Made by a program: the position numbers and the translations under genes. Source: Sphingobacterium olei (lineage in GTDB: Bacteria > Bacteroidota > Bacteroidia > Sphingobacteriales > Sphingobacteriaceae). Taken from it: 64,000 nucleotides of DNA. Shown here piece after piece: positions 1 through 64,000 of the stretch. The notes beneath the pieces are model-generated. The model did not search any database. It worked only from the letters and a program-made list of their open reading frames with translations, and had not been told where the DNA came from. The stretch is from positions 186,001 to 250,000 of the forward strand of contig NZ_SUME01000002.1 in NCBI RefSeq assembly GCF_005048855.1, in the 5' to 3' direction. Every line of letters begins with the position of its first letter. Position 1 is the first letter of the stretch.

Positions 1-129
1 AATCTACGATCTACGGGCAAGTCCGAAAACTAATTCCCATCATAAATATACCACAGAAAGCTATAGCCTGCAGCATCCTCAGCAAGGGTAAATAAATCGT
101 TTGAAACTCTTTATTTTCTTACAAAAAAA
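1..129. other. left-edge spacer, no gene recognised
   Basis: This is the region downstream of the NagB-fusion gene. It holds two tandem copies of the heptamer ATCTACG at 2-15. On the minus strand a stop-bounded frame of about 23 codons ends at 30 and reads like protein, but it has no start codon. I see no convincing terminator hairpin, so whether the minus-strand operon continues past the window edge is unknown. Confidence 0.4.
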
Positions 130-2055
130 TTATAACTCAAATTTCCAACGTGAGAAAGCTTCTATAGCTTCATAATCTGCTAACCCCAATTTATGATACA
201 ACCCGGCAGTTTCGCGCGTGCGATCTTCCGCTCTTACCCAAAATTCACGTGGATCATCTCCAGGGAATACAGGCAAGTCTTTCTGTGACTGATGCTTAAA
301 GATGGCTAATCTTTTTCGCTTCGTCTCCTGAGGCGAAAGAGGTACTGCCATTTCGATCTCGTTAACTGGATATTCATGCCATGCACCTCGGTAAAGCCAT
401 AACCAACAATCCTTTGTCCATTCTTCTGTCTTCCTTAATCTTAACATTGCTTCGAGAATAATGTCAAAACACACTTTATGTGTACCATGTGGATCAGCAA
501 AATCGCCTGCTGCAAAAACCTGTTGCGGCTGTATATCACGCAGTAATTTCATTGTTTGCCGAATATCGTCTTCAAAAGAGACCTCTTTATGGAATTTACT
601 TTTGTCGTAAAATGGCAAATCCTGAAAATGGATATTTTCATCTGCTAACCCGACAAACCTCGCTCCAGCAATCGCCTCCCCTTTACGAATGAGCGCTTTA
701 ATCCGACGAATGATTTCCGGATCGGTCTGGTTTGGACGCTTGGTCGCAAAGAATGCTCTCACATGCTCATAGATGTTCCTTGTAGCACCGTTATCGTCAT
801 CTATGGCTTTTGCAAAATCTTGTACGAATTCCAGATAACGAATTACATCATCATTCCAGACAGCCATATTACCCGAGGTCTGATAAGCCACGTGCACGTT
901 ATGTCCTTGATCTGCCAAACGGATAAACGTACCGCCCATAGATATAACGTCATCATCGGGGTGAGGGGAGAACAAGATAACATTCTTACGGGCCGGCTCC
1001 GCTCGCTCTGGACGGTGACTATCGTCCACACAAGGTTTTCCACCTGGCCAACCGGTAATCGTACGTTGCAGTTCGTTAAATATCTGGATATTGATTGTAT
1101 ATGCAGGGCCATGCGCAGTGACCAGCTGCGCCATCCCATTATTATTGTAGTCTTCGTCTGTAAGTTTCAGTATCGCTTTATTGAGCTTCATCGAAAGCCA
1201 GACCACCGCCTTTTTGGTCATCCCTGACGTCCACACCACATCATGGGCCAGCCACGGTGTATCAAATCTAGTCAGTAGTGAGGCCGCATCTTTATCCAGA
1301 ATAACCTCTACTTGAGCCGCGAGCTGCAGGTAGGTCGCGGGTATGTCAGCCGATATTTCTCCTTCAACAGCCTGTTTGACTATGGCAGCTTTCTTTTCAT
1401 TCCAGGCCATAAGCAAGATTTTCTTTGCCTTAAAAATAGTGCCTACACCCATGGTGATCGCTTTGACAGGTACATTCTCCTTGCCACCGAAATCGCGGGA
1501 GGCATCTCTGCGGGTCAGATCATCCAGGGTCACCAAGCGTGTTCCTGAATTAGGAGCGGATCCTGGTTCATTAAATCCAATGTGCCCTGTACGACCGATA
1601 CCCACCAGCTGGATATCTATCCCACCATAGCTGGATATCTTGTGCTCGTACGACTCACAGAATGTATGAACCTCCTCTACGGGTATTGTCCCGTCAGGTA
1701 TATGTATGTTTTCTTCCGCTATATCAACATGATCAAACAGATGACGCTTCATAAAACGGACGTAGCTCTGGTCCGATGTAGGAGACATCGGAAAATATTC
1801 GTCCAGGTTGAATGTCACTACATTCTTAAAACTAAGTCCTTCCTCTTTATGTAAGCGAACCAACTCTGTGTAAACCTTAACAGGCGAAGCTCCAGTTGCC
1901 AAACCCAGCACAGCTACTTCTCGCTTCTCTTGTTTTGCAACAATCAATGCCGCTATCCGAGCAGCGATTTCTATCGAGCCTGCATCCTGGTCAGCATATA
2001 CTGAGACCGGTAGCTTCTCAAACCTTGTCTCTTCCAATAAATTTAAACGTGCCAT
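130..2055 (-). CDS. nagB: glucosamine-6-phosphate deaminase fused to a PIG-L/LmbE-like deacetylase domain
   Basis: This 641-residue cytoplasmic two-domain protein joins two steps of amino-sugar catabolism. Residues about 15-265 are a NagB domain, which converts glucosamine-6-phosphate to fructose-6-phosphate plus ammonia; the catalytic LDEY (D85/E86) and the GHIGFNEPGS motif (157-166) are present. Residues about 355-640 are a PIG-L/LmbE zinc-deacetylase domain with the HPDDD motif near 364-368 and an HxxH-type HGTH at 523-526. E. coli NagB is only about 266 residues. Fused forms are known in Bacteroidota, but what the second domain deacetylates is not clear from sequence. It is the last gene seen in the minus-strand operon, 1 bp after the epimerase gene. 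Deaminase assignment is strong; the second activity is inferred. Confidence 0.93.
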   Translation of the reverse strand: MARLNLLEETRFEKLPVSVYADQDAGSIEIAARIAALIVAKQEKREVAVLGLATGASPVKVYTELVRLHKEEGLSFKNVVTFNLDEYFPMSPTSDQSYVRFMKRHLFDHVDIAEENIHIPDGTIPVEEVHTFCESYEHKISSYGGIDIQLVGIGRTGHIGFNEPGSAPNSGTRLVTLDDLTRRDASRDFGGKENVPVKAITMGVGTIFKAKKILLMAWNEKKAAIVKQAVEGEISADIPATYLQLAAQVEVILDKDAASLLTRFDTPWLAHDVVWTSGMTKKAVVWLSMKLNKAILKLTDEDYNNNGMAQLVTAHGPAYTINIQIFNELQRTITGWPGGKPCVDDSHRPERAEPARKNVILFSPHPDDDVISMGGTFIRLADQGHNVHVAYQTSGNMAVWNDDVIRYLEFVQDFAKAIDDDNGATRNIYEHVRAFFATKRPNQTDPEIIRRIKALIRKGEAIAGARFVGLADENIHFQDLPFYDKSKFHKEVSFEDDIRQTMKLLRDIQPQQVFAAGDFADPHGTHKVCFDIILEAMLRLRKTEEWTKDCWLWLYRGAWHEYPVNEIEMAVPLSPQETKRKRLAIFKHQSQKDLPVFPGDDPREFWVRAEDRTRETAGLYHKLGLADYEAIEAFSRWKFEL

Positions 2056-2056
2056 T

Positions 2057-3235
2057 TTACTTTACCAATAATTTTTTGTCATCGACTTTTTCCAATACCG
2101 TGTAGATAGTATAAAGAGCTCTAGGCACATGAAAGCATCCTTTCCATTTGCCTCCTTTCAGTGTTAATAACGGTTCTCCTTGTCTATTTAAATACCCAAA
2201 CCATTCCCCATAGGCAGAATCCGCAAAATGCTTGAATGTATAACGATCTAATTTTTCAAACCATACTTTACACTTCTCATTTCCGGTATAAGCATAACCT
2301 TTGGCCATACATACCAAAGCCTCGACATGGACCCACCAAAGTTTTTGGTCCCATTCCAACTGCTGCGGAGGTCTATTCAAGATATCCTTGAAATAAAGAA
2401 TACCTTCATATTTATCATCCCAGCCATACTCTAGTGCACGTAATGCAATTTCCACACACTTATTCATCAGCGTCCGGTCACCCCTACGATCTGCCAAATC
2501 CATCATAAACCACATGGCTTCAATGATATGCCCCGGGTTGACTAATCTCCCTTCGAATGTATCCGAAAAAGACCCATCTAAATGCACGCTTTCCATAATC
2601 AAACCTGTATCTGCCTGATAAAAAACTTCCATCACTTCGTGAATAACTTGGTCGATCAAATTTTCTACCGTGTCCGTACCGACAATATGTTCAAGCTCCA
2701 AGGACAGATTGCTCAGGATCATCGGCAAAGAAAATCCCTTTAGCGATCGCGTATCAGGGTATGCCTTGTTATATTTTCCTTTAGGATTAGTCTGCCGCTC
2801 CAATATGCGTTTGAACGTATCATGTGCAACCTGCGCATATTGATCTTCTCCCGTAATTTTGTACAATGATCCTAAGCCCATACTGGCAAAACAATCCGAA
2901 AAAATACTATGAGGCTGCACCAGGGGCTTGCCCGCTTGGTCTAATGCAAAGTACCAATCGCCATTTTCGTCCCGCCCATTCTTCAGTATAAAAGAAGCTC
3001 CCTGTATGGCCATATCCTTCCACGTCTCATTTTGCTCTACCTGGTTATATAGCATAGACATTGTCCACACCTGCCTCCCTTGCAACCACATAAATTTGTC
3101 CGTATCGAAAACACGACCATCCCGCTCTAAGCATGTAAAAAAACCACCATGTGCGTTATCATTTGAGTTTTTCACCCAAAATGGCATTACGTTTTCCAGT
3201 AGCTCTGCTTTATATCTATCTACAAATTCCTTCAT
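2057..3235 (-). CDS. N-acylglucosamine 2-epimerase family protein (AGE)
   Basis: This 392-residue cytoplasmic (alpha/alpha)6-barrel epimerase has no signal peptide. Family members interconvert GlcNAc and ManNAc, or epimerise the reducing-end sugar of disaccharides. The two family catalytic histidines appear to be present: H236 in VNPGHIIEA and H369 in KGCFHVPRAL. H303 in WVHVEA is a further conserved pocket residue. It lies between the DUF4434 gene and the NagB fusion, 1 bp from the latter, which favours an amino sugar as substrate. Cellobiose-type 2-epimerase activity cannot be excluded from sequence alone. Confidence 0.85.
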   Translation of the reverse strand: MKEFVDRYKAELLENVMPFWVKNSNDNAHGGFFTCLERDGRVFDTDKFMWLQGRQVWTMSMLYNQVEQNETWKDMAIQGASFILKNGRDENGDWYFALDQAGKPLVQPHSIFSDCFASMGLGSLYKITGEDQYAQVAHDTFKRILERQTNPKGKYNKAYPDTRSLKGFSLPMILSNLSLELEHIVGTDTVENLIDQVIHEVMEVFYQADTGLIMESVHLDGSFSDTFEGRLVNPGHIIEAMWFMMDLADRRGDRTLMNKCVEIALRALEYGWDDKYEGILYFKDILNRPPQQLEWDQKLWWVHVEALVCMAKGYAYTGNEKCKVWFEKLDRYTFKHFADSAYGEWFGYLNRQGEPLLTLKGGKWKGCFHVPRALYTIYTVLEKVDDKKLLVK

Positions 3236-3247
3236 TTTTCTTCAATA

Positions 3248-4183
3248 CTATTTCAATGTTTCTAAATATTCCCTATACCTGTTGTACAAATGCCCTGCTT
3301 GTGTGTAAGCTGACTGTGGGCTCATAAAATGTGAAAACTCAAACGTGATTGCTTTGTCGTATCCGGCCTTCCGTGCAGCCTCTAGCTTTAATCGCAGCTT
3401 CTCAAATTTGATTGGCAAAAACTTGATGGGCATATCACGGTCAAATGACTCTGCATTCGTCCAGCACTGCATCTTATATTTATCCGCCAACATCTTATTC
3501 ACCGCAAAGAAGTCTCCTAACTCATGATAGTCAATATGACCATCTTGAAATGCTACCGCATCGACAGCATGATGTATTTCATGAAAAATTTCGTTCCATT
3601 CGTTCTCATGCTCTTTGATAGATACAGCATCTGTCTTTGTCAGTGTCGAGGATGCCGCCATGACGGCTTTCTTACCATCTATCCATGGGGATATAAAAGT
3701 AGGCAGGTTGCCGCTGACGGCTTTACATTGTTCACCCAGAATACGGAAAGCACCGGCCGCACCTTTCGTTTGGCGACTGATCTCCATACTCAGGTACCAC
3801 CCACCAAAGCTTTCGTAATGTCCATACTTCTCCCAAACCTCATCTATCACAAATCGATTGGCATCGATCTCATGTTGCATATCACCTGTATCCCAATATT
3901 TTCCACTGTCGTATAGACCAAAGAAAAACTTGATACCATGTTTATCCGCCAACTGCAAGAACATCTCTACTAAATCTGCAGGTGGTTCATAACATTCCAT
4001 GCTATCGATCAGCCAAGAGGATGAATAGGTAATGAACCTACGATATCCACTCCGAATCAAGATGACCGTATCAATTCCTACAGCCTTCATATATCCAAAA
4101 TCACGATCCCATTCTTCTACGCCCCAGTTTTGGTGAGGTATATCATGGCTGATCTCATCCAAAAAAGTTCCTGTTATCTTCAT
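3248..4183 (-). CDS. DUF4434-type TIM-barrel protein, putative cytoplasmic glycosidase
   Basis: This 311-residue protein without a signal peptide begins MKITGTFLDEISHD and resembles the DUF4434 group of TIM-barrel, glycosidase-like proteins found in Bacteroidota sugar loci. Acidic residues in barrel-strand positions (for example GGWYLSMEIS and AITFEFSHFM) would suit a retaining hydrolase, but no catalytic pair is proven. It abuts the preceding SGNH gene with no spacer (start at 4183, stop of the other gene at 4184), so the two are likely translated together. Lack of an export signal suggests action on imported oligosaccharides. Family is fairly sure; activity unknown. Confidence 0.7.
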   Translation of the reverse strand: MKITGTFLDEISHDIPHQNWGVEEWDRDFGYMKAVGIDTVILIRSGYRRFITYSSSWLIDSMECYEPPADLVEMFLQLADKHGIKFFFGLYDSGKYWDTGDMQHEIDANRFVIDEVWEKYGHYESFGGWYLSMEISRQTKGAAGAFRILGEQCKAVSGNLPTFISPWIDGKKAVMAASSTLTKTDAVSIKEHENEWNEIFHEIHHAVDAVAFQDGHIDYHELGDFFAVNKMLADKYKMQCWTNAESFDRDMPIKFLPIKFEKLRLKLEAARKAGYDKAITFEFSHFMSPQSAYTQAGHLYNRYREYLETLK

Positions 4184-4846
4184 CTATAAATATTTTTTTT
4201 CTTTCAAATAATTCACCCAGCGGATATAAGCCTCCGTATTGACATGTATGCCATCCATCGTATATTCCTTCTCCAATACATCGTCATCCGCCAGCTCTTC
4301 CTTAACATTGACATAGGTCAGATTATACTTGTGGGACAGCTCTTCTATACCCTTGTTTAAATTTCTGATCAGCTGTTCTTTTCCAAACAAGTAGTCATAT
4401 TTCAAAACCGATTCATTGAGAGGTAAAATGCTTTGGACGTATATTTTTGTCTTAGGACTTACGCTGAGGATGATTCGGATGATCTCTTCATAATTTCTCA
4501 GACTCCATTCGACAGGCAGTCCACCTCCCACATCATTGATCCCCATCATCAAAAATATTTTCTTCGGTTTTGACTTCACAACATCAGCAATACGGGCTTT
4601 CATACCAAATGTATTATCACCTCCTATCCCCCTATTCCCGACTGTATATTTACGTCCGATCAACTCTTGCCAAGGTCCTCTTTCTGTAATACTATTACCA
4701 AAAAAAACAACGTCGTATCTCGTCCCCTCAAGTTCCTGATATAATTTCTCCCGACCTTCGTAGTACCAATTGTTATAGGTACTGTCTTGAGCATATAGCT
4801 GTACAATCCCCAACATTCCTAACACAATCATTGCGATCTTCTTCAT
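4184..4846 (-). CDS. secreted SGNH/GDSL-family esterase 1
   Basis: This 220-residue protein has an N-terminal signal peptide ending near LYAQ. All SGNH blocks are visible: block I FFGNSITERG with the nucleophile Ser, block II NRGIGGDN, block III MGINDVGGG (oxyanion Asn) and block V DGIHVN with the Asp-His pair. The family removes O-acyl groups from sugars and platelet-activating-factor-like substrates. It is one of three SGNH enzymes in this operon and is directly followed by a closely related second copy upstream. A role in deacylating the glycan handled by the SusCD system is inferred from context. Confidence 0.85.
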   Translation of the reverse strand: MKKIAMIVLGMLGIVQLYAQDSTYNNWYYEGREKLYQELEGTRYDVVFFGNSITERGPWQELIGRKYTVGNRGIGGDNTFGMKARIADVVKSKPKKIFLMMGINDVGGGLPVEWSLRNYEEIIRIILSVSPKTKIYVQSILPLNESVLKYDYLFGKEQLIRNLNKGIEELSHKYNLTYVNVKEELADDDVLEKEYTMDGIHVNTEAYIRWVNYLKEKKYL

Positions 4847-4848
4847 GA

Positions 4849-5526
4849 TTACAGTGCTTTTACTTTTTTCAAATAATTAACCAACTCCACGTAAGCAAAT
4901 ACTTCCAGATGAATACCATCCGGTGTAACATCTGCTTTTAAATCCCCATTGTCATCCGCAAAAATCTGATGCAGATCCACAAAATGAATGCTTTTCTGAT
5001 TTTGGGCAATCGATTTCAACCCATCATTCAAAATCTCGATGTCGCTATTTTTCACCGCTTTGAACGACTCTATTAATTTACTCGGATTGACCGGTAAGAT
5101 ACTATTGAGATAAATGATAGTTTTAGGCGACTCTTGTTGAATTATACGCACGATACGTATATAGTTTTGGACAATATTTTCTGTCGGCACACCTCGCTTC
5201 AGATCATTGATGCCTATCATCAAAAACACCTTCTTAGGCTGATGACGAACAACCTCATCCAATCTCGCAAATACACCATAAGAAATATCGCCACTGATCC
5301 CTCTATTCAACACTGGTTGACCAGGTATGATATCGTTCCACTTGCCCGCATCGGTCAAGCTATTCCCTAAAAAAACAATCGCACGGGGCAGCACAGGCAT
5401 TTGTCGGTACTGCCCTAACCTCTCCATATAACCCGAAAACACATAGTTGCTATCAATAGCAACCAGACTTTGTGCCGAAACACCAAGTATCGAAAACCAT
5501 AAAGCAACACCAATTAAATACTTCAT
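4849..5526 (-). CDS. secreted SGNH/GDSL-family esterase 2
   Basis: This is the second SGNH hydrolase of the tandem pair, about 225 residues from the chosen ATG at 5526. That start gives a clean signal peptide ending at GVSAQ and avoids overlap with the upstream DUF5009 gene; in-frame ATGs at 5544 and 5562 are possible but add a non-signal leader. Blocks seen are FLGNSLTDAG (Ser nucleophile), NRGISGDISYG, MIGINDLKRG and DGIHLE. It shares block spacing with the neighbouring copy, which suggests local duplication followed by divergence. Substrate unknown. Confidence 0.83.
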   Translation of the reverse strand: MKYLIGVALWFSILGVSAQSLVAIDSNYVFSGYMERLGQYRQMPVLPRAIVFLGNSLTDAGKWNDIIPGQPVLNRGISGDISYGVFARLDEVVRHQPKKVFLMIGINDLKRGVPTENIVQNYIRIVRIIQQESPKTIIYLNSILPVNPSKLIESFKAVKNSDIEILNDGLKSIAQNQKSIHFVDLHQIFADDNGDLKADVTPDGIHLEVFAYVELVNYLKKVKAL

Positions 5527-5543
5527 CTTTATCTCATTAAACA

Positions 5544-6944
5544 TTATGAACGCCAAAACCATTTCCTATCTGTTGCCACATTCGTTATCAACACCATCAA
5601 AAAAACATAGAGTGCAGTCCTCACTAGCCATAGATAAGGGCTTACATCCATTAACTGATCAAACACAGGAAGCATATATAGCAACCCCAAAATAGGCGTA
5701 ATGCAAAAAGCAGACACACAGTAGGCAATCATCGGATTTTGTCCATTTTTCACTATTGCAGATATCACCCTATTGTTGGGAAAATTCTTGGTCAAATAGT
5801 CACAGAATATGTAGAAGACAAAAGCCAGCCCGCTGCTCAAAAACCAATAACTGAAAGAAGAGGGGTCTTTCTTTATTCCTCCATCCAGTGGCTCGAAAAA
5901 CAAGGCTACAGATGCAAACCCTATTCCCCAGCCTATCAATAGTCGATAAAAAGAGAATTGACCGTTTTTATTTCGTTTAAAAAATAAATAGAACGATACT
6001 ACAAACAGCATATGTCCAAGCAAATTCAGATGTAGTAAGCGCATATACAAGGTGACCATATGAAAAACCACAAATGCCAAACTTAACAGGCTTAACAATC
6101 CAACTTTTGACCTGTCCTCTCCAGAATAATTATTGTTCGCTATTGCTTTATGCTGTATCAGCAGATCGCCCAATATAGACCCCGGCAACACGATGCATAA
6201 ATATTTCAAAAATGAAAAGTTATAGAACCAGTTGACCGACGGGTGGAAGCTCCATAATGTTTGTGTCCAGCTAGCCTCTACATCCTTTGAGAACCAGACC
6301 CCAATAAAAGCAACAAGTATAGCCAATCTCGCTACAAAACTACCCGCTGTCAGCAACCAGCATAGGGATCCGAAGATGGCCATATTGGCCAACACTAAAA
6401 TAATGATATTACTCTTCGCCTTGTCAAAGGCATTGCCCACAACGGCACTATGGTAGCATACCAAGCTACCAATCAATAGAAATCCCAGAAGCTGTAGGCC
6501 ATATTTCTTTACTAGACTCCCATCAAAACGCATAAAGACCAAGAAGAAAGCAAAAAATGTAACCAATGCAGTCAAGTAATTGATCCAATTCGCAGCTGTT
6601 AAATTTTCGGGCGTTAAATAAGCTAGTACAATAGCAAAAAACACCAGCAATAGTCCCCTACGCATCAAACCAAATAAAATTGTCCCGTACTGCTTATTTA
6701 GCAGCTTACTTCGTAATGCCAAAGGAAATGCTGCCCCCATAGAAAACAAAAAGAATGGGAATACCAAATCAACCCATGTGATTCCCGGATTGTTAGGGTT
6801 AAATTTAAAATCTGGAGGTCCCACCTGTGCATGATACATCCATCCAGGGAAATCCCTTGTCCACGGGATAACCGCAGCCAGCACCATACCGATGATGGCA
6901 ATCCCCCTAAGGAAGTCTATGCCGTAATTCCTATTGACAGTCAT
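5544..6944 (-). CDS. DUF5009/HGSNAT-like multispanning membrane protein
   Basis: This 466-residue integral inner-membrane protein has about 10-12 hydrophobic segments. The N-terminal block GIDFLRGIAIIGMVLA is typical of the DUF5009/DUF1624 group, which is related to heparan-alpha-glucosaminide N-acetyltransferase and other membrane acyltransferases. A protein of this kind has been reported as the N-acetylmuramic acid transporter MurT in Tannerella. It could therefore either N-acetylate or transport an amino sugar. It sits between secreted esterases and the phosphoesterase inside the glycan operon. Family is likely; choosing between acyltransferase and transporter is not possible here. Confidence 0.75.
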   Translation of the reverse strand: MTVNRNYGIDFLRGIAIIGMVLAAVIPWTRDFPGWMYHAQVGPPDFKFNPNNPGITWVDLVFPFFLFSMGAAFPLALRSKLLNKQYGTILFGLMRRGLLLVFFAIVLAYLTPENLTAANWINYLTALVTFFAFFLVFMRFDGSLVKKYGLQLLGFLLIGSLVCYHSAVVGNAFDKAKSNIIILVLANMAIFGSLCWLLTAGSFVARLAILVAFIGVWFSKDVEASWTQTLWSFHPSVNWFYNFSFLKYLCIVLPGSILGDLLIQHKAIANNNYSGEDRSKVGLLSLLSLAFVVFHMVTLYMRLLHLNLLGHMLFVVSFYLFFKRNKNGQFSFYRLLIGWGIGFASVALFFEPLDGGIKKDPSSFSYWFLSSGLAFVFYIFCDYLTKNFPNNRVISAIVKNGQNPMIAYCVSAFCITPILGLLYMLPVFDQLMDVSPYLWLVRTALYVFLMVLITNVATDRKWFWRS

Positions 6945-6949
6945 ATATT

Positions 6950-8383
6950 CTATCTCTTTTTACTTAAAGATTGTGTATATACCTTACCAAATCGATCCGT
7001 TATACGAATCTCTATATCATAGTCAGCATTTATTGCTGTTGTACGAAACAAGTGTTTAGTTGAAGAAGGGCTTATCCAATCGTACTTTAATTTACGCTTA
7101 TCCGAAAACAACTCTTTTGCTAATGGATCCACTCCTACATACTGCTCCATACTCCCTTTATCGATCCCGTTCTCCAACCACTCAACTTTCCACTTCGGAT
7201 CGTAGTTCCACACATTTGCTATTACGCAGTTTGTCTCCTCATCGTAATAGGCCCGCAGTTGATGCGATCGATCGTAACCAGCACTCTTGTAGTACCATTC
7301 TACTTCATTACCACTGACCTCAAATACAGCATACCCACTTGGGGTACCGTCTGTGCATATATCCGCCTGCCACCAGGTTCCACTCGCAGCTGCAGTAACA
7401 TGTTCGAAAAGATTTTCTTTATGGACGACGTTTAAATTGCAATGCATATGTCCTGATAGAATATGGGTATTATAAGGAGAGAGCACATCGTATAAAGCCG
7501 ATGCATTAACCGTCTGCCCGCCAATATTCGAATAGTTGTAGGTAAAAGACGAATTATTTTCTCCTTGACGGGTTGGGATATGAAGAATGAGAAAGAGCAA
7601 TTGATCTTTCGAAACGTACGACAGGTCTCTTTCAAGCCATTTGAAAGTTTTTTCATCAATATAACCCATATAAAAATACTCTCTACCAATAAAGAAATTG
7701 TTATTCAATACGATATAATGAGTATTACCTTTATTAAAAGAATACACCGTCGGACCAAAATGCTTGTTAAAGTGTCTCTCGGAGGTTTCATGAGAACGTC
7801 CCCAATACGCCATATCATGGTTTCCAATCGCCCGAAAGAAGGGCATAGGCAATGACTTCATGGACTGGAGATAGTAAGGAAACAAATCCGGTTTGTCTCC
7901 TACGATATCCCCTAAATCCAACCCAAAAACATCTTCGGATGTATACTGACGAATTGTAGCATGCATATCCGAAACGATGTGTTCTCGATATAGATCATAT
8001 TCCGCTTCACTTGCAGCCTGCACGTCTGTCTGTGCAAAAAAAACATGATTAATATCATCCTTTTGGTTTTCTATCAAATGAAAATTGTAAACTTTTTTAT
8101 TTACATCCATCTTTTGAAAGAATATAGGGACGGTACCCTCGTTTTTAACCAAATAGCCTTTTGGAACCGAGATTTGCACATACTGTTCATCGGCACAAAC
8201 TTCTAGTTCATAGTATCCCTTTTTTGTCGTTTGAGCCATATGAACACCACAGCTTACAACTACACTTTCAACCCCCTCTTTTTTGTCATCAAGTACATAT
8301 CCAGAAATACGGGATTGTCCATGCACGTGAGCAAAGCCAAATAGAGAAAGAAAAATGAAATAGAGTAATCTACGAAAAACCAT
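6950..8383 (-). CDS. exported calcineurin-like metallophosphoesterase with N- and C-terminal accessory domains
   Basis: This protein of about 477 residues has a signal peptide (cleavage after HVHGQ). An N-terminal beta-sandwich of carboxypeptidase-regulatory type (about 25-95) precedes a metallophosphatase core with ligands in SDMH, GDIVGD, GNHDMA, LHIPTR and SGHMHCN, followed by a C-terminal MetallophosC-like domain. All dinuclear-metal motifs are intact. I chose ATG 8383; an in-frame GTG lies one codon upstream. The domain trio is typical of Bacteroidota PULs. Together with the phosphodiester glycosidase at the head of the operon it suggests that the substrate carries phosphate or phosphodiester groups; that is inference. 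Confidence 0.85.
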   Translation of the reverse strand: MVFRRLLYFIFLSLFGFAHVHGQSRISGYVLDDKKEGVESVVVSCGVHMAQTTKKGYYELEVCADEQYVQISVPKGYLVKNEGTVPIFFQKMDVNKKVYNFHLIENQKDDINHVFFAQTDVQAASEAEYDLYREHIVSDMHATIRQYTSEDVFGLDLGDIVGDKPDLFPYYLQSMKSLPMPFFRAIGNHDMAYWGRSHETSERHFNKHFGPTVYSFNKGNTHYIVLNNNFFIGREYFYMGYIDEKTFKWLERDLSYVSKDQLLFLILHIPTRQGENNSSFTYNYSNIGGQTVNASALYDVLSPYNTHILSGHMHCNLNVVHKENLFEHVTAAASGTWWQADICTDGTPSGYAVFEVSGNEVEWYYKSAGYDRSHQLRAYYDEETNCVIANVWNYDPKWKVEWLENGIDKGSMEQYVGVDPLAKELFSDKRKLKYDWISPSSTKHLFRTTAINADYDIEIRITDRFGKVYTQSLSKKR

Positions 8384-8391
8384 CACAAAAA

Positions 8392-9579
8392 TTACTTAAC
8401 AAGGTCTATAGGAACTAAAATTAACGGTGTTGGTAAACAGGAAGCTCCTGGAGGAGAATAAGTAAAGTTAATCTCTTGAATATCCTTCGTAGGATCTGGC
8501 TTATATACACCAAGCAAAATCGCTTCAGGAGCCGCTTTCGTAACCAACTGATTGGAAGGATACTGAATTACGGATTTATTGCCCTCCTGATCGAACATTT
8601 CCATGGTCAACCCCATGCCGCCACACCATTGGTTATCCGCCGATCGACAATTCCAGGTAATCAATGCCAATCCTTTGCCATCCGTACTTTTCCATTTGAT
8701 ATGGGTATTGTACAACACACCATAATTGCCTGCATTTTTCGCAAATTCCTTTCTGTCACCTATTGTCCCTGTAATCCAAGGGTCATCCTCTCCATCCGCT
8801 ACGATCAATTGGGATACTCCATCCTTTGTATCTACGATATCTTTATTTGTGACTTTATAGTTAGATATTGGAAATATACCGCGACCCGCATTCACATGGC
8901 TAAACGGTATGATCGTATCAATCTCATGAAAAGCATTCGGACCGTCCTTCTCTGGCGATGTTTGCAGCACGCTGATTAATCCAGGTTGATCGACAACAAA
9001 TTCATAAAATCCATGAACCAACTCATCGTAAAGTACCACGTTCTCCTCCAATTGCTCGTCAATCGCAATGACTTCTCCCGGTTTGACTGTCCGAACATGA
9101 TTCTCCACATAAGAAGTGAAATAGTCGTATAGACCTTGCTTGCCGATATGGAAGTAATTCAGGCTCGGCTTTTGAGAAGAATATCTCAACATCCTCAAAT
9201 GCATATTCTCCTTACCCATATTCTTTATTACCGCAGTTATTTTCCTTGGTATTTTTTGAGGTTCCTTCACGCCATTCACATTATATACGTACAGTCGCAC
9301 CGCACCTGGATCGACACTTTCCTGCATGGCTATTGCTTCTGGAATACGTATATATTCAGGATCATCAGAGATGATATATTGCGGGCCTGGAACTACCGTT
9401 TTATCATAGCTGATCTTTGGGAAATCCATTGTCAGGAAGTCATCCAACACCACGACATCACCGCGTTTGGCAGACACCAGTATTTTAGTTATTTTATCCG
9501 CAGGGATCTTGGTTTGGGCTGCTGCACCTTGTACAAAAACCGCAACAATCAGCCCTAGTAATATACTCGATTTCATCAT
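8392..9579 (-). CDS. secreted protein of unknown function
   Basis: This 395-residue protein has a signal peptide ending near GAAAQ. I do not recognise a named family with confidence. The rest looks all-beta, with a segment DDPWITGTIGDRKEF followed by GNYGVLYNTHIKW. The pattern recalls secreted proteins found beside GHL10-type glycosidases in Firmicutes, which are often annotated as copper amine oxidase-like, but that name is not supported by any catalytic motif here. It is 5 bp from the GHL10-like lipoprotein gene, which suggests a shared role at the cell surface. Possible carbohydrate-binding partner; function unassigned. Confidence 0.6.
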   Translation of the reverse strand: MMKSSILLGLIVAVFVQGAAAQTKIPADKITKILVSAKRGDVVVLDDFLTMDFPKISYDKTVVPGPQYIISDDPEYIRIPEAIAMQESVDPGAVRLYVYNVNGVKEPQKIPRKITAVIKNMGKENMHLRMLRYSSQKPSLNYFHIGKQGLYDYFTSYVENHVRTVKPGEVIAIDEQLEENVVLYDELVHGFYEFVVDQPGLISVLQTSPEKDGPNAFHEIDTIIPFSHVNAGRGIFPISNYKVTNKDIVDTKDGVSQLIVADGEDDPWITGTIGDRKEFAKNAGNYGVLYNTHIKWKSTDGKGLALITWNCRSADNQWCGGMGLTMEMFDQEGNKSVIQYPSNQLVTKAAPEAILLGVYKPDPTKDIQEINFTYSPPGASCLPTPLILVPIDLVK

Positions 9580-9584
9580 AAAAA

Positions 9585-10901
9585 TTAATCTTCTAAACCG
9601 GCTTTAACTTGATCCCACCATCCATAATTAATGATATGGACGATATCAAAAATCATCGATCCCTGAGACTTTTTGCGACACATCTGCAATGCCTTGACAA
9701 ACTGTTCTGGCTGATCTTTATATTGTTCCACATACAACCCTGCGTAGACAGGTGTTTTGCCCATCGTCACACGATTGACCAATTCGGCAGCCCCTTCTAC
9801 CGTATACCAGTCTTCTTTCTTCACGACAAGACCAGATTCTAGAGTTTTCTCTGTCGTATCTGCTTGTGCCAATAACTCCGATTTTTCTACTTCAAAATAG
9901 TAGTTACCGGTCGTAAACAAATCTAAAGCCTCTGCATATCCATAGTCTTTGTACTTAGGTGTCGCCCAGTCAAATTCTTTGTCCGGATCATATTCCTTGC
10001 TGGCGAAGTTCACACCCACATCAAAATACAAAGGATACCATGAACCCGTGTAGTCACCAAAGACAATATCGGGATTGATAGATTTCAGCTCTTGCCGTGC
10101 CGTATAGACAAAATCGTGGATAACCTTAGCTCGCCATTCTAACCAATCTTTATAGAGTGGTCCTTCTTTCCGTTTGGCTTCCTCAAAGTAAAAAATGTCA
10201 TTTGGATAATTTTCTACTGTTTTACCAATATAGCTTTCAAATATTTCCTTGCTCGCAAGGGAAAAGTCAGCATTCAGATCATCAAAACGCACTCTATCTA
10301 GGATTATTCCATCTAGTTTGGGATACATCGCCACAAGCTCCTTGAGAATCGAAAGCTGGTATCCCTGTACTTCTGGTAAAGCGGGATTCAACATCGTAGA
10401 ATACTTGTTCTTCTGCGCAGATATAGGGGTCAAGCCTTGAGGAAGATAAGACAAGGTTTGCCATTTCGCCTTAAGGCTATCGGCATACACCACACCCCGG
10501 TCGAAGAAATTGTGCCCAGCAACAAATACATTGGTAGAGGCATGCACTTTCAACCCCAATTTATGTCCTTCTTCTATAAAAAAGGCCAGCATATCCCATG
10601 TGGTATCTTTGACTACATTACTCTTGCCCCACGACGTCATGACAGGAGCTATTTTACTGGGATACAAAACTTCGCCCGTGATCGGCTTCACATCGATCAC
10701 GACATCCGTAATACCTACGTCTTTCGATTTTTGAAGATAAAACAAAATAGAATCTTTATCACAAAACCGATCAAAGTTGGCCGTAGCATCAAACCACAAG
10801 ATATTTCTATCTTCGAATTCTTTTCCTTGACTTCCATCGGGTGTACATCTACTGAAAAGTACTCCCAAAGCCAATATCATACATGCAATCAAATATCTCA
10901 T
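9585..10901 (-). CDS. GHL10-type glycosidase-like lipoprotein 1
   Basis: This 438-residue protein has an N-terminal signal and a probable lipobox Cys in FSRCTPDG; the Arg at -1 makes the lipobox unusual. The mature part is a TIM barrel of the glycoside-hydrolase-like GHL10 group (relatives include E. coli DigH, which cuts denuded peptidoglycan strands). Typical segments are NILWFDATANFD, VIDVKPITGEVLYPS, DGIILDRVRFDD and FGDYTGSWYP. It is a paralogue of the protein encoded at 11620-13008, separated from it by an SGNH esterase gene. Surface or periplasmic glycan cleavage is likely; linkage specificity is unknown. Confidence 0.78.
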   Translation of the reverse strand: MRYLIACMILALGVLFSRCTPDGSQGKEFEDRNILWFDATANFDRFCDKDSILFYLQKSKDVGITDVVIDVKPITGEVLYPSKIAPVMTSWGKSNVVKDTTWDMLAFFIEEGHKLGLKVHASTNVFVAGHNFFDRGVVYADSLKAKWQTLSYLPQGLTPISAQKNKYSTMLNPALPEVQGYQLSILKELVAMYPKLDGIILDRVRFDDLNADFSLASKEIFESYIGKTVENYPNDIFYFEEAKRKEGPLYKDWLEWRAKVIHDFVYTARQELKSINPDIVFGDYTGSWYPLYFDVGVNFASKEYDPDKEFDWATPKYKDYGYAEALDLFTTGNYYFEVEKSELLAQADTTEKTLESGLVVKKEDWYTVEGAAELVNRVTMGKTPVYAGLYVEQYKDQPEQFVKALQMCRKKSQGSMIFDIVHIINYGWWDQVKAGLED

Positions 10902-10906
10902 TCGTA

Positions 10907-11620
10907 TTATTTCTTTGTTTTTAATGCCTTATCATCGAGATAAGGCGCTATAATAGATTCCCATATGTCATACCCATTTTTATTCAGGTGTATCAGATCT
11001 TCCACAAACAGTTCTGGACGGAGTACACCCTTTTGGTCATACAATATCTGGGCTACATCGACATATTGAAGATGTGGTTTAGTTTCTGTATAATTTCGCA
11101 CGAGTTGATTGGCTTTCAAATAATTAGTCTGCCATTTCACACGAGCGGGGCTAGGCTTGGTCGATAGTATACTGATCCGGGTACCGGGCAGTTTTACCTC
11201 GACTAAGCGAACAAATGTGATGACATCCTCCAAATACTCCTCCGGAGACATTCCTGAAGCGATATCATTGTCCCCCTCGTATAAAAAAATCTGGCATGGC
11301 TTGTAAGGCATCACCACCCGATCAAAAAAGTAAAGTATATCAAACAGCTGCGAACCACCAAAACCCCGGTTAAGAACCTGATGGTTCGGAAAAGACTCCT
11401 GCAGATGATACCAACGCGTAAAAGAAGAACTTCCCACGAACAGGATACCTCCAGTTGCAACGCCGTTCTTCGCATCTTCAACTTCGAATTTTTCGATAGA
11501 CGGACTTAACTGCTTGATTCTTTCCCGATGTTGTTCGGCGACTTCTTGCGCATAAGATGTACCTATCATCAAACCGAAGTTCAACAATAGCACAAGTATT
11601 CCGATACTTCTCCTCATCAT
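10907..11620 (-). CDS. secreted SGNH/GDSL-family esterase 3
   Basis: This 237-residue protein with a signal peptide (cleavage after SYAQ) is the third SGNH enzyme of the operon. It is divergent from the tandem pair: block I is VGSSSFTRW, block II NRGFGGSQ, block III EGDNDIASG and block V DLIHLN. The start codon overlaps the stop of the upstream GHL10-like gene in a TAATG arrangement, so translation is coupled. Another ATG follows immediately and either could be used. A carbohydrate esterase role is inferred; lipase/acylhydrolase activity on other substrates is possible. Confidence 0.82.
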   Translation of the reverse strand: MMRRSIGILVLLLNFGLMIGTSYAQEVAEQHRERIKQLSPSIEKFEVEDAKNGVATGGILFVGSSSFTRWYHLQESFPNHQVLNRGFGGSQLFDILYFFDRVVMPYKPCQIFLYEGDNDIASGMSPEEYLEDVITFVRLVEVKLPGTRISILSTKPSPARVKWQTNYLKANQLVRNYTETKPHLQYVDVAQILYDQKGVLRPELFVEDLIHLNKNGYDIWESIIAPYLDDKALKTKK

Positions 11621-13008
11621 TAATTCCCTTTAATACCTGCCTTGACCGCATCAAACAAAGGCTCTTTGAGCTGATTGTATTGCGGGGCATACATGTGTAC
11701 CACATCGAACAACATAATACCGCCGCTGGTCTTGGACAAGACGTAACGAATAGCTTTCGTGATCTCACCCGTATTGGCATAACTGACATTACCGATATCT
11801 AGACTACCAAATAGCGGCACTTTATTTCGAGTGATATAAGAAGCCCCATTCAGTGATCCTTCGATGCTCCACCAATGATATTTCATGGTCGACGTAACAG
11901 GGTTATCAGCCAACTTAATTTGCGTGAAGTAATTGCCGGTCATCAATATATCCATCTCTTCGGCATAACCAGTAGCACCATAGCCCGGTGACGCCCAGTC
12001 AAAGCGAACTTCAAAGTCCTGAAAAGGATCGTAATCCTTACTAGCCCAGTTTACGCCCACTTGATAGTATGTGCTGTACCAACCGCCCACATATACGCCA
12101 AACTCTACATTGGGTTTGATCGTCTTGACAGCCGTCCGAGTTTTAATCATAAAATCTTTGATGACCTGTGCCCGGTAAATCAACCATTGTTTATAATACT
12201 TACCTGTTGTTGCTGGAAGTATTTGTCCCGAATTTTCCCGCCAAGACGAGACAATATCAGTTGGGAAATTCATGTTTTTCGCCTGTGTATCGTTATATTT
12301 AGTTTCCAAAAATGAAATAAACTGCTGTTTACTTATCTCCGAAAAATCAGCAGAAACATCTGTATAGCGACCATAATCCAAGATCATCCCGTCTAGATCG
12401 AACTTACGTACAATTTCTTTTACAATATTTAAAGCTCGTTCCTGAACCTCAGGAGCGGCAGGATTGACAAAAATATTTTTGCCCGTTTCGGAAATAGGCC
12501 CTAACTCACCTGCGGTATTCTTCACCACAATCGACTCGTACTTGCTTCTATAGGTGGGGTTATCATAGACATAGCCAAATCCCCTACGATCACCATCTAC
12601 AAAGGTTGTTATGGATAAATACACTTTAAAGTTTCTTTTCTTTGCCTCCGACACTATAAATGGAACATAATCGGTCAATCGGGTCTTTCCATCCCGTTGG
12701 GTAACCTCCGTTGTGTACTCGCTGGGATACATGGTATAGCCTGAACTTGCTTTTACCCCTACAACCAAGCCTGTAGTTCCTACATCTTTTAGTATATCCA
12801 AGATTTCAGTGATTCCCTCCTTAGTATCAAACCGTCCATAGGTTCCGAAAACATTAGAACTGGCGTCGACCCAAACCAATACTTCTCGCTTATTTTCAAT
12901 TGGATCGGGATTTTCCGTATCCGGGCCTTTCTTATCAGGGTTCTCATCTTTTGAGCAGGACACCATTGCGAAGAGTGCAATTGCCCAAATAAATAATGTA
13001 TGTCTCAT
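11620..13008 (-). CDS. GHL10-type glycosidase-like lipoprotein 2
   Basis: This 462-residue lipoprotein has the lipobox AMVSC followed by SKDEN, an acidic stretch that fits surface export in Bacteroidota. The mature domain is a GHL10-like TIM barrel parallel to the protein encoded at 9585-10901: VLVWVDASSNVF, VVGVKASSGYTMYPS, DGMILDYGRYTD and FGVYVGGWYSTYY. Conserved acidic residues in DGMILDYGRYTD are candidates for catalysis. It is the first gene after a terminator-like hairpin that separates it from the SusCD-DUF5018 block. Paired paralogues may act on different linkages of the same glycan. Confidence 0.8.
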   Translation of the reverse strand: MRHTLFIWAIALFAMVSCSKDENPDKKGPDTENPDPIENKREVLVWVDASSNVFGTYGRFDTKEGITEILDILKDVGTTGLVVGVKASSGYTMYPSEYTTEVTQRDGKTRLTDYVPFIVSEAKKRNFKVYLSITTFVDGDRRGFGYVYDNPTYRSKYESIVVKNTAGELGPISETGKNIFVNPAAPEVQERALNIVKEIVRKFDLDGMILDYGRYTDVSADFSEISKQQFISFLETKYNDTQAKNMNFPTDIVSSWRENSGQILPATTGKYYKQWLIYRAQVIKDFMIKTRTAVKTIKPNVEFGVYVGGWYSTYYQVGVNWASKDYDPFQDFEVRFDWASPGYGATGYAEEMDILMTGNYFTQIKLADNPVTSTMKYHWWSIEGSLNGASYITRNKVPLFGSLDIGNVSYANTGEITKAIRYVLSKTSGGIMLFDVVHMYAPQYNQLKEPLFDAVKAGIKGN

Positions 13009-13024
13009 ATCTTAAATTTTTAAA

Positions 13025-13055
13025 GGCAACACGGAATATGAAGTTCCGTATTGCC
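13025..13055 (-). terminator. intra-operon hairpin, probable partial terminator
   Basis: Two 12-nt arms (13025-13036 and 13044-13055) flank a 7-nt loop. As minus-strand RNA the arms pair fully with one G-U wobble, whereas as plus-strand RNA the same position is a C-A mismatch, so the structure is built for the minus strand. It is followed by UUUAAAAAUUU. It lies between the DUF5018 gene and the first GHL10-like gene and probably lowers downstream expression relative to SusCD. Confidence 0.65.
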
Positions 13056-13076
13056 ATAGTTAACCGCTCGTTCTGT

Positions 13077-14777
13077 TTACTGAATATCCACACAATCAAA
13101 CTGTACGCCCACCACATATCCGTTGGTAAACATAAAGTATAAATACAAGAAGTAGCCATTTTCAGAGACCGTCATCGCAACATCGCCGGTTCCATTACCA
13201 TTTTGTACATTTCCAGCCACCCATCCGTACTTGCCCTTTTCGGCAGCCCATACTAATCCTGGAGTTGTCGAAGGAGAAAGAGAAGGATCACCGGAAAACC
13301 CACCATCAACATCGATCAGATACACCTGATCTGCGGAACCCCAAGGCTGGCCATTTACATGGTTGTATGACACAAACTTCCCATTGTTGAATGTTATATA
13401 ATCTACCGCGTTACTGATAAAATTGGTTCCTAACTGGCTTAAGGTAGTCATGACGGAGTTGGTCGCGCCATTTACCCTAGCCAAACTGTTACTTATCGGA
13501 TTACTGCCGGCATACCCAACAGCAAAGTATTCGCTAGTGATGCTTGTTGGCGAGGTATAGATCACGTCAATATTGTTGTTACTCCAAGAATATCCCGATA
13601 TCGTGACGATTTCGGGTGTTTGCGACACCAAGCTCCCGTTCACTACTCTCCAGCGGGCGAAATTGCTAGACAAAGCCCCCACTACCGGTACAGTAATGAT
13701 AGCGTTGGTATTTACATCTCCGATAATAGACAACTTTCTACCATAAGCACCAGTGGTAGTCCATGAGATAAAGGATTGAGGGGCACTCGTCACCGAAGAT
13801 AGCTTCCATATATTAAATACATTACCATCATTTTGAGTCAAGTTACACACAAAAATATTCCCTGCATCATCTGCTGTTGTATAGAAATTACGAAGACTAC
13901 CTCTAACAGGACCTAAATCAATTTCCCCGACTTTCGCTCCGGTAAACGCATCGATGTAGATACTATTCTGATCTCTTGTATTCAATACCACGTAGCGACC
14001 TGTCGCTGCAATACCACCCGTCATATTGTCTACCGAAATACCTAAGTCACTTTTCAGCTTTTTCGCAAACATAATCTTAGCACTACCGGGACGAATACCT
14101 TTAGCCAATTTCACTGCCTCAACAACCTGAAGCGTATACTGCTTGCTTGCATTGCCTACAGACGAAACCGTAAAAGGTTTAGGAGAGCTCAAATCAATAT
14201 TTCCGTTATTTGCTACAGAGCCGGAAGAATGTCTATTGATTGTATAAGATAACTTTGCATTATTCATGACCGTCCCTGGTACGAGCGAAAAATTGATATT
14301 ACTGCCAATAATAATAGCAGATACTTCCTGATTATCTCCATTTACGTCTTCAAACTTCAACGTTGCATTAGAAACATCTGTATTGCCTTGCTTATTCGCG
14401 ATGACGGTATATGTTTTAGTCAAACCAGCCCCAGATGTGATTGTTAACTGTTTAGGTGTCGTGAGATCCCAAAGTTCACTCAATGAAGGGGAAACTGTAG
14501 CATCAGCAGGCACTGTGGCACGTAGAAACAGCTTAGACAGATTTACCTCATTATCCGAATCAATAGGATGATAATAATCTACGTCTATATAAATTTTATC
14601 ATCAACTACCCTTGCTTCAAATAAACGGTCTCTCCCTCTTCCATCATGGGTAGCAAATATATCACTGATGAGATTTTCCTCATACCGGTCTCTATATTCC
14701 GGCTTTTGGCAGGATAATATAGATAGCGTCCCTATTAGAAAAAGGAATATCTTTATGTTTTTATCAAGTCTTTTCAT
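13077..14777 (-). CDS. DUF5018-type surface lipoprotein, putative glycan-binding partner of SusCD
   Basis: This 566-residue lipoprotein has the lipobox SILSC followed by QKPEY. The N-terminal part (about 25-220) contains repeated Ig-like segments of the DUF5018 type, each ending in a TITSGAGLTKTYTV- or FTVSSVGNASKQYTL-like strand. The C-terminal 330 residues have repeated strands that look like a beta-propeller (for example YIDAFTGAKVGEIDL). It follows susD with 19 bp between them, the usual place for SusE/F-like surface glycan-binding proteins. Binding is inferred from position; no catalytic motif is visible. Confidence 0.75.
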   Translation of the reverse strand: MKRLDKNIKIFLFLIGTLSILSCQKPEYRDRYEENLISDIFATHDGRGRDRLFEARVVDDKIYIDVDYYHPIDSDNEVNLSKLFLRATVPADATVSPSLSELWDLTTPKQLTITSGAGLTKTYTVIANKQGNTDVSNATLKFEDVNGDNQEVSAIIIGSNINFSLVPGTVMNNAKLSYTINRHSSGSVANNGNIDLSSPKPFTVSSVGNASKQYTLQVVEAVKLAKGIRPGSAKIMFAKKLKSDLGISVDNMTGGIAATGRYVVLNTRDQNSIYIDAFTGAKVGEIDLGPVRGSLRNFYTTADDAGNIFVCNLTQNDGNVFNIWKLSSVTSAPQSFISWTTTGAYGRKLSIIGDVNTNAIITVPVVGALSSNFARWRVVNGSLVSQTPEIVTISGYSWSNNNIDVIYTSPTSITSEYFAVGYAGSNPISNSLARVNGATNSVMTTLSQLGTNFISNAVDYITFNNGKFVSYNHVNGQPWGSADQVYLIDVDGGFSGDPSLSPSTTPGLVWAAEKGKYGWVAGNVQNGNGTGDVAMTVSENGYFLYLYFMFTNGYVVGVQFDCVDIQ

Positions 14778-14796
14778 TTTATTTTTTCTAACGTTA

Positions 14797-16500
14797 TTAC
14801 CATCCTTTTATTTGATCTAAGGCATTGTTTCTTAAGTCTTCTGCTTCGGGAATAGGCAAATAGTACAATGCCCCGGTAAAGCTCCGGTTTGTATTGTCGG
14901 CAGATACAACTTCATAACTGAATGAGTTACCTGCCGGAACTACCTTATGTCCTGTAAACTGCACCCCATTCAGTACCGTGTGGGCCTTTCTCCACCGTCG
15001 TAAATCCCAGAACCGATGCCCTTCAAATGCCAGTTCTACTATCCGCTCATGCTCGATCAACTCCATAACACCGGCCTTGGTATTTGAAAACACATTGGGA
15101 AGACCTCTTTTACCACGAAGCGTATTAAGCGTACCTACCGCATCGCCCAATTGATTTGCTCCGGCTTGAGCCTCCGCTAATATCAACAGCACTTCAGCGT
15201 ACCTCAATTCTATCCAACTTTGTGTACTTCCATTGACAACAAAATTTGTATTTGTTGAATCCAATAATTTCCTAGTATAATACCCAGTCACAGTACGCTT
15301 CGGGTCTCCTGATAGACCGTACTGCACGATACCTTCTACCGCGTCCGCCTCCGTTGTATTAATTGTTCTATTCTTCCATTTGGCTCCATTGAACAGAATC
15401 GTCGCATAAAAGCGTGGCTCTCTGTTTGCATATGGATTTGCTTGGTGAGTAGGGTTACCCCAAGAAAACTTGGTTCCATCTTTCATCTCAAACTCATCCA
15501 CCAGCTCTGCTGTTGGAACACCGTAAACCAGTGTACCTGCCGCATCTCGTGGTGGAGCAAATCCAAGATCGTATTGATGTCTTACTAATGGCGCAGAAAA
15601 ATCCACGCGAAAGATGGCTTCTTTCGTGTTTTTATTATGAAATATTGAGGCAAAGTTAGCATCCAATTCGTACAATCCCTCATTTGCCAACTTGACCACT
15701 TCATTGGCCGCATTCATCGCATTGGTATAATAGCCCAACGCTTTTTCCTGCGGAATACCAGTCAATGGATCGGAGTTGAACTGTTTCCGATCATTTTCCG
15801 CTATAGATGCCGCATAGATCCAAGCGCGTGCCAACATGCTGTACGCTGCTCCTTTAGTAGCCCTTCCTGACAAATTGGTTTTATTCAAATGCTCCGCTGC
15901 AAAGGCAAAATCTGCGGCAACAAAATTCCAACCATCTTCTTCACTAGAGCGTGCATGGTCTTTCGTAGCGTATTGTGATAAATTATCCAATAAGATAACA
16001 CTACCATGTAAGCGGAGCAACCAAAAATAGGTATACCCCCTGACAAAACGGGCTTCAGCCTCATACTTCAATCTATCTCCATCGGATAACGATGATTTAG
16101 TATACAACCCATCCAAAAATTCATTAATTCTACGAATTCTGGTATATCCATTACCCCAGTAATTGATCCCTACACTACCCGGACCGAACTGATTGGCATT
16201 GGAAGCAAGAATATTAACTGTTCCGTTTCCAGCTGTCGTCGAATTGTACTTCATGATATCCGTCAAAGCATCGGTAGCATTATCATAACCTAGATTCGAT
16301 ATTCGACCAAATTCAAAGGTCTTAAACTCAGCATACAGGCCATTCACATACATTTCTATTGTGGACGGATCGCTCCAAATTAATTCTTCCACATATCGAT
16401 CTTGCGGTATTACATCAATATCACAGCTTTGAAAAGGTGATATTCCTACTATGAAAGCGAGCCCTGCAAGAAATCGGCTTATTTTTTTTGTCTTTTTCAT
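14797..16500 (-). CDS. susD: SusD/RagB-family outer-membrane lipoprotein
   Basis: This 567-residue lipoprotein (lipobox PFQSC followed by DIDVI) forms the lid over the SusC barrel and binds the glycan at the cell surface. SusD-like helices (TPR type) and the typical C-terminal block are present: ELRYAEVLLILAEAQ, LRGKRGLPN, VELAFEGHRFWDLRRW and YYLPIPEAE. It lies 11 bp after susC, as is normal. The symbol is a family name only; the ligand is unlikely to be starch given the amino-sugar genes around it. Confidence 0.95.
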   Translation of the reverse strand: MKKTKKISRFLAGLAFIVGISPFQSCDIDVIPQDRYVEELIWSDPSTIEMYVNGLYAEFKTFEFGRISNLGYDNATDALTDIMKYNSTTAGNGTVNILASNANQFGPGSVGINYWGNGYTRIRRINEFLDGLYTKSSLSDGDRLKYEAEARFVRGYTYFWLLRLHGSVILLDNLSQYATKDHARSSEEDGWNFVAADFAFAAEHLNKTNLSGRATKGAAYSMLARAWIYAASIAENDRKQFNSDPLTGIPQEKALGYYTNAMNAANEVVKLANEGLYELDANFASIFHNKNTKEAIFRVDFSAPLVRHQYDLGFAPPRDAAGTLVYGVPTAELVDEFEMKDGTKFSWGNPTHQANPYANREPRFYATILFNGAKWKNRTINTTEADAVEGIVQYGLSGDPKRTVTGYYTRKLLDSTNTNFVVNGSTQSWIELRYAEVLLILAEAQAGANQLGDAVGTLNTLRGKRGLPNVFSNTKAGVMELIEHERIVELAFEGHRFWDLRRWRKAHTVLNGVQFTGHKVVPAGNSFSYEVVSADNTNRSFTGALYYLPIPEAEDLRNNALDQIKGW

Positions 16501-16511
16501 CGTCAGTGTTT

Positions 16512-19500
16512 TTAAAAGGTAATATTAGCGCCAAAAGCATATATACGTTGCTGTGGATAAAAGCCGTTGTTGACATTCGGCATTTCAGGGTCCAAATATT
16601 TCAGGTGGTCCCAAGTCATTAGGTTAGAGCCTGTGAAATGTATCCTGAGCGTTTCTATCGAAGCAATTGACATCCATTTTTTTGGAAATGTATAGCTCAA
16701 TTGCAGAGACTTTAACCGCAAATAATCGCTTCTTCTCTCCCATGCGGAATTTTTATGGGCATTGTGGGGAGAAAACAAACCTCTATTCGCCGTGAGCCTT
16801 GGGAACTCAGCATCGGTATTATCCGGCCGCCATGCATTTTCTACTAAAAAGTAAGGTGAATTTCCATATCCGTAAAATGTCCGGGTATAATTGGTGTTAT
16901 CGTCGACCCCACTGGCATAAGTTCCCGCAAGATTTACACTAGATAGACCGGCTCCTTGAAACAAGGCCGCCAAATCGAATCCTTTGTAAGATAAATCGAT
17001 GTTAAAGCCATACATAAGTTCTGGTACATTTGCCCGTCCCACATAAGTCATGTCGTCATTTCTGGTGATCTTTCCATCACCGTTCAAGTCCCTATATTTG
17101 AAAAAACCAGGAGCAACTACGCCCGATGAAGGCGACGGTGTATTTCTAGCTTCATCCCAAGTCTGTACCATACCGTCTACGATAAAACCGATTTTTGTAC
17201 CCAACGGTTTACCGATCAAGCTTTGCCAAGAAGTAATATTATCCCCTTCAGCGAATTTCAAGTATCGGTTACGAGACCAATTCAGATTACCAGTCAAACG
17301 AACCTTAAAATCCCCGAAGCTTTCGTTGAAACGAAGCTGTGCATCAAATCCCCGATTATCAAATTCTCCAATGTTTACAATGGACGGATAGTACCCGCCA
17401 ATCGACATAGGATAAAGCCCAGTAGGACTTCCTAAGATATCTTTTGTGTACTTGTAAAACCATTCAAAATCAAATCCAAACTTTCCATTCAAAAAGATGG
17501 ACTCAAACCCTACATTGTAGGTAGTCGTGGTTTCCCACTTCAAATCAGGATTGGATAACGCATTAGTAAATACCGCTCTAACAGGCTCCCCGTCAACAAC
17601 AACCGACGGACTAGCCGTTTGAGAAAGTGTCTGTAAATATGCAAAACTTCCGTATCCCTGACGGTCATTTCCTGAGCGCCCTACGGAGGTTTTGAATTTT
17701 AGATAATCAAGAAACGAAAAGTTATCCGCAACAAAATTCTCTTCGCTGGCTACCCAAGCCAGTCCAGCCGCAGGAAAGATCTCCCAACGATACTGTGGCG
17801 CAAAATTTATCGACGCATCCCAACGAGACACAGCTTCTAGTAAGTAACGTCCCTTGTATCCATAATTCAATCGTGCAATATAACCAGCTCTCGAATCCAC
17901 CAATCCAGATGAACCCGTAGGTCTTATCTGATCATCAGTAGCAACGCTACCATAATCCATTTCTTGAATCAGCGTAATCGGCAAATTACTGACACCTGCT
18001 GAAAAGATATTACTGCTTGCTTGAGACCAGTCGTAAACCAATAGGGCTCCTAACGAATGATCTTCGTTAAATGTTCGGTTATAGCTAACTGCTGGTTGGA
18101 ACGATTTACGATAATTCGCACTATAGTTCTGCCTCAACGTATTTTTTGTAATTCCCGGCAAGGTATTCATGTAGAGAAAAGTTCCTGTGACCTGATCCCG
18201 TCCTAACCCCATCGTTTCGTAGGGGGTCAACCAACTTTTTTGTTCCCTACCTGCCACATCATAAGACGCAATAACACGAGCCTCTAATCCTTCGACTCCC
18301 GGCACCTTCACGTTCAGATTTGCCGTTCCCTCTAGTACATTTCTCCTCGTTCGTTGGTATCCAGATTTTTCGACTGAAGCAATCGGATTGACGTATCCTC
18401 CATTGGCATTGTAGGTAATAGGCAATCCATTCTCCGCATACATGGGAACGTTGGGTAACATTCGTACTGCTTGATCAAAAGGGCTCGAAAAAGCTCCATG
18501 ATCGGGAGATATACCCGGCGTATTTGTCTGTTCTTGACGCAAGCCCAGATTAACGCCTACCGTAATGTAGTCATTGATCTTCGTCTCCACATTACTACGA
18601 ATATTATAGCGCTTGAAGTTTGTATTCTTGATAACGCCGTCCTGATCCAAATGAGCAATTGCAGTAAAGTACTTAACGCGATCGGTACCACCGTCAATAG
18701 TTAGACCATGATGTTGTGATTTACTATTATTTGCCAACAGCATACCTACCCAATCGGTATCACCGAGTAATGGATTTGTATTCGTCCCATTTCTGACTGC
18801 TTCAATCCATTCCGGAGCATAAAGATAAGGTATGGCGGCAATGTTATTCTGCTCACGGTAATCATTATCTACTTCAATAGCCTTATTAAACCACTCCATA
18901 TAGTCTGGTCCATTCAAATATTTAGGAAAACGCGTATTTTGCCCGATATTTAATGCAGCATCATACGAGAAACGCGGTTTACCTGTATTTCCGCGCTTGG
19001 TCGTAATCAGGATAACTCCGCCGGACGCCTGAATGCCATAAGTGGAAGTAGCAACAGCATCCTTCAATATCGTAACCGCCTCGATCTCTGAGGCATCCAA
19101 ATGACTAAAGGATGGTCTTTGAATACCGTCAATAATGATCAAAGGCGTTCTATTGCTCCCGTACGTACTAATACCTCGTACATAGAGCGTTGCATCGTCG
19201 TTCCCTGGTCTTCCCGAAGTCTGCAAAGAGACCAATCCCGGTAATCGCCCTGCCAAAGTATTTGTAATATTCATAGCAGGGGCTTTTTTAATTTCGTCAC
19301 CATTAATCTGGGCAACAGAACCAACAACATCCCTTCTTTTCTGCGTACCATAGGCAACCACCACGACTTCATCGATTTCTGAAGTTTCGCTATCTAACGA
19401 TACAGTTACCGCATTACTATTTGTAATGGTTAAAGACTTTGTTTGATAACCAATATACGTTACTTCGATTTCTACAGGATAACGCTCTACATTCAATCGA

Positions 19501-19700
19501 AAGGCTCCACTTCCATCGGTCAAAACCGTTTTCGTTGTTCCACGCTGTTTTACAGTAGCTCCTGAAATCGGAACATTTTGATCTCCATGAACAGTTCCGC
19601 TCACCTGAACCTGTGCTTGAACGACAAAAACCTGCATGAGCATGAAAAACAAACAGCATGTCTTAAAAAGATAAGACGATTTAAAGTTTAAATTCATCAT
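16512..19700 (-). CDS. susC: SusC/RagA-family TonB-linked outer-membrane transporter
   Basis: This 1062-residue TonB-dependent transporter imports oligosaccharides together with the adjacent SusD. It has a signal peptide (to VVQAQ), an N-terminal carboxypeptidase-regulatory-like domain (about 32-110), a TonB-box region DEVVVVAYGTQKRRD, a plug with the TPLIIIDG motif, and a long beta-barrel ending in an aromatic-rich strand YAFGANITF. Length is normal for the family. Tandem ATGs at 19700 and 19697 are equivalent starts. No ECF sigma, anti-sigma or hybrid two-component gene lies nearby, so control probably comes from the ROK regulator at 24269. Confidence 0.96.
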   Translation of the reverse strand: MMNLNFKSSYLFKTCCLFFMLMQVFVVQAQVQVSGTVHGDQNVPISGATVKQRGTTKTVLTDGSGAFRLNVERYPVEIEVTYIGYQTKSLTITNSNAVTVSLDSETSEIDEVVVVAYGTQKRRDVVGSVAQINGDEIKKAPAMNITNTLAGRLPGLVSLQTSGRPGNDDATLYVRGISTYGSNRTPLIIIDGIQRPSFSHLDASEIEAVTILKDAVATSTYGIQASGGVILITTKRGNTGKPRFSYDAALNIGQNTRFPKYLNGPDYMEWFNKAIEVDNDYREQNNIAAIPYLYAPEWIEAVRNGTNTNPLLGDTDWVGMLLANNSKSQHHGLTIDGGTDRVKYFTAIAHLDQDGVIKNTNFKRYNIRSNVETKINDYITVGVNLGLRQEQTNTPGISPDHGAFSSPFDQAVRMLPNVPMYAENGLPITYNANGGYVNPIASVEKSGYQRTRRNVLEGTANLNVKVPGVEGLEARVIASYDVAGREQKSWLTPYETMGLGRDQVTGTFLYMNTLPGITKNTLRQNYSANYRKSFQPAVSYNRTFNEDHSLGALLVYDWSQASSNIFSAGVSNLPITLIQEMDYGSVATDDQIRPTGSSGLVDSRAGYIARLNYGYKGRYLLEAVSRWDASINFAPQYRWEIFPAAGLAWVASEENFVADNFSFLDYLKFKTSVGRSGNDRQGYGSFAYLQTLSQTASPSVVVDGEPVRAVFTNALSNPDLKWETTTTYNVGFESIFLNGKFGFDFEWFYKYTKDILGSPTGLYPMSIGGYYPSIVNIGEFDNRGFDAQLRFNESFGDFKVRLTGNLNWSRNRYLKFAEGDNITSWQSLIGKPLGTKIGFIVDGMVQTWDEARNTPSPSSGVVAPGFFKYRDLNGDGKITRNDDMTYVGRANVPELMYGFNIDLSYKGFDLAALFQGAGLSSVNLAGTYASGVDDNTNYTRTFYGYGNSPYFLVENAWRPDNTDAEFPRLTANRGLFSPHNAHKNSAWERRSDYLRLKSLQLSYTFPKKWMSIASIETLRIHFTGSNLMTWDHLKYLDPEMPNVNNGFYPQQRIYAFGANITF

Positions 19701-19717
19701 AATTAAGGGTTTAAAAT

Positions 19718-21577
19718 TTATTTTTGTTGTATAATATTTCCTTTATAATCTACATGCTGGTCGAAAAGCTGAAGGTGTGTATCCAGCAAAACGGACGTCC
19801 ATCTACGGGTGAGCAATGTTGCGGCTTCAACAGGGCCGCGAAACCCTTCCTTTCGAAGCGTTTGACCGATCTCTGGGAGCGTCAATTCTTTTTTAACGTA
19901 AGCTAAAATCTCTTGCAATCCTTTTACCGTAAGCGCCTCACCCGAAGCATTCCAGTTGGATTCCAATTCTGGGTAAAACAAGCGTAAACCCTGCATTAAT
20001 TCGTACTCACTGATTTCCCTTTCTGGATAAAACCAAGTCTGATTTGCCCATTTATACGGAATACCCGTACCTTTCAAGACGCCCGTAGCACCGATTTTAT
20101 GCAGCACTTTGAATTGAGGATCTGTGGGTGGCACATCTATGTAAGGCATGATATACGCCTTGTGATCCAGCAACGTCGATTGTACATCTCGGATAGATAC
20201 TTCAGACGGTAATTTGCTTTGTTTTACGGCTAGCGCCGCTAAAACACCCGAAGCCTGACCGATCCCCAACACCACAGGCTGTAGACGTGTCGCGCCATTC
20301 ACAATGTTACTTACCCCTATACTTTTCTCTGCCACAATTAATCCCTCATAGCTCTTCGGTAGCAACGCCCCAAGAGGTACATTATAAGAAGGTACACGTA
20401 TCTTGACAAAATCGATTTCTGGAGCATTACCATATTTATAATGATGGTGATCCACGGTGTAGTCGCCCACAACCACGCCCGTACGGTAATACGCTTCAGG
20501 CGTATCAAACGGAGTCATGACATGCTGCAGAGAAAATAACGACTTACCCTGCAATCTCCTGGACTCCCTGTGGTAAGGGATCATCGGAAAACCGTCTTTT
20601 GTCGGATATTCATCAAAATCTATCCCCAGGTTTGTGAAACCAAGCTCCGATTGAATGTAGTAGACAAACCGTAATGTCATCTGCTTCGCTTCCTCCAATA
20701 ATTTCTCTCTTTCGTCCGGTGTCTTTTCGATGATATTCAAATAGATATCGTTCCCCTTTTTCGGCCAATTGATCATAAATTTATTGTTAGGCAAGCGTCC
20801 ATATGTCAACATCTTAAAGCAATCATTATTGTCTTTATTTAAGGTGGCTGGATCCGACACATCACAACTTCCTGCAAACTCTTCCTTGTTATAGTTTTTT
20901 GGCTGTTTAATTGTCTTATTGGCTCCTTTTCCAAAATCTTTCAGGGTCACCACATAGGTCAGATCCTGTACAATATCATTCGCTTCTGCCAAAGCATAAG
21001 GTTCATTGGTCAAAGACTTACTATCCATACCCAAATAATAGGGCACTTGCAGTGCAACCATTATATCCCCAAGCTCTGTTGCATCAATCAACACCTTTCC
21101 TTCGATGGTCGTGGTCTTACCATTTTTTGTTGTCACTTTTAAGGTCCAGCCCTCATTTACACGTTTTACGTCAGACCAACGAGACTCGAAAAAAACTTGG
21201 ATATTTTTCTCCTCTTTCACCATCCTTTGCAGAATACTATTACCGACAGAAGGTTCAAATAAGGTTTTACTCACCCATCCCGTCTGCACCTCTTCTGGCC
21301 CTCCATAGTGTGCATAAAGATGTTCACGAAATTCACCCCACAAGCCTGATGGCAACTGGTGATTGCCATCTATGGCAGAAACACCTGCCGATGTCAACAT
21401 TCCTCCCAACCAAACCGTCCCTTCTATCACGATAGAACTTACACCTAGTCTAGAGGCCTGAATCGCAGACATCGTTCCACTAGCACCGCCACCGACGATA
21501 ATCACATCCGTTTTTAATTGAGCAAAAACCTCCTGAAAAGCAAAAAAACTAAATACAAAAAATATAAGTACACGCAT
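19718..21577 (-). CDS. exported FAD-dependent oxidoreductase (FAD_oxidored type)
   Basis: This 619-residue protein has a signal peptide ending at QEVFAQ followed by an N-terminal Rossmann dinucleotide motif VIIVGGGASGTMSA. It belongs to the FAD_oxidored group often called FAD-dependent or xanthan lyase-like in Bacteroidota PULs. Further flavoprotein blocks are WLGGMLTSAGVSAIDGN, VLIDATELGDIM and the C-terminal ATRLQPVVLGIGQASG. Export of a FAD enzyme usually requires a folded or in-situ-loaded cofactor, but the leader has no twin-arginine motif. A role in oxidising or lytically opening a sugar is likely; the reaction is unknown. It lies directly upstream of susC (17 bp). Confidence 0.8.
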   Translation of the reverse strand: MRVLIFFVFSFFAFQEVFAQLKTDVIIVGGGASGTMSAIQASRLGVSSIVIEGTVWLGGMLTSAGVSAIDGNHQLPSGLWGEFREHLYAHYGGPEEVQTGWVSKTLFEPSVGNSILQRMVKEEKNIQVFFESRWSDVKRVNEGWTLKVTTKNGKTTTIEGKVLIDATELGDIMVALQVPYYLGMDSKSLTNEPYALAEANDIVQDLTYVVTLKDFGKGANKTIKQPKNYNKEEFAGSCDVSDPATLNKDNNDCFKMLTYGRLPNNKFMINWPKKGNDIYLNIIEKTPDEREKLLEEAKQMTLRFVYYIQSELGFTNLGIDFDEYPTKDGFPMIPYHRESRRLQGKSLFSLQHVMTPFDTPEAYYRTGVVVGDYTVDHHHYKYGNAPEIDFVKIRVPSYNVPLGALLPKSYEGLIVAEKSIGVSNIVNGATRLQPVVLGIGQASGVLAALAVKQSKLPSEVSIRDVQSTLLDHKAYIMPYIDVPPTDPQFKVLHKIGATGVLKGTGIPYKWANQTWFYPEREISEYELMQGLRLFYPELESNWNASGEALTVKGLQEILAYVKKELTLPEIGQTLRKEGFRGPVEAATLLTRRWTSVLLDTHLQLFDQHVDYKGNIIQQK

Positions 21578-21582
21578 AAAAA

Positions 21583-22590
21583 TTATTTTTTCTTAAAAAC
21601 TAAGGCACTCTTGACTGTCCTTTCTCCTGAAGGATCAGAAGGTTTGATCGTGTGTTTATTGTTTACATATAAAGTAGAAGAACCACCGCCATCTAAATTT
21701 ATGGCCCCCTTACAACCTAAATCCATCATTTGATTGGCAACCTCTAGTAATGTTAATCCCGGGACAGATTCCGTTGTATTGCCACCTTCTGCAACAAAAA
21801 CTAAAACCAAACCATTTTCCAGATAACCAATCGCCGTCCTAGGTCTGGAAGATGTATTGTCTACGGATATCATTTCCTCTTTATCTGTCAATCTTATTGC
21901 ACCATCTTTGACCAACATAGGAGATCCACCGATCGCCGAATGAGCATCCCATAAAGTTCCTCCGGTGGGAAAGCTGGCTGTAGGCATAGGCTGCGGGATA
22001 GTTCCTGCAGCATTGGAGCTAGGCTGAGGATAAATATAGAGAGGGCCTTTATTCTGAATACTATACACCCACCCTACAGTAGGCTTGTTATTTATGTCTA
22101 TTCCAAATGCAGCTCGTGTTGGATAATACGCTGTATTTTGCCCATTGTAAGTCTGATAAATAGCGCGAATATTGTCTGATAAAATCTCTGCATTATAGCG
22201 AACCACGCTCAACGATGTCCCGTCCCAAAAATATCCACCATTCACTGCTGCATATACTGTACCCGGCTCATCGTTGTAATATGCGGACACCCTTTTGCCA
22301 TAGATAGCAGAAGACAATATTGGTTTCATCTCCACTTTAGCTGGATCAATCACCATCACATACATATTTGTTTTCTTGACACCAACAGTCGTATTGCTTT
22401 TATACAAGTCTACCCCGTTCAACTCGTCGATTCCCGACTGCTTTATCCAGTGATTAGGAAATTTCACGGACTGGTCTTCTTTTAGAGGATTCTGATCAAC
22501 TAAAGCAGGTATCTCTTTGGTGATATCTGATTGGCAAGACACAGATAACAACAAAAGGATATGCAATAAAAATGAATAAATCGATTTCAT
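21583..22590 (-). CDS. phosphodiester glycosidase family (NAGPA-domain) lipoprotein
   Basis: This lipoprotein of about 335 residues (lipobox SVSC followed by QSDIT) has a NAGPA/DUF2233 domain. In animals this family removes GlcNAc from a GlcNAc-1-phosphodiester (mannose-6-phosphate uncovering enzyme). Family motifs are NGGYFWDG, SRPRTAIGY, NLDGGGSST and the C-terminal ERTVKSALVF. I chose ATG 22590; a GTG two codons upstream is the only alternative. It is the promoter-proximal gene of the operon, just 47 bp from the proposed operator. It implies a substrate with sugar-phosphodiester links; alternatives are phosphodiester-alpha-GlcNAcase activity on wall polymers. Confidence 0.85.
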   Translation of the reverse strand: MKSIYSFLLHILLLLSVSCQSDITKEIPALVDQNPLKEDQSVKFPNHWIKQSGIDELNGVDLYKSNTTVGVKKTNMYVMVIDPAKVEMKPILSSAIYGKRVSAYYNDEPGTVYAAVNGGYFWDGTSLSVVRYNAEILSDNIRAIYQTYNGQNTAYYPTRAAFGIDINNKPTVGWVYSIQNKGPLYIYPQPSSNAAGTIPQPMPTASFPTGGTLWDAHSAIGGSPMLVKDGAIRLTDKEEMISVDNTSSRPRTAIGYLENGLVLVFVAEGGNTTESVPGLTLLEVANQMMDLGCKGAINLDGGGSSTLYVNNKHTIKPSDPSGERTVKSALVFKKK

Positions 22591-22637
22591 AATCACAGAT
22601 ATAATTAGACTACTAAATAAGAAAAAATATTTTAAAC

Positions 22638-22668
22638 AAACAACTTATTATTAATTTTTTTTAAAATT
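22638..22668. promoter_or_regulatory. proposed ROK operator, copy 1
   Basis: This 31-bp site matches 24141-24171 at 29 of 31 positions. It starts AAACAACT and contains an inverted repeat ATTAATTTT-N4-AAAATTAAT at 22650-22671. NagC-type ROK regulators bind AT-rich TTATT/AATAA inverted repeats, which this resembles. It lies 48 bp upstream of the phosphodiester glycosidase start, where a repressor could block the operon promoter. Confidence 0.6.
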
Positions 22669-22731
22669 AATGCTATAATTAGCATATATTATCAATAACG
22701 ATAACAATAAAGTAGATTTATTTATATAAAA

Positions 22732-22759
22732 CCGATAGTTAGCTGCAACGATTAATCGG
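22732..22759 (-). terminator. weak hairpin after the MFS gene
   Basis: Arms CCGAT (22732-22736) and ATCGG (22755-22759) pair around a longer loop that can add a few more pairs. The minus-strand RNA continues into UUUUAUAUAAAU. It overlaps the end of the MFS gene. The stem is short, so this is only a candidate. Confidence 0.35.
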
Positions 22760-24026
22760 CCTCCTCGGGCTTACGCAGGGGCACCAACCAGGTCACAATA
22801 AAAGCCGGAATAGTCGCAATGAGTACCCAGATAAAAAACTCTTTGTACCCCAGATAATCGCTCAGCAAGCCACTTACCATAGAAGGAATCATAAAACCTA
22901 GGTTCATTAGACCACTGCCAAAAGCGTAATGAGCCATCTTATAAGGCCCGGGGGCAATATTCTGCATCATAAACAAAATAAGCCCTACAAAGCCAAACCC
23001 ATACCCAAAGTACTCAATAACAACCGCCGTACCGATAGTTAACAGATCAGTAGGCATGGTAATGGACAAAAATGCATAAGCCGCAAAAGGAAGGTTAAAA
23101 AACGAACACAAAATCAACAAAGTCCGACGGGAAAGCCCCCTATTAGAGATGTAATAACCTGCTATTATAGAACCTAACACAAAGGCTGCAGCGCCAAAAA
23201 CACCATACATCAAACCTATATCGGAGGTACTGAGACCTAACCCGCCTTCGGCGCGAGATGCTTTAAAAAATAGAGGTATAATTTTGATGGCCTGTCCTTC
23301 GGCAAATCGATAGAATACAATAAAACACAAACTATACCACACGTTCTTCTTTTGAAAAAAAGTAATCACCACGTCTTTCAATGTGTCGAAACCTTCTTTG
23401 AGCGAACTTGTTGTTGCCACTTGCTGACTGGAAGGAAGCACACGCATATTATACAAGCCCAAAAACACCATAATAACACCATAGACAAACATGACGACCA
23501 TCCAAGCATTGGCAATACCGATTGTTGTTTCTAGTTCCCCCGCCAAATACACCAAAGCACCTCCAGAAAACACCTTAGCGATATTATAGAAGGCACCCTG
23601 CCAACCCACATATTTAGCTTGTGTCTTCGCACTGAGCTCGTTGAGATACACCCCATCAGCTGCCGTATCATGGGTCGCACCGCTGATAGCAATGATCGTC
23701 AGCACAGCTATCGAAAAGGCAAAAAAGCTATCCAGCTGTAAGGTTAAACCCACAAGTCCAAAGAGCACCCCTGTAAAGATCTGCGTGGTATATACAAAAA
23801 ACTTCTTCGTTTTATACAGTTCCAAAAAAGGGCCCCACAAGGGCTTCAAAGTCCAGGGCAACATAATCAATGAGGTCCAAAAAGCGATCTGGGTATCCGA
23901 TACACCCATATTCTTATACATAAGAGAACTAGCCGCCGACAATGCCACAAAGGGCAGCCCCATCGCAAACCACGTTGTCGGTATCCAAAATGCCGGACTT
24001 AGTTTTTTTGTTTGATTATTTTCCAC
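22752..24026 (-). CDS. AmpG-like MFS transporter
   Basis: This 424-residue inner-membrane protein has 12 predicted helices. The N-terminal part resembles AmpG-type permeases: GLPFVALSAASSLMY, MLPWTLKPLWGPFLE and ATHDTAADGVYLNEL. AmpG imports GlcNAc-anhydroMurNAc in Gram-negatives, and related proteins in Bacteroidota PULs import oligosaccharides. The start is GTG at 24026, preceded by an AGG about 8 bases upstream. It is transcribed divergently from the ROK regulator and is separated from the next gene by 161 bp that hold a second operator-like site, so it probably has its own promoter. Cargo unknown; an amino-sugar oligosaccharide is inferred. Confidence 0.82.
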   Translation of the reverse strand: MENNQTKKLSPAFWIPTTWFAMGLPFVALSAASSLMYKNMGVSDTQIAFWTSLIMLPWTLKPLWGPFLELYKTKKFFVYTTQIFTGVLFGLVGLTLQLDSFFAFSIAVLTIIAISGATHDTAADGVYLNELSAKTQAKYVGWQGAFYNIAKVFSGGALVYLAGELETTIGIANAWMVVMFVYGVIMVFLGLYNMRVLPSSQQVATTSSLKEGFDTLKDVVITFFQKKNVWYSLCFIVFYRFAEGQAIKIIPLFFKASRAEGGLGLSTSDIGLMYGVFGAAAFVLGSIIAGYYISNRGLSRRTLLILCSFFNLPFAAYAFLSITMPTDLLTIGTAVVIEYFGYGFGFVGLILFMMQNIAPGPYKMAHYAFGSGLMNLGFMIPSMVSGLLSDYLGYKEFFIWVLIATIPAFIVTWLVPLRKPEEAD

Positions 24027-24140
24027 GTTACCTGAATTAATAGTATTTCCTATAGAAGAACTTAGTTATCACAATTTGTTTATACCAGCTTAACAGAAAC
24101 AGCTGAAACAGAATTCAATTTTATAAATAAATTTTATTAA

Positions 24141-24171
24141 AAACAACTAATTATTAATTTTTTTTAATATT
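24141..24171. promoter_or_regulatory. proposed ROK operator, copy 2 in the divergent MFS/ROK spacer
   Basis: This copy of the 31-bp site found at 22638-22668 (29/31 identical) lies in the 242-bp divergent spacer, 115 bp from the MFS start and 97 bp from the ROK ATG. Its core reads TATTAA-T6-TTAATA, again an inverted repeat. A weak -7-like box TATATTTA at 24228-24235 could serve the ROK gene. The rest of the spacer (24027-24268) shows no other gene or RNA. Confidence 0.6.
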
Positions 24172-24268
24172 GTTCTATTTTTAACAGAGAAATGCTTTAG
24201 AATAGCGGCACGAATCGTAATATTTATTATATTTACAAGTTCTATTGCACAAAAGATTTATTTTAACT

Positions 24269-25510
24269 ATGAGCTCCAGTTTTCTCTCCGATCTTCATAA
24301 GGCTAACATCAGTGGTGTTGCTTATAAGAATATACAACTTAAGAAGAAATTATTAGCTTATTTCGCCACACACGAATTAGGAACCATCGCAGAATTGAGC
24401 AAAGAATTTAATGTCAGTATCCCGAAGATAAACGATTCCATAAACGAGCTTATCGAAGAAAAATTGGTAAAAGACTATGGTAAGCTAACTTCCAATGTGG
24501 GCCGAAAACCAAACAACTATGGTCTGGAGGCCAATTCTGCTTATTTTGTAGGTGTTCAGGTGAGTCATGATTATTTGAGCATAGCGATGATCAACATGAA
24601 AAAAGATCTCGTCGCTCACAAAGATGAGATCCCATTCCACCTGGAAAACAATGAAAAGTCTCTCAATAATATCTGTAAGGAGATCAACGACTTCTTCAAC
24701 AAGCATAATGTACGGAAAGAAAAAGTGCTGGGGATAGGTGTTAATCTGTCCGGACGCATCAACTACCGCACTGGTTATTCCTATAGTTACTTCAATTTTT
24801 ACGAAGATCCACTTTCCAACTATTTTGAAAAAGAACTCGGGATCCCGACCTTTTTGGAGAACGACACAAAAGCGCTGTCTTACGGTGAATTCTCGAGCGA
24901 ACTGGTGACTACTGAGAAAGATGTTTTATTTATCAATGTGGACAATGGCATCGGACTTGGCATTATGATTAACAACCAATTGTACTATGGAAAATCTGGA
25001 TTTTCGGGTGAGTTTGGACATATTCCCATCTTTGATAACGATATTATCTGCAAGTGTGGCAAAAAAGGATGTCTGGAAACAGAAGCTTCAGGGTATGCGC
25101 TTCGTAACAAGGTACTGCAAGAAATTCAAAATGGAGCATCAAGCCTCTTGACAAAAAAATTCCAAAACGTAGAAGACATCCGGCTTCACGACATTGTCCA
25201 CGCGGCAAAAAAAGATGACACCTTGTCTATTGAAGCCATCAACGAAATTGGCGAAAAATTGGGACGGGGTGTAGCCGCACTGATCAACATCTTCAATCCC
25301 GAACTCATTATTATCGGGGGTATATTGGCCAGATCGGAAGAATACCTTAGCCTACCTTTAAAAAATGCAATCAATAAATACTCTCTATCCATCGTCCATA
25401 GAGATACCAAACTTATTGTATCTACACATGGTGAAAAACATGCGGCAATAGGTGCTTGCTTATTACTAAGGGATCGACTTTTAGCGATTACAGAAGGCGT
25501 AATATCCTAG
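24269..25510 (+). CDS. ROK-family transcriptional regulator (NagC/Mlc-like)
   Basis: This protein of about 413 residues has an N-terminal winged helix-turn-helix (about 20-75; IAELSKEFNVSIPKINDSI) and a C-terminal ROK sugar-binding domain. The ROK zinc site CKCGKKGCLE and the GEFGHIPI motif are intact, and so are VGVQVSHDYLSIA and NVDNGIGLGIMI. I prefer ATG 24269; the frame is open to a TTG at 24245, but that adds eight residues not typical of the family. Members repress amino-sugar or glucose genes and release DNA on binding a sugar phosphate or acetylated sugar. It is divergent from the transporter and is the only regulator of the locus, so it is the likely reader of the two 31-bp sites. 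Confidence 0.92.
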   Translation: MSSSFLSDLHKANISGVAYKNIQLKKKLLAYFATHELGTIAELSKEFNVSIPKINDSINELIEEKLVKDYGKLTSNVGRKPNNYGLEANSAYFVGVQVSHDYLSIAMINMKKDLVAHKDEIPFHLENNEKSLNNICKEINDFFNKHNVRKEKVLGIGVNLSGRINYRTGYSYSYFNFYEDPLSNYFEKELGIPTFLENDTKALSYGEFSSELVTTEKDVLFINVDNGIGLGIMINNQLYYGKSGFSGEFGHIPIFDNDIICKCGKKGCLETEASGYALRNKVLQEIQNGASSLLTKKFQNVEDIRLHDIVHAAKKDDTLSIEAINEIGEKLGRGVAALINIFNPELIIIGGILARSEEYLSLPLKNAINKYSLSIVHRDTKLIVSTHGEKHAAIGACLLLRDRLLAITEGVIS

Positions 25511-25558
25511 AGATTTAAAATCGCACTAGCTCACCCTTTTCTTTTATGAACTAGATTT

Positions 25559-26188
25559 TTACAACTCAAAAATAGCATCAGCAATGGCTTCATTCACCCG
25601 ATGATGACTAAAGACAAATCGGGTAAACCCGTTAGCGTTATCTAATAACTTTACTTCAGAAACCTGGTAGCTAGACTTATCAAAATAAAGGACGAGCTGT
25701 TTCATCGCTTTTTTCACGTCCTTTGCTATAGGATCTAACTTAAGAATATACTGCTTATTGGTTTGGAAATAAGAAGATGAAAACTCGTTACCTTGATAGA
25801 TTCCCCCGTTCATATTGGATTGGATAGCCTGACTAATCTTCTCAAACTGCTTGCTGCGCGACACATCCATCGTTTTTTTACTACCCTTTTCTTCTATCGT
25901 GATTTTTTTATCTTTAAAAATTAAGGCAGAAGAGACTGGATTACGGTAGATCCAAGCCAATTTATCTGGATTCTTCACGTAAAACTTGCCTGAGGAAACC
26001 AGTTCATTCTTTACATAGCTCACTTTTTTATACTGTGTAAAATCGGCCGCTAATGTTTTCAACTGAACGGACTTACGCATAGCACTTTGGAAATTTGCGA
26101 TATCTGAAACTGACATTTTTTGCTCCTGGGCGAAACCTATCGACATCCAACAACAAAAAAAAGTAAATACAACTATATTAATGTTCAT
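25559..26188 (-). CDS. lolA: outer-membrane lipoprotein carrier protein LolA-like
   Basis: This 209-residue periplasmic protein has a signal peptide (MNINIVVFTFFCCW...GFAQ). The LolA fold is indicated by the SSGKFYVKNPDKLAWIY strand pair and by the C-terminal VRLLDN-like strands. LolA shuttles lipidated cargo from the inner to the outer membrane. It is the last gene of the pigment cluster and overlaps the deacetylase gene by 11 bp. LolA-like genes are a standard part of flexirubin and aryl-polyene clusters, where they are thought to help move the lipid product; the housekeeping lolA is probably elsewhere. It ends 49 bp from the convergent ROK gene. Confidence 0.85.
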   Translation of the reverse strand: MNINIVVFTFFCCWMSIGFAQEQKMSVSDIANFQSAMRKSVQLKTLAADFTQYKKVSYVKNELVSSGKFYVKNPDKLAWIYRNPVSSALIFKDKKITIEEKGSKKTMDVSRSKQFEKISQAIQSNMNGGIYQGNEFSSSYFQTNKQYILKLDPIAKDVKKAMKQLVLYFDKSSYQVSEVKLLDNANGFTRFVFSHHRVNEAIADAIFEL

Positions 26189-26954
26189 ACGCCTGCAAAT
26201 TTAACAATTCATCGACCGTTACCGATTCGAAGTTTTCCTGCTGCATGTATTCTAAGAGACGGACTACCACACGAAGCGTCTTATTCGATGTATCGTGAAA
26301 CAAAACAATATCTCCCGGCACCAAACGTCTTGACACACGATCAAATATTTTATTCTCATCCGTAATTAGGGTATCCAACGAACGATTACTCCAACCGATC
26401 ACATGATGTTTAGTCTCTTGGACTGCTTTAGCGACAGAAGGATTAGTTACACCAAACGGCGGCCTAAAAAAACGTGGTTTATGCGGCACAATATCATTAA
26501 TAGATGCATCACAACTGTCAATTTCCTGTTCCACTTGATGTGCATTCAAAAAACCAAATCCTTTAGAATGATTCATCGTATGGTTGCCGATCGTATGCCC
26601 TTCTTCTATAATTTTTCTAAAGATATCCGGATGTTTATTAATCTGTTTTCCAATACAGAAAAAAGTGGCTTTAGCTTGATACTGTTTTAGTAACGTCAAA
26701 ATTTCAAGTGTCATCGGGGTAGGCCCATCATCAAAAGTAAGCGCAATTCTTCGACGGCTTTCACGTTGTTTTTTATAAAATACATCTGTAAAATAGCTTT
26801 GTCGGACATCAAAAGAACCCCATGTCGTAATGCCCAACCATACGAACACAACCAAAAACACCCACCACCATGAGCTAACGGCAAATAAAGCGAGTAATGC
26901 GCTTATAATTCCGAGCACAAGTAAAATGGGGACTATGTTTTTATGTTTCCACAT
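26178..26954 (-). CDS. polysaccharide deacetylase (NodB-domain) membrane protein
   Basis: This protein of about 258 residues begins at ATG 26954 with MWKHKNIVP, giving two hydrophobic helices (about 6-45) and a NodB deacetylase domain. Motif 1 TFDDGP, the HxxxH metal pair in GNHTMNHS and motif 3 RPPFGV are present, so the metal site looks intact. The frame is open to 27011, but the added residues overlap the ketosynthase gene and are unlikely. It overlaps the ketosynthase-like gene by 14 bp and lolA by 11 bp, showing tight coupling in the cluster. In flexirubin clusters the role of this enzyme is not settled. Confidence 0.82.
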   Translation of the reverse strand: MWKHKNIVPILLVLGIISALLALFAVSSWWWVFLVVFVWLGITTWGSFDVRQSYFTDVFYKKQRESRRRIALTFDDGPTPMTLEILTLLKQYQAKATFFCIGKQINKHPDIFRKIIEEGHTIGNHTMNHSKGFGFLNAHQVEQEIDSCDASINDIVPHKPRFFRPPFGVTNPSVAKAVQETKHHVIGWSNRSLDTLITDENKIFDRVSRRLVPGDIVLFHDTSNKTLRVVVRLLEYMQQENFESVTVDELLNLQAYEH

Positions 26955-28005
26955 GGTGCAATAAAGTGAGGCTATGATCTTTTCCCAAGTATTGGTTATA
27001 TAGTAAAACATAGTTCAACGCAGAATGTTTTACTGCATTCCATTGAATAGCTTCTGGGATGATCTGATTCTTTAAAACAAACGCAGCCGTAGCTAGTCCA
27101 AATGCGGCCGCTACATCCGATTGCCCAACAAGATGCTTGTAGAAAATCTGCGGTTTGTCCGCGAATAAAGTGCAAAAGGAGGTATAGTATTTATCGTATA
27201 CCAAATCGCCATTATTGCCTATGACAACTGCAGATATATCTGCTAAAGAAATTTGATTTCGGGTTAAAAAAGACGTAACAAAGTCTGTGAGCTCCTCTGT
27301 TGCTGACTTATTCTGGATAGATACGTCTAAAATTTGGGCATATGTATTGTCTTTTTTTGCGGTACTCAACGCAAAGAAGGTTCCACCCTCTCCGAAATTG
27401 ACTCCTGGAGATTGCGAATCCCTAAGCTTTTCTTCTGTTCCATTGGCCTTCACCTCTTGGACTAACTGCTTAAGAACAAAAGTCTGCCCAGCAATTTCGT
27501 CTATTCCACCTACCAAAACGTGATTTGCTTCTTCAGATTCCATTTGTATAAGGGCATCCAATAAAGCAGATTCAAACGATGTCGCTCCGTTCACATAGGT
27601 AAAATTGTACGATTTACATCCCAATCTTAGCGCAATCTGTGCACCTACAGTATTGTGCGTAGATTGAATAAATGAAGTAGGCGTCAAAAACTGTTCATCA
27701 TTATCCAACACATTCCTCAGAAATTTTTCGGAATCCTCCAAACACCCCAAACCCGTACCCGTGATAATCGCATCTACCTGACCCATCGCTGCGTCATCCA
27801 AAGCTTGTTGCGAAGCAAATATCCCCATTTTAATCCCCTTTGACATCCTTCGAATCATTGCCGGGGGTATGAGTTCTTTATAAGAAGGCTGGATTGCCAT
27901 GGTCAACGGATTGCTGATCTCTGCTATATGGGTAAAAGGATCATCGCTCCAAGTACCTTGTGCATTGACCGCTCCTATTCCATTAATATAACACGGATTC
28001 TTCAT
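26941..28005 (-). CDS. catalytically degenerate ketosynthase-like protein (chain-length-factor type)
   Basis: This protein of about 354 residues has the thiolase-like fold of KAS I/II (MKNPCYINGIGAVNAQG; LVGGIDEIAG; NFGEGGTFFAL) but has lost the catalytic triad. Where an active KS has the TACSS-type Cys it reads VNGATSFES near 138-146. The NAHGT His region reads VIGNNGD, and the GHxxG His is replaced (HLVGQSDVAAAFG). It follows the active ketosynthase gene with a TAATG overlap (start 28005). This matches heterodimeric KS/CLF pairs of aryl-polyene synthesis. I use ATG 28005; upstream in-frame starts lie inside the previous gene. Confidence 0.82.
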   Translation of the reverse strand: MKNPCYINGIGAVNAQGTWSDDPFTHIAEISNPLTMAIQPSYKELIPPAMIRRMSKGIKMGIFASQQALDDAAMGQVDAIITGTGLGCLEDSEKFLRNVLDNDEQFLTPTSFIQSTHNTVGAQIALRLGCKSYNFTYVNGATSFESALLDALIQMESEEANHVLVGGIDEIAGQTFVLKQLVQEVKANGTEEKLRDSQSPGVNFGEGGTFFALSTAKKDNTYAQILDVSIQNKSATEELTDFVTSFLTRNQISLADISAVVIGNNGDLVYDKYYTSFCTLFADKPQIFYKHLVGQSDVAAAFGLATAAFVLKNQIIPEAIQWNAVKHSALNYVLLYNQYLGKDHSLTLLHHVET

Positions 28006-29204
28006 TAGGCTTTTGAGAATATTAAAGTAGAACAATTTCCTCCAAACCCGAAGGAATTGGACAATACATGATTTACGGATTGGTGAAGTAATCTCATTTG
28101 CGGCAACAATTGAAATTCTTCCATCGGTGTTTCGAAGTTGAGATTCGGAAATAGGAGATCATTTTGCAAGGCCAATATACTATAGACCGCTTCTATTCCT
28201 GCTGCTGCAGCCAATGTATGCCCCGTATATGCTTTGGTCGAACTAAATGCCGGCACCCGCTCACCAAATACCCGAATCAAGGCACGGCCTTCCGACAAAT
28301 CATTATTTGGTGTTGCCGTACCATGTGCATTGATGTAATCAATATCCTGCGGACTTAGTCTAGCTATTTTAAATGCTTTTTGCATCGCCAGGTACGCTCC
28401 TTCACCATTTTCGGACGAGGCTGTTTGGTGAAAAGCATCGTTGGCATTGCCATATCCCGAAAGATAAGCAAGCACTTTTTTATTTTCCTTTCGGACGATT
28501 TCATCCGATTCCAGGATCAAATATGCTGCTGCTTCACCCAAATTCAAACCTTTTCGGTTTTGATCAAAGGGTTTACAGTAGGTATCTGACAGAATCATTA
28601 GCGTATTAAATCCATTCAATGTAAACTTGCTCAATGCATCCGTACCTCCTACAATCACGCGGTCCAGTCTACCGGATTTAATCAGTTGAGCACCCAACAT
28701 GATGGCATTTGCAGCAGATGAACAGGCCGTACTTATCGTCGTAACGAAGCCCTTCAGGCCTAAGTGGTCGGCGATATGTTGAGAAGATACACCGGCATCA
28801 TGACTGGCAATGTAGCGATGAAGCTCGGGTCGGTTTTCGTATGCGTAAAAATACTTCTCGGTGATATCCATCCCTCCGACACTCGTTGAAGAAACCAGTC
28901 CGGTCCGATAATTTTGTGATGTCACGTCAATCTGAGCATTTGCTACAGCCTGTTGGGCGGCCAAAGCCCCTAACATACCCGTACGTGTCATACTATTATC
29001 AATCGGGAGATGCAATTTTTCGCTCAACTGCTCGTTGGATAGCTTTATCTCCCCTACGCGCACCCTATCCCGCAAAGAAGTCTCGAAATTATCTACCTGA
29101 GTAATCCCTTTCTGTGCATTGCGTAAAGAATTGAGATTATCAGCCACCGATAATCCGATAGCCGATACGATTCCCATACCTGTGATAGCAATACCGTTCT
29201 GCAT
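28005..29204 (-). CDS. beta-ketoacyl-ACP synthase (FabF-like, active-site complete)
   Basis: This 399-residue KAS II-like enzyme has the catalytic Cys in STACSSAANA and His residues in NAHGTATPNND and YTGHTLAAAAG. It elongates acyl-ACP with malonyl-ACP and is the likely active partner of the degenerate protein that follows. Its ATG (29204) lies directly at the edge of the inserted repeat element, whose target-site copy overlaps the start codon by one base. The region in front of the start is therefore element-derived sequence. No Shine-Dalgarno is visible. It is part of the flexirubin-type cluster. Confidence 0.9.
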   Translation of the reverse strand: MQNGIAITGMGIVSAIGLSVADNLNSLRNAQKGITQVDNFETSLRDRVRVGEIKLSNEQLSEKLHLPIDNSMTRTGMLGALAAQQAVANAQIDVTSQNYRTGLVSSTSVGGMDITEKYFYAYENRPELHRYIASHDAGVSSQHIADHLGLKGFVTTISTACSSAANAIMLGAQLIKSGRLDRVIVGGTDALSKFTLNGFNTLMILSDTYCKPFDQNRKGLNLGEAAAYLILESDEIVRKENKKVLAYLSGYGNANDAFHQTASSENGEGAYLAMQKAFKIARLSPQDIDYINAHGTATPNNDLSEGRALIRVFGERVPAFSSTKAYTGHTLAAAAGIEAVYSILALQNDLLFPNLNFETPMEEFQLLPQMRLLHQSVNHVLSNSFGFGGNCSTLIFSKA

Positions 29205-29208
29205 ATTT

Positions 29209-29384
29209 AGAGCCTGTTTAAAATTTTAACAATAATATTTTAGTACATGACAAAAAATCTGTCACCGTCATTGCTTCGTCGTACCTTCTCGCAATGACGC
29301 GTTTTGCTTCGCAGAGCACTTCGTGGTTTTTATATGATTTTCATTTTTTGTCATGTAGTGAGCAATAAAATTTAAACAGGCTCT
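29209..29384. mobile_element. MITE-like element with terminal inverted repeats and 5-bp target duplication
   Basis: The element is 176 bp. Its ends are inverted repeats, left AGAGCCTGTTTAAAATTTT (29209-29227) and right, reversed, AGAGCCTGTTTAAATTTT, differing by one indel. TATTT occurs on both sides (29204-29208 and 29385-29389). Inside is a second inverted pair, TACATGACAAAAAAT, and a central palindrome CGTCATTGC...GCAATGACG. There is no coding capacity. It supplies the last base of the ACP stop codon and the leader of the ketosynthase gene. Confidence 0.82.
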
Positions 29385-29641
29385 TATTTTGTTCGGTTTT
29401 TAGCAATATATTCTGCCATGGTATTTACAGATTCGAAGATGGATTTACCTTGTTTAGGATCACTCAATTTAATACCATATTCTTTATCTAAAAGTACAAT
29501 AAGCTCCAATGCGTCAATAGAATCCAGACCTAACCCATCACCAAATAAAGCGTCAGAATCATCGATATCAGCTACCGCAACATCCTCCAAGTTTAATACT
29601 TCAATGATTTTACCCTTTAGTTCCTCTTTTAACTCTTCCAT
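29384..29641 (-). CDS. acyl carrier protein (second ACP of the pigment cluster)
   Basis: This 85-residue acidic helical protein has the phosphopantetheine motif GLDSIDALEL; the Ser carries the prosthetic arm. It is one of two ACPs in the cluster (the other is at 39036) and is grouped with ketosynthases. The stop TAA is made of the last base of the inserted element plus two bases of the target duplication; without the element the frame would run on into the ketosynthase gene. It starts 2 bp after the truncated ketosynthase-like gene. Confidence 0.93.
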   Translation of the reverse strand: MEELKEELKGKIIEVLNLEDVAVADIDDSDALFGDGLGLDSIDALELIVLLDKEYGIKLSDPKQGKSIFESVNTMAEYIAKNRTK

Positions 29642-29643
29642 TT

Positions 29644-30249
29644 TTAATTTTTAACTAATTGATTAATATTATTTATTGTATGTAGCTTAGTTCCCGAACG
29701 TTCAACAAGATACAAAACTGCTTTATAATTTTCTTCGAAAAGTTCAACCCAGCCACATAATACTTTTTTTGCCTTCTGGCTTGCTAATAGATACGTCGCA
29801 TAGTTGAAAATCGTGGTGGCATCGAATGCATCACTCACGAAAAAGACCTGCTCGGATTTCATACCATGGCGGATACTAATTTCACCTCCACATATATTGG
29901 CCAACGTATATACAAAAACAGCCGGACTCGGATAAAAATTAGCGGCATCTTGAATACTCTCCTGATGCTTTACATCCGTATCCAAACTTCCCGATTTATT
30001 GGCCAAAACCAATGCAATATCTTCTTTATCCTCCTCATCTCTTAACAGCACTTCGGCGGATAAAAAAGCCAGTTTGCTTAGATTATCCATTTTGTAAAAT
30101 TTGGGATAATCTAGCTGTTGGTACTTAAAAGCCTGCTTGATAAAATCAGAAAATTGAGCTTCGCCTGCATGAAAAATAACATTTCCATCAACAGAAATAA
30201 GTCCCTTTTCTATTTTACAATAATGCGATATGTACAATGGACTATCCAT
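29644..30249 (-). CDS. short ketosynthase-like protein lacking catalytic residues
   Basis: This 201-residue protein resembles only the N-terminal half of a KAS-fold protein: strands around ADVLLRDEEDKEDIALVLAN-type sequence, then YPSPAVFVYTLANICGGE and FFVSDAFDAT, where an active KS has its Cys-containing loop. There is no NAHGT or GHxxG His because the C-terminal half is absent. Such short KS-like proteins recur in Bacteroidota flexirubin clusters, so it is probably not just a broken gene: the frame is intact, and it overlaps the active ketosynthase gene by 8 bp. A structural or partner role is possible. Function unassigned. Confidence 0.65.
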   Translation of the reverse strand: MDSPLYISHYCKIEKGLISVDGNVIFHAGEAQFSDFIKQAFKYQQLDYPKFYKMDNLSKLAFLSAEVLLRDEEDKEDIALVLANKSGSLDTDVKHQESIQDAANFYPSPAVFVYTLANICGGEISIRHGMKSEQVFFVSDAFDATTIFNYATYLLASQKAKKVLCGWVELFEENYKAVLYLVERSGTKLHTINNINQLVKN

Positions 30250-31339
30250 TAACTTTTTTTAAAATTGCTGCGGCATTACTACCACCGAAGCCCGAAGCCG
30301 TTTTTAACATATAGGTTAACGGAACATCCATCTTTTGGGTGATGATATTGACATCCTTCGACGTGCCCCTACTTACAAATCCTTTGGTGGGGATCAATTT
30401 GTTATGCTGCAGGGATAGAATAGAAACAATTAATTCCAACAGCCCAGAAGCGCCTAGCGTATGTCCATAATATCCTTTCAAACTATTGACCGGAATTTCA
30501 TGCATTCCCAAACGGTCAAAAGCGATTGCTTCCATTTCATCATTATAGGATGTAGCTGTTCCATGCGCTGATATAAAATCAATCGCAGAGGCGTCGATAC
30601 CTGCTTCGTTCAACGCCGAAGAAATACTTCGATATAATCCTTCTCCCGTTCTCGAGGGGCCCGAAATATGATTGGCATCGTTGATCGCCCCTTCACCTAC
30701 AATTTCTACTAACGCATGTTCCGGCGATTTGGTCACCAAAATAGCGCCAGCAGCTTCGCCTAGTGTTACACCATCACGTTCTGCATCAAATGGTTTGCAG
30801 GGCTTGGCACTCATCGCTTGAAATGCATTAAATCCAGATATTACGAATTCGCTTACCTTATCCCCCGCCAGCACGAAAACTTCATCAAATTGTCCCATCT
30901 GTATCAACCTTTTCGCAACCGAAACGGCTAAAAGTCCTGACACACATGCATGTGAGACTACGATAGGCGCTGTAATAAATCCAAAAAGACCCGCTACTTT
31001 AACAGCCAGCTTATTCAACTCTGCCTCTTCTGATTTTCCCTCCGATAAAAAATCTATATTCCCTTTCGTTGTTGACAGAATAAATCCTGTTTTTGCATGT
31101 AGGATTTTTGATCTTATCAGCGGTTTTAGCGCCAAATAGAGCATGGTTTCCAAATAAGTCAAATCTGGCTGAACGGTTGGAAGATTTTTTATTTTCGCCG
31201 TATAGATATTTTCAAAACTCCCCACTGTATGCACATCAATCCCGGTATTCTCTTCCAATAAGGCAGTCCAATTGTGCTGTAAATCCAAACCTAAAGGAGT
31301 TACACAATTCATATCCGATATGTATATAGGAGAAAACAC
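30242..31339 (-). CDS. beta-ketoacyl-ACP synthase (second active ketosynthase)
   Basis: This 365-residue KAS-type enzyme has the nucleophile in SHACVSGLLAV and His residues in SAHGTATSYND and YYGHTLGASG; the KSPEHA and FGGSNAAAIL blocks are also present. The start is GTG at 31339 (FSPIYISDMNC follows), 1 bp after the thioesterase gene; the next ATG would remove the first beta strand. It condenses acyl-ACP in the polyene chain. Its pairing with the short KS-like protein downstream mirrors the other KS pair of the cluster. Confidence 0.88.
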   Translation of the reverse strand: MFSPIYISDMNCVTPLGLDLQHNWTALLEENTGIDVHTVGSFENIYTAKIKNLPTVQPDLTYLETMLYLALKPLIRSKILHAKTGFILSTTKGNIDFLSEGKSEEAELNKLAVKVAGLFGFITAPIVVSHACVSGLLAVSVAKRLIQMGQFDEVFVLAGDKVSEFVISGFNAFQAMSAKPCKPFDAERDGVTLGEAAGAILVTKSPEHALVEIVGEGAINDANHISGPSRTGEGLYRSISSALNEAGIDASAIDFISAHGTATSYNDEMEAIAFDRLGMHEIPVNSLKGYYGHTLGASGLLELIVSILSLQHNKLIPTKGFVSRGTSKDVNIITQKMDVPLTYMLKTASGFGGSNAAAILKKVNG

Positions 31340-31340
31340 G

Positions 31341-31787
31341 CTATAATAAACCCATTTTTTTCTTCCAATCCATGATAAAAGCCGGTGTATTTAACACTAG
31401 ATTGTTCGCTGCATCTAAAAAAACCTGAACAGTTTCTCCGGTACATGCCAACTGATTATGCGCATTAAAAATACGATACCGAAAGATCAATTTAGCCGTA
31501 GGTGTATCCACAAAGGTGGTCTCAATACGGCATACATCACCGTACCGAAGTGGCAATTTGTGCTCACAGATTGATTTTACAATCGGTGTAGTATAACCTT
31601 CACGTTGTACCGTAAGATAATCTATTCCATGTAACACGCCAAAAGCTTCTCTTCCATCTTCGAAATAAGAAATGTAGTGACCATGCCATACGATACCCAA
31701 CGAATCCACCTCATTAAAGCGAATACTCACTTCTTTCGAAACGCTGAGGTGAAGAATTTCGTTATATAGTTCTTTTCTTTTTATCAT
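31341..31787 (-). CDS. hotdog-fold acyl-CoA/acyl-ACP thioesterase (4HBT type)
   Basis: This 148-residue single-hotdog protein has the 4-hydroxybenzoyl-CoA thioesterase signature NEVDSLGIVWHGHY, with the Asp that usually acts in catalysis. It probably releases or edits acyl chains on the ACP. It overlaps the ABC permease gene by 26 bp, a strong sign of co-translation. Thioesterases of this type occur in aryl-polyene clusters. Substrate is inferred. Confidence 0.85.
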   Translation of the reverse strand: MIKRKELYNEILHLSVSKEVSIRFNEVDSLGIVWHGHYISYFEDGREAFGVLHGIDYLTVQREGYTTPIVKSICEHKLPLRYGDVCRIETTFVDTPTAKLIFRYRIFNAHNQLACTGETVQVFLDAANNLVLNTPAFIMDWKKKMGLL

Positions 31788-33048
31788 ATATAATGGCTAT
31801 GGCTATGGTAAGCCCGAAAAACAAAAATAACAAAATAATCTCAGGCATGATGTCTATCCATGATCCATTCCGAAGCAATACATCATAAAATCCGTTCAAC
31901 GCCCAATTCATCGGTGAAATCTTAGAAATAACTTGCATTACCTTGGGCATAATAAATACGGGAACCCACACCCCGCCAATTGCCGCCAATATCACAACGA
32001 AAGTAGCACCAAAGGGTGCTGACTGCTCTTGTGTAGTCGCAATCGTCCCTACAGCTATACCTGTTCCAATCGCAGCCAACCCAGAAAATATCGCTAACAC
32101 CGAAAGTTTCAAAAAGTTATTGTCTATTTCAAAAGCCGGAATCCCCATTAGTGGAAATAAGTAGACACCAACGGCTAACATCAGATAAAACTGTATCAGA
32201 CTAATAAAAAGATAGCTAATCGTTTTACCCAAAATAAATACATAATAGGGAACAGGATTTGTAATTAAGCGAATCATCGTACCCTGCGATTTTTCCTTTA
32301 CAATATTAATAGATAACGGAACGATGATAAAAAATATCGCAAATAACGTCCATGCTGGTACATTATGCTGGCCGGCATCGGGTTTTATTTCTTCGCCTTC
32401 CTTCTCAGGACCGATTTCTTTAAAGGAGATGAATGCTTTCTGTTCAAATGCATCGTCTACCTCATCGCTGAGCTGCTCCTGAAATTTAGCATAGATGCGT
32501 CCCGTTTCGATCGTGGCAACTAGTTTATCAATAGAGCTTTTTACTGCGGTTTTGAACGAAGGTTGAGTCGCGGGGTCAAAATATAGTCTAATCTCTTTGC
32601 CGGCTACCGGTAGATTTTCAACGGCTACGGTATCTTCCTCTGCATAACTGAATTCGCTCATAATGCGATCCACATTCTGCTGCACCTGCCTGTTCAAATC
32701 CGACGTCATATTTGCAGGTAATACAATCGCGAGTTGGAAATCGCCCTTAAATACGGCCTGTTTCGCTTCTTCTTCTATGACCGGTATACCGTTTATTTGA
32801 TTGACTAAAGTAAAGTTTCCTATTGATCCCAATTCCTTTTGGATAGCATACGAGATAGAGTCCTGATCATTGTCTACCAGTAATACCGGAATTTTGGCAC
32901 CTGTCAACGAATCAAAAGATCCTTTTTGCACGACGGTAATCGTGATAAGAAGCAACAACGGCATCACAAAGAGGATGATGAGCCCACCGATATCCCGTAT
33001 TTGCAATAGCAATTCTTTTTTGACCGCCATTCCCAGTTTATATACCAT
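31762..33048 (-). CDS. ABC-2 type transporter permease
   Basis: This 428-residue membrane protein has one N-terminal helix (about 21-42), a large extracytoplasmic domain (about 45-230) and five or six C-terminal helices, the layout of ABC-2 exporters with a large loop. The motif FIIVPLSINIVKEKSQGTM is characteristic. It overlaps the ATPase gene by 11 bp, so the two form one transporter. In the pigment cluster it may flip or export the lipid or polyene precursor. Confidence 0.9.
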   Translation of the reverse strand: MVYKLGMAVKKELLLQIRDIGGLIILFVMPLLLLITITVVQKGSFDSLTGAKIPVLLVDNDQDSISYAIQKELGSIGNFTLVNQINGIPVIEEEAKQAVFKGDFQLAIVLPANMTSDLNRQVQQNVDRIMSEFSYAEEDTVAVENLPVAGKEIRLYFDPATQPSFKTAVKSSIDKLVATIETGRIYAKFQEQLSDEVDDAFEQKAFISFKEIGPEKEGEEIKPDAGQHNVPAWTLFAIFFIIVPLSINIVKEKSQGTMIRLITNPVPYYVFILGKTISYLFISLIQFYLMLAVGVYLFPLMGIPAFEIDNNFLKLSVLAIFSGLAAIGTGIAVGTIATTQEQSAPFGATFVVILAAIGGVWVPVFIMPKVMQVISKISPMNWALNGFYDVLLRNGSWIDIMPEIILLFLFFGLTIAIAIIYDKKKRTI

Positions 33049-33796
33049 CTCTAAGCCCCCTTCCTGTCATTGCAATGAAAACATCTTCTAAATTTCGTGC
33101 ATCTACAACCGAGTTAATCAATGCATTTGGTGTACCTTGAGCGATTATTTTACCGCCCTCGATAATAGCGATCCGATCACATAATTCTTGTGCTTCAATT
33201 AAGTGATGAGATGTATAAACAATGGTTGCCCCTTGCCCATTAAGTTCTTTTAAAAAATCAATAATTGCATTTTTGGATTGTACATCGACCCCTACCGTAG
33301 GTTCATCCAGAAAAAGCACTTTAGGACGGTGCAGCACACCAGCCAGTAAATTTACCCTCCTTTTCATACCACCCGAGAATGTCCCTACCTGTTTGTTCGC
33401 GAAACGCGTCAGTCCCATCTTTTCTAGTGAAACATTGACTAGTTCCTTAAGACCTCGTCCTCTCAGCCCATGCATAGCCCCAAAATAACTTAGGTTTTCA
33501 TGCGCAGTCAGGGTAGGATAAAGCGCGTACTCCTGCGGGACTACACCAATAGATTTACGTATCGCTAAACCATTTTCTTTGTAGGTCTTCTGATCAATGG
33601 AAAAATGTCCCGAAGTTGGTTTTATCAGACCGCAGAGCATAGAAATCAATGTAGTTTTACCTGCTCCATTTGGTCCTAAGAGGCCAAAAATTTCGCCTTT
33701 TTGAATATCCAAGAACAGATTATCTACAGCCACGAAATCACTGTTCTTATATTGTTTAGAAAGGTTCTCTACATGGATAATAGCCTGTACGTCCAT
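33038..33796 (-). CDS. ABC transporter ATP-binding protein
   Basis: This protein of about 252 residues has Walker A GPNGAGKTTL, the signature SGGMKRRV and Walker B VLFLDEPTVGVD. I chose ATG 33796 (MDVQAIIHV); a TTG one codon upstream is the only other option. The start overlaps the stop of the BtrH-like gene (TGATG). It energises the permease at 31762. The role of this exporter in pigment export is inferred from the cluster. Confidence 0.92.
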   Translation of the reverse strand: MDVQAIIHVENLSKQYKNSDFVAVDNLFLDIQKGEIFGLLGPNGAGKTTLISMLCGLIKPTSGHFSIDQKTYKENGLAIRKSIGVVPQEYALYPTLTAHENLSYFGAMHGLRGRGLKELVNVSLEKMGLTRFANKQVGTFSGGMKRRVNLLAGVLHRPKVLFLDEPTVGVDVQSKNAIIDFLKELNGQGATIVYTSHHLIEAQELCDRIAIIEGGKIIAQGTPNALINSVVDARNLEDVFIAMTGRGLRDGI

Positions 33797-34797
33797 CAAA
33801 CTACTTTTTTAAGTTTTTTAAAAAATGCTTCTTCTAGATCAGCTAATTTCATTAAATCCGTAGATAAGGCCACATACATATTTTCTTGGTTACTACGTTT
33901 TTTATAAACACGGGAGGCCGCTACAGCAAAATCACGCCATAAGTCACCGATTTCAGTCATTTCTACCGAAAGCTGAAGCAAACGAGGGTTATTGATCTTT
34001 TTACTCGCTTCCTGCAAGAAAGCCGAATAAATATAGCGAAAACCTCCTCCGCCCGTACCAATTTCCTCTTGCATACGTACCATTTGGGCTAAATAATAAT
34101 TTGCTTTTGCAACGCCATGTTTCTTTGGCCATTTTAATATTGCACGGGCTACCATCCGCATTCCCCTAACCCCAATGATAGGCACAGGTGCCAACATATC
34201 ATTACAGGTTTTTTTAATGGATTTGAGGATTGCCCTCTCCCAATCTATCGTTTCTTCCCGTGGGATATACGTTGGATAATAGATATGTCCCTTTGGTGCT
34301 AGTACACCCTTCGAGAAGCGAACTTTTTCCAATTCCTTATCTGTCAAGCGATTTACACCCTCCATGGTTGGATCACTGATCAGATATTCATGTTCCTCTT
34401 TTCCATATACAACAATATTGTGGGCATTGAAATGGAAACGGTAATCGTCGGGAAAATAAGGCAGATGATATACGCCCACTTGTAATCCCGAAGGAATATT
34501 ATTTTTTAAGTTATCATCCAGTTGCTGTTGCGCCCGCTCTTTACTCGAAAACTTTTGACGTTTTATTTTAATGCCTAACCGACGCGCCATTCTTCCGAAT
34601 ATCCATCCCGGCATAGGCCTATAGCTTAATCCGGGGGCATTGCTAACCCTTAAAAAGGGAAGATATACATAAAACAATCCTGACCCTAAACCAAAAACCA
34701 TCGGCTCACTAATATTTAAGCCCTTGTTGCGCAATAAATTTGACGCAACACCATTTTCACAATGAGCCGTTTGGTGATGTGTAAAATCTAATTGCAT
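33796..34797 (-). CDS. BtrH N-terminal domain (DUF4872-like) protein
   Basis: This 333-residue cytoplasmic protein begins with the BtrH_N block HHQTAHCENGVASNLL, in which the Cys and His suit a papain-like or acyltransferase nucleophile. BtrH in butirosin synthesis transfers an acyl group from an ACP to an acceptor. The C-terminal part (about 190-333) is mainly helical, as in DUF4872. Its place between ACP-dependent enzymes and the ABC transporter suggests ACP-to-acceptor acyl transfer, which would suit the step joining aryl polyene acid to dialkylresorcinol, but that is speculation. It overlaps its neighbours by one base each side. Confidence 0.72.
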   Translation of the reverse strand: MQLDFTHHQTAHCENGVASNLLRNKGLNISEPMVFGLGSGLFYVYLPFLRVSNAPGLSYRPMPGWIFGRMARRLGIKIKRQKFSSKERAQQQLDDNLKNNIPSGLQVGVYHLPYFPDDYRFHFNAHNIVVYGKEEHEYLISDPTMEGVNRLTDKELEKVRFSKGVLAPKGHIYYPTYIPREETIDWERAILKSIKKTCNDMLAPVPIIGVRGMRMVARAILKWPKKHGVAKANYYLAQMVRMQEEIGTGGGGFRYIYSAFLQEASKKINNPRLLQLSVEMTEIGDLWRDFAVAASRVYKKRSNQENMYVALSTDLMKLADLEEAFFKKLKKVV

Positions 34798-35201
34798 TAA
34801 TCTCCTTTATAATTTTTTAATTCCTCCACAGTAATTTCGAACACGTCTGCATATTTCTGCAATTGTTTATCTGATAACTTTCTGAACGCCTCGGGTTTAT
34901 TATGTCGCTTCACGCGCCATTTCCAATACCCCGTATATTCAGCAAGTAAACCCCAATCCATCCGGTTGAGTAACATAAAGTATTGAATTGGGCTGCTCAA
35001 CCCCGCTTTAACATCTGCCCTGGCCCTGTTTATTTCTTGCTGCAAAACTTCCATCGTATGGTCTTGCACGATATTTTTGGCTTCCCAACCCGTACTCAAT
35101 GCCGTTGTATATTCGCCATTTTCATCCAGTGCATAATACAACTCCCGCGATCCTTTTTGAACTACTCTTCCATCATCCTGTGGAACTTCAGATTTCTTCA
35201 T
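34797..35201 (-). CDS. small conserved protein of the pigment cluster, function unknown
   Basis: This 134-residue soluble protein has no signal peptide. A likely beta strand pair (RELYYALDENGEYTTALS) is followed by helices containing WEAKNIVQDHTMEVL and MDWGLLAEYTGYWKWRVKRH. It resembles small proteins seen beside BtrH-like genes in flexirubin clusters, some with a helix-turn-helix-like C-terminus (LSDKQLQKYADVFEITVEEL). It overlaps the dehydratase gene upstream by 4 bp and the BtrH-like gene by 1 bp. I cannot assign a function. Confidence 0.6.
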   Translation of the reverse strand: MKKSEVPQDDGRVVQKGSRELYYALDENGEYTTALSTGWEAKNIVQDHTMEVLQQEINRARADVKAGLSSPIQYFMLLNRMDWGLLAEYTGYWKWRVKRHNKPEAFRKLSDKQLQKYADVFEITVEELKNYKGD

Positions 35202-35659
35202 TTATTCCTCTTTTTTAAAAATAAATTGATCTCCGCCTCTGCACAACGTTTTTCTCCGATCCTGCTGGACACCTGCATGGTACAGATACTGTAGTCATGC
35301 CCATCAAACTGCGATGTCAATGTCGCTTCCGTAATCAATAGATCTCCTACCTGCGGAAGTGCTAAAATACGCAAACTTTTTATGCCCGAAATAAATCCAA
35401 TCGCCCGCTCGTCGACTTCCGCGTTGTAGTCCTTCTCATAATAGGTTTGTCCGACAATAGAAGAACATACCTGAGCCATATTTTCTACTAACCCACTTTC
35501 TTGGAAAAGATCATCAGCTAATAACACATTGTCTGCCCGAATCAAAAAATGGCATATTACATGGTCGGGCGATATTTCTGCGATGTGATCTACCATAAGC
35601 ATGGGCTTTCGATGTGGTAAAAATGCCTGTATCTCGATGATATTATCTGCCGATGACAT
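35198..35659 (-). CDS. FabZ-like 3-hydroxyacyl-ACP dehydratase 2 (hotdog)
   Basis: This 153-residue hotdog protein has the catalytic His of FabZ-type enzymes in LPHRKPMLMVD and an acidic partner in FQESGLVENMAQ. It probably dehydrates 3-hydroxyacyl-ACP after FabG reduction, leaving a double bond; no enoyl reductase lies in the cluster, as needed for a polyene. It is 1 bp from the second dehydratase. Two different dehydratases could act on different chains or as a heterodimer, as in aryl-polyene systems. Confidence 0.85.
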   Translation of the reverse strand: MSSADNIIEIQAFLPHRKPMLMVDHIAEISPDHVICHFLIRADNVLLADDLFQESGLVENMAQVCSSIVGQTYYEKDYNAEVDERAIGFISGIKSLRILALPQVGDLLITEATLTSQFDGHDYSICTMQVSSRIGEKRCAEAEINLFLKKRNK

Positions 35660-35660
35660 A

Positions 35661-36089
35661 TTAACTCGAAGCTATAACCGTTTTCATTTGTGCCTTTCCA
35701 ATCACCTCACCCCTTACTTTGGAGGTGATATTCACTAAGGTAACACCCATAAACTCCTGAATAATCTGTACTTCGGTCTGTACTTCATCACCCACTTTTG
35801 GCAAGGCAAGCAATTCTACACCCTGCATAGATCCGATATAGCCTGTAGGAGCTTCTTCATTTCTCCGGAAATAATCAAAGCCTGTGTGTAAAGCTACCGA
35901 TTGCGCCATATGCTCTAACAATCCACATTCTTGAAGCGTTTCAATATCAACAAACAATGTATCGGCACGAACATGAAGACCAGACAAAAGGTAATCTTCC
36001 ACATAGGTATATAGCGTATCTACCATAATGATAGGATGCCTCTGCGGGATTAACTTCAAAATTTGATCGTCATGGATGGGCAAGTTCAT
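35661..36089 (-). CDS. FabZ-like 3-hydroxyacyl-ACP dehydratase 1 (hotdog)
   Basis: This 142-residue single-hotdog protein has the motifs IPQRHPIIMVD (His) and LQECGLLEHMAQ (acidic partner), parallel to the neighbouring dehydratase. Aryl-polyene clusters of ApeI/ApeP type contain such a pair. It lies 7 bp after darB. The polyene needs repeated dehydration, so one of the two may be dedicated to the polyene and the other to the resorcinol precursor. That split is inference. Confidence 0.85.
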   Translation of the reverse strand: MNLPIHDDQILKLIPQRHPIIMVDTLYTYVEDYLLSGLHVRADTLFVDIETLQECGLLEHMAQSVALHTGFDYFRRNEEAPTGYIGSMQGVELLALPKVGDEVQTEVQIIQEFMGVTLVNITSKVRGEVIGKAQMKTVIASS

Positions 36090-36096
36090 ATTTGGA

Positions 36097-37230
36097 CTAA
36101 CAAACGGTTAAATAAGCATATGAATACGTAAATCGTGCACTTTCGGGAACACACAGATAGATGTGCTGCCCTTTTTTTAGCTTGCCCGAATTTACGAGTT
36201 CTTCTAACATAAGATACACCGACCCTGCCCCTACATTTCCTATGGTCTTCAAATTCAAAAACCATTTCTCCCGCGTAAACTCGAGTCCCGCGTTCACTAA
36301 TCGTTCGTAAAGTCCATCTACAAAATAGTGCGAGGAGACGTGCGGCAAAATATAATCTATATCATTTGGCGTGATATGATGTTTTGCCAGCGCATGTTTG
36401 GTGCTTTCCACCCCTTTATCCAGGATATATTTATCCAATAACTTGGTATCCTGCTTCACCGCAAAAATGGATTGATTCAACCACTCTTCAGCAGGATAAT
36501 CACTGAATGATTTTAAGGAGCCATCTTCTTGTTTTTCCGAGCCAGCATACATACACACCTCCAGTTCATGCGCATACGAGTACCCTTCTATCCATTCAAT
36601 TTTTAACGGCAATTCCCCTTTCGGTTTATTTTGCAATAAGAACGCACCAGCACCATCGGAAAGCATCCAACGCAAAAAATCTTTATTGAATGCGATAATA
36701 GGTTGCTCCTCCAATTCCTTAAGATTTTCAACCTCCTTATTGAAATGATCGGCTAACATCCACGAAGACATTCGCTCCGACCCCGTACACACCGCATTGG
36801 TCGTGTTTCCGGACTTTACAGAAAGATAGCCAAATTTCAATGCGTTCATACCCGCACAGCAATTTCCGGAGGCGGAATTCACTTCTGATTGGCCATTTTT
36901 CAATTCGCCATGAACCATTACCGCGTGAGAAGGCATCAAATAATCTGGAGAAGATGTACCACAGGAAATCAATTCGATTTGATCGCCAGAAAATTCATCA
37001 TCCAATAGATTACGAATTGCATTAGCCGTCAGCTCTACATTTGTGTGAGTTGGCTTCCCCTCTTTAGTAAGTGCGTAATATCGGGTCTCTATACCATTAT
37101 TTCGCAACACAATCCGTCTTGCTTTCGATTCGCGGTCATTAATCTTTCCTAGATAATCCTCCATTTCGTCATTAGAAATAGGATCATTAGGCAAAAATTT
37201 ACTGATTCTATTAATATATACTTCGTTCAT
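36097..37230 (-). CDS. darB: dialkylresorcinol ketosynthase DarB (KAS III-like)
   Basis: This 377-residue KAS III-fold enzyme matches my recall of DarB from flexirubin clusters (MNEVYINRISKFLPNDPIS). The active Cys lies in SGNCCAGMNAL, the His in LPHVSSHYF and the Asn in NLKTIGNVGAGS. DarB condenses a beta-ketoacyl-ACP with an unsaturated acyl-ACP to a 1,3-cyclohexanedione, which DarA then aromatises. It sits 1 bp from darA. Identification rests on sequence recall plus the TAL and DarA neighbours; a search would settle it. Confidence 0.88.
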   Translation of the reverse strand: MNEVYINRISKFLPNDPISNDEMEDYLGKINDRESKARRIVLRNNGIETRYYALTKEGKPTHTNVELTANAIRNLLDDEFSGDQIELISCGTSSPDYLMPSHAVMVHGELKNGQSEVNSASGNCCAGMNALKFGYLSVKSGNTTNAVCTGSERMSSWMLADHFNKEVENLKELEEQPIIAFNKDFLRWMLSDGAGAFLLQNKPKGELPLKIEWIEGYSYAHELEVCMYAGSEKQEDGSLKSFSDYPAEEWLNQSIFAVKQDTKLLDKYILDKGVESTKHALAKHHITPNDIDYILPHVSSHYFVDGLYERLVNAGLEFTREKWFLNLKTIGNVGAGSVYLMLEELVNSGKLKKGQHIYLCVPESARFTYSYAYLTVC

Positions 37231-38136
37231 TTAAACTCCTAGATAATGTGCTCTGTCTTTTTTAATTTTTATAAAATATAGTGCCGGATATAATATTAAT
37301 TCTATAACAAATACAATCGGTGACAACACATACAATGCCAATATCACATAATATTTAAACATCGTTACCAATGCTTTCCTCTTTTTAGGATTCCTTAAAA
37401 TCAATTTGGACCAAATATCAAACATACGGTTACCTTTTTGATCCATCGAAACCAAGAAGAAGCTAAATTTTACCGCCCCATTCTCTACCAATTCATTTTG
37501 CAGCTTTTCAAAATTACCATTTTTTAAATAGGGAATAATTATTCTACCAAATTTTGCTGAACTTTTAATTTCCTCCTCGGAAACTCCCGGCATCGGAAAA
37601 ACTCCAAAAGCTTTCTTTTTCACTCCTGAAAATAACCAGTCTACAATGGTAATGACAGAGATTAAATTGGGATGCCGATCCGTTAGCGCAATGTTCCCGA
37701 CTAACACACCTCCATTGGATACGATCAGCGTTTTTACCTTATCCTGCGCTTTTGCCCACATGTTACGGGTTCCGCTTACCGTAATGATCGACCTTCCCTT
37801 AAGCAAAGGCATGGCATATCTACTTTTCAAAAAAGAATTGATGGGAATAGAAGGACTCAGATACCATACCTGATAGTGAAACAATACTAAATCGTATTCT
37901 TTTTCCATAACACTTGGAGAAGGCGGGTGAATTTCTTCGGGAATCTGTTGAAATGTCTCGGGGAAAGTATTGAAAAATGCACTTCCTGTCCAGGGGAAAG
38001 GAAAGGAATGCACCATTTTTATCTCATAAACATCTACATTGATCTCCGGATCGGCTAGCATTGGACCACAAATAGATTGTGCAATTTCCTGCAGTTGTCC
38101 AGACTGACTAAAGTAGATTACTAAAACGTTCTTCAT
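37231..38136 (-). CDS. darA: dialkylresorcinol-forming enzyme DarA (aromatase, flavodoxin-like)
   Basis: This 301-residue protein has an N-terminal flavodoxin-like start, MKNVLVIYFSQSGQLQE, and a C-terminal hydrophobic stretch (about 250-285) suggesting membrane attachment. It resembles proteins annotated as dialkylresorcinol condensing enzyme DarA, which oxidise the cyclohexanedione made by DarB to a dialkylresorcinol. The gene adjoins darB directly (37230/37231). The flavin-binding fold would supply the oxidant. Assignment comes from sequence recall and from context. Confidence 0.82.
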   Translation of the reverse strand: MKNVLVIYFSQSGQLQEIAQSICGPMLADPEINVDVYEIKMVHSFPFPWTGSAFFNTFPETFQQIPEEIHPPSPSVMEKEYDLVLFHYQVWYLSPSIPINSFLKSRYAMPLLKGRSIITVSGTRNMWAKAQDKVKTLIVSNGGVLVGNIALTDRHPNLISVITIVDWLFSGVKKKAFGVFPMPGVSEEEIKSSAKFGRIIIPYLKNGNFEKLQNELVENGAVKFSFFLVSMDQKGNRMFDIWSKLILRNPKKRKALVTMFKYYVILALYVLSPIVFVIELILYPALYFIKIKKDRAHYLGV

Positions 38137-38145
38137 CTGCTGTTA

Positions 38146-39024
38146 CTATTTTCTCTTCCAAAAATCAAAGAAATTAAACCATTGTAAGGGATATTTTCTT
38201 ACTATTTTTTCTACACTCGCCGTGTATGCTCTCAGTACCGATTGTGCATCCCTACGTTTGACACCTTCCGCCACACGCGCATACAAATGATAGTGGAGAT
38301 TAGATTCCTTCATCACATATACAAAGATCACAGGCACACCCAAGCGAGACGCCAAATGAAATGGTCCTGCCGGAAAAATAGCGCTCTTACCTAAAAGCTC
38401 TCCTTCCAGCACTTTAGATCCATCAAAATAGCGGTCTCCCGTAAAACATATTAATTCATTATTCGATAGCGCATCATTTATATCAAATACATGCGACAAG
38501 TCGTCTTTAATAAAGATATATTTAATCGTGGATTTATCGGCAATACTTTGCAGATATTCTTTGATGATTGAGACTTCCTGGTCTACCGTAACCTGATTGA
38601 TTTGAAAATCTACATTAAGTTCAGAAAAAAAACGTTCGGAAATTTCAAAATTACCAACATGTGCACTAATTAAAATGCCTCCCTTTTTCTCTTCCAACGC
38701 TTGTTTTAAGTGCTCGATGCCGTCAAACTCGTATGTAAAACGGTTCCTCAATCCTGAAGAGATGGCTACTTTGTCTATGATAGTCTGTCCGAATACGAAG
38801 TAAGTCTGGTAAACTTTCCAGAAAGACGTCCATCTTGAAAAACCTTGACGTTTATGGAGATAGTAGAAAATTTCTTTAAAGTTAGCCGGGTAGAAAATGA
38901 AATAATAAAATGCCACAAAAACAAGAAGTCCGTAAGCAGTACGGACGCCAAGTTTTCTGATCAAGAAAACAAATATTTTATAGCCAAGGAGTGTTCCTTT
39001 AGACTTTCCGTCCCATTGGCTCAT
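38146..39024 (-). CDS. lysophospholipid acyltransferase family (LpxL/HtrB-like) protein
   Basis: This 292-residue membrane-associated acyltransferase has the HxxxxE catalytic motif in HVGNFE and the C-terminal FPAGPFHLASRLGVPVIFVYV block of LpxL-type enzymes. Flexirubin clusters usually include one; aryl-polyene systems use a related enzyme to join the polyene to a lipid or resorcinol. The gene follows the first ACP gene by 11 bp. It probably takes an acyl-ACP as donor. Confidence 0.85.
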   Translation of the reverse strand: MSQWDGKSKGTLLGYKIFVFLIRKLGVRTAYGLLVFVAFYYFIFYPANFKEIFYYLHKRQGFSRWTSFWKVYQTYFVFGQTIIDKVAISSGLRNRFTYEFDGIEHLKQALEEKKGGILISAHVGNFEISERFFSELNVDFQINQVTVDQEVSIIKEYLQSIADKSTIKYIFIKDDLSHVFDINDALSNNELICFTGDRYFDGSKVLEGELLGKSAIFPAGPFHLASRLGVPVIFVYVMKESNLHYHLYARVAEGVKRRDAQSVLRAYTASVEKIVRKYPLQWFNFFDFWKRK

Positions 39025-39035
39025 ATTATATTCAA

Positions 39036-39284
39036 TTATTTCGCCGCGATCTTCTTTTCAATCACATTATAAAAATCTTGGAAGGTCGTCATACCCGAAA
39101 AGTCAGCTTCTCCCAATTTAACTCCAAAATTTGATTCGATCAAAACGACTAAATCCACATAGTCTAAACTATCCAAATCTAATGATTCCTTTAATGGGGC
39201 ACCTGGTTTAATCACCTCTTCATCCACCTCAAATTCTTCAATCAATATGTCGTTTATTTTCTGCTTAATATCTGTATTACTCAT
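39036..39284 (-). CDS. acyl carrier protein (first ACP of the pigment cluster)
   Basis: This 82-residue ACP has the phosphopantetheine site LDLDSLDYVDLV. It lies directly next to the ketosynthase gene at 39285 (no spacer) and upstream of the acyltransferase. The sequence differs from the second ACP at 29384, for example in the helix II partner surface, so the two may serve different chains (aryl polyene and alkylresorcinol). Confidence 0.93.
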   Translation of the reverse strand: MSNTDIKQKINDILIEEFEVDEEVIKPGAPLKESLDLDSLDYVDLVVLIESNFGVKLGEADFSGMTTFQDFYNVIEKKIAAK

Positions 39285-40505
39285 TTATTTAAATCTCTTA
39301 ACCACTATCGCTGAATTGGTACCACCGAATCCAAAAGAATTAGACAAATATATGTCAAATTCTTTTTTAATTGTTGTAGAAACTAAATTTAATTCTTTAA
39401 CGTCATCATCTGGCGATTCCAGATTAATATTAGGTGCTATGAAACCGTTTTGAAGCATCAATGTTGAATATACAATTTCACTTGCCCCTGCCATCCAACA
39501 TTCATGCCCAGTCATTGATTTAGTAGAACTTACATAAGGCTTTTTACCAAAAACCTCCAAAATAGCTTTTGCCTCATTGGCATCTCCCAGTGGCGTGGAT
39601 GTGGCATGCGCATTGATATACTCCACTTGTTCAGGGAATATACCAGCCTGTTCAAGGGCACGACGCATGGCAATAGTCGGGCCTTCGATATTTGGTGTGG
39701 AAATATGTCCACCATTTGATGAAAAACCATATCCCACTACTTCAGCAATAATAGGAGCGCCACGGCTTACAGCAGATTCGTAACTTTCTAAAATGATTGT
39801 TGCTGCCCCTCCACTCGGAACAAGCCCCGTTCGGTGCACATCAAATGGACGGGAAGCTTTTTGAGGATGATCGATATCCGTTGCAAACACGCCTAATCCA
39901 TCAAAGCTTGCCATTGCATAGGGGTTTATTTCCTGTGCACCTCCACAAATAATAACGTCCTGAAGTCCTTGTTTAATAAACATGAACCCGAGGCCTATTG
40001 CGTGAGAACCACTTGCACAGGCGGCACTGATGCTCATGTTAACGCCCTTTAATCCGAGAATGGTCGCTAAATTCATGGTTACAGTGGAGTTCATTGATCT
40101 GAAGATAGCGCCAGAGCCAATTAATTGGGTGTCCTTCTTTTCCCTAGCAATATCTGTTGCTTCGATAACGGCCTTCGAAACGCTATCGTTTCCAAATAAT
40201 ATCCCGACTTCGTTATGCTCAAAATAAGACATGTCAATACCGGAATTTTGTAAGGCCTCCATCGTAGCCATGTACGCATATTCGGATTCTTCGCCCATAC
40301 TGATTCGCTGACGACGACTTAATATCTTTTTCAGGTCGGGAGCTGGAACCATCCCTGTAAGTGGTGATTTAAATCCAAAAGAAATCCGCTCCGGGTCGAC
40401 CACAATACCGGATTTACCTTCAAAAAGCGATTTCGTTACCTCGGCTAAATTTGTTCCTATACAGGAATAGATGCCCATTCCTGTAATCACGACCCGTTTA
40501 TCCAT
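39285..40505 (-). CDS. beta-ketoacyl-ACP synthase (third ketosynthase)
   Basis: This 406-residue FabF-like enzyme has the catalytic Cys in SAACASGSHAIG and His residues in NAHATSTPLGD and MTGHECWMAGA. It lies directly before the ACP gene and after fabG, which suggests it is the main elongating synthase of this half of the cluster. It is not linked to a degenerate partner as the KS at 28005 is. Active-site complete. Confidence 0.9.
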   Translation of the reverse strand: MDKRVVITGMGIYSCIGTNLAEVTKSLFEGKSGIVVDPERISFGFKSPLTGMVPAPDLKKILSRRQRISMGEESEYAYMATMEALQNSGIDMSYFEHNEVGILFGNDSVSKAVIEATDIAREKKDTQLIGSGAIFRSMNSTVTMNLATILGLKGVNMSISAACASGSHAIGLGFMFIKQGLQDVIICGGAQEINPYAMASFDGLGVFATDIDHPQKASRPFDVHRTGLVPSGGAATIILESYESAVSRGAPIIAEVVGYGFSSNGGHISTPNIEGPTIAMRRALEQAGIFPEQVEYINAHATSTPLGDANEAKAILEVFGKKPYVSSTKSMTGHECWMAGASEIVYSTLMLQNGFIAPNINLESPDDDVKELNLVSTTIKKEFDIYLSNSFGFGGTNSAIVVKRFK

Positions 40506-40511
40506 AATTAC

Positions 40512-41243
40512 TTAAGAATAAATACCTCCGTTAATATTAATAACTTCACCTGTAATATAGCTAGATTTTTTTGAAGCCAAAAAAGAAACTAGGTCTGCTA
40601 CCTCTTCAGCCTCTCCAAAACGATTCGCCGGAATCATCTTTACGAGTTCCTTTTCATCCATATCCGCGGTCATATCGGTACGTATAAATCCTGGAGCCAC
40701 TGCGTTGACTGTGATATTTCGTTTAGCAACTTCTTGCGCAAGCGCCTTCGTAGCGCCTATAATTCCGGCTTTCGCTGCCGAATAGTTCGTTTGTCCTGCG
40801 GTACCCTTCACCCCCGACACGGATACAATATTAATAATACGCCCATAACGGTTACGCAGCATTTTTTGGATAAAGAAATTTGTAACATGAAAAAAGCCAT
40901 TAAGCGAAATATCGAGTACCGATTGCCAGTCTGCTTTTTTCATCCACATGAATAAACCATCCCGCGCTATACCTGCATTATTAACGATGACTTCAACAAC
41001 AGCTTCCGGGTTTCTATCAACCCAAGATTGTAATGCTGTTTCTACCGCTTCGGAATCCGACACATCAAATTTTAGTATCTCTCCTTTGCCACCAGCTCCT
41101 TCAACTAGTGATAGGCATTGCTTCGCTGCTTCCTCATTACCTTGATAATTAATCAAGATGTAATAGTCAGAATCTGCGGCCAATTTTTCACAAATTGCGC
41201 GTCCTATCCCTCTAGAACCTCCCGTTACTAATGCACAGATCAT
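40512..41243 (-). CDS. 3-oxoacyl-ACP reductase FabG-like (SDR)
   Basis: This 243-residue short-chain dehydrogenase has the NADPH motif TGGSRGIG, NNAG, and the catalytic Ser-Tyr-Lys in VSGVKGTAGQTNYSAAK. It reduces 3-oxoacyl-ACP in each elongation round. It lies 10 bp after the ammonia-lyase gene and 6 bp before the ketosynthase gene. No enoyl-ACP reductase gene is near, which fits polyene formation. The housekeeping fabG is probably elsewhere. Confidence 0.9.
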   Translation of the reverse strand: MICALVTGGSRGIGRAICEKLAADSDYYILINYQGNEEAAKQCLSLVEGAGGKGEILKFDVSDSEAVETALQSWVDRNPEAVVEVIVNNAGIARDGLFMWMKKADWQSVLDISLNGFFHVTNFFIQKMLRNRYGRIINIVSVSGVKGTAGQTNYSAAKAGIIGATKALAQEVAKRNITVNAVAPGFIRTDMTADMDEKELVKMIPANRFGEAEEVADLVSFLASKKSSYITGEVININGGIYS

Positions 41244-41253
41244 ACTGATAAAT

Positions 41254-42771
41254 TTACTTCATTAAATATTCCTTTACCGCTTTAATAGCCGGGTAAAGCG
41301 GTTTGTCATCTGAAAAGACCGGAATAATCTGACGAATATCCTCATATATCTTTTTCGTTCTTGAAGATACTAAATTTTGATAAGATAAAATGTCAACAGC
41401 TTGTGCCAAAGATATCATTTGAATCGCCAAAACCTCATAGGCATTGATAATGACTTTATGGGTGATCATGGCCGCATTTGTACCCATACTTACAATATCC
41501 TGATTATCGTTATTATTCGGAATACTATGCACATACATCGAATTGGATAACGTTTGGTTTTCGGCTGTCGTTGATGTAGCTGTAAATTGCGCCCCTTGCA
41601 TTCCGAAATTAAAACCCAATTTCCCCATATTCACAAATGGAGGAAGGATCTCGTTTATTTTTGAATTCATCAAGTAATTCAGCTGACGTTCAGACAACAT
41701 AGTCAGACGGGTAATGGCCAACTTTAATTTATCCATTTCGAGAGAAATATAGTCTCCATGAAAGTTCCCCCCGTGATACACATTTTCATCTTCTACTGAA
41801 ATAATGGGGTTATCACTTACCGAATTAACTTCATTTTCCAACACGCTGCCCACACCACCGATTGTTTCCAAAATAGGTCCCAAAATCTGTGGTACACAAC
41901 GAAGTGAATAATATTCCTGTACCTTATCTTTAAAAATCTCTTCAAGATTATTGCCCGAGTATAAATCATCTTCACGTTTACGGATCAGCTGACTGTCACT
42001 GAGATGTTCGCGCATCATGCGGGCAATATCCTGTTGACCTTGATGCTTTTTGACTTCATTGAGCGTAGTCGAGTAATGATCATCATGAGCTTTCGCCAAT
42101 TCATTCATAATAGACGACATCTCCACCGACCATTTCAACAATTTCTTCGCATGAAAATAGTTGACTAATCCTGCACCAGTCATCACCGAAGTCCCATTAA
42201 TCAACGAAATACCTTCACGAATGACAACCTCGATTGGCGCTAACCCTAATTCGGCAAACACAGTCGCTGTTTCCCTTCTTTGACCTTTGTAGATCACTTC
42301 ACCTTCGCCAATCAGCGTAAGTGCCAAATGAGCAAGCTGGACTAAATCGCCGCTTGCTCCTACACCTCCATGTGCAAAGATCACCGGTGTGATGTCCAGA
42401 TTAATAAAATCCTGTAGCCGTTCAACAACACTGATATGAATACCTGATTTACCTTTTGAAATATTGCTTAGACGAGTTAGCATTGCGGCCTTCACCACAT
42501 CCGGCGGCAACAATTCCCCAGTACCTGCAGAGTGGCTGCGAATCAAATTATATTGTAATTGAATGCGGTCAGAATCTTGGATCCGGTATTGAGCCATGGG
42601 GCCAAATCCGGTATTGATACCATAGATTATTTTATTTTCGATGAATGATTTTAAAAAATCGTGACTTTTTTTCACGACTTTGCATGTTTCTTCAGAAATA
42701 GTAACTTCTTGTTGACCCAGTAAAATATTTGAGAACCCTTCCAGAGTCAATTCTTTATTGATGGCAATCAT
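41254..42771 (-). CDS. tyrosine (aromatic amino acid) ammonia-lyase, MIO family
   Basis: This 505-residue protein carries the Ala-Ser-Gly triad (139-141) that forms the MIO electrophile within GGVGASGDLVQLAHLAL. It closely resembles the flavobacterial tyrosine ammonia-lyase I recall (about 506 residues; NTGFGPMAQYR, LIRSHSAGTG, SIPNNNDNQDIVSMG). The enzyme makes 4-coumarate, the aryl starter of flexirubin polyenes. It is the first gene of the minus-strand cluster, with the divergent promoter region upstream. Histidase activity is less likely given the cluster. Confidence 0.9.
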   Translation of the reverse strand: MIAINKELTLEGFSNILLGQQEVTISEETCKVVKKSHDFLKSFIENKIIYGINTGFGPMAQYRIQDSDRIQLQYNLIRSHSAGTGELLPPDVVKAAMLTRLSNISKGKSGIHISVVERLQDFINLDITPVIFAHGGVGASGDLVQLAHLALTLIGEGEVIYKGQRRETATVFAELGLAPIEVVIREGISLINGTSVMTGAGLVNYFHAKKLLKWSVEMSSIMNELAKAHDDHYSTTLNEVKKHQGQQDIARMMREHLSDSQLIRKREDDLYSGNNLEEIFKDKVQEYYSLRCVPQILGPILETIGGVGSVLENEVNSVSDNPIISVEDENVYHGGNFHGDYISLEMDKLKLAITRLTMLSERQLNYLMNSKINEILPPFVNMGKLGFNFGMQGAQFTATSTTAENQTLSNSMYVHSIPNNNDNQDIVSMGTNAAMITHKVIINAYEVLAIQMISLAQAVDILSYQNLVSSRTKKIYEDIRQIIPVFSDDKPLYPAIKAVKEYLMK

Positions 42772-42827
42772 TAATAGTGATTATTATAACTTTTCAAACT
42801 TAAGATTATCTTCTTTTCGGTTAAGAT

Positions 42828-42873
42828 AATATGTTACTTTTGCTCTCGCTTTGCATCGCAAAAGTAACATATT
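42828..42873. promoter_or_regulatory. symmetrical divergent promoter/operator of the pigment cluster
   Basis: Perfect 16-bp arms (42828-42843 and 42858-42873) flank a 14-bp spacer. Each arm contains TACTTTTG, a match to the Bacteroidota -7 box TAnnTTTG, so a box faces each way (42835-42842 on plus; 42866-42859 on minus). It lies between the lyase start (42771) and the flavoprotein start (42893). A regulator binding the palindrome could control both. Confidence 0.6.
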
Positions 42874-42892
42874 TAAATTTAATTCTTTAGGA

Positions 42893-44155
42893 ATGAGTAT
42901 AAGTGATGTTGATATTTTAATCATTGGCGCCGGTCCCTCCGGGTGTGTTGCCGCAGGGTATCTACAAAAGCAGGGAGCAAAAATAAAAGTAGTTGAAAAA
43001 ACAAAATTTCCTCGCTTGGTTGTCGGCGAAAGCCTAATCCCCCGTGTGATGGACCATTTTGATGAAGCAGGATTGTTTGATGATCTGAATATGCAAAACT
43101 TTCAACCAAAACCCGGAGCACGTTTTATTAAGGGGGATATTATCAGTATTTTTGATTTCAGCAGGAAATTTGGTGACGGTTGGGACTGGACATGGCAAAT
43201 TCCACGAGCAGACTTTGACCAAGTCATGGCAAATTCCCTTATAAAAAAGGGAGTAGATATCGCATTTGAAACTACTGTTACCGATATTACATTTCAGGGA
43301 ACAGATTCTATAACAACCCTGGTTGATAAAAAAGGAAATTCGTCTCAAATCAAAGCCAAATTTGTCATTGACTCTAGTGGATATGGCCGTGTATTGCCGC
43401 GGCTACTACACTTAGACAAACCTTCTCAACTCAACCCACATTCCGCTATTTTCTCGCATGTAAATGACATCAACAGACCGGAAGGTACAGAAGGCACACA
43501 GATCTCATTCGATGTTCTAGACACCGAAGTCTGGTTATGGGTTATTCCTTTTTCCAATGGAAACACGAGCCTTGGAATTGTAGCAAACACGGATTTTATC
43601 GACAAACTATCTACTGATGGTGATACGACCGCAGCATTGCGTAAAGCGATCCAACTATCTGATTTTTACGTGCAACGTTTTGCAAATACCTCATTTTTAT
43701 TCGATCCTGTTCATCTGAAAAATTATTCAGCTGCAGTAACCAAAATGTACGGCGAAGGATTTGCACTAACCGGCAACAGTTCAGAATTTTTGGATCCGGT
43801 ATTTTCTTCGGGAGTTTGTTTTGCAACCGAGTCGGGGATTTTAGCTGCTAAACTAGCTTGGAAACAAATCAACGGCGAAAACGTCAATTGGGAGCAAGAT
43901 TTTGCAGCATATATGCAAAGTGGAATAGACGTATTCACGACCTACGTAAAGGAATGGTACACCGGAAACCTACAAACCTTATTTTTTCATCGACCTGAAA
44001 ATCAAGACGTGAAGGAGAAAATATGTGCTGTACTTGCTGGATATGTCTGGAACGAAGAAAATCCGTTCGTCAAAAAACATGATAGGGTGATCCGAAGTAT
44101 GGCTTATCTTCTAAAAAACAATCCTGCTGCGTTCAAAGAAGTAATCGGCGAATAA
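42893..44155 (+). CDS. FAD-dependent halogenase-like oxidoreductase
   Basis: This flavoprotein of about 420 residues starts MSISDVDILIIGAG, with the Rossmann GAGPSG motif. It has FPRLVVGESLIP, which recalls the FPRFHIGESLLP block of PltA/CmlS-type halogenases, and two WxWxIP sequences, WTWQIP and WLWVIP; the latter motif marks flavin-dependent halogenases. I chose ATG 42893; a TTG at 42851 lies within the promoter palindrome. No flavin reductase is in the window. Some flexirubins are chlorinated, so halogenation or another ring oxidation is possible. Monooxygenase activity cannot be excluded. Confidence 0.78.
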   Translation: MSISDVDILIIGAGPSGCVAAGYLQKQGAKIKVVEKTKFPRLVVGESLIPRVMDHFDEAGLFDDLNMQNFQPKPGARFIKGDIISIFDFSRKFGDGWDWTWQIPRADFDQVMANSLIKKGVDIAFETTVTDITFQGTDSITTLVDKKGNSSQIKAKFVIDSSGYGRVLPRLLHLDKPSQLNPHSAIFSHVNDINRPEGTEGTQISFDVLDTEVWLWVIPFSNGNTSLGIVANTDFIDKLSTDGDTTAALRKAIQLSDFYVQRFANTSFLFDPVHLKNYSAAVTKMYGEGFALTGNSSEFLDPVFSSGVCFATESGILAAKLAWKQINGENVNWEQDFAAYMQSGIDVFTTYVKEWYTGNLQTLFFHRPENQDVKEKICAVLAGYVWNEENPFVKKHDRVIRSMAYLLKNNPAAFKEVIGE

Positions 44156-44204
44156 GTAATACATGAAAAAAGCAGATCTATTATCTGCTTTTTTCATGTA
44201 TTAC
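44156..44204. terminator. bidirectional terminator
   Basis: Perfect 22-bp arms (44156-44177 and 44183-44204) are separated by a 5-nt loop and contain GAAAAAAGCAGAT / ATCTGCTTTTTTC. A run of A on one side and T on the other serves both strands. It lies between the convergent flavoprotein gene and the TIM-barrel gene. Confidence 0.9.
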
Positions 44205-44209
44205 ACTAT

Positions 44210-45064
44210 TTACAATATCGCTCGTAAATTTGCTGCGCTTTGTTTTACATCGTCTTTGTTATTCTCCCAATTGTACTCATACTCTGCGGAGAGCATCCCC
44301 GAAAACTTCTGACGTTTTAACTCGTTAACAACTTCCTGAAGCGGAAGTTTTCCTGTTCCCCAATGCACGTCATGTGCTTTTTTATCTCCAAAAGTATTCA
44401 AATCCTTAAAATGTAAATGAAAAAGACGACCCTCCAGTTGTTTTAAACATGCTACCGGATCTAACCCTGAACGCATCCAATGGCCAACATCAGCTGCCGC
44501 TCCCATACGACTGCTTCTACCGTTCAGCGAAGCGAGGACAACATCCGGTGTCCAATATTTCGAGGGTTGGGGATGATTATGAAGTGCTGCCTTAATATCG
44601 TATTTATCACACAATCTAGAAATAATATCCAAATGTTCCTCTGCAGGCTCGACATTTAGCACTTTTACGCCCATATCTTTAGCGAATTGGAAAACCTTTT
44701 CCCACTCTTCCTCATTTTTAGCACCTACCACCCCGAAAGCGTGTAGGGTAATATTCTTTTTCTTTAACAAATCCTTTACCAATTTTCTTCCTGATTCCGA
44801 AAGTCCATATCCCATTTGTTCGGTACTTCCTGCACCAATTATTTGACCCGGAAAAGCTTCTACATAACGTAAGTCGCAACTATCAATTTTGTCCAAAGCT
44901 TCTGCAAAGGTGAAAAGCTTGAATGTGTAGGCCTGCGAACCTAATTTCCAATCTAGTTTTTCCTCTGGATTTGCGTTAGAAAAATTTTTAGTAGAAGAGC
45001 ACGATGTCGTCGAGATGGCAAGACACCATACGATCAATAGGTTTAGAAAGGTTGATTTTATCAT
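44210..45064 (-). CDS. sugar phosphate isomerase/epimerase-like lipoprotein
   Basis: This 284-residue protein has a lipoprotein signal (lipobox ISTTSC followed by SSTKN), then an AP-endonuclease-2-type TIM barrel (QAYTFKLFTFAEALDKI ... LHFKDLNTFG). Metal ligands are suggested by E-containing VEPAEEH, HNHPQPSKY, DVGHWMRSG and LHFKD. Such exported isomerase-like proteins are frequent in Bacteroidota. Substrate unknown. It stands alone, with a promoter-type spacer upstream. Confidence 0.8.
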   Translation of the reverse strand: MIKSTFLNLLIVWCLAISTTSCSSTKNFSNANPEEKLDWKLGSQAYTFKLFTFAEALDKIDSCDLRYVEAFPGQIIGAGSTEQMGYGLSESGRKLVKDLLKKKNITLHAFGVVGAKNEEEWEKVFQFAKDMGVKVLNVEPAEEHLDIISRLCDKYDIKAALHNHPQPSKYWTPDVVLASLNGRSSRMGAAADVGHWMRSGLDPVACLKQLEGRLFHLHFKDLNTFGDKKAHDVHWGTGKLPLQEVVNELKRQKFSGMLSAEYEYNWENNKDDVKQSAANLRAIL

Positions 45065-45099
45065 GATTGGGGTTTAAGTATTAAAACTTCTAAAGTAAT

Positions 45100-45137
45100 A
45101 AAAAACGCTAAGAAATAGGAATTTCTTAGCGTTTTTT
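45100..45137 (-). terminator. rho-independent terminator of gltX
   Basis: Perfect 17-bp arms (45100-45116, 45121-45137) with a 4-nt loop AGGA contain ACGCTAAGAAAT / ATTTCTTAGCGT. It lies 14 bp after the gltX stop. The A/T tails let it act on both strands, but only gltX runs into it from the upstream side. Confidence 0.9.
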
Positions 45138-45150
45138 ATCATGTGATAAT

Positions 45151-46674
45151 TCATTCAGAAAAATGGGGCAAGGCTGCTTCGATTCGCCCAATTACTTCAT
45201 TTTCTTCTAACAGTTCTGCTATTTTAAAAACATCCGGACCAAATTTCCCACCCACGAGCATAATACGAAAAGGCATCATTAACTCACCGACTTTCATTCC
45301 AGATGACGCGACTTTTTCCTTAAAAAATAGTTCTAACGCCGATGCTTCCCAAACAGGCAGCTCAATTAATTCGACTATTAATTCTTCAAAAAAAGAGGTT
45401 TTCTGCGCATTCCATTTCGGCTTAATCGCCTCCACATCGTAGGAATTAGGCCGCTGAAAGAAAAATGATGTTTGCGTCCAAAAGTCTGAAATATATGTCA
45501 TACGCTCTTTTACAGCAGACAGCACCCCGTCTAAAAAGACCGGATCAACTTTTTCTATTCCATGTTCAACCAATATATTCCGCATTTGCACAACTAGCGC
45601 AATATTATCGGTTTGTTTAATCCATTCGTGGTTGAACCATTTTGCTTTTTCGAAATCAAATTTGGCACCGCTCTTACTGATACGTTCTACTGCAAATTTT
45701 TCAATCAATTCGTCTTTGGTAAAGATTTCCTGTTCTGTTCCGTCGTTCCACCCCAACAATGCGAGCATGTTAAGAAACGCCTCAGGCAGAAATCCGAGTT
45801 CCCGGAATCCTTTTGTCAGGTCACCGGACTTCGGATCAGCCCAATTCATTGCATATACCGGAAAACCTAATCGATCACCATCGCGTTTGCTCAATTTACC
45901 ATTGCCATCAGGCTTTAAGATTAGCGGTAAATGTGCCCACTCTGGCATTTCCTGTTTCCATCCCAGATATTCCCACAACAAAATGTGTACAGGAGCAGAT
46001 GGTAACCACTCTTCACCCCGAAAAATATGGGATATTTCCATGGCTTTATCATCCACTACGACAGCTAAGTGATACGTAGGCATCCCATCCGCTTTTAACA
46101 GGACCTTATCATCGACTAGTTTTGTTTCGAAAGAAACTCGACCGCGAATCATATCTTCAAAAGATAGCACTTCATTTTCAGGCATTTTAATACGTACCGT
46201 ATAAGGAACTCCCTCTCCAAGCAACATTTGAACTTCTTCATTTGAGAGGCTTAGTGAATTTCGTAGTTCGGCTCTATTTTCGTGACTATACCTGAAATTC
46301 GGATGGATTTTGCGTTGTTCTTCCAATTCCTCTGCAGTGTCGAACGCATAGTATGCATACCCATCCTTTATCAATTGTTCTGCGTATTGACGGTAAGAAG
46401 GTTTCCTTTCACTTTGCCTATATGGTCCAAAAGAACCGGGTTTATTTGGACTCTCATCCGGCTCTATACCGCACCAAGCAAGACATTCTGTAATATATTC
46501 TTCCGCACCAGATACGAATCGTGTCTGGTCTGTATCTTCAATACGTAAAATAAATTCACCTTTATGATGACGAGCAAATAGATAATTGAACAAAGCCGTT
46601 CGTACTCCTCCTAAATGCAATCCCCCTGTAGGGCTGGGTGCAAAGCGCACCCTAACTTTCTTTTGTGAACTCAT
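45151..46674 (-). CDS. gltX: glutamyl-tRNA synthetase
   Basis: This 507-residue class I aminoacyl-tRNA synthetase charges tRNA-Glu. The HIGH-type motif is HLGG in SPTGGLHLGGVRTA, and the KMSKS-type loop is KLSKR. The catalytic Rossmann fold covers about 1-320; the anticodon-binding helical cage covers the rest. It starts at ATG 46674. Upstream, 46686-46679 reads TAATTTTG on the minus strand, a good -7 box so close to the ATG that the message could be leaderless. Confidence 0.97.
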   Translation of the reverse strand: MSSQKKVRVRFAPSPTGGLHLGGVRTALFNYLFARHHKGEFILRIEDTDQTRFVSGAEEYITECLAWCGIEPDESPNKPGSFGPYRQSERKPSYRQYAEQLIKDGYAYYAFDTAEELEEQRKIHPNFRYSHENRAELRNSLSLSNEEVQMLLGEGVPYTVRIKMPENEVLSFEDMIRGRVSFETKLVDDKVLLKADGMPTYHLAVVVDDKAMEISHIFRGEEWLPSAPVHILLWEYLGWKQEMPEWAHLPLILKPDGNGKLSKRDGDRLGFPVYAMNWADPKSGDLTKGFRELGFLPEAFLNMLALLGWNDGTEQEIFTKDELIEKFAVERISKSGAKFDFEKAKWFNHEWIKQTDNIALVVQMRNILVEHGIEKVDPVFLDGVLSAVKERMTYISDFWTQTSFFFQRPNSYDVEAIKPKWNAQKTSFFEELIVELIELPVWEASALELFFKEKVASSGMKVGELMMPFRIMLVGGKFGPDVFKIAELLEENEVIGRIEAALPHFSE

Positions 46675-46776
46675 ACAGCAAAATTACATATTTATCGTGG
46701 ATTTACTTTAACAATCGCTGTAATAGAATAGTTTCTATGCAATAAAATTTTTATTTTGCGGTACGATATATATATC

Positions 46777-48000
46777 ATGAATCCATACAGGTACAATAAA
46801 CAACTTTGGAAATTCCTTCTATTGTTATTCGCAGTAATAATAGGGGTCGCATCGCTCGTGTATACAAACTATCTTGTGAAAAGTTTATCTAAATCAGAGC
46901 GCACGAAAGCTGAAGTATGGGCCATGAGTACAAGGAGCATCGTCACTATGCCCGATGTAGATGATCAATTTATCAGTTTCATCTATGCCGTAAGAGATAG
47001 TCTTACGCTACCTGCTATCATTACCGATCAAAAGGGAACCATTATCTTTTGGCGGGATCTGGATTCGAACAAGACAAATATTCGCTCAGAAGACAGTATC
47101 CAAGCTGATTTAGCATACGATCCGGTTTATTTTGAAAAACAGCTAAATGGAATGAAAAGGATGCATTCTCCTATTGTGATTGATTTGGACACTGGAGAAA
47201 AGTGGTATGTATACTATCACGATTCGGATGCACTACGGCAGCTTCGTATTTATCCTTACGTGCAAATATCACTTATCGCTGTATTTCTTATCATTGCCTA
47301 TTCTGTTTTCAACTCCATTAAGAGATCCGAACAAAATCTCGTTTGGGTAGGTATGGCGAAAGAAGCGGCTCATCAATTGGGAACGCCGATCTCTTCATTG
47401 ATGGGATGGTTGGAACTGATCCGCATAAAATACGAAGCCGAGGATGATAGTGTCTTGAATGAAATGGAACGTGATGTACAACGATTGGAAGTAGTGGCAG
47501 ATCGATTTTCCAAAATTGGCTCCACCCCTTCTCTCACCAATCATAATGTATACCGTGTCATCAACGACTACGTAAATTATTTTCGTGTGCGTACCAGTGA
47601 TAAGATTACATTTGTTATTGAAGGCGACAGACATGTGGAAGCGATGTTAAACATCCAATTATTTGACTGGATTATTGAGAATTTACTAAAGAACGCCGTC
47701 AATGCAATCGAAACCGAGGGAAAAATTACCATAAGCATTTCAGAAAACATTGCAAAAGAGGAAATTTTTATAGACATTAGCGATAATGGCAAGGGAATTG
47801 CTCGTACAAATTTTGAAAACATCTTTCAACCAGGATTTACCACACGCAAACGAGGATGGGGACTTGGCTTAAGTCTTACCAAACGAATGGTGAGCTACCA
47901 CAAAGGACAGATCTTTGTAAAGGAATCTGAAATCGGTAAAGGAACTACATTTAGGATAATATTAAAAAGCAACTTACGCTATGAACCAACTCAAGTCTGA
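46777..48000 (+). CDS. orphan sensor histidine kinase
   Basis: This kinase of about 407 residues has two membrane helices (about 12-34 and 160-182) around an extracytoplasmic sensor region. The His box is AAHQLGTPISSL, the N box LLKNAVNAIE, then DNGKGI and GWGLGLSLTKRM, so the ATPase part is complete. I chose ATG 46777; TTG 46756 is in frame. No response-regulator gene is adjacent, so the partner is elsewhere. It overlaps the DinB gene by 20 bp. Confidence 0.93.
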   Translation: MNPYRYNKQLWKFLLLLFAVIIGVASLVYTNYLVKSLSKSERTKAEVWAMSTRSIVTMPDVDDQFISFIYAVRDSLTLPAIITDQKGTIIFWRDLDSNKTNIRSEDSIQADLAYDPVYFEKQLNGMKRMHSPIVIDLDTGEKWYVYYHDSDALRQLRIYPYVQISLIAVFLIIAYSVFNSIKRSEQNLVWVGMAKEAAHQLGTPISSLMGWLELIRIKYEAEDDSVLNEMERDVQRLEVVADRFSKIGSTPSLTNHNVYRVINDYVNYFRVRTSDKITFVIEGDRHVEAMLNIQLFDWIIENLLKNAVNAIETEGKITISISENIAKEEIFIDISDNGKGIARTNFENIFQPGFTTRKRGWGLGLSLTKRMVSYHKGQIFVKESEIGKGTTFRIILKSNLRYEPTQV

Positions 48001-48508
48001 TGAATATCCAGCTATATACAGTGATTATATTGAAACCATAGTTGGCGATATAAAAGAAGAACTTGTCCTTCAGATTGAATCTTTTCCCGAATTTATCCGC
48101 AGCATACCCGGAGAAATGGGAGAGTATGCCTATGCGGAAGACAAATGGACTGTAAAAGAAGTGTTATGTCATATATTGGACACCGAGCGTGTGATGGCCT
48201 ATAGAGCATTGCGGTTTGCAAGGAATGATATGACTGCTTTGGCGGCTTTCGAACAAGACGAATTTGTAGCAAGCGGACGTCATAACGAGCGTTCTTTTGA
48301 TAGTATTATCGAAGAATTCATCCACTTGAGAAAAGCGAATTTGATTTTCTTCAACACGTTGAACGAAACCGAGCTCAACCGTAAAGGAATGGCGTCAGAC
48401 CGCTTAATCAGCGTGCGCGCATTTATTCATGTTATCGCCGGCCATTTGAACCATCATCGTATCATTCTTCAAGAACGCTATTTAAAAAAATCAAATGATC
48501 TGGCTTAA
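47981..48508 (+). CDS. DinB-like four-helix metalloprotein
   Basis: This 175-residue protein of the DinB/YfiT-like four-helix bundle family has the expected metal-binding histidines, in CHILDTER and in the C-terminal VIAGHLNHHRIIL. Family members act as thiol transferases or are of unknown function. It overlaps the kinase gene by 20 bp and the PaaI-like gene by 14 bp, so the three are co-translated. A functional link to the kinase is not evident. Confidence 0.85.
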   Translation: MNQLKSDEYPAIYSDYIETIVGDIKEELVLQIESFPEFIRSIPGEMGEYAYAEDKWTVKEVLCHILDTERVMAYRALRFARNDMTALAAFEQDEFVASGRHNERSFDSIIEEFIHLRKANLIFFNTLNETELNRKGMASDRLISVRAFIHVIAGHLNHHRIILQERYLKKSNDLA

Positions 48509-48917
48509 AAATTATTCTCTGGAAGAAGTCAACCGTATTTTTGATAAATACATGACCCAACTGCTTGAAATTAAAGCAACGGCTATTTTAGATAATGCTG
48601 TTATTGCCACCATGCCCATTACAGATAAGGTAAAACAACCTTTCGGAATCCTTCATGGCGGAGCCTCAGTGGTACTAGCAGAATCGGTCGGAAGTGTAGC
48701 ATCGAACCTTATCATCGATACCACGAAATATGTGGCTGTAGGGTTGGAAGTAAACGCCAATCATATAAAATCGGGAATAGCAGGGGTAGTAACAGCGACG
48801 TGTACGGCTGTTCATATTGGAAAATCTACACATGTTTGGGATATTAAAATACATAATGATCAAAACGCATTACTATGTATATCTAGACTTACGGTAGCGA
48901 TTGTAGAAAAAAAATAA
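48495..48917 (+). CDS. PaaI-like hotdog thioesterase
   Basis: This 140-residue single-hotdog protein has the PaaI/YdiI signature FGILHGGASVVLAES, where the Glu is the catalytic base. Such enzymes hydrolyse aryl- or acyl-CoA thioesters, including 1,4-dihydroxynaphthoyl-CoA in menaquinone synthesis. It ends the three-gene operon, followed by a terminator at 48999. Confidence 0.88.
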   Translation: MIWLKNYSLEEVNRIFDKYMTQLLEIKATAILDNAVIATMPITDKVKQPFGILHGGASVVLAESVGSVASNLIIDTTKYVAVGLEVNANHIKSGIAGVVTATCTAVHIGKSTHVWDIKIHNDQNALLCISRLTVAIVEKK

Positions 48918-48998
48918 TATTTTTTGAAAACATTTTTACATCAACATTGTACTACTAATATAGATACCATTCATTGGTTTTATGATACGGTTTAGGTT

Positions 48999-49036
48999 TA
49001 GAGAGACTTCGCCCATCGGAGTCTCTCTATTTTTTT
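48999..49036 (+). terminator. rho-independent terminator
   Basis: A 10-bp stem TAGAGAGACT (48999-49008) / AGTCTCTCTA (49020-49029) with an 11-nt loop is followed by a TTTTTTT run. It lies 81 bp after the PaaI-like gene and ends that operon. The rest of 48918-49192 holds the candidate operator at 49047 and no gene. Confidence 0.85.
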
Positions 49037-49046
49037 ACAAACGCAT

Positions 49047-49062
49047 GCAAACGATTGTTTAC
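49047..49062. promoter_or_regulatory. LacI-type operator candidate
   Basis: GCAAACGATTGTTTAC reads GCAAAC-GATT-GTTTAC, an inverted repeat with one mismatch, similar to LacI/GalR-family operators. It lies 131 bp upstream of the FucP-like transporter gene. A -7-like TAGTCTTG at 49095-49102 follows. No LacI-type gene is in the window, so this is tentative. Confidence 0.35.
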
Positions 49063-49192
49063 TTTATTCTATTTCTATTCTCAATTTATTTTATTAGTCT
49101 TGTGGTAGGAAACATACTATGACCGGGTGAGCTTTATTACCTTATGACCTACTTATGTGTCCTCGAAAAAAATACTTACATAAATCAAAACG

Positions 49193-50488
49193 ATGAGTTC
49201 GATCAACACTGGAAAAACCGCATTCCGCCCCATGGCAATTTGTTGCGCATTATTTTTTATTTTAGGATTTATTACATGGGCCAATGGCACATTAATTCCA
49301 TTTTTAAAGATTGCTTGTAATCTAGAAACTGATCTTCAAGCTTTTTTTGTAACCTTCGCCTCCTATATAGCCTACTTTTTTTTAGCACTTCCAAGTTCTT
49401 GGATACTCAAAAAGATAGGATTTAAAAACGGACTTGTAGTTAGTTTAATCATTTTAGGCTTAGGTTCGTTGATTTTTATCCCTGCCGCTGACCAAAGAAG
49501 TTACGGCTTGTTTCTAACAGGTATTTTTATTCAAGGATCAGGAATGGCTCTATTGCAAACGGCGGTAAATCCATATTTAAGCATTATCGGTCCCATTGAC
49601 AGCGCCGCACAGCGTATTTCAATCGCCGGTGTTTTCAACAAAACAGCTGGTATCATCGTACCAATTGTATTTGGATCTCTATTCCTGAAAGACGCAGAGA
49701 AAGTAACAGAAAAATTGAACGCTACGACAGATTTAGTAGCTAAAAATGTTATTCTAGATGACTTACTACAACGTGTGCATACGCCTTACATCGCGTTAGC
49801 TATTATTTTTGTACTATTCGCCATCTTCATCAAATTCACTTATCTGCCAGAGGTAGATGTGGATGCAGAAGAAGAAGTATCTCAGGATGATACAGTGATT
49901 CATTCCTCACAAAAAACAAGTGTAACTCAGTTTCCTCACCTTTTCTTAGGTGCATTTGCAATCTTTTTCTGTGTTGCAGTAGAAGTAATGGCAGGAGATA
50001 TTATTGGTGTATATGGAAGAGAATTGAACGTAAACACTTTTTTCGTAACCTATGCTACTGCCTTTACACTTGGATGTATGCTATTGGGGTATGCTATTGG
50101 AATCATCACCATTCCAAGATTTGTTACCCAACAAATGGCTTTACGAATCTGTACCTTAGTAGGTATATTATTTACGTTAATATCAGTATTTACCACAGGA
50201 ACAACTTCCTTCATTTTCGTTGCGTTATTAGGTGTAGCTAACTCGCTAATGTGGCCTGCTATTTTCCCATTAGGAATTAAGGGATTAGGAAGATTTACTA
50301 AAACAGGATCTGCCATAATGATCATGGGTATCGCCGGTGGAGCTATTTGGCCTTTGGTATATGGTTATCTGAAAGACAATTTGGGTATCGATTTTCAACA
50401 TGCCTTTTTATATGCTATGGTTCCGGCGTATTTATACATTTTGTATTTTGCCACTGCTGGGCATAAAGTCGGCCAGAAAAGAGCATAA
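49193..50488 (+). CDS. FucP-family sugar MFS transporter
   Basis: This 431-residue 12-helix transporter resembles the L-fucose:H+ symporter FucP and related glucose/galactose transporters: FILGFITWANGTLIPFLKIACNL and GSGMALLQTAVNPYLSIIG are typical. It is a single gene after a promoter region and before a palindrome, so it is probably expressed alone. The sugar is not predictable from sequence; hexose or fucose is likely. Confidence 0.9.
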   Translation: MSSINTGKTAFRPMAICCALFFILGFITWANGTLIPFLKIACNLETDLQAFFVTFASYIAYFFLALPSSWILKKIGFKNGLVVSLIILGLGSLIFIPAADQRSYGLFLTGIFIQGSGMALLQTAVNPYLSIIGPIDSAAQRISIAGVFNKTAGIIVPIVFGSLFLKDAEKVTEKLNATTDLVAKNVILDDLLQRVHTPYIALAIIFVLFAIFIKFTYLPEVDVDAEEEVSQDDTVIHSSQKTSVTQFPHLFLGAFAIFFCVAVEVMAGDIIGVYGRELNVNTFFVTYATAFTLGCMLLGYAIGIITIPRFVTQQMALRICTLVGILFTLISVFTTGTTSFIFVALLGVANSLMWPAIFPLGIKGLGRFTKTGSAIMIMGIAGGAIWPLVYGYLKDNLGIDFQHAFLYAMVPAYLYILYFATAGHKVGQKRA

Positions 50489-50500
50489 TCATCTGTTAAA

Positions 50501-50547
50501 TTATTACATTAGATGATATCTTTTAGAGATATCATCTAATGTAATAA
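50501..50547. terminator. perfect 21-bp inverted repeat after the sugar transporter
   Basis: Arms 50501-50521 and 50527-50547 are perfect and the loop is 5 nt (TTTAG). The arms begin TTATTACATT. There is no T-run after the stem, but the AT-rich ends could act as a terminator. It lies 12 bp after the transporter stop. Confidence 0.6.
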
Positions 50548-50627
50548 ATCTCTAGGCTTTCTCTCCCGCTAACTATTGCCAGCAGACTTCAATACGATCA
50601 GGTGAAAACTGATAAAAAATCCAAATA

Positions 50628-52361
50628 ATGAACTTACTAATGAAAGCGCATTTCTTCTTCTTCTTACTATTTGGCATTTCAATTGCAAAAGCACAATTCG
50701 TAGAATCTAAAGATCCAAAGCCAATAGATCCGCAAACGTGGGATACCCTTAAAGAAACCATAAATTTCTCCTTTATAGATACAGAATTTAGCTTATCAAA
50801 AACCGCCCCTCCTGCTGACGAACATCAAATTCGAACATGGAATGCAAAGGGCTGGAAAAACGAAACGATTCACACACAACTCGCATTTTGGAGTACGGAG
50901 GATTTTAAGAACGTCAGACTTTCTGCTTCTGCACTGCGTTCCGATCAGGCTATAATTTCTGCTGATCATATTAAAATCAATCCCATTACGTACGTGTTAT
51001 CGGATTTGCCAGGAGATTTAAAAAACGGATGTGGGATCAACATCACATTGGATTCCATATTGGTAGCAGATCGGATTGACAACAGCCAAAGCTTCATTTA
51101 TGAAAGAAAAGAAACCCGTCCAATTTGGTTAAGTATTACGATTCCGAAGAATACACCAGCAGGCCTTTACAATGGCAAAGTATACGTCAATACCGGCAGC
51201 AAAGAGGTAGCGTTAGATTATTCCGTAGAGGTAGCCAACCATACGCTGCCTAATGCCAATGATTGGTCTTATCACCTAGACCTGTGGCAAAATCCATATT
51301 CTGTAGCCCGATACCACGGTGTGGAACCTTTCTCGAAAGCACATTTTGACAAATTAACACCTCATATTAAGCTGTTAGCAGATGCAGGACAAAAATCAAT
51401 TACCGCAACATTGATTTACGATCCCTGGAATGGTCAAACTTATGATAAATACGATGCCATGGTAAAATGGGTAAAAGCAAAAGATGGATCATGGCGATTT
51501 GATTACTCCGTATTTGATAAATGGGTCGATTTCATGCAAAATCAAGGGATCGATAAATTCATAAATTGTTACAGCATGATTCCCTGGAATCTTTCATTTT
51601 ACTATTTTGATGAGTCGACCGATAAAATGGAAGTACTAAAAGCCAAACCAGGAGAAGAGGCTTATGAACAGCATTGGTTACCCTTTTTAGTAGATTTCGC
51701 AGCACATTTAAAACAAAAAGGATGGTTTGGGAAAACCACCATTGCAATGGATGAGCGTCCGATGAAGGATATGTTAGCAGCTATTAACATCATAAAAAAA
51801 GCCGATCAGGATTTTAAAATTTCGTTAGCTGGTGCCTACCACGAAGAATTAGCACTCGACCTCATTGATTATTGCATTACACTAAACGAAAATATGCCCG
51901 CGGACATTTTGGCAAAACGCAAATCCTTGGGATACAACACCACAGCTTACACCTGTTGTTCGGAGATATTTCCAAATACCTTTACAAACTCAGGTTATAG
52001 TGAATCGGTTTGGTTAGCTTGGAACTCGGTTGAAAGGGGTTTTGACGGATATTTAAGATGGGCATACGATTGTTGGAATGCAAACCCCAATCAAGATACA
52101 CGCTACGGAACCTGGCTTGGTGGCGACACCTATTTGGTCTATCCAGATAATACAACCAGTATCCGCTTTGAACGATTAAAAGAAGGCATCCAAGACGCTG
52201 AAAAAATCAAAATAATACGCGCCTATCTACGTGAAACAGCGAAAAAAGATGATCTAGAAAAACTAAACGAACTCATTTCGACTTTCAATAACAAAGATAT
52301 TAAGCAAGAATTGATTCCAGAACACGTTAAAAACGGAAAATCTTTCTTAAATTCACTGTAA
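50628..52361 (+). CDS. DUF4091 / GH123-like secreted protein
   Basis: This 577-residue exported protein has a signal peptide (MKAHFFFFLLFGISIAKAQ) from ATG 50628 or the nearby 50640. An N-terminal beta domain (about 60-220) is followed by a TIM-barrel-like part with the C-terminal DUF4091 block (WAYDCWNANPNQDTRYGTW ... GDTYLVYPD). GH123 enzymes cleave beta-N-acetylgalactosaminides by a substrate-assisted Asp-Glu pair; an acidic pair here (AMDERPM) is a candidate but unproven. Glycosidase activity is likely. It lies 11 bp before the DUF2911 gene. Confidence 0.78.
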   Translation: MNLLMKAHFFFFLLFGISIAKAQFVESKDPKPIDPQTWDTLKETINFSFIDTEFSLSKTAPPADEHQIRTWNAKGWKNETIHTQLAFWSTEDFKNVRLSASALRSDQAIISADHIKINPITYVLSDLPGDLKNGCGINITLDSILVADRIDNSQSFIYERKETRPIWLSITIPKNTPAGLYNGKVYVNTGSKEVALDYSVEVANHTLPNANDWSYHLDLWQNPYSVARYHGVEPFSKAHFDKLTPHIKLLADAGQKSITATLIYDPWNGQTYDKYDAMVKWVKAKDGSWRFDYSVFDKWVDFMQNQGIDKFINCYSMIPWNLSFYYFDESTDKMEVLKAKPGEEAYEQHWLPFLVDFAAHLKQKGWFGKTTIAMDERPMKDMLAAINIIKKADQDFKISLAGAYHEELALDLIDYCITLNENMPADILAKRKSLGYNTTAYTCCSEIFPNTFTNSGYSESVWLAWNSVERGFDGYLRWAYDCWNANPNQDTRYGTWLGGDTYLVYPDNTTSIRFERLKEGIQDAEKIKIIRAYLRETAKKDDLEKLNELISTFNNKDIKQELIPEHVKNGKSFLNSL

Positions 52362-52372
52362 AATTATTCACA

Positions 52373-53218
52373 ATGAAGAGAACATTATTGAGCATATTCG
52401 CTGCTTCAGCACTATTTTTTATGCTACAAACTGCGGATGCGCAGGTAAAATTACCTCCTGCCAGTAGTACACAGACCATTACACAAGGAGTAGGGATCAA
52501 AAAAATTTCCTTGACCTATCAACGACCAAATATCAACGGTCGTGTTGTATTTGGGGAACTGGTACCTTATGGAGAAGTGTGGCGTACGGGCGCGAACAAC
52601 ATTCCGGCCATTACCTTCGAAGAAGAAGTAAACATTGAAGGTAATAAAGTACCCGCTGGTACGTATGGTTTGTTTACCATCCCTAATAAAAGTGATTGGA
52701 CCATTATTTTGAGTAAAAATGTACAACAATGGGGAGCATACCAATACAAACAAGAGGAAGATTTTTTGCGTTTTAAGGTAAAACCCCAGGCAACATCTCA
52801 AAAAGTAGAAACATTTACGATCAATTTCGGCGATGTGACTCCTAATTCCACGACCGTCACATTGGCTTGGGAGAATACACAGGTCGCATTTAGCATCAAA
52901 GTAGACCAATCTACTGAAATTATCGCCTCGTTAGAACAGGCTATGCAGGGAGAGAAAAAACCATATTTTCAAGCTGCTCAGTATTATTACAATAACGGAC
53001 TGGACATCAAAAAAGCTACTGATTGGGTAAATGAGGCAGATAAAGGGAATGATAAAGCACCATACATCAAATACTGGAAAGCTAGAATTCTTTTAAAAGC
53101 TGGTGATAAAGCTGGTGCAACCCAAGCTGCTAAAGAAGGAGTTGCCATCGCCGAGCAAACAAATAACGGTGAATACATTAAATTAAACAATCAAGTGTTG
53201 AGCGAGATCGCTAAGTAA
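52373..53218 (+). CDS. DUF2911-domain secreted protein
   Basis: This 281-residue exported protein has a signal peptide (ending TADAQ). The DUF2911 beta domain covers about 25-175, marked by RPNINGRVVFGELVPYGEVW and the VPAGTYGLFTIP strand. The C-terminal 100 residues are TPR-like helices (AAQYYYNNGLDIKKATDWVNEA). DUF2911 proteins are abundant in Bacteroidota; function is unknown. It is likely co-transcribed with the DUF4091 gene. Confidence 0.85.
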   Translation: MKRTLLSIFAASALFFMLQTADAQVKLPPASSTQTITQGVGIKKISLTYQRPNINGRVVFGELVPYGEVWRTGANNIPAITFEEEVNIEGNKVPAGTYGLFTIPNKSDWTIILSKNVQQWGAYQYKQEEDFLRFKVKPQATSQKVETFTINFGDVTPNSTTVTLAWENTQVAFSIKVDQSTEIIASLEQAMQGEKKPYFQAAQYYYNNGLDIKKATDWVNEADKGNDKAPYIKYWKARILLKAGDKAGATQAAKEGVAIAEQTNNGEYIKLNNQVLSEIAK

Positions 53219-53228
53219 TTGGTGTTTT

Positions 53229-53500
53229 AAGATTGCTTCGTCGTCATTCTTCCTTCTCGCAATGACGGGGAGATGAAGCCTTGTTGCGATGACATGATAG
53301 ATCAAAAGCACGTCTTTGCGAGGAGCACTGCGACGTGGCAATCTGTGCTTTTGCCCTAAATATTGCTTCCTCGTCGAAATAGAAATAACGTTGCTAGTTG
53401 TTCGTCAGAACGAGGAATACGACGTAGCAGTCTTTCTTAACTTAATACGCAAATAGGTTGCCTGTCTACCCCAGGCGGACTTCCTTGCCGAAATGACGAC
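53229..53500. repeat. cluster of REP-like palindromic repeats
   Basis: The 296-bp spacer between convergent genes has no ORF. It holds several diverged copies of the repeat family ATTGCTTCGTCGT...CTCGCAATGACG. The copy at 53231-53268 shares both pieces with the core of the element at 29209-29384. The copy at 53303-53353 is bounded by CAAAAGCAC / GTGCTTTTG and contains TTGCGAGGAGCACTGCGACG. More decayed copies follow to about 53500. Confidence 0.75.
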
Positions 53501-53514
53501 TCTGAGGATCTGGT

Positions 53515-56460
53515 TTATTTTTTATAGCCTCCCTCTTCTTTGTTCAAAGCATCATATAAAATCTCTACGGGATGGTACGCCCGCTCCGAAGTTCCATCCT
53601 TGATCTGATGCCGACAACTTGCTCCAGGCGCTACAATCGCATGTTCGGATTCCTTTTTTCTCACAGCAGGGAAAAGAACCAATCCACCTATTTGCATGGA
53701 AATATCAAAATGCGCTTTCTCATATCCAAAAGAGCCCGCCATTCCGCAACAACCTGACGCAATTGAAGTCGCAATATAGTTCTCCGGTATGGAAAGAACC
53801 TTTTCTGTAAACTGTTGTAGCTTCCAAGCCTTTTGCTGGCAATGAGCATGCACAAGCATTGCTTTTTGAGACATATTGAAGTCTGTGGATGATATATTCC
53901 CTTTCTCAAATTCCTTCCAAAGAAACTCTTCTATAATCATGGCATGTGGTGCGATTTTTTCCGCATCTTCCAAGAGGTGTTCATCCACCAGGTCAACATA
54001 TTCATCCCGAAAAGACAAAATAGTCGAGGGTTCGACACCAACCAGCGGTGTTTCACTATTAATCCGGGAAGCAAAAATCTTCACATTTTTATTGGCCAGT
54101 TTTTTGGCCGCACGCAGCATACCTTTTGAAATTAGCGCACGTCCACTGAATGCGTGATCTGTTATTAAAACTTTATATCTCAATTTCTCTAACAACAAGA
54201 TGGCTTTTTTACCAATTTCTACATCGTTATAATTCGTGAATTCATCACAAAAGAAATAAACAGTTCTTTTTATCTGGGACACGTCATATGCAGGTTTATC
54301 ACGGCGCTCGAACCATTTTCGCAAAGATATAACGCCTACTAAAGGAAGATTCCGCTTTTCTGAAAAACCAACCATACGCTTGATAAACCTTCCGACCAGT
54401 CGGTTTTGAACAGACCAGTTGTACACTGCAGGCATATAAGAAGCCATCTGTGTTACCTTATCTACCCATCCCACTAAGCGTGTACGCATCGGAAGACCAT
54501 TAGCATCGTGATAAGCCTGTAAGAATTCTGCTTTAAGTTTAGCCATATCCACACTCGAAGGGCATTCCGTCTTACAGCCTTTACAACTTAGACATAGATC
54601 CATCACCTCTTTGATTTCAGGGTGGTCAAAGGGATTCTCTTTCGGCGAATGCGTTAAAAACTCCCGTAAAATATTAGCCCGCGCACGGGTTGTATCTTTC
54701 TCATCTCGCGTAGCCATATACGACGGACACATAGTTCCTCCAGACAAATGAGACTTGCGGCAATCTCCAGAACCATTACATTGCTCCGCATGCTGAAGAA
54801 CGTGTTGTGTCCCATAACGAAAAACAGTTTTTATCGTTCTGTTCGGTTGATCAGGAGTATAGCGCAGGAAGGAGTTCATTGCCGGAGTATCCACTATCTT
54901 CCCCGGATTAAACACGCCATAGGGATCCCAGGTGTATTTAATTTGTTTCAGTAATTGATAGTTCTGCTCCCCTACCATATAAGCGATAAATTCGCCTCTC
55001 AGCCTACCATCCCCATGCTCTCCACTCAATGAGCCTTTATATTTTTTTACAAGTTTTGCAATCTCGAAAGCGATCTCCTTAAATAATTGATTGCCCGTTT
55101 TAGTTTTCAGATTCAATAACGGTCTTAGATGTAGCTCCCCGGTCGCAGCATGTGCGTAGTGAACAGAATATAAGTTATAACGCGATAAAATCTGATTAAA
55201 TTCAGCGATATAATCGGGCAAATCCTGTACATCGACAGCAGTATCTTCGATCACAGCCACTGGTTTTTCGTCTCCGGGTGTATTGCTCAAAAGTCCAAGT
55301 CCGGCTTTTCGTAAATCCCACACCTTCTTCTTGTCCTCACCGAGGATCAGTGGAAAATAATATCCTAGCCCTTCCCGCCGCATATGCGTTTCCACTTCAT
55401 TGGCTTTGCGTCGAATCTCTTGCTCATCACTACCGTCGTATTCCACAATAAGGATTGCAGCAGGATCCCCCTGTACGAAAAATCGGTTTTGAGTTTGCTC
55501 GAGATTACTCTTTGTACACGACAGAATATAATTATCCATAAGTTCGCTAACAAGTGGCCCATGCCGAAGAGCAACCAAGTTTGCGCGTAACGCTTCTTCA
55601 ATACTATAGAAATGTACACATAATAATCCAGAAGGATACTTGGAAATCTCATTCAGGTGCAATTTAACCGAGGTGACAAATGCTAGTGTACCTTCCGATC
55701 CGCAGATCAGTTTCGAAAAATTAAACCGACCTCCTCCTGCGGTGAAAGGATCCGTATCGACTAAAATATCTATCGCATATCCCGTGTTTCTTCGGTCAAT
55801 AGACGGTTTTGGAAACTCCGATCTAATCCATGCCTGATTTTTATAGTCACCGAGTATACTTCGAATTTGTGTATACAATCGTCCTTCAAGTGTGGTATCC
55901 ACGCATTTTTCCGTAAACTCTTCGAAGCTTAAATCTTTAAATAGCACTTTGGACCCGTCGCTCAAAAAAGCTTCGATCTCCAATACATGCTCCCGGGTAC
56001 TTTTGTAGATCAGTGAGTTGGATCCGCAGGAGTTGTTTCCTACCATTCCGCCAATCATTGCGCGATTAGCCGTAGAGGTTTCCGGGCCGAAAAAAAGACC
56101 ATACGGTTTCAAAAACAAATTCAGTTCATCCCGAATTACTCCTGGCTGTACCCTCACCCATTTTTCCTCTTTATTGATTTCAAGTATCTCCGTAAAATGT
56201 TTTGACACATCCACCACGATGCCAGAACCCACCACCTGTCCAGCAAGAGAAGTACCTGCAGTACGCGGTATGAGTGAAATTCTATTTTCTTGCGCAAAAA
56301 ATATAAGCTTTTGAATATCTTCGGAAGTCTGGGGAATAGCCACGGCCAAAGGCATTTCCCGATACGCAGAAGCATCCGTCGCATACAGAATACGCATCGT
56401 TTGATCCATAAAAAGATCTCCTTGGAGTGATTCCTTAAGATGTAATAAAAGTTCTTCCAA
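53515..56460 (-). CDS. YdiJ-like FAD and Fe-S oxidoreductase, probable D-2-hydroxyglutarate dehydrogenase
   Basis: This 981-residue protein has an N-terminal FAD_binding_4 domain (GMVGNNSCGSNS region), a FAD-linked oxidase C-domain with SGEHGDGRLRG, then ferredoxin-type Cys clusters (CLSCKGCKTEC) and C-terminal CCG/heterodisulfide-reductase-like blocks (SGCCGMAGSFG). E. coli YdiJ (about 1018 residues) has this order and oxidises D-2-hydroxyglutarate. The start is TTG at 56460; the only in-frame codons before it to the stop are CAG and ATT, so no ATG is available except internal Met 18. It follows the DUF1338 gene by 11 bp, which supports 2-hydroxyglutarate as substrate. Confidence 0.85.
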   Translation of the reverse strand: MEELLLHLKESLQGDLFMDQTMRILYATDASAYREMPLAVAIPQTSEDIQKLIFFAQENRISLIPRTAGTSLAGQVVGSGIVVDVSKHFTEILEINKEEKWVRVQPGVIRDELNLFLKPYGLFFGPETSTANRAMIGGMVGNNSCGSNSLIYKSTREHVLEIEAFLSDGSKVLFKDLSFEEFTEKCVDTTLEGRLYTQIRSILGDYKNQAWIRSEFPKPSIDRRNTGYAIDILVDTDPFTAGGGRFNFSKLICGSEGTLAFVTSVKLHLNEISKYPSGLLCVHFYSIEEALRANLVALRHGPLVSELMDNYILSCTKSNLEQTQNRFFVQGDPAAILIVEYDGSDEQEIRRKANEVETHMRREGLGYYFPLILGEDKKKVWDLRKAGLGLLSNTPGDEKPVAVIEDTAVDVQDLPDYIAEFNQILSRYNLYSVHYAHAATGELHLRPLLNLKTKTGNQLFKEIAFEIAKLVKKYKGSLSGEHGDGRLRGEFIAYMVGEQNYQLLKQIKYTWDPYGVFNPGKIVDTPAMNSFLRYTPDQPNRTIKTVFRYGTQHVLQHAEQCNGSGDCRKSHLSGGTMCPSYMATRDEKDTTRARANILREFLTHSPKENPFDHPEIKEVMDLCLSCKGCKTECPSSVDMAKLKAEFLQAYHDANGLPMRTRLVGWVDKVTQMASYMPAVYNWSVQNRLVGRFIKRMVGFSEKRNLPLVGVISLRKWFERRDKPAYDVSQIKRTVYFFCDEFTNYNDVEIGKKAILLLEKLRYKVLITDHAFSGRALISKGMLRAAKKLANKNVKIFASRINSETPLVGVEPSTILSFRDEYVDLVDEHLLEDAEKIAPHAMIIEEFLWKEFEKGNISSTDFNMSQKAMLVHAHCQQKAWKLQQFTEKVLSIPENYIATSIASGCCGMAGSFGYEKAHFDISMQIGGLVLFPAVRKKESEHAIVAPGASCRHQIKDGTSERAYHPVEILYDALNKEEGGYKK

Positions 56461-56471
56461 AATCTGTCAAT

Positions 56472-57380
56472 TTAGGAACCCTTGATCTGCGTCGTATACG
56501 TGCTTTCAAAAATTTTATCCGCATTATTTGTCTCAAAACCATCCCTGCGATGATGCGGTTGAATCTGGTCCTTCGGTATATCTTTATGCGCAGGTAGGAC
56601 ACTACGTTCGGCAAATTCGACGTAGCTACCCGCAATTTCCAGCGACTTTCCATCCGCAAATTCGGCTTCATAGAGTGCCGACACCGTACTACTTTGCCGT
56701 AATAACCCATCATCGCTTGTTTTAATAACTCCCCCCGAGGTATTGAGCTTCACTCCGACACTGGTCAAGAAACTATTAAATTCTTCCAGCGTATTGTACC
56801 CATCTTTCAATTCATGAATACTAATCGTATAATGATTAAGGTAATAACGGTTATATATCACCCATGCCGCATATTCGCTTTCTGCAAGTAAAGCCTGATA
56901 ATCTTCCGAAGTAGGCAAATCCCACAACGGTGTCTGCAAAAATTCAGCCACTGCGTTCCCATTTTTTAAGTCCAATCCATCTATGGGATCAGACTTAATG
57001 CCTTTTGTATATCGGTAAATAATAGCCTGTGCAGTTTCTGATAAATCTGCTACCCTCAGCTCAGACACGAAAATACGTGGATAATGTGTTGCTGGAGGCG
57101 AGTACCAATATGCATCCAACTTCTTACCCTCGAAATAGTAATAGTCTCTTTTAGTATATCCGTATTTTAAGAATATTTTTTCAAAAGACTGAATCCCCAG
57201 ATGAGGAACACCTAATGTTCTAAAAGCAATATGATCGTTGACAATATCATCTTGAGATGCGATAACACCCTTGTCTAATAAGGCTTTCGTAATTTTGTCG
57301 ACATCAGCGACATTTTGGCGATAATGCTCGAACAGGTCATTCAAGACAATATCTAACGGATTATTTTCATCAAAATGCAT
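56472..57380 (-). CDS. DUF1338 protein, 2-oxoadipate dioxygenase/decarboxylase (HglS-like)
   Basis: This 302-residue protein of the DUF1338 family (VOC-like fold) has candidate non-haem iron ligands in NDHIAFRTLG (His), LNHYTISIH (His) and YVEFAER (Glu). HglS of Pseudomonas putida converts 2-oxoadipate, an intermediate of lysine breakdown, to D-2-hydroxyglutarate with O2. The next gene encodes a YdiJ-like dehydrogenase, which would oxidise that product to 2-oxoglutarate. The pair is thus a complete two-step path. The upstream spacer 57381-57524 has no other gene. Confidence 0.82.
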   Translation of the reverse strand: MHFDENNPLDIVLNDLFEHYRQNVADVDKITKALLDKGVIASQDDIVNDHIAFRTLGVPHLGIQSFEKIFLKYGYTKRDYYYFEGKKLDAYWYSPPATHYPRIFVSELRVADLSETAQAIIYRYTKGIKSDPIDGLDLKNGNAVAEFLQTPLWDLPTSEDYQALLAESEYAAWVIYNRYYLNHYTISIHELKDGYNTLEEFNSFLTSVGVKLNTSGGVIKTSDDGLLRQSSTVSALYEAEFADGKSLEIAGSYVEFAERSVLPAHKDIPKDQIQPHHRRDGFETNNADKIFESTYTTQIKGS

Positions 57381-57524
57381 AGGACAAAAATTTAGTTTAT
57401 ATCTTCTGTAAATCTAAGCAATAGCTTTCTTATTCACATTACAATATAACAAAAATTGAACTTTATTCGAAAAAAATAAGGTACTACAAAAATTTATTCT
57501 GAATAGTCGACACAGAAGAAAATA

Positions 57525-58319
57525 TTACAGTTCCTCCCGCAGAATTTTTTCCAGTTCTTCAGGAGTAAGGTTCATGTTGATATTCCCATCTTTCGCAAAT
57601 GAAATTTCTCCGGTTTCTTCGGAAACAATCACCGCGACAGCTTCCGACACTTCGGTAACACCGATCGCTGCACGGTGCCGTAATCCAAATTGAGGAGGAA
57701 GATCCTCACTGTCTGAAAGGGGTAATACTGAACTCGCAGTCATCACCCTAAAATCAACAATGACAACGGCCCCATCATGCAGGGGGCTGTTCTTAAAAAA
57801 TATACTTTCTAATAATCTTTTAGACACTGGGGCATCAACATATTCACCACTTGTTTGGTAATATTCCTCGTCAAAATATTTAGAAAACACGAGCAAAGCT
57901 CCCGTCCGTGACCTTGACATACTTTTACACGCCTCGATAATAGGTTTGATTTCTTCCGAACGATCCTGTTGTGTTGTCCTTTTACTTGCCAAGAAACTCC
58001 AAAAGAATTTCTTTCGTCTCAGGGATATGTTTTTACCGATATGGAGCAAAAACCTCCGGATTTCCTGTTGGAATACCACAATTAGTGCAATAGAGCCCAC
58101 GGATATAAAACCACCGAAAATCTCGGTCAGCAACCGCATTTCTAATTGTTTTACGACGAGAAAAATACCGTAAAAAAGACCAACTCCTAAGAGGATATTC
58201 ACAGCGATAGTCCCTTTGATCAAACTGTAGATATAATAAATAATCACAGCAACCAAAAGGATGTCTATAATATCCAATAGCCGAAAGCCCTCTAATAAAT
58301 TGAAGCCTAATCCATCCAT
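57525..58319 (-). CDS. cdaA: diadenylate cyclase CdaA (c-di-AMP synthase)
   Basis: This protein of about 264 residues, from ATG 58319 (MDGLGF), has three N-terminal membrane helices (about 10-85) and a DAC catalytic domain with LHDGAVVI (DGA motif) and LRHRAAIG (RHR motif), both complete. It makes c-di-AMP from two ATP. A TTG four codons upstream is a weaker start. It is divergent from pdxJ. A regulator (CdaR) is not adjacent. Confidence 0.93.
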   Translation of the reverse strand: MDGLGFNLLEGFRLLDIIDILLVAVIIYYIYSLIKGTIAVNILLGVGLFYGIFLVVKQLEMRLLTEIFGGFISVGSIALIVVFQQEIRRFLLHIGKNISLRRKKFFWSFLASKRTTQQDRSEEIKPIIEACKSMSRSRTGALLVFSKYFDEEYYQTSGEYVDAPVSKRLLESIFFKNSPLHDGAVVIVDFRVMTASSVLPLSDSEDLPPQFGLRHRAAIGVTEVSEAVAVIVSEETGEISFAKDGNINMNLTPEELEKILREEL

Positions 58320-58390
58320 ATTCCTACGCAATTTATAAAATTCCTACAAGATTCTCGTTATCTAGCTGCTACAATAACTGCAAAAATATC

Positions 58391-58398
58391 TAAGTTTG
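58391..58398 (+). promoter_or_regulatory. -7 box of the pdxJ promoter
   Basis: TAAGTTTG matches the Bacteroidota sigma -7 consensus TAnnTTTG exactly. It lies 18 bp upstream of the pdxJ ATG, giving a short leader. A clear -33 TTTG is not seen at the expected spacing. Confidence 0.5.
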
Positions 58399-58416
58399 TA
58401 GTTAGAAATAGGAATC

Positions 58417-59133
58417 ATGACGAAATTATCTGTTAACATCAATAAAATAGCCACTCTTCGCAATTCTCGCGGCGGAAACACGCCAAACGTATTGACTACG
58501 GCTTTAGCGTGCGAACGATTCGGGGCAGAAGGCATCACTGTACATCCTAGACCTGATGAAAGACATATCCGATACCAGGATGTATACGATCTCAAAGCTG
58601 ATATCACGACAGAATTTAATATTGAGGGGAACTGTCAAGAGCAGAAATTTGTGGACCTCGTGCTCGCTAATAAACCTACACAGGTTACGTTGGTGCCTGA
58701 TGCATTAGGTCAGATTACCTCAAACCACGGTTGGGATACCATCAGAAACCGGGCGTACCTTACCGATATGGTCAGACTCTTTCAAGATCAGGGTATTCGG
58801 GTGTCGATCTTTGTAGATCCCGATGAAGACATGGTAGAGGCAGCAGCCGAAACCGGAACTGATCGTATCGAATTGTATACCGAAGCCTATGCTGCAGAAT
58901 ACGGGTTTGATAAAGACAGAGCAATTCACCCATATTTTAAAGCTGCCTTAAAGGCACGTGAAGTAGGTTTAGGATTGAATGCGGGTCACGATCTGGATTT
59001 AAACAATCTAGCGTATTTCAATCAACACATTCCTGGATTATTGGAGGTAAGCATAGGGCATGCACTTATATCGGATGCGCTGTACCTCGGCCTAGAGGAG
59101 ACCATCAAACGATATTTAGCGGCGTTAAAATAG
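58417..59133 (+). CDS. pdxJ: pyridoxine 5'-phosphate synthase
   Basis: This 238-residue TIM-barrel enzyme condenses 1-deoxy-D-xylulose 5-phosphate with 3-amino-2-oxopropyl phosphate to pyridoxine 5'-phosphate, the last ring-forming step of DXP-dependent vitamin B6 synthesis. Family blocks are [42 protein letters not shown] and [12 protein letters not shown]. It starts at ATG 58417 behind a -7 box, and converges on lepB with a shared terminator. Confidence 0.96.
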
Positions 59134-59160
59134 TATTGAGTATTAAGTATTGGGTAATTA
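59133..59160. repeat. heptamer tandem array
   Basis: Four units of GTATTGA-type heptamers (GTATTGA, GTATTAA, GTATTGG, GTAATTA) follow the pdxJ stop. It is a 7-bp period like the array at 60698. The last unit runs into the terminator arm. Confidence 0.65.
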
Positions 59161-59199
59161 AGAAGATAATGACCTCATAGAGGTCATTATCTTCTTAAT
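59157..59199. terminator. bidirectional terminator
   Basis: Perfect 20-bp arms (59157-59176 and 59180-59199) have a 3-nt loop and begin ATTAAGAAGATAATGACCTC. The right arm covers the lepB stop codon. It ends the convergent pdxJ and lepB transcripts. Confidence 0.85.
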
Positions 59200-60601
59200 G
59201 AATTCCTCTAAAAATTCTATTCCAACGGATTTTAGATAAAAAAGTACCATCCTTATCCCAGCTTAGCCATGTAAATAATGCTTTACCCACAACATGATCT
59301 TCAGGAACAAATCCAAATTCTCTTGAATCCATAGAATTGTCTCTATTATCACCCATCATCCAATAATAGTCCATCTGTATCGTGTAGCTATCTGCTTTGG
59401 TCCCGTTCAGGTAGATACCATCAGCTCGTTGCTCTAAAGTATTCCCTTCATACACTGTAATTAGTCGACTATACAAAGGCAAGGTTTGCATATTTAATTT
59501 AACTACATCTCCTTTTTTAGGAACCGTTAACGGACCAAAATTATGGAAATTCCAACTATATTCTTCTGCATGAGGAAAAGATGATTCGGCATTTTCAAAC
59601 GGAATAACCTGTTTTACATTCGTCCACGATTTTACATCTTCTATTTCTTCGTCAGTCACATATAAGACATAAGGTTCAGCCATCCCCTGTATAAAGTCAT
59701 ATCTTTTATCAATTAGACGTTGTGGGTTAAGACCCGTTCCATCCGTATAAATAAAATAAGCCGATTGCACGTCAGAAGACCCAAATCCGGGCGCACCGTT
59801 TACAATCAATTTAGCATTCTTCATTTCGACAACATCTCCTGAAATAGCTACAGCCCGTTTAATATAATTCTCCCGTTTATCGACAGGTCGATTAAATGGC
59901 GCATCAGCTTCCATAGGATAGTTGAAAACAACCACATCATTACGCTCAATTACCTCAAAACCGGGCAGACGTTTGTACGGAACATGAACTAGTTCCGAAT
60001 AAGCCTTACCGCCGGTAATGGGCATGGTATGATGCGCAAAAGGAAAAGCAAGTGGTGTGTTGGGAATCCGCGGGCCATAGTTCAACTTACTCACGAAAAG
60101 AAAATCCCCTACTAATAATGATCGTTCCATAGATCCCGTAGGAATCATATAAGCTTCAATCAAAAATCCTCTTATCAAAGAGGCCGCTACTGTGGCAAAG
60201 ATAATTGCATCCGCCCATTCGCGTGTAGTGGATTTCTTATATGGGTATTTTTTCTTAAATTCTTCCGTATTAGGTTGGCCCAGATATTTAACATTTGGAT
60301 CCCGTCCCCACATTGGTAATACAATAAAGGGAATTAATACAGCAGCTGCATTTTCCCAAAAACGCTTTTTACCAAACGCTTTGATAAGATCTAAATATAG
60401 CCCATAAAAAATGAAGATATTAACAATCGGAACAAGTAGTAAAATCACCCACCAAGTTGGTCTAGCAACCAACTGAGCCATTACATATTCTCTGTAAAAA
60501 GGCACGATAGCCTCCCACCCTTGCTTCCCTGCCTTCCTGAAAAGTAGCCATAGGCCATATAAAGCAACTATTGTTAATACCCCAAAAATGATATACCACA
60601 T
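59195..60601 (-). CDS. lepB: signal peptidase I
   Basis: This 468-residue membrane protease cleaves signal peptides. It is longer than the E. coli enzyme (324 residues), as is usual in Bacteroidota. N-terminal helices (about 1-120) precede the Ser-Lys catalytic part: Ser in IPTGSMERSLLVGD, Lys in YIKRAVAISGD, and box E GDNRDNSMDSR. It lies upstream of the heptamer region and converges on pdxJ. Confidence 0.95.
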   Translation of the reverse strand: MWYIIFGVLTIVALYGLWLLFRKAGKQGWEAIVPFYREYVMAQLVARPTWWVILLLVPIVNIFIFYGLYLDLIKAFGKKRFWENAAAVLIPFIVLPMWGRDPNVKYLGQPNTEEFKKKYPYKKSTTREWADAIIFATVAASLIRGFLIEAYMIPTGSMERSLLVGDFLFVSKLNYGPRIPNTPLAFPFAHHTMPITGGKAYSELVHVPYKRLPGFEVIERNDVVVFNYPMEADAPFNRPVDKRENYIKRAVAISGDVVEMKNAKLIVNGAPGFGSSDVQSAYFIYTDGTGLNPQRLIDKRYDFIQGMAEPYVLYVTDEEIEDVKSWTNVKQVIPFENAESSFPHAEEYSWNFHNFGPLTVPKKGDVVKLNMQTLPLYSRLITVYEGNTLEQRADGIYLNGTKADSYTIQMDYYWMMGDNRDNSMDSREFGFVPEDHVVGKALFTWLSWDKDGTFLSKIRWNRIFRGIH

Positions 60602-60697
60602 ATAATTAATAAGTCAAAATTAAAAAGTCAAAACCAAGCTTGCCTGCCTCCCGCAGCATAGGCGAGCCCATTAAAATTACTAAAAAGTCAAAAATCT

Positions 60698-60767
60698 ACC
60701 AATCACTAGTTACGAATTACTAACTCCTAACCCCTAGTCACTAACTCCTATCTCCTAATACCTGATT
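60698..60767. repeat. 10-unit degenerate heptamer array
   Basis: Ten consecutive 7-bp units with a loose pattern such as CCTAACC, ACTAACT and CCTAATA (exact copies of ACTAACT at 60719 and 60740) span 60698-60767. The right end runs into the dapB reading frame, whose last residues are written by it. Flanking sequence 60602-60697 also has repeated AAAAGTCAAAA pieces, and no gene. Confidence 0.7.
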
Positions 60768-61502
60768 AAAGTCAAAAATTTCAGTTACCTGAAAGAAACC
60801 CTTCTTTCCTTGCAGCCATTCCGCAGCAATAACTGCCCCTAGGGCAAAACCATCTCGATTATGCGCTGTGTGTTTGAACTCAATCTGATCGACCTCCGAA
60901 CTGTATAAAACAGTATGCGTGCCGGGAACCTCTTCTATTCGCAGACTTTCAATCAACAGTTCGTCTGCCTTTGCGATCATCTCTTCACCTTCGCCAACCA
61001 CATCATTCACCCACGTATTCTTTGTAGAACTATTTTCTAAGATCCCCTCTGCTATTGTAATCGCTGTACCACTAGGTGCATCCAATTTGTGGATATGATG
61101 TATTTCTTCTACCTGCACATCGTATTGCTTATATGGGTCAACGGCTTTGGCCAATAGTTTATTGATATGGAAAAAGATATTTACACCAATACTAAAATTA
61201 GATCCGTATAGCAATGATTGGTTAGATTCGAGACACGTCTCTTTTACTTCTTGGAGATGCTCATACCATCCTGTCGTGCCTACCACAAGTGGCAAATTAG
61301 CCTCAAAACACAGGCTTATATTTTCCAAAGCTGCGTGAGGCGTACTGAAATCAATCGCTACATCCGCTTCTTCCAAATCTTCCATACCAATAGATGGTCG
61401 ATTGTTCTCATCCACAATAAGTACCACTTCGTGTCCTCTCTTCATGGCGAACTTTTCAATAAGTTGCCCCATTTTGCCATATCCTAATAAGACTATCTTC
61501 AT
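60741..61502 (-). CDS. dapB: 4-hydroxy-tetrahydrodipicolinate reductase
   Basis: This 253-residue enzyme of the diaminopimelate/lysine pathway reduces dihydrodipicolinate with NAD(P)H. The nucleotide motif GYGKMGQ, the VGTTGWYE block and the catalytic HHIHKLDAPSGTA are complete. The last residues VLGDRS are encoded by a heptamer repeat array, which may have extended the C-terminus. It starts at ATG 61502 after a 110-bp spacer. Confidence 0.95.
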   Translation of the reverse strand: MKIVLLGYGKMGQLIEKFAMKRGHEVVLIVDENNRPSIGMEDLEEADVAIDFSTPHAALENISLCFEANLPLVVGTTGWYEHLQEVKETCLESNQSLLYGSNFSIGVNIFFHINKLLAKAVDPYKQYDVQVEEIHHIHKLDAPSGTAITIAEGILENSSTKNTWVNDVVGEGEEMIAKADELLIESLRIEEVPGTHTVLYSSEVDQIEFKHTAHNRDGFALGAVIAAEWLQGKKGFFQVTEIFDFNQVLGDRS

Positions 61503-61612
61503 CTTTCTTTGTTCGTTTTTTATGGTAGATGCGTGTTTTGGTTCTTTTATTTTTGTGCGCCAGTATTTTTACACCGCTAATATACTAATCCTGAATATAT
61601 TCTACCAATTAA

Positions 61613-62338
61613 CTATCGAATGTTAAATGTTAATTTAATTCCCGGTACAAATTGATTTTTAAGTGGAGATTGATATCCGACATAACCTGAAGGCATAAAG
61701 GTTGGTGACACTTTTACACTCAAATTATCGCCCATATTGTATCTATTTTTCAACATGGAGTTCACATACGCTTCCACGACATTTAAACCCCAAAACCCGA
61801 CCGTAGCAAGGATCGTCAGATCCCGGTTACGACGTGCATTATCTTTTGACTGGATAAGTCCTTCTAAAGTCCACCGTTCTAAATCAGGATCACTAACATC
61901 TCCATTGAAGTCAATCCTATACTGTGCTTCATTCAAAAATTTCAGATAGTACCATTGCCAATAATCGAATGTAAAATATGCTCCCACAAAACCACCGTAA
62001 ATAATCGGCACCTTGATCCACCAGAGACCGCCATTGGTATACTGTCCCCAACCAGGTAACATCAATGAACGTTTCCAGGCTACACGTGACACTTGTTCGA
62101 TAGCCAGACGAGTAGAATCTTTAAGAATATCTTTATAATAAAACTTCGCACGTTCCTTTTCCGCCTTTTCTCTCGCCCTTCGCTCCTGCCTGGTCTCTTT
62201 TTTAACGGTATCCTGTGCAACCGAATCCACGGCCATAGTCACTGAATCCACTTTTAGTGCCGTTGAATCCACATTTTGTGCCGTTGCCGGAAAGCAGGCA
62301 CAACCGAATACAAAAAAGAGAAAACAGATTTTATACAT
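61613..62338 (-). CDS. DUF5683-domain membrane protein
   Basis: This protein of about 241 residues has a signal peptide (cleavage near PATAQ), a charged Ala/Lys/Arg-rich linker (about 40-75) and a DUF5683 domain with RSLMLPGWGQYTNGGLWW and two hydrophobic helices. Function unknown; the gene is frequently next to parAB in Bacteroidota. ATG 62338 overlaps the parB stop (TAATG), so it is translated with it; a TTG two codons upstream is the alternative. Confidence 0.85.
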   Translation of the reverse strand: MYKICFLFFVFGCACFPATAQNVDSTALKVDSVTMAVDSVAQDTVKKETRQERRAREKAEKERAKFYYKDILKDSTRLAIEQVSRVAWKRSLMLPGWGQYTNGGLWWIKVPIIYGGFVGAYFTFDYWQWYYLKFLNEAQYRIDFNGDVSDPDLERWTLEGLIQSKDNARRNRDLTILATVGFWGLNVVEAYVNSMLKNRYNMGDNLSVKVSPTFMPSGYVGYQSPLKNQFVPGIKLTFNIR

Positions 62339-63258
62339 TACCAATCTAACAATTCTAAGATGCGGCTCAAATCATCCTCCGAGTCAAATGGAATTTCAAT
62401 CGCACCTTTTCCTCTCGTATTTTTCAAATTCAAACGTACACGTGTTGAAAATTTGGAAGCTAAATCGTCTTCGATTTTTTGATATTGAAAGTCCAATTGC
62501 TTCCCTACGTTTTGATTCTTTTTCGGTTTTGTCTGTTGCTGTATATTACGCACCAATATTTCGGTCATCCGCACAGATAGCCCCTTATCAATGATCTCTT
62601 GGAAAACGAATAATTGCTTGTCCACTTCCCCTACGTTGATCAAAGCACGTGCGTGTCCCATGGAAATCTGGCCATCACGTATACCCGCTTGTATCGCTGG
62701 AGGCAACTTCAATAAGCGTAAATAGTTTGTCACGGTCGACCGGTTTTTACTCACCCGATCACCTAGTTCTTCCTGTTTTAGGTTACACTCCTCGATCATG
62801 CGCTGAAAGCTCAGCGCCACTTCGATGGCATTCAGGTTTTCACGCTGGATATTTTCGATAAGTGCCATCTCCAACATCTGTTGGTCGTTGGCCGTACGAA
62901 CGTAAGCAGGCACTTCGGTGATATCCGCAAGTTTAGAAGCACGTAGTCTTCGTTCACCACTGATAAGTTGATATTGGTTTTTGCTGACCTGTCTTACCGT
63001 GATAGGCTGAATAAGCCCCTGTAACTTAATAGACTCTGCTAATTCTTGTAACGCCTCCTGATCAAAATCAGTTCTCGGCTGAAAGGGATTTACAGCGATT
63101 TGTTCAACCTTAATAAAATTGATACTTCCTGCTGCTGGCACCCCAGTTTTGGTATCTGTTGCTTCCTTTTGATCAGATTTAGGATTTATCACAACATCAT
63201 CCTGCAATAATGCTCCTAATCCTTTTCCTAAACCTGTTTTTCGTTGTAATGCAGCCAT
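62338..63258 (-). CDS. parB: chromosome-partitioning protein ParB
   Basis: This 306-residue ParB/Spo0J protein has the CTPase motifs SGERRLRAS and IENIQRENLN, a central helix-turn-helix (about 150-220) and a C-terminal dimerisation part. It binds parS sites near the origin and spreads on DNA. I found no canonical parS (TGTTTCACGTGAAACA) in the window. It lies 1 bp after parA. Confidence 0.95.
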   Translation of the reverse strand: MAALQRKTGLGKGLGALLQDDVVINPKSDQKEATDTKTGVPAAGSINFIKVEQIAVNPFQPRTDFDQEALQELAESIKLQGLIQPITVRQVSKNQYQLISGERRLRASKLADITEVPAYVRTANDQQMLEMALIENIQRENLNAIEVALSFQRMIEECNLKQEELGDRVSKNRSTVTNYLRLLKLPPAIQAGIRDGQISMGHARALINVGEVDKQLFVFQEIIDKGLSVRMTEILVRNIQQQTKPKKNQNVGKQLDFQYQKIEDDLASKFSTRVRLNLKNTRGKGAIEIPFDSEDDLSRILELLDW

Positions 63259-63259
63259 A

Positions 63260-64000
63260 CTATACTATCGCTTGTTCTTTATTTTCTTCTACTAAACCAT
63301 TCTTTTGCAAAATCTCACGCGCGAGATTCAGGTAATTGATGGCGCCTTTACAGGATGCATCGTGCATGATTACGGAAATCCCAAAACTAGGAGCCTCACT
63401 TAATCTGGTATTACGCTGTATAATTGTCTCAAATACCAAATCGTGGAAATGTGTACGCACCTCCTCTACCACCTGATTAGACAAACGGAGGCGGACATCG
63501 TACATGGTTAGTAGAATGCCTTCTATTGCTAAATCGGTATTTAGACGGTTTTGGACAATTTTTATCGTATTTAATAATTTACCCAATCCCTCTAATGCAA
63601 AATATTCACATTGAACCGGAATAATGACCGAGTCCGATGCTGTCAAGGCATTAATCGTGATCAATCCCAATGAAGGAGAGCAGTCGATAATGATAAAATC
63701 ATAGTCATCTTTAATCTGCAGGAGCATTTTTTTCATTTTATACTCGCGTTCGTTCAGGTTGATCATTTCAATCTCAGCACCTACTAAGTCAATATGTGCA
63801 GGCAGCAAATCTAAATTAGGCGTATCCGTACCATGGATAGCCTCTCTCGGATCTAAATCATTCACCAAACATTCATATACACTGGCTTTAATAGCTCTTG
63901 GATCAAACCCGATACCTGACGTCGAGTTTGCCTGAGGATCTGCATCTACCAACAATGTCTTATACTCCAAAACCGCTAAACTAGCCGCTAAGTTAATAGA
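63260..64000 (-). CDS. parA: chromosome-partitioning ATPase ParA (N-terminus cut by window edge)
   Basis: The minus-strand frame stays open to base 64000, so the gene starts outside. The 247 codons seen begin SINLAASLAV, just past the deviant Walker A, and contain Walker B-type LLVDADPQANSTSG and DFIIIDCSPSLG. ParA is the Walker-type ATPase that moves ParB-DNA complexes. It forms an operon with parB and the DUF5683 gene. Confidence 0.95.
   Translation of the reverse strand, partial: SINLAASLAVLEYKTLLVDADPQANSTSGIGFDPRAIKASVYECLVNDLDPREAIHGTDTPNLDLLPAHIDLVGAEIEMINLNEREYKMKKMLLQIKDDYDFIIIDCSPSLGLITINALTASDSVIIPVQCEYFALEGLGKLLNTIKIVQNRLNTDLAIEGILLTMYDVRLRLSNQVVEEVRTHFHDLVFETIIQRNTRLSEAPSFGISVIMHDASCKGAINYLNLAREILQKNGLVEENKEQAIV

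Follow-up and report, generated by a model that had tools for sequence, protein, structure and literature searches.

A candidate ROK operator in two predicted promoters at a SusC/SusD locus of Sphingobacterium olei

Within the 64,000-nucleotide stretch of the Sphingobacterium olei genome analysed here (the window), two nearly identical 31-bp sites lie upstream of minus-strand units, one before a long operon and the other in the spacer between an MFS transporter gene and the divergent gene of a ROK-family regulator. Are these sites the operators of that regulator, and if so, in which direction would they act? An earlier note had proposed that the ROK protein acts through them on both units and on its own gene. 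We address the question by comparing the locus across the genus and the order, by profile searches of whole genomes, and by weighing other roles that AT-rich promoter sequence could have.

The two sites and their locus

The sites agree at 29 of 31 bases, at exactly the coordinates claimed (Table 1), and their likeness is beyond chance: aligned without gaps (+1/-2), the two spacers reach a best score of 25, against a maximum of 16 among 3000 dinucleotide-shuffled pairs. The 30-base pattern AACAACTWATTATTAATTTTTTTTAAWATT, allowing up to three mismatches, finds only these two sites in the 5,406,411-base genome, and its reversed control finds none anywhere in the genome at the same limit. Their placement was also described correctly, with site A before the 16-gene run, site B before the MFS gene, and ROK divergent. 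The AT-rich inverted repeats that the earlier note saw in both sites are borne out for one spacer and not for the other: the top inverted repeat of the site B spacer scores 12.0 against a shuffle maximum of 9.5, and that of the site A spacer scores 9.0, where shuffles average 7.9 and reach 12 (40 shuffles per spacer). The site B repeat is centred at 24152, about 8 bp off the dyad that is conserved in the genus. Over positions 8-46 of the alignment described below, sites A and B have a similarity of 0.82 in the window genome and 0.53-0.74 in the other 19 genomes, and window site A has a similarity of up to 0.87, equal to or above its 0.82 to site B, to some A sites of other genomes; recent copying of one window site from the other is a possibility at most.

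Table 1. Features of the locus, in window coordinates
Feature	Position	Strand	Remarks
16-gene run (operon)	130-22596	-	inter-gene gaps -19 to 68 bp; counted within the window, may continue past its edge
Remaining 15 operon genes	130..21577	-	
First operon gene, phosphodiester glycosidase domain (NAGPA)	21583..22596	-	
Predicted -7 box TTATTTAG, operon promoter	22613..22620	-	fixed spacing to dyad
Site A, reported 31-bp	22638..22668	-	upstream of 16-gene operon; 29/31 match to site B
Predicted -33 TTG, operon promoter	22641..22643	-	position in 40-site alignment
Site A dyad core	22648..22667	-	centre 22657.5, about -49.5; 3/16 mismatches
MFS transporter, AmpG-like, under family cut-off	22752..24026	-	upstream of operon, same strand
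Predicted -7 box TAAAATTG, MFS promoter	24116..24123	-	fixed spacing to dyad
Site B, reported 31-bp	24141..24171	-	MFS/ROK spacer; 29/31 match to site A
Predicted -33 TTG, MFS promoter	24144..24146	-	position in 40-site alignment
Site B dyad core	24151..24170	-	centre 24160.5, about -49.5 of MFS promoter; 2/16 mismatches
Predicted -7 box TATATTTA, ROK's own promoter	24228..24235	+	site B centre at about -79.5
ROK-family regulator (winged HTH, ROK domain, CxCGxxGC motif)	24269..25510	+	divergent from MFS gene

Behind its NAGPA gene the operon encodes an FAD oxidoreductase, SusC, SusD, a DUF5018 protein, two GHL10 and three GDSL proteins, one protein without a Pfam match, a metallophosphatase-type protein, DUF5009 and DUF4434 proteins, a GlcNAc 2-epimerase, and a GlcN6P deaminase/PIG-L fusion. 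For the ROK gene, the ATG at 24269 was preferred to a TTG at 24245 as the start. Adjoining the ROK gene, at 25559-31339, are a LolA-like gene, a polysaccharide deacetylase gene and a ketosynthase-rich cluster, which we take to resemble an aryl-polyene or fatty-acid cluster.

A dyad in register with predicted promoters

A ROK homolog of at least 70% identity is present in 33 of the 93 Sphingobacterium genomes sampled (one of them partial), and paralogs of 46-56% occur in other loci. We fetched 40 stretches around ROK homologs and paralogs; 19 hold the MFS-ROK pair, which with the window gives 20 genomes. In all 20, each of the two spacers has a related element, and its orientation does not vary. 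The 40 A and B sites were aligned at positions chosen by the core pattern, two A sites (L044 and L047) being placed by hand after the best-mismatch rule had picked another spot. The alignment yields a dyad with the consensus TTATTAAA-N4-TTTAATAA, from which single sites differ at 0 to 5 of 16 positions. The window copies are degenerate, with three mismatches in A and two in B, and the conserved dyad is evident only through the genus comparison. Taken separately, the A sites (0.67) and the B sites (0.75) are both most symmetric about the centre of this dyad, the runners-up standing at 0.55 and 0.57.

The dyad keeps a fixed distance to a promoter-like sequence. By regular expression, 39 of the 40 sites have a -7 box that begins at position 59-61 of their 76 bases, and the fortieth (L038A) has GTATTTAG at position 59, by eye. 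With the box set at -12 to -5, as in Flavobacterium psychrophilum (excerpts of PMC9723704), the dyad centre falls at about -49.5 to -51.5 throughout the 20 genomes. Each of the two window sites thus joins a dyad in fixed register to a predicted Bacteroidota-type promoter, with a -33 TTG and a -7 box, that would read into the operon or the MFS gene; both promoters are themselves predictions from the alignment. Compensating changes between the arms add nothing to this picture: within the dyad core, covariation is nil (266 of 320 observed, 270.4 expected), and for the outer arms an excess of 188 of 440 over 167.8 (p 0.011 within site classes) was set aside as evidence for the dyad, because relatedness was uncontrolled.

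Long palindromes, several of them perfect, make up certain copies, namely the upstream-of-operon sites of L047, L049, L051, L057, L059 and L061 and those in the divergent spacers of L063 and L071. Their outer arms vary in sequence between genomes, and in L061 also between its two sites, so that symmetry is retained and sequence is not, as if quasi-palindromes were being corrected; an apparent event of this kind can be seen by eye when L063 is set against the similar L064 and L065.

How specific is the element? At E<=1e-4, model R1, built from all 40 sites, matches nothing in the window genome but the two window sites, and its next match stands at 0.216. Model R3 (38 sites) is the fair test, because it was built without the window's own two sites, and it ranks site A first (2.9e-7) and site B second (2.1e-4), with the next match at 0.06. 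The operator-only model R2, whose training set includes the window sites, also gives them the two top ranks, at 39.3 and 33.8 bits against 26.6 for the next match, with weak E-values (0.02 and 0.22). The core pattern alone was rejected as a genome-wide marker, as it occurs at 21 places with up to two mismatches against 35 for its reversed control; only the composite of dyad and promoter discriminates. The outcome that the earlier note named as contrary to its proposal, the motif recurring at random AT-rich spacers across the genome, was not observed, the composite having just two strong copies, both at the ROK locus.

Across the 93 genus genomes, R1 at E<=0.01 and under strict filters gives 83 rows, or 73 distinct places, and for 54 of these places a listed ROK homolog (46% identity or more) is no more than 16 kb away. 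In the 20 training genomes the split is 40 near ROK and 6 not, of 46. Outside training, 14 of 27 places are near ROK, and all 14 precede the ROK gene by 82-116 bp; the homologs concerned have 47-73% identity, and five of them are paralogs of 47-56%. At E<=1e-4, 6 of 8 non-training places lie 82-89 bp upstream of a ROK gene, and the other two, both in G077, adjoin SusC and NAGPA homologs on short contigs, a locus of like kind; no ROK gene was found in G077, a genome that is 88% complete. Weaker non-training matches are mixed, 13 of the 27 places at 0.01 not being within 16 kb of a listed ROK. A match at that level is absent from 13 of the 27 ROK-bearing genomes outside training, and in G058, one of the 14 that have one, it is far from the ROK gene. 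Nine of the 46 genomes without a listed ROK also have a match at E<=0.01; the one in G067 is separated by 42 bp from the matched part of a 32% ROK paralog that follows it. The core itself, at up to two mismatches, is present in 11 of 21 in-genus ROK spacers outside training (21 of 31) and in 1.7% of shuffles. Choosing site positions by the core brings a circularity that is limited by R3, by the non-training genomes and by the shuffle tests, and the counts are non-independent where genomes are related. Separately, an R1 match in G084 (L109, 5644-5706; E 2.4e-5) precedes by about 29 bp an ORF whose translation suggests a CstA-like carbon-starvation protein.

Genomes in which the operon is split offer a further view. 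The split-off NAGPA-FADox unit is preceded by an extra site in all five genomes that have it (L038, L039, L040, L042 and L044), and G077 likewise has an extra site before such a unit. A separate SusC unit has a site in three of four genomes (L046, L048 and L110 of G011); none was found before the separate SusC unit of L047, whose SusC is 30% identical. The copies thus track the promoters of split-off units, as would be expected of a regulon operator.

The ROK protein and its relatives in other genera

The regulator matches PF00480 (ROK) over residues 95-402 (E 9.1e-53). Its N-terminal region is modelled as a winged helix-turn-helix (helices 16-35, 40-47 and 51-63; strands 67-71 and 83-86), a block with pLDDT 68-96, and HTH_24 matches at E 0.0031, below its cut-off. 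This part of the structure model is confident; the model as a whole has a mean pLDDT of 64.8 and is weak in the ROK domain, so its Foldseek matches (1z05; 5f7q, which is Lmo0178 with operator; and 1z6r, which is Mlc; TM about 0.5) support the family and not the details. The closest solved proteins by sequence are 1z05, a glucokinase and Mlc, and named relatives are mostly from Sphingobacterium. The cysteine-rich zinc motif of NagC/Mlc-type ROK regulators is CxCGxxGCxE, and C261, C263, G264, G267, C268 and E270 are invariant across 14 ROK homologs and present in the 1z05 alignment. Also invariant among the 14 are HTH residues S50, P52 and K53 and the GRKPN stretch at 78-82, which would be in keeping with a conserved core. 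The protein scores far under the curated equivalog cut-offs for NagC (NF047937; 196.9 bits against 650) and Mlc (183.2 against 530); it resembles the two proteins, but by that measure is not a NagC orthologue.

In an order-wide sample of 300 genomes, ROK matches at E<=1e-110 are found in 74, spanning 9 of 17 genera, Sphingobacterium included, and spacers were obtained for 40 of the 44 matches outside the genus. The core at up to two mismatches is present in 14 of these 40 spacers, some from closely related genomes, against 1.4% of shuffles. In four of the 14 (L164, L170, L171 and L172) the core is no more than 6 bp away from the start of the ROK gene itself, a placement that hints at ROK autoregulation in those genomes. 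Among the 27 spacers with up to three mismatches, which were used to count registers, eight (L165, L166, L169, L173, L180, L181, L186 and L189; seven genomes of one genus and one of another) place the dyad centre at -26.5 or -27.5 from a good -7 box, four have it at -47.5 to -50.5 with alternative boxes nearby, and 15 have no -7 box at either register by the rule used. Relative to Sphingobacterium, the eight dyads are shifted toward the start by about 22 bp, which is two helical turns and leaves them on the same face of the DNA. At the Parapedobacter and Rufibacter loci the model matches (0.033 and 0.54) were unconvincing.

Probable operator function, its sign and other readings

The two window sites are very probably operators of the adjacent NagC/Mlc-like ROK protein, whatever the sign of control, because the genome has only two strong composite copies, both at its locus, because other genomes have their strong copies at ROK-linked loci, and because the composite recurs at most extra promoters where the operon is split. 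What stands of the original proposal is an operator-like element tied to a ROK subfamily and common to the operon and MFS promoters; an extension to ROK itself lacks support. Site B lies at about -79.5 from the predicted ROK start, outside the ROK promoter, and a comparable ROK promoter, with the dyad at -77.5 to -81.5, is recognised in 8 of the 20 genomes; in the remaining 12 none was recognised. With the promoter some 80 bp from the dyad where it is recognised, direct autoregulation has no support in the window and is doubtful. Hints of sites at the ROK gene's own start come only from elsewhere, namely the four spacers of other genera (of 40) and G067.

Most likely, the ROK protein represses the operon and the MFS gene until a sugar ligand intervenes. 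A ROK dimer would bind the dyad through its winged helices and cover the -33 region, keeping the 16-gene operon and the MFS importer off; a sugar or sugar-phosphate derived from the locus's N-acetylhexosamine-type substrate would release it, and release would switch on the two units together. Repression is favoured over activation, by a moderate margin, because the eight genomes of two related genera carry the dyad at about -27.5, between -33 and -7. That repressing position is also what speaks against the same protein acting as an activator from about -50, touching RNA polymerase, with the ligand either needed for activation or blocking it. We consider this sub-case of the operator reading somewhat unlikely; it would fit the register upstream of -33, where two promoters in each of 20 genomes have the dyad centred at -49.5 to -51.5, and the deviation of both window -7 boxes from TAnnTTTG, and NagC itself is reported to activate one operon (excerpts of PMC5401889). 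That both signs are realised within the subfamily, one AT-only dyad activating or tuning from about -49.5 in Sphingobacterium and repressing from about -27.5 in the eight genomes of related genera, so that a 22-bp shift switches the sign, is conceivable and rather less likely still.

Three readings dispense with the ROK protein at the sites. AT-rich sequence could bind the RNA polymerase alpha subunit as an UP element and raise promoter strength with no regulator, and the dyad, with its A/T-only consensus and fixed promoter register, spans about -59 to -40, which coincides with the UP element zone of E. coli. A general promoter element should recur, however, and no third composite appears in the window genome below E 0.06 (looser UP elements would escape the model). 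In other genomes the strong copies accompany ROK loci, and in other genera the dyad again stands next to ROK, in 8 of 40 spacers at about -27.5, which is no UP position; nor does an UP element require a dyad. All of this makes the account improbable. It is similarly improbable that the sites serve a different DNA-binding protein, whether a global regulator or another ROK paralog, that happens to control ROK-linked loci. The matches in nine genomes without a listed ROK, and the paralog downstream of the one in G067, would fit such a protein, but global regulators have many sites, whereas the window genome has two strong copies, both at the ROK locus, and the 14 non-training places immediately upstream of ROK homologs point the same way. 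Least probable is a role for the palindromes as terminators that end MFS transcription, or as insulating hairpins. Long stems scoring above their shuffles do occur at the upstream-of-operon site in six genomes (L047, L049, L051, L057, L059 and L061), some followed by T-runs; yet the same core is also found between the divergent MFS and ROK genes, in a spacer that contains no gene end, and the window's site A spacer lacks an inverted repeat above chance. In L044 the interval from the MFS gene to the site holds a separate strong hairpin (score 19.5, where shuffles reach 11), perhaps the MFS terminator and distinct from the operator, and the separate hairpins of L038, L039, L040 and L042 are weaker and within the shuffle range (9.0-10.5).

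An operator for the ROK protein can be set beside several known systems. The protein matches NagC and Mlc of Escherichia coli in sequence, the HTH included (Mlc residues 26-392 align with ROK residues 35-402), and the dyad TTATT...AATAA is T-rich at its 5' and A-rich at its 3' end, like the sites with which those of NagC/Mlc are grouped in the excerpts of PMC4856308; the system described here differs from the NagC/Mlc systems in its AT-only dyad with an AAA-N4-TTT centre and in its Bacteroidota promoter. The Lmo0178 repressor of Listeria monocytogenes (PDB 5f7q) has the same overall architecture by Foldseek (ranks 2-4), a protein-level comparison at 22-23% identity and a TM of about 0.5 with a mediocre model. 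RokB of Streptomyces coelicolor, also a ROK regulator, has sites next to the gene that encodes it and at further loci, and differs in its targets and in its motif, TTTGTTC-11X-GAACAAA at one site (as excerpted from PMC4856308). Closer in taxonomy is NanR (BT0433) of Bacteroides thetaiotaomicron, a ROK regulator predicted by comparative genomics for sialic acid/N-acetylglucosamine genes, with a regulon that includes some periplasmic or extracellular proteins (PMC3878776, in excerpt); both are ROK regulators of Bacteroidota, likened here by family and described regulon. We recognised no published ROK operator from Sphingobacterium in the literature searched, a weak negative given that most subscription papers were outside its coverage. 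ROK operators as such are well known; the putative switch of the window recurs in Sphingobacterium and some related bacteria.

Sigma/anti-sigma pairs are among the regulators of polysaccharide-utilization loci in Bacteroidota. Control of these loci is mostly discussed in terms of hybrid two-component systems and SusR-like proteins in the available portions of PMC3878776. The locus described here places a ROK regulator beside a large SusC/SusD operon, with a defined putative operator and a conserved promoter register, and predicts that an outer-membrane system would be co-induced with an inner-membrane importer. The dyad and the composite supply a motif by which ROK regulons can be read, in Sphingobacterium as in related genera, and the short promoter module might serve inducible expression in Bacteroidota.
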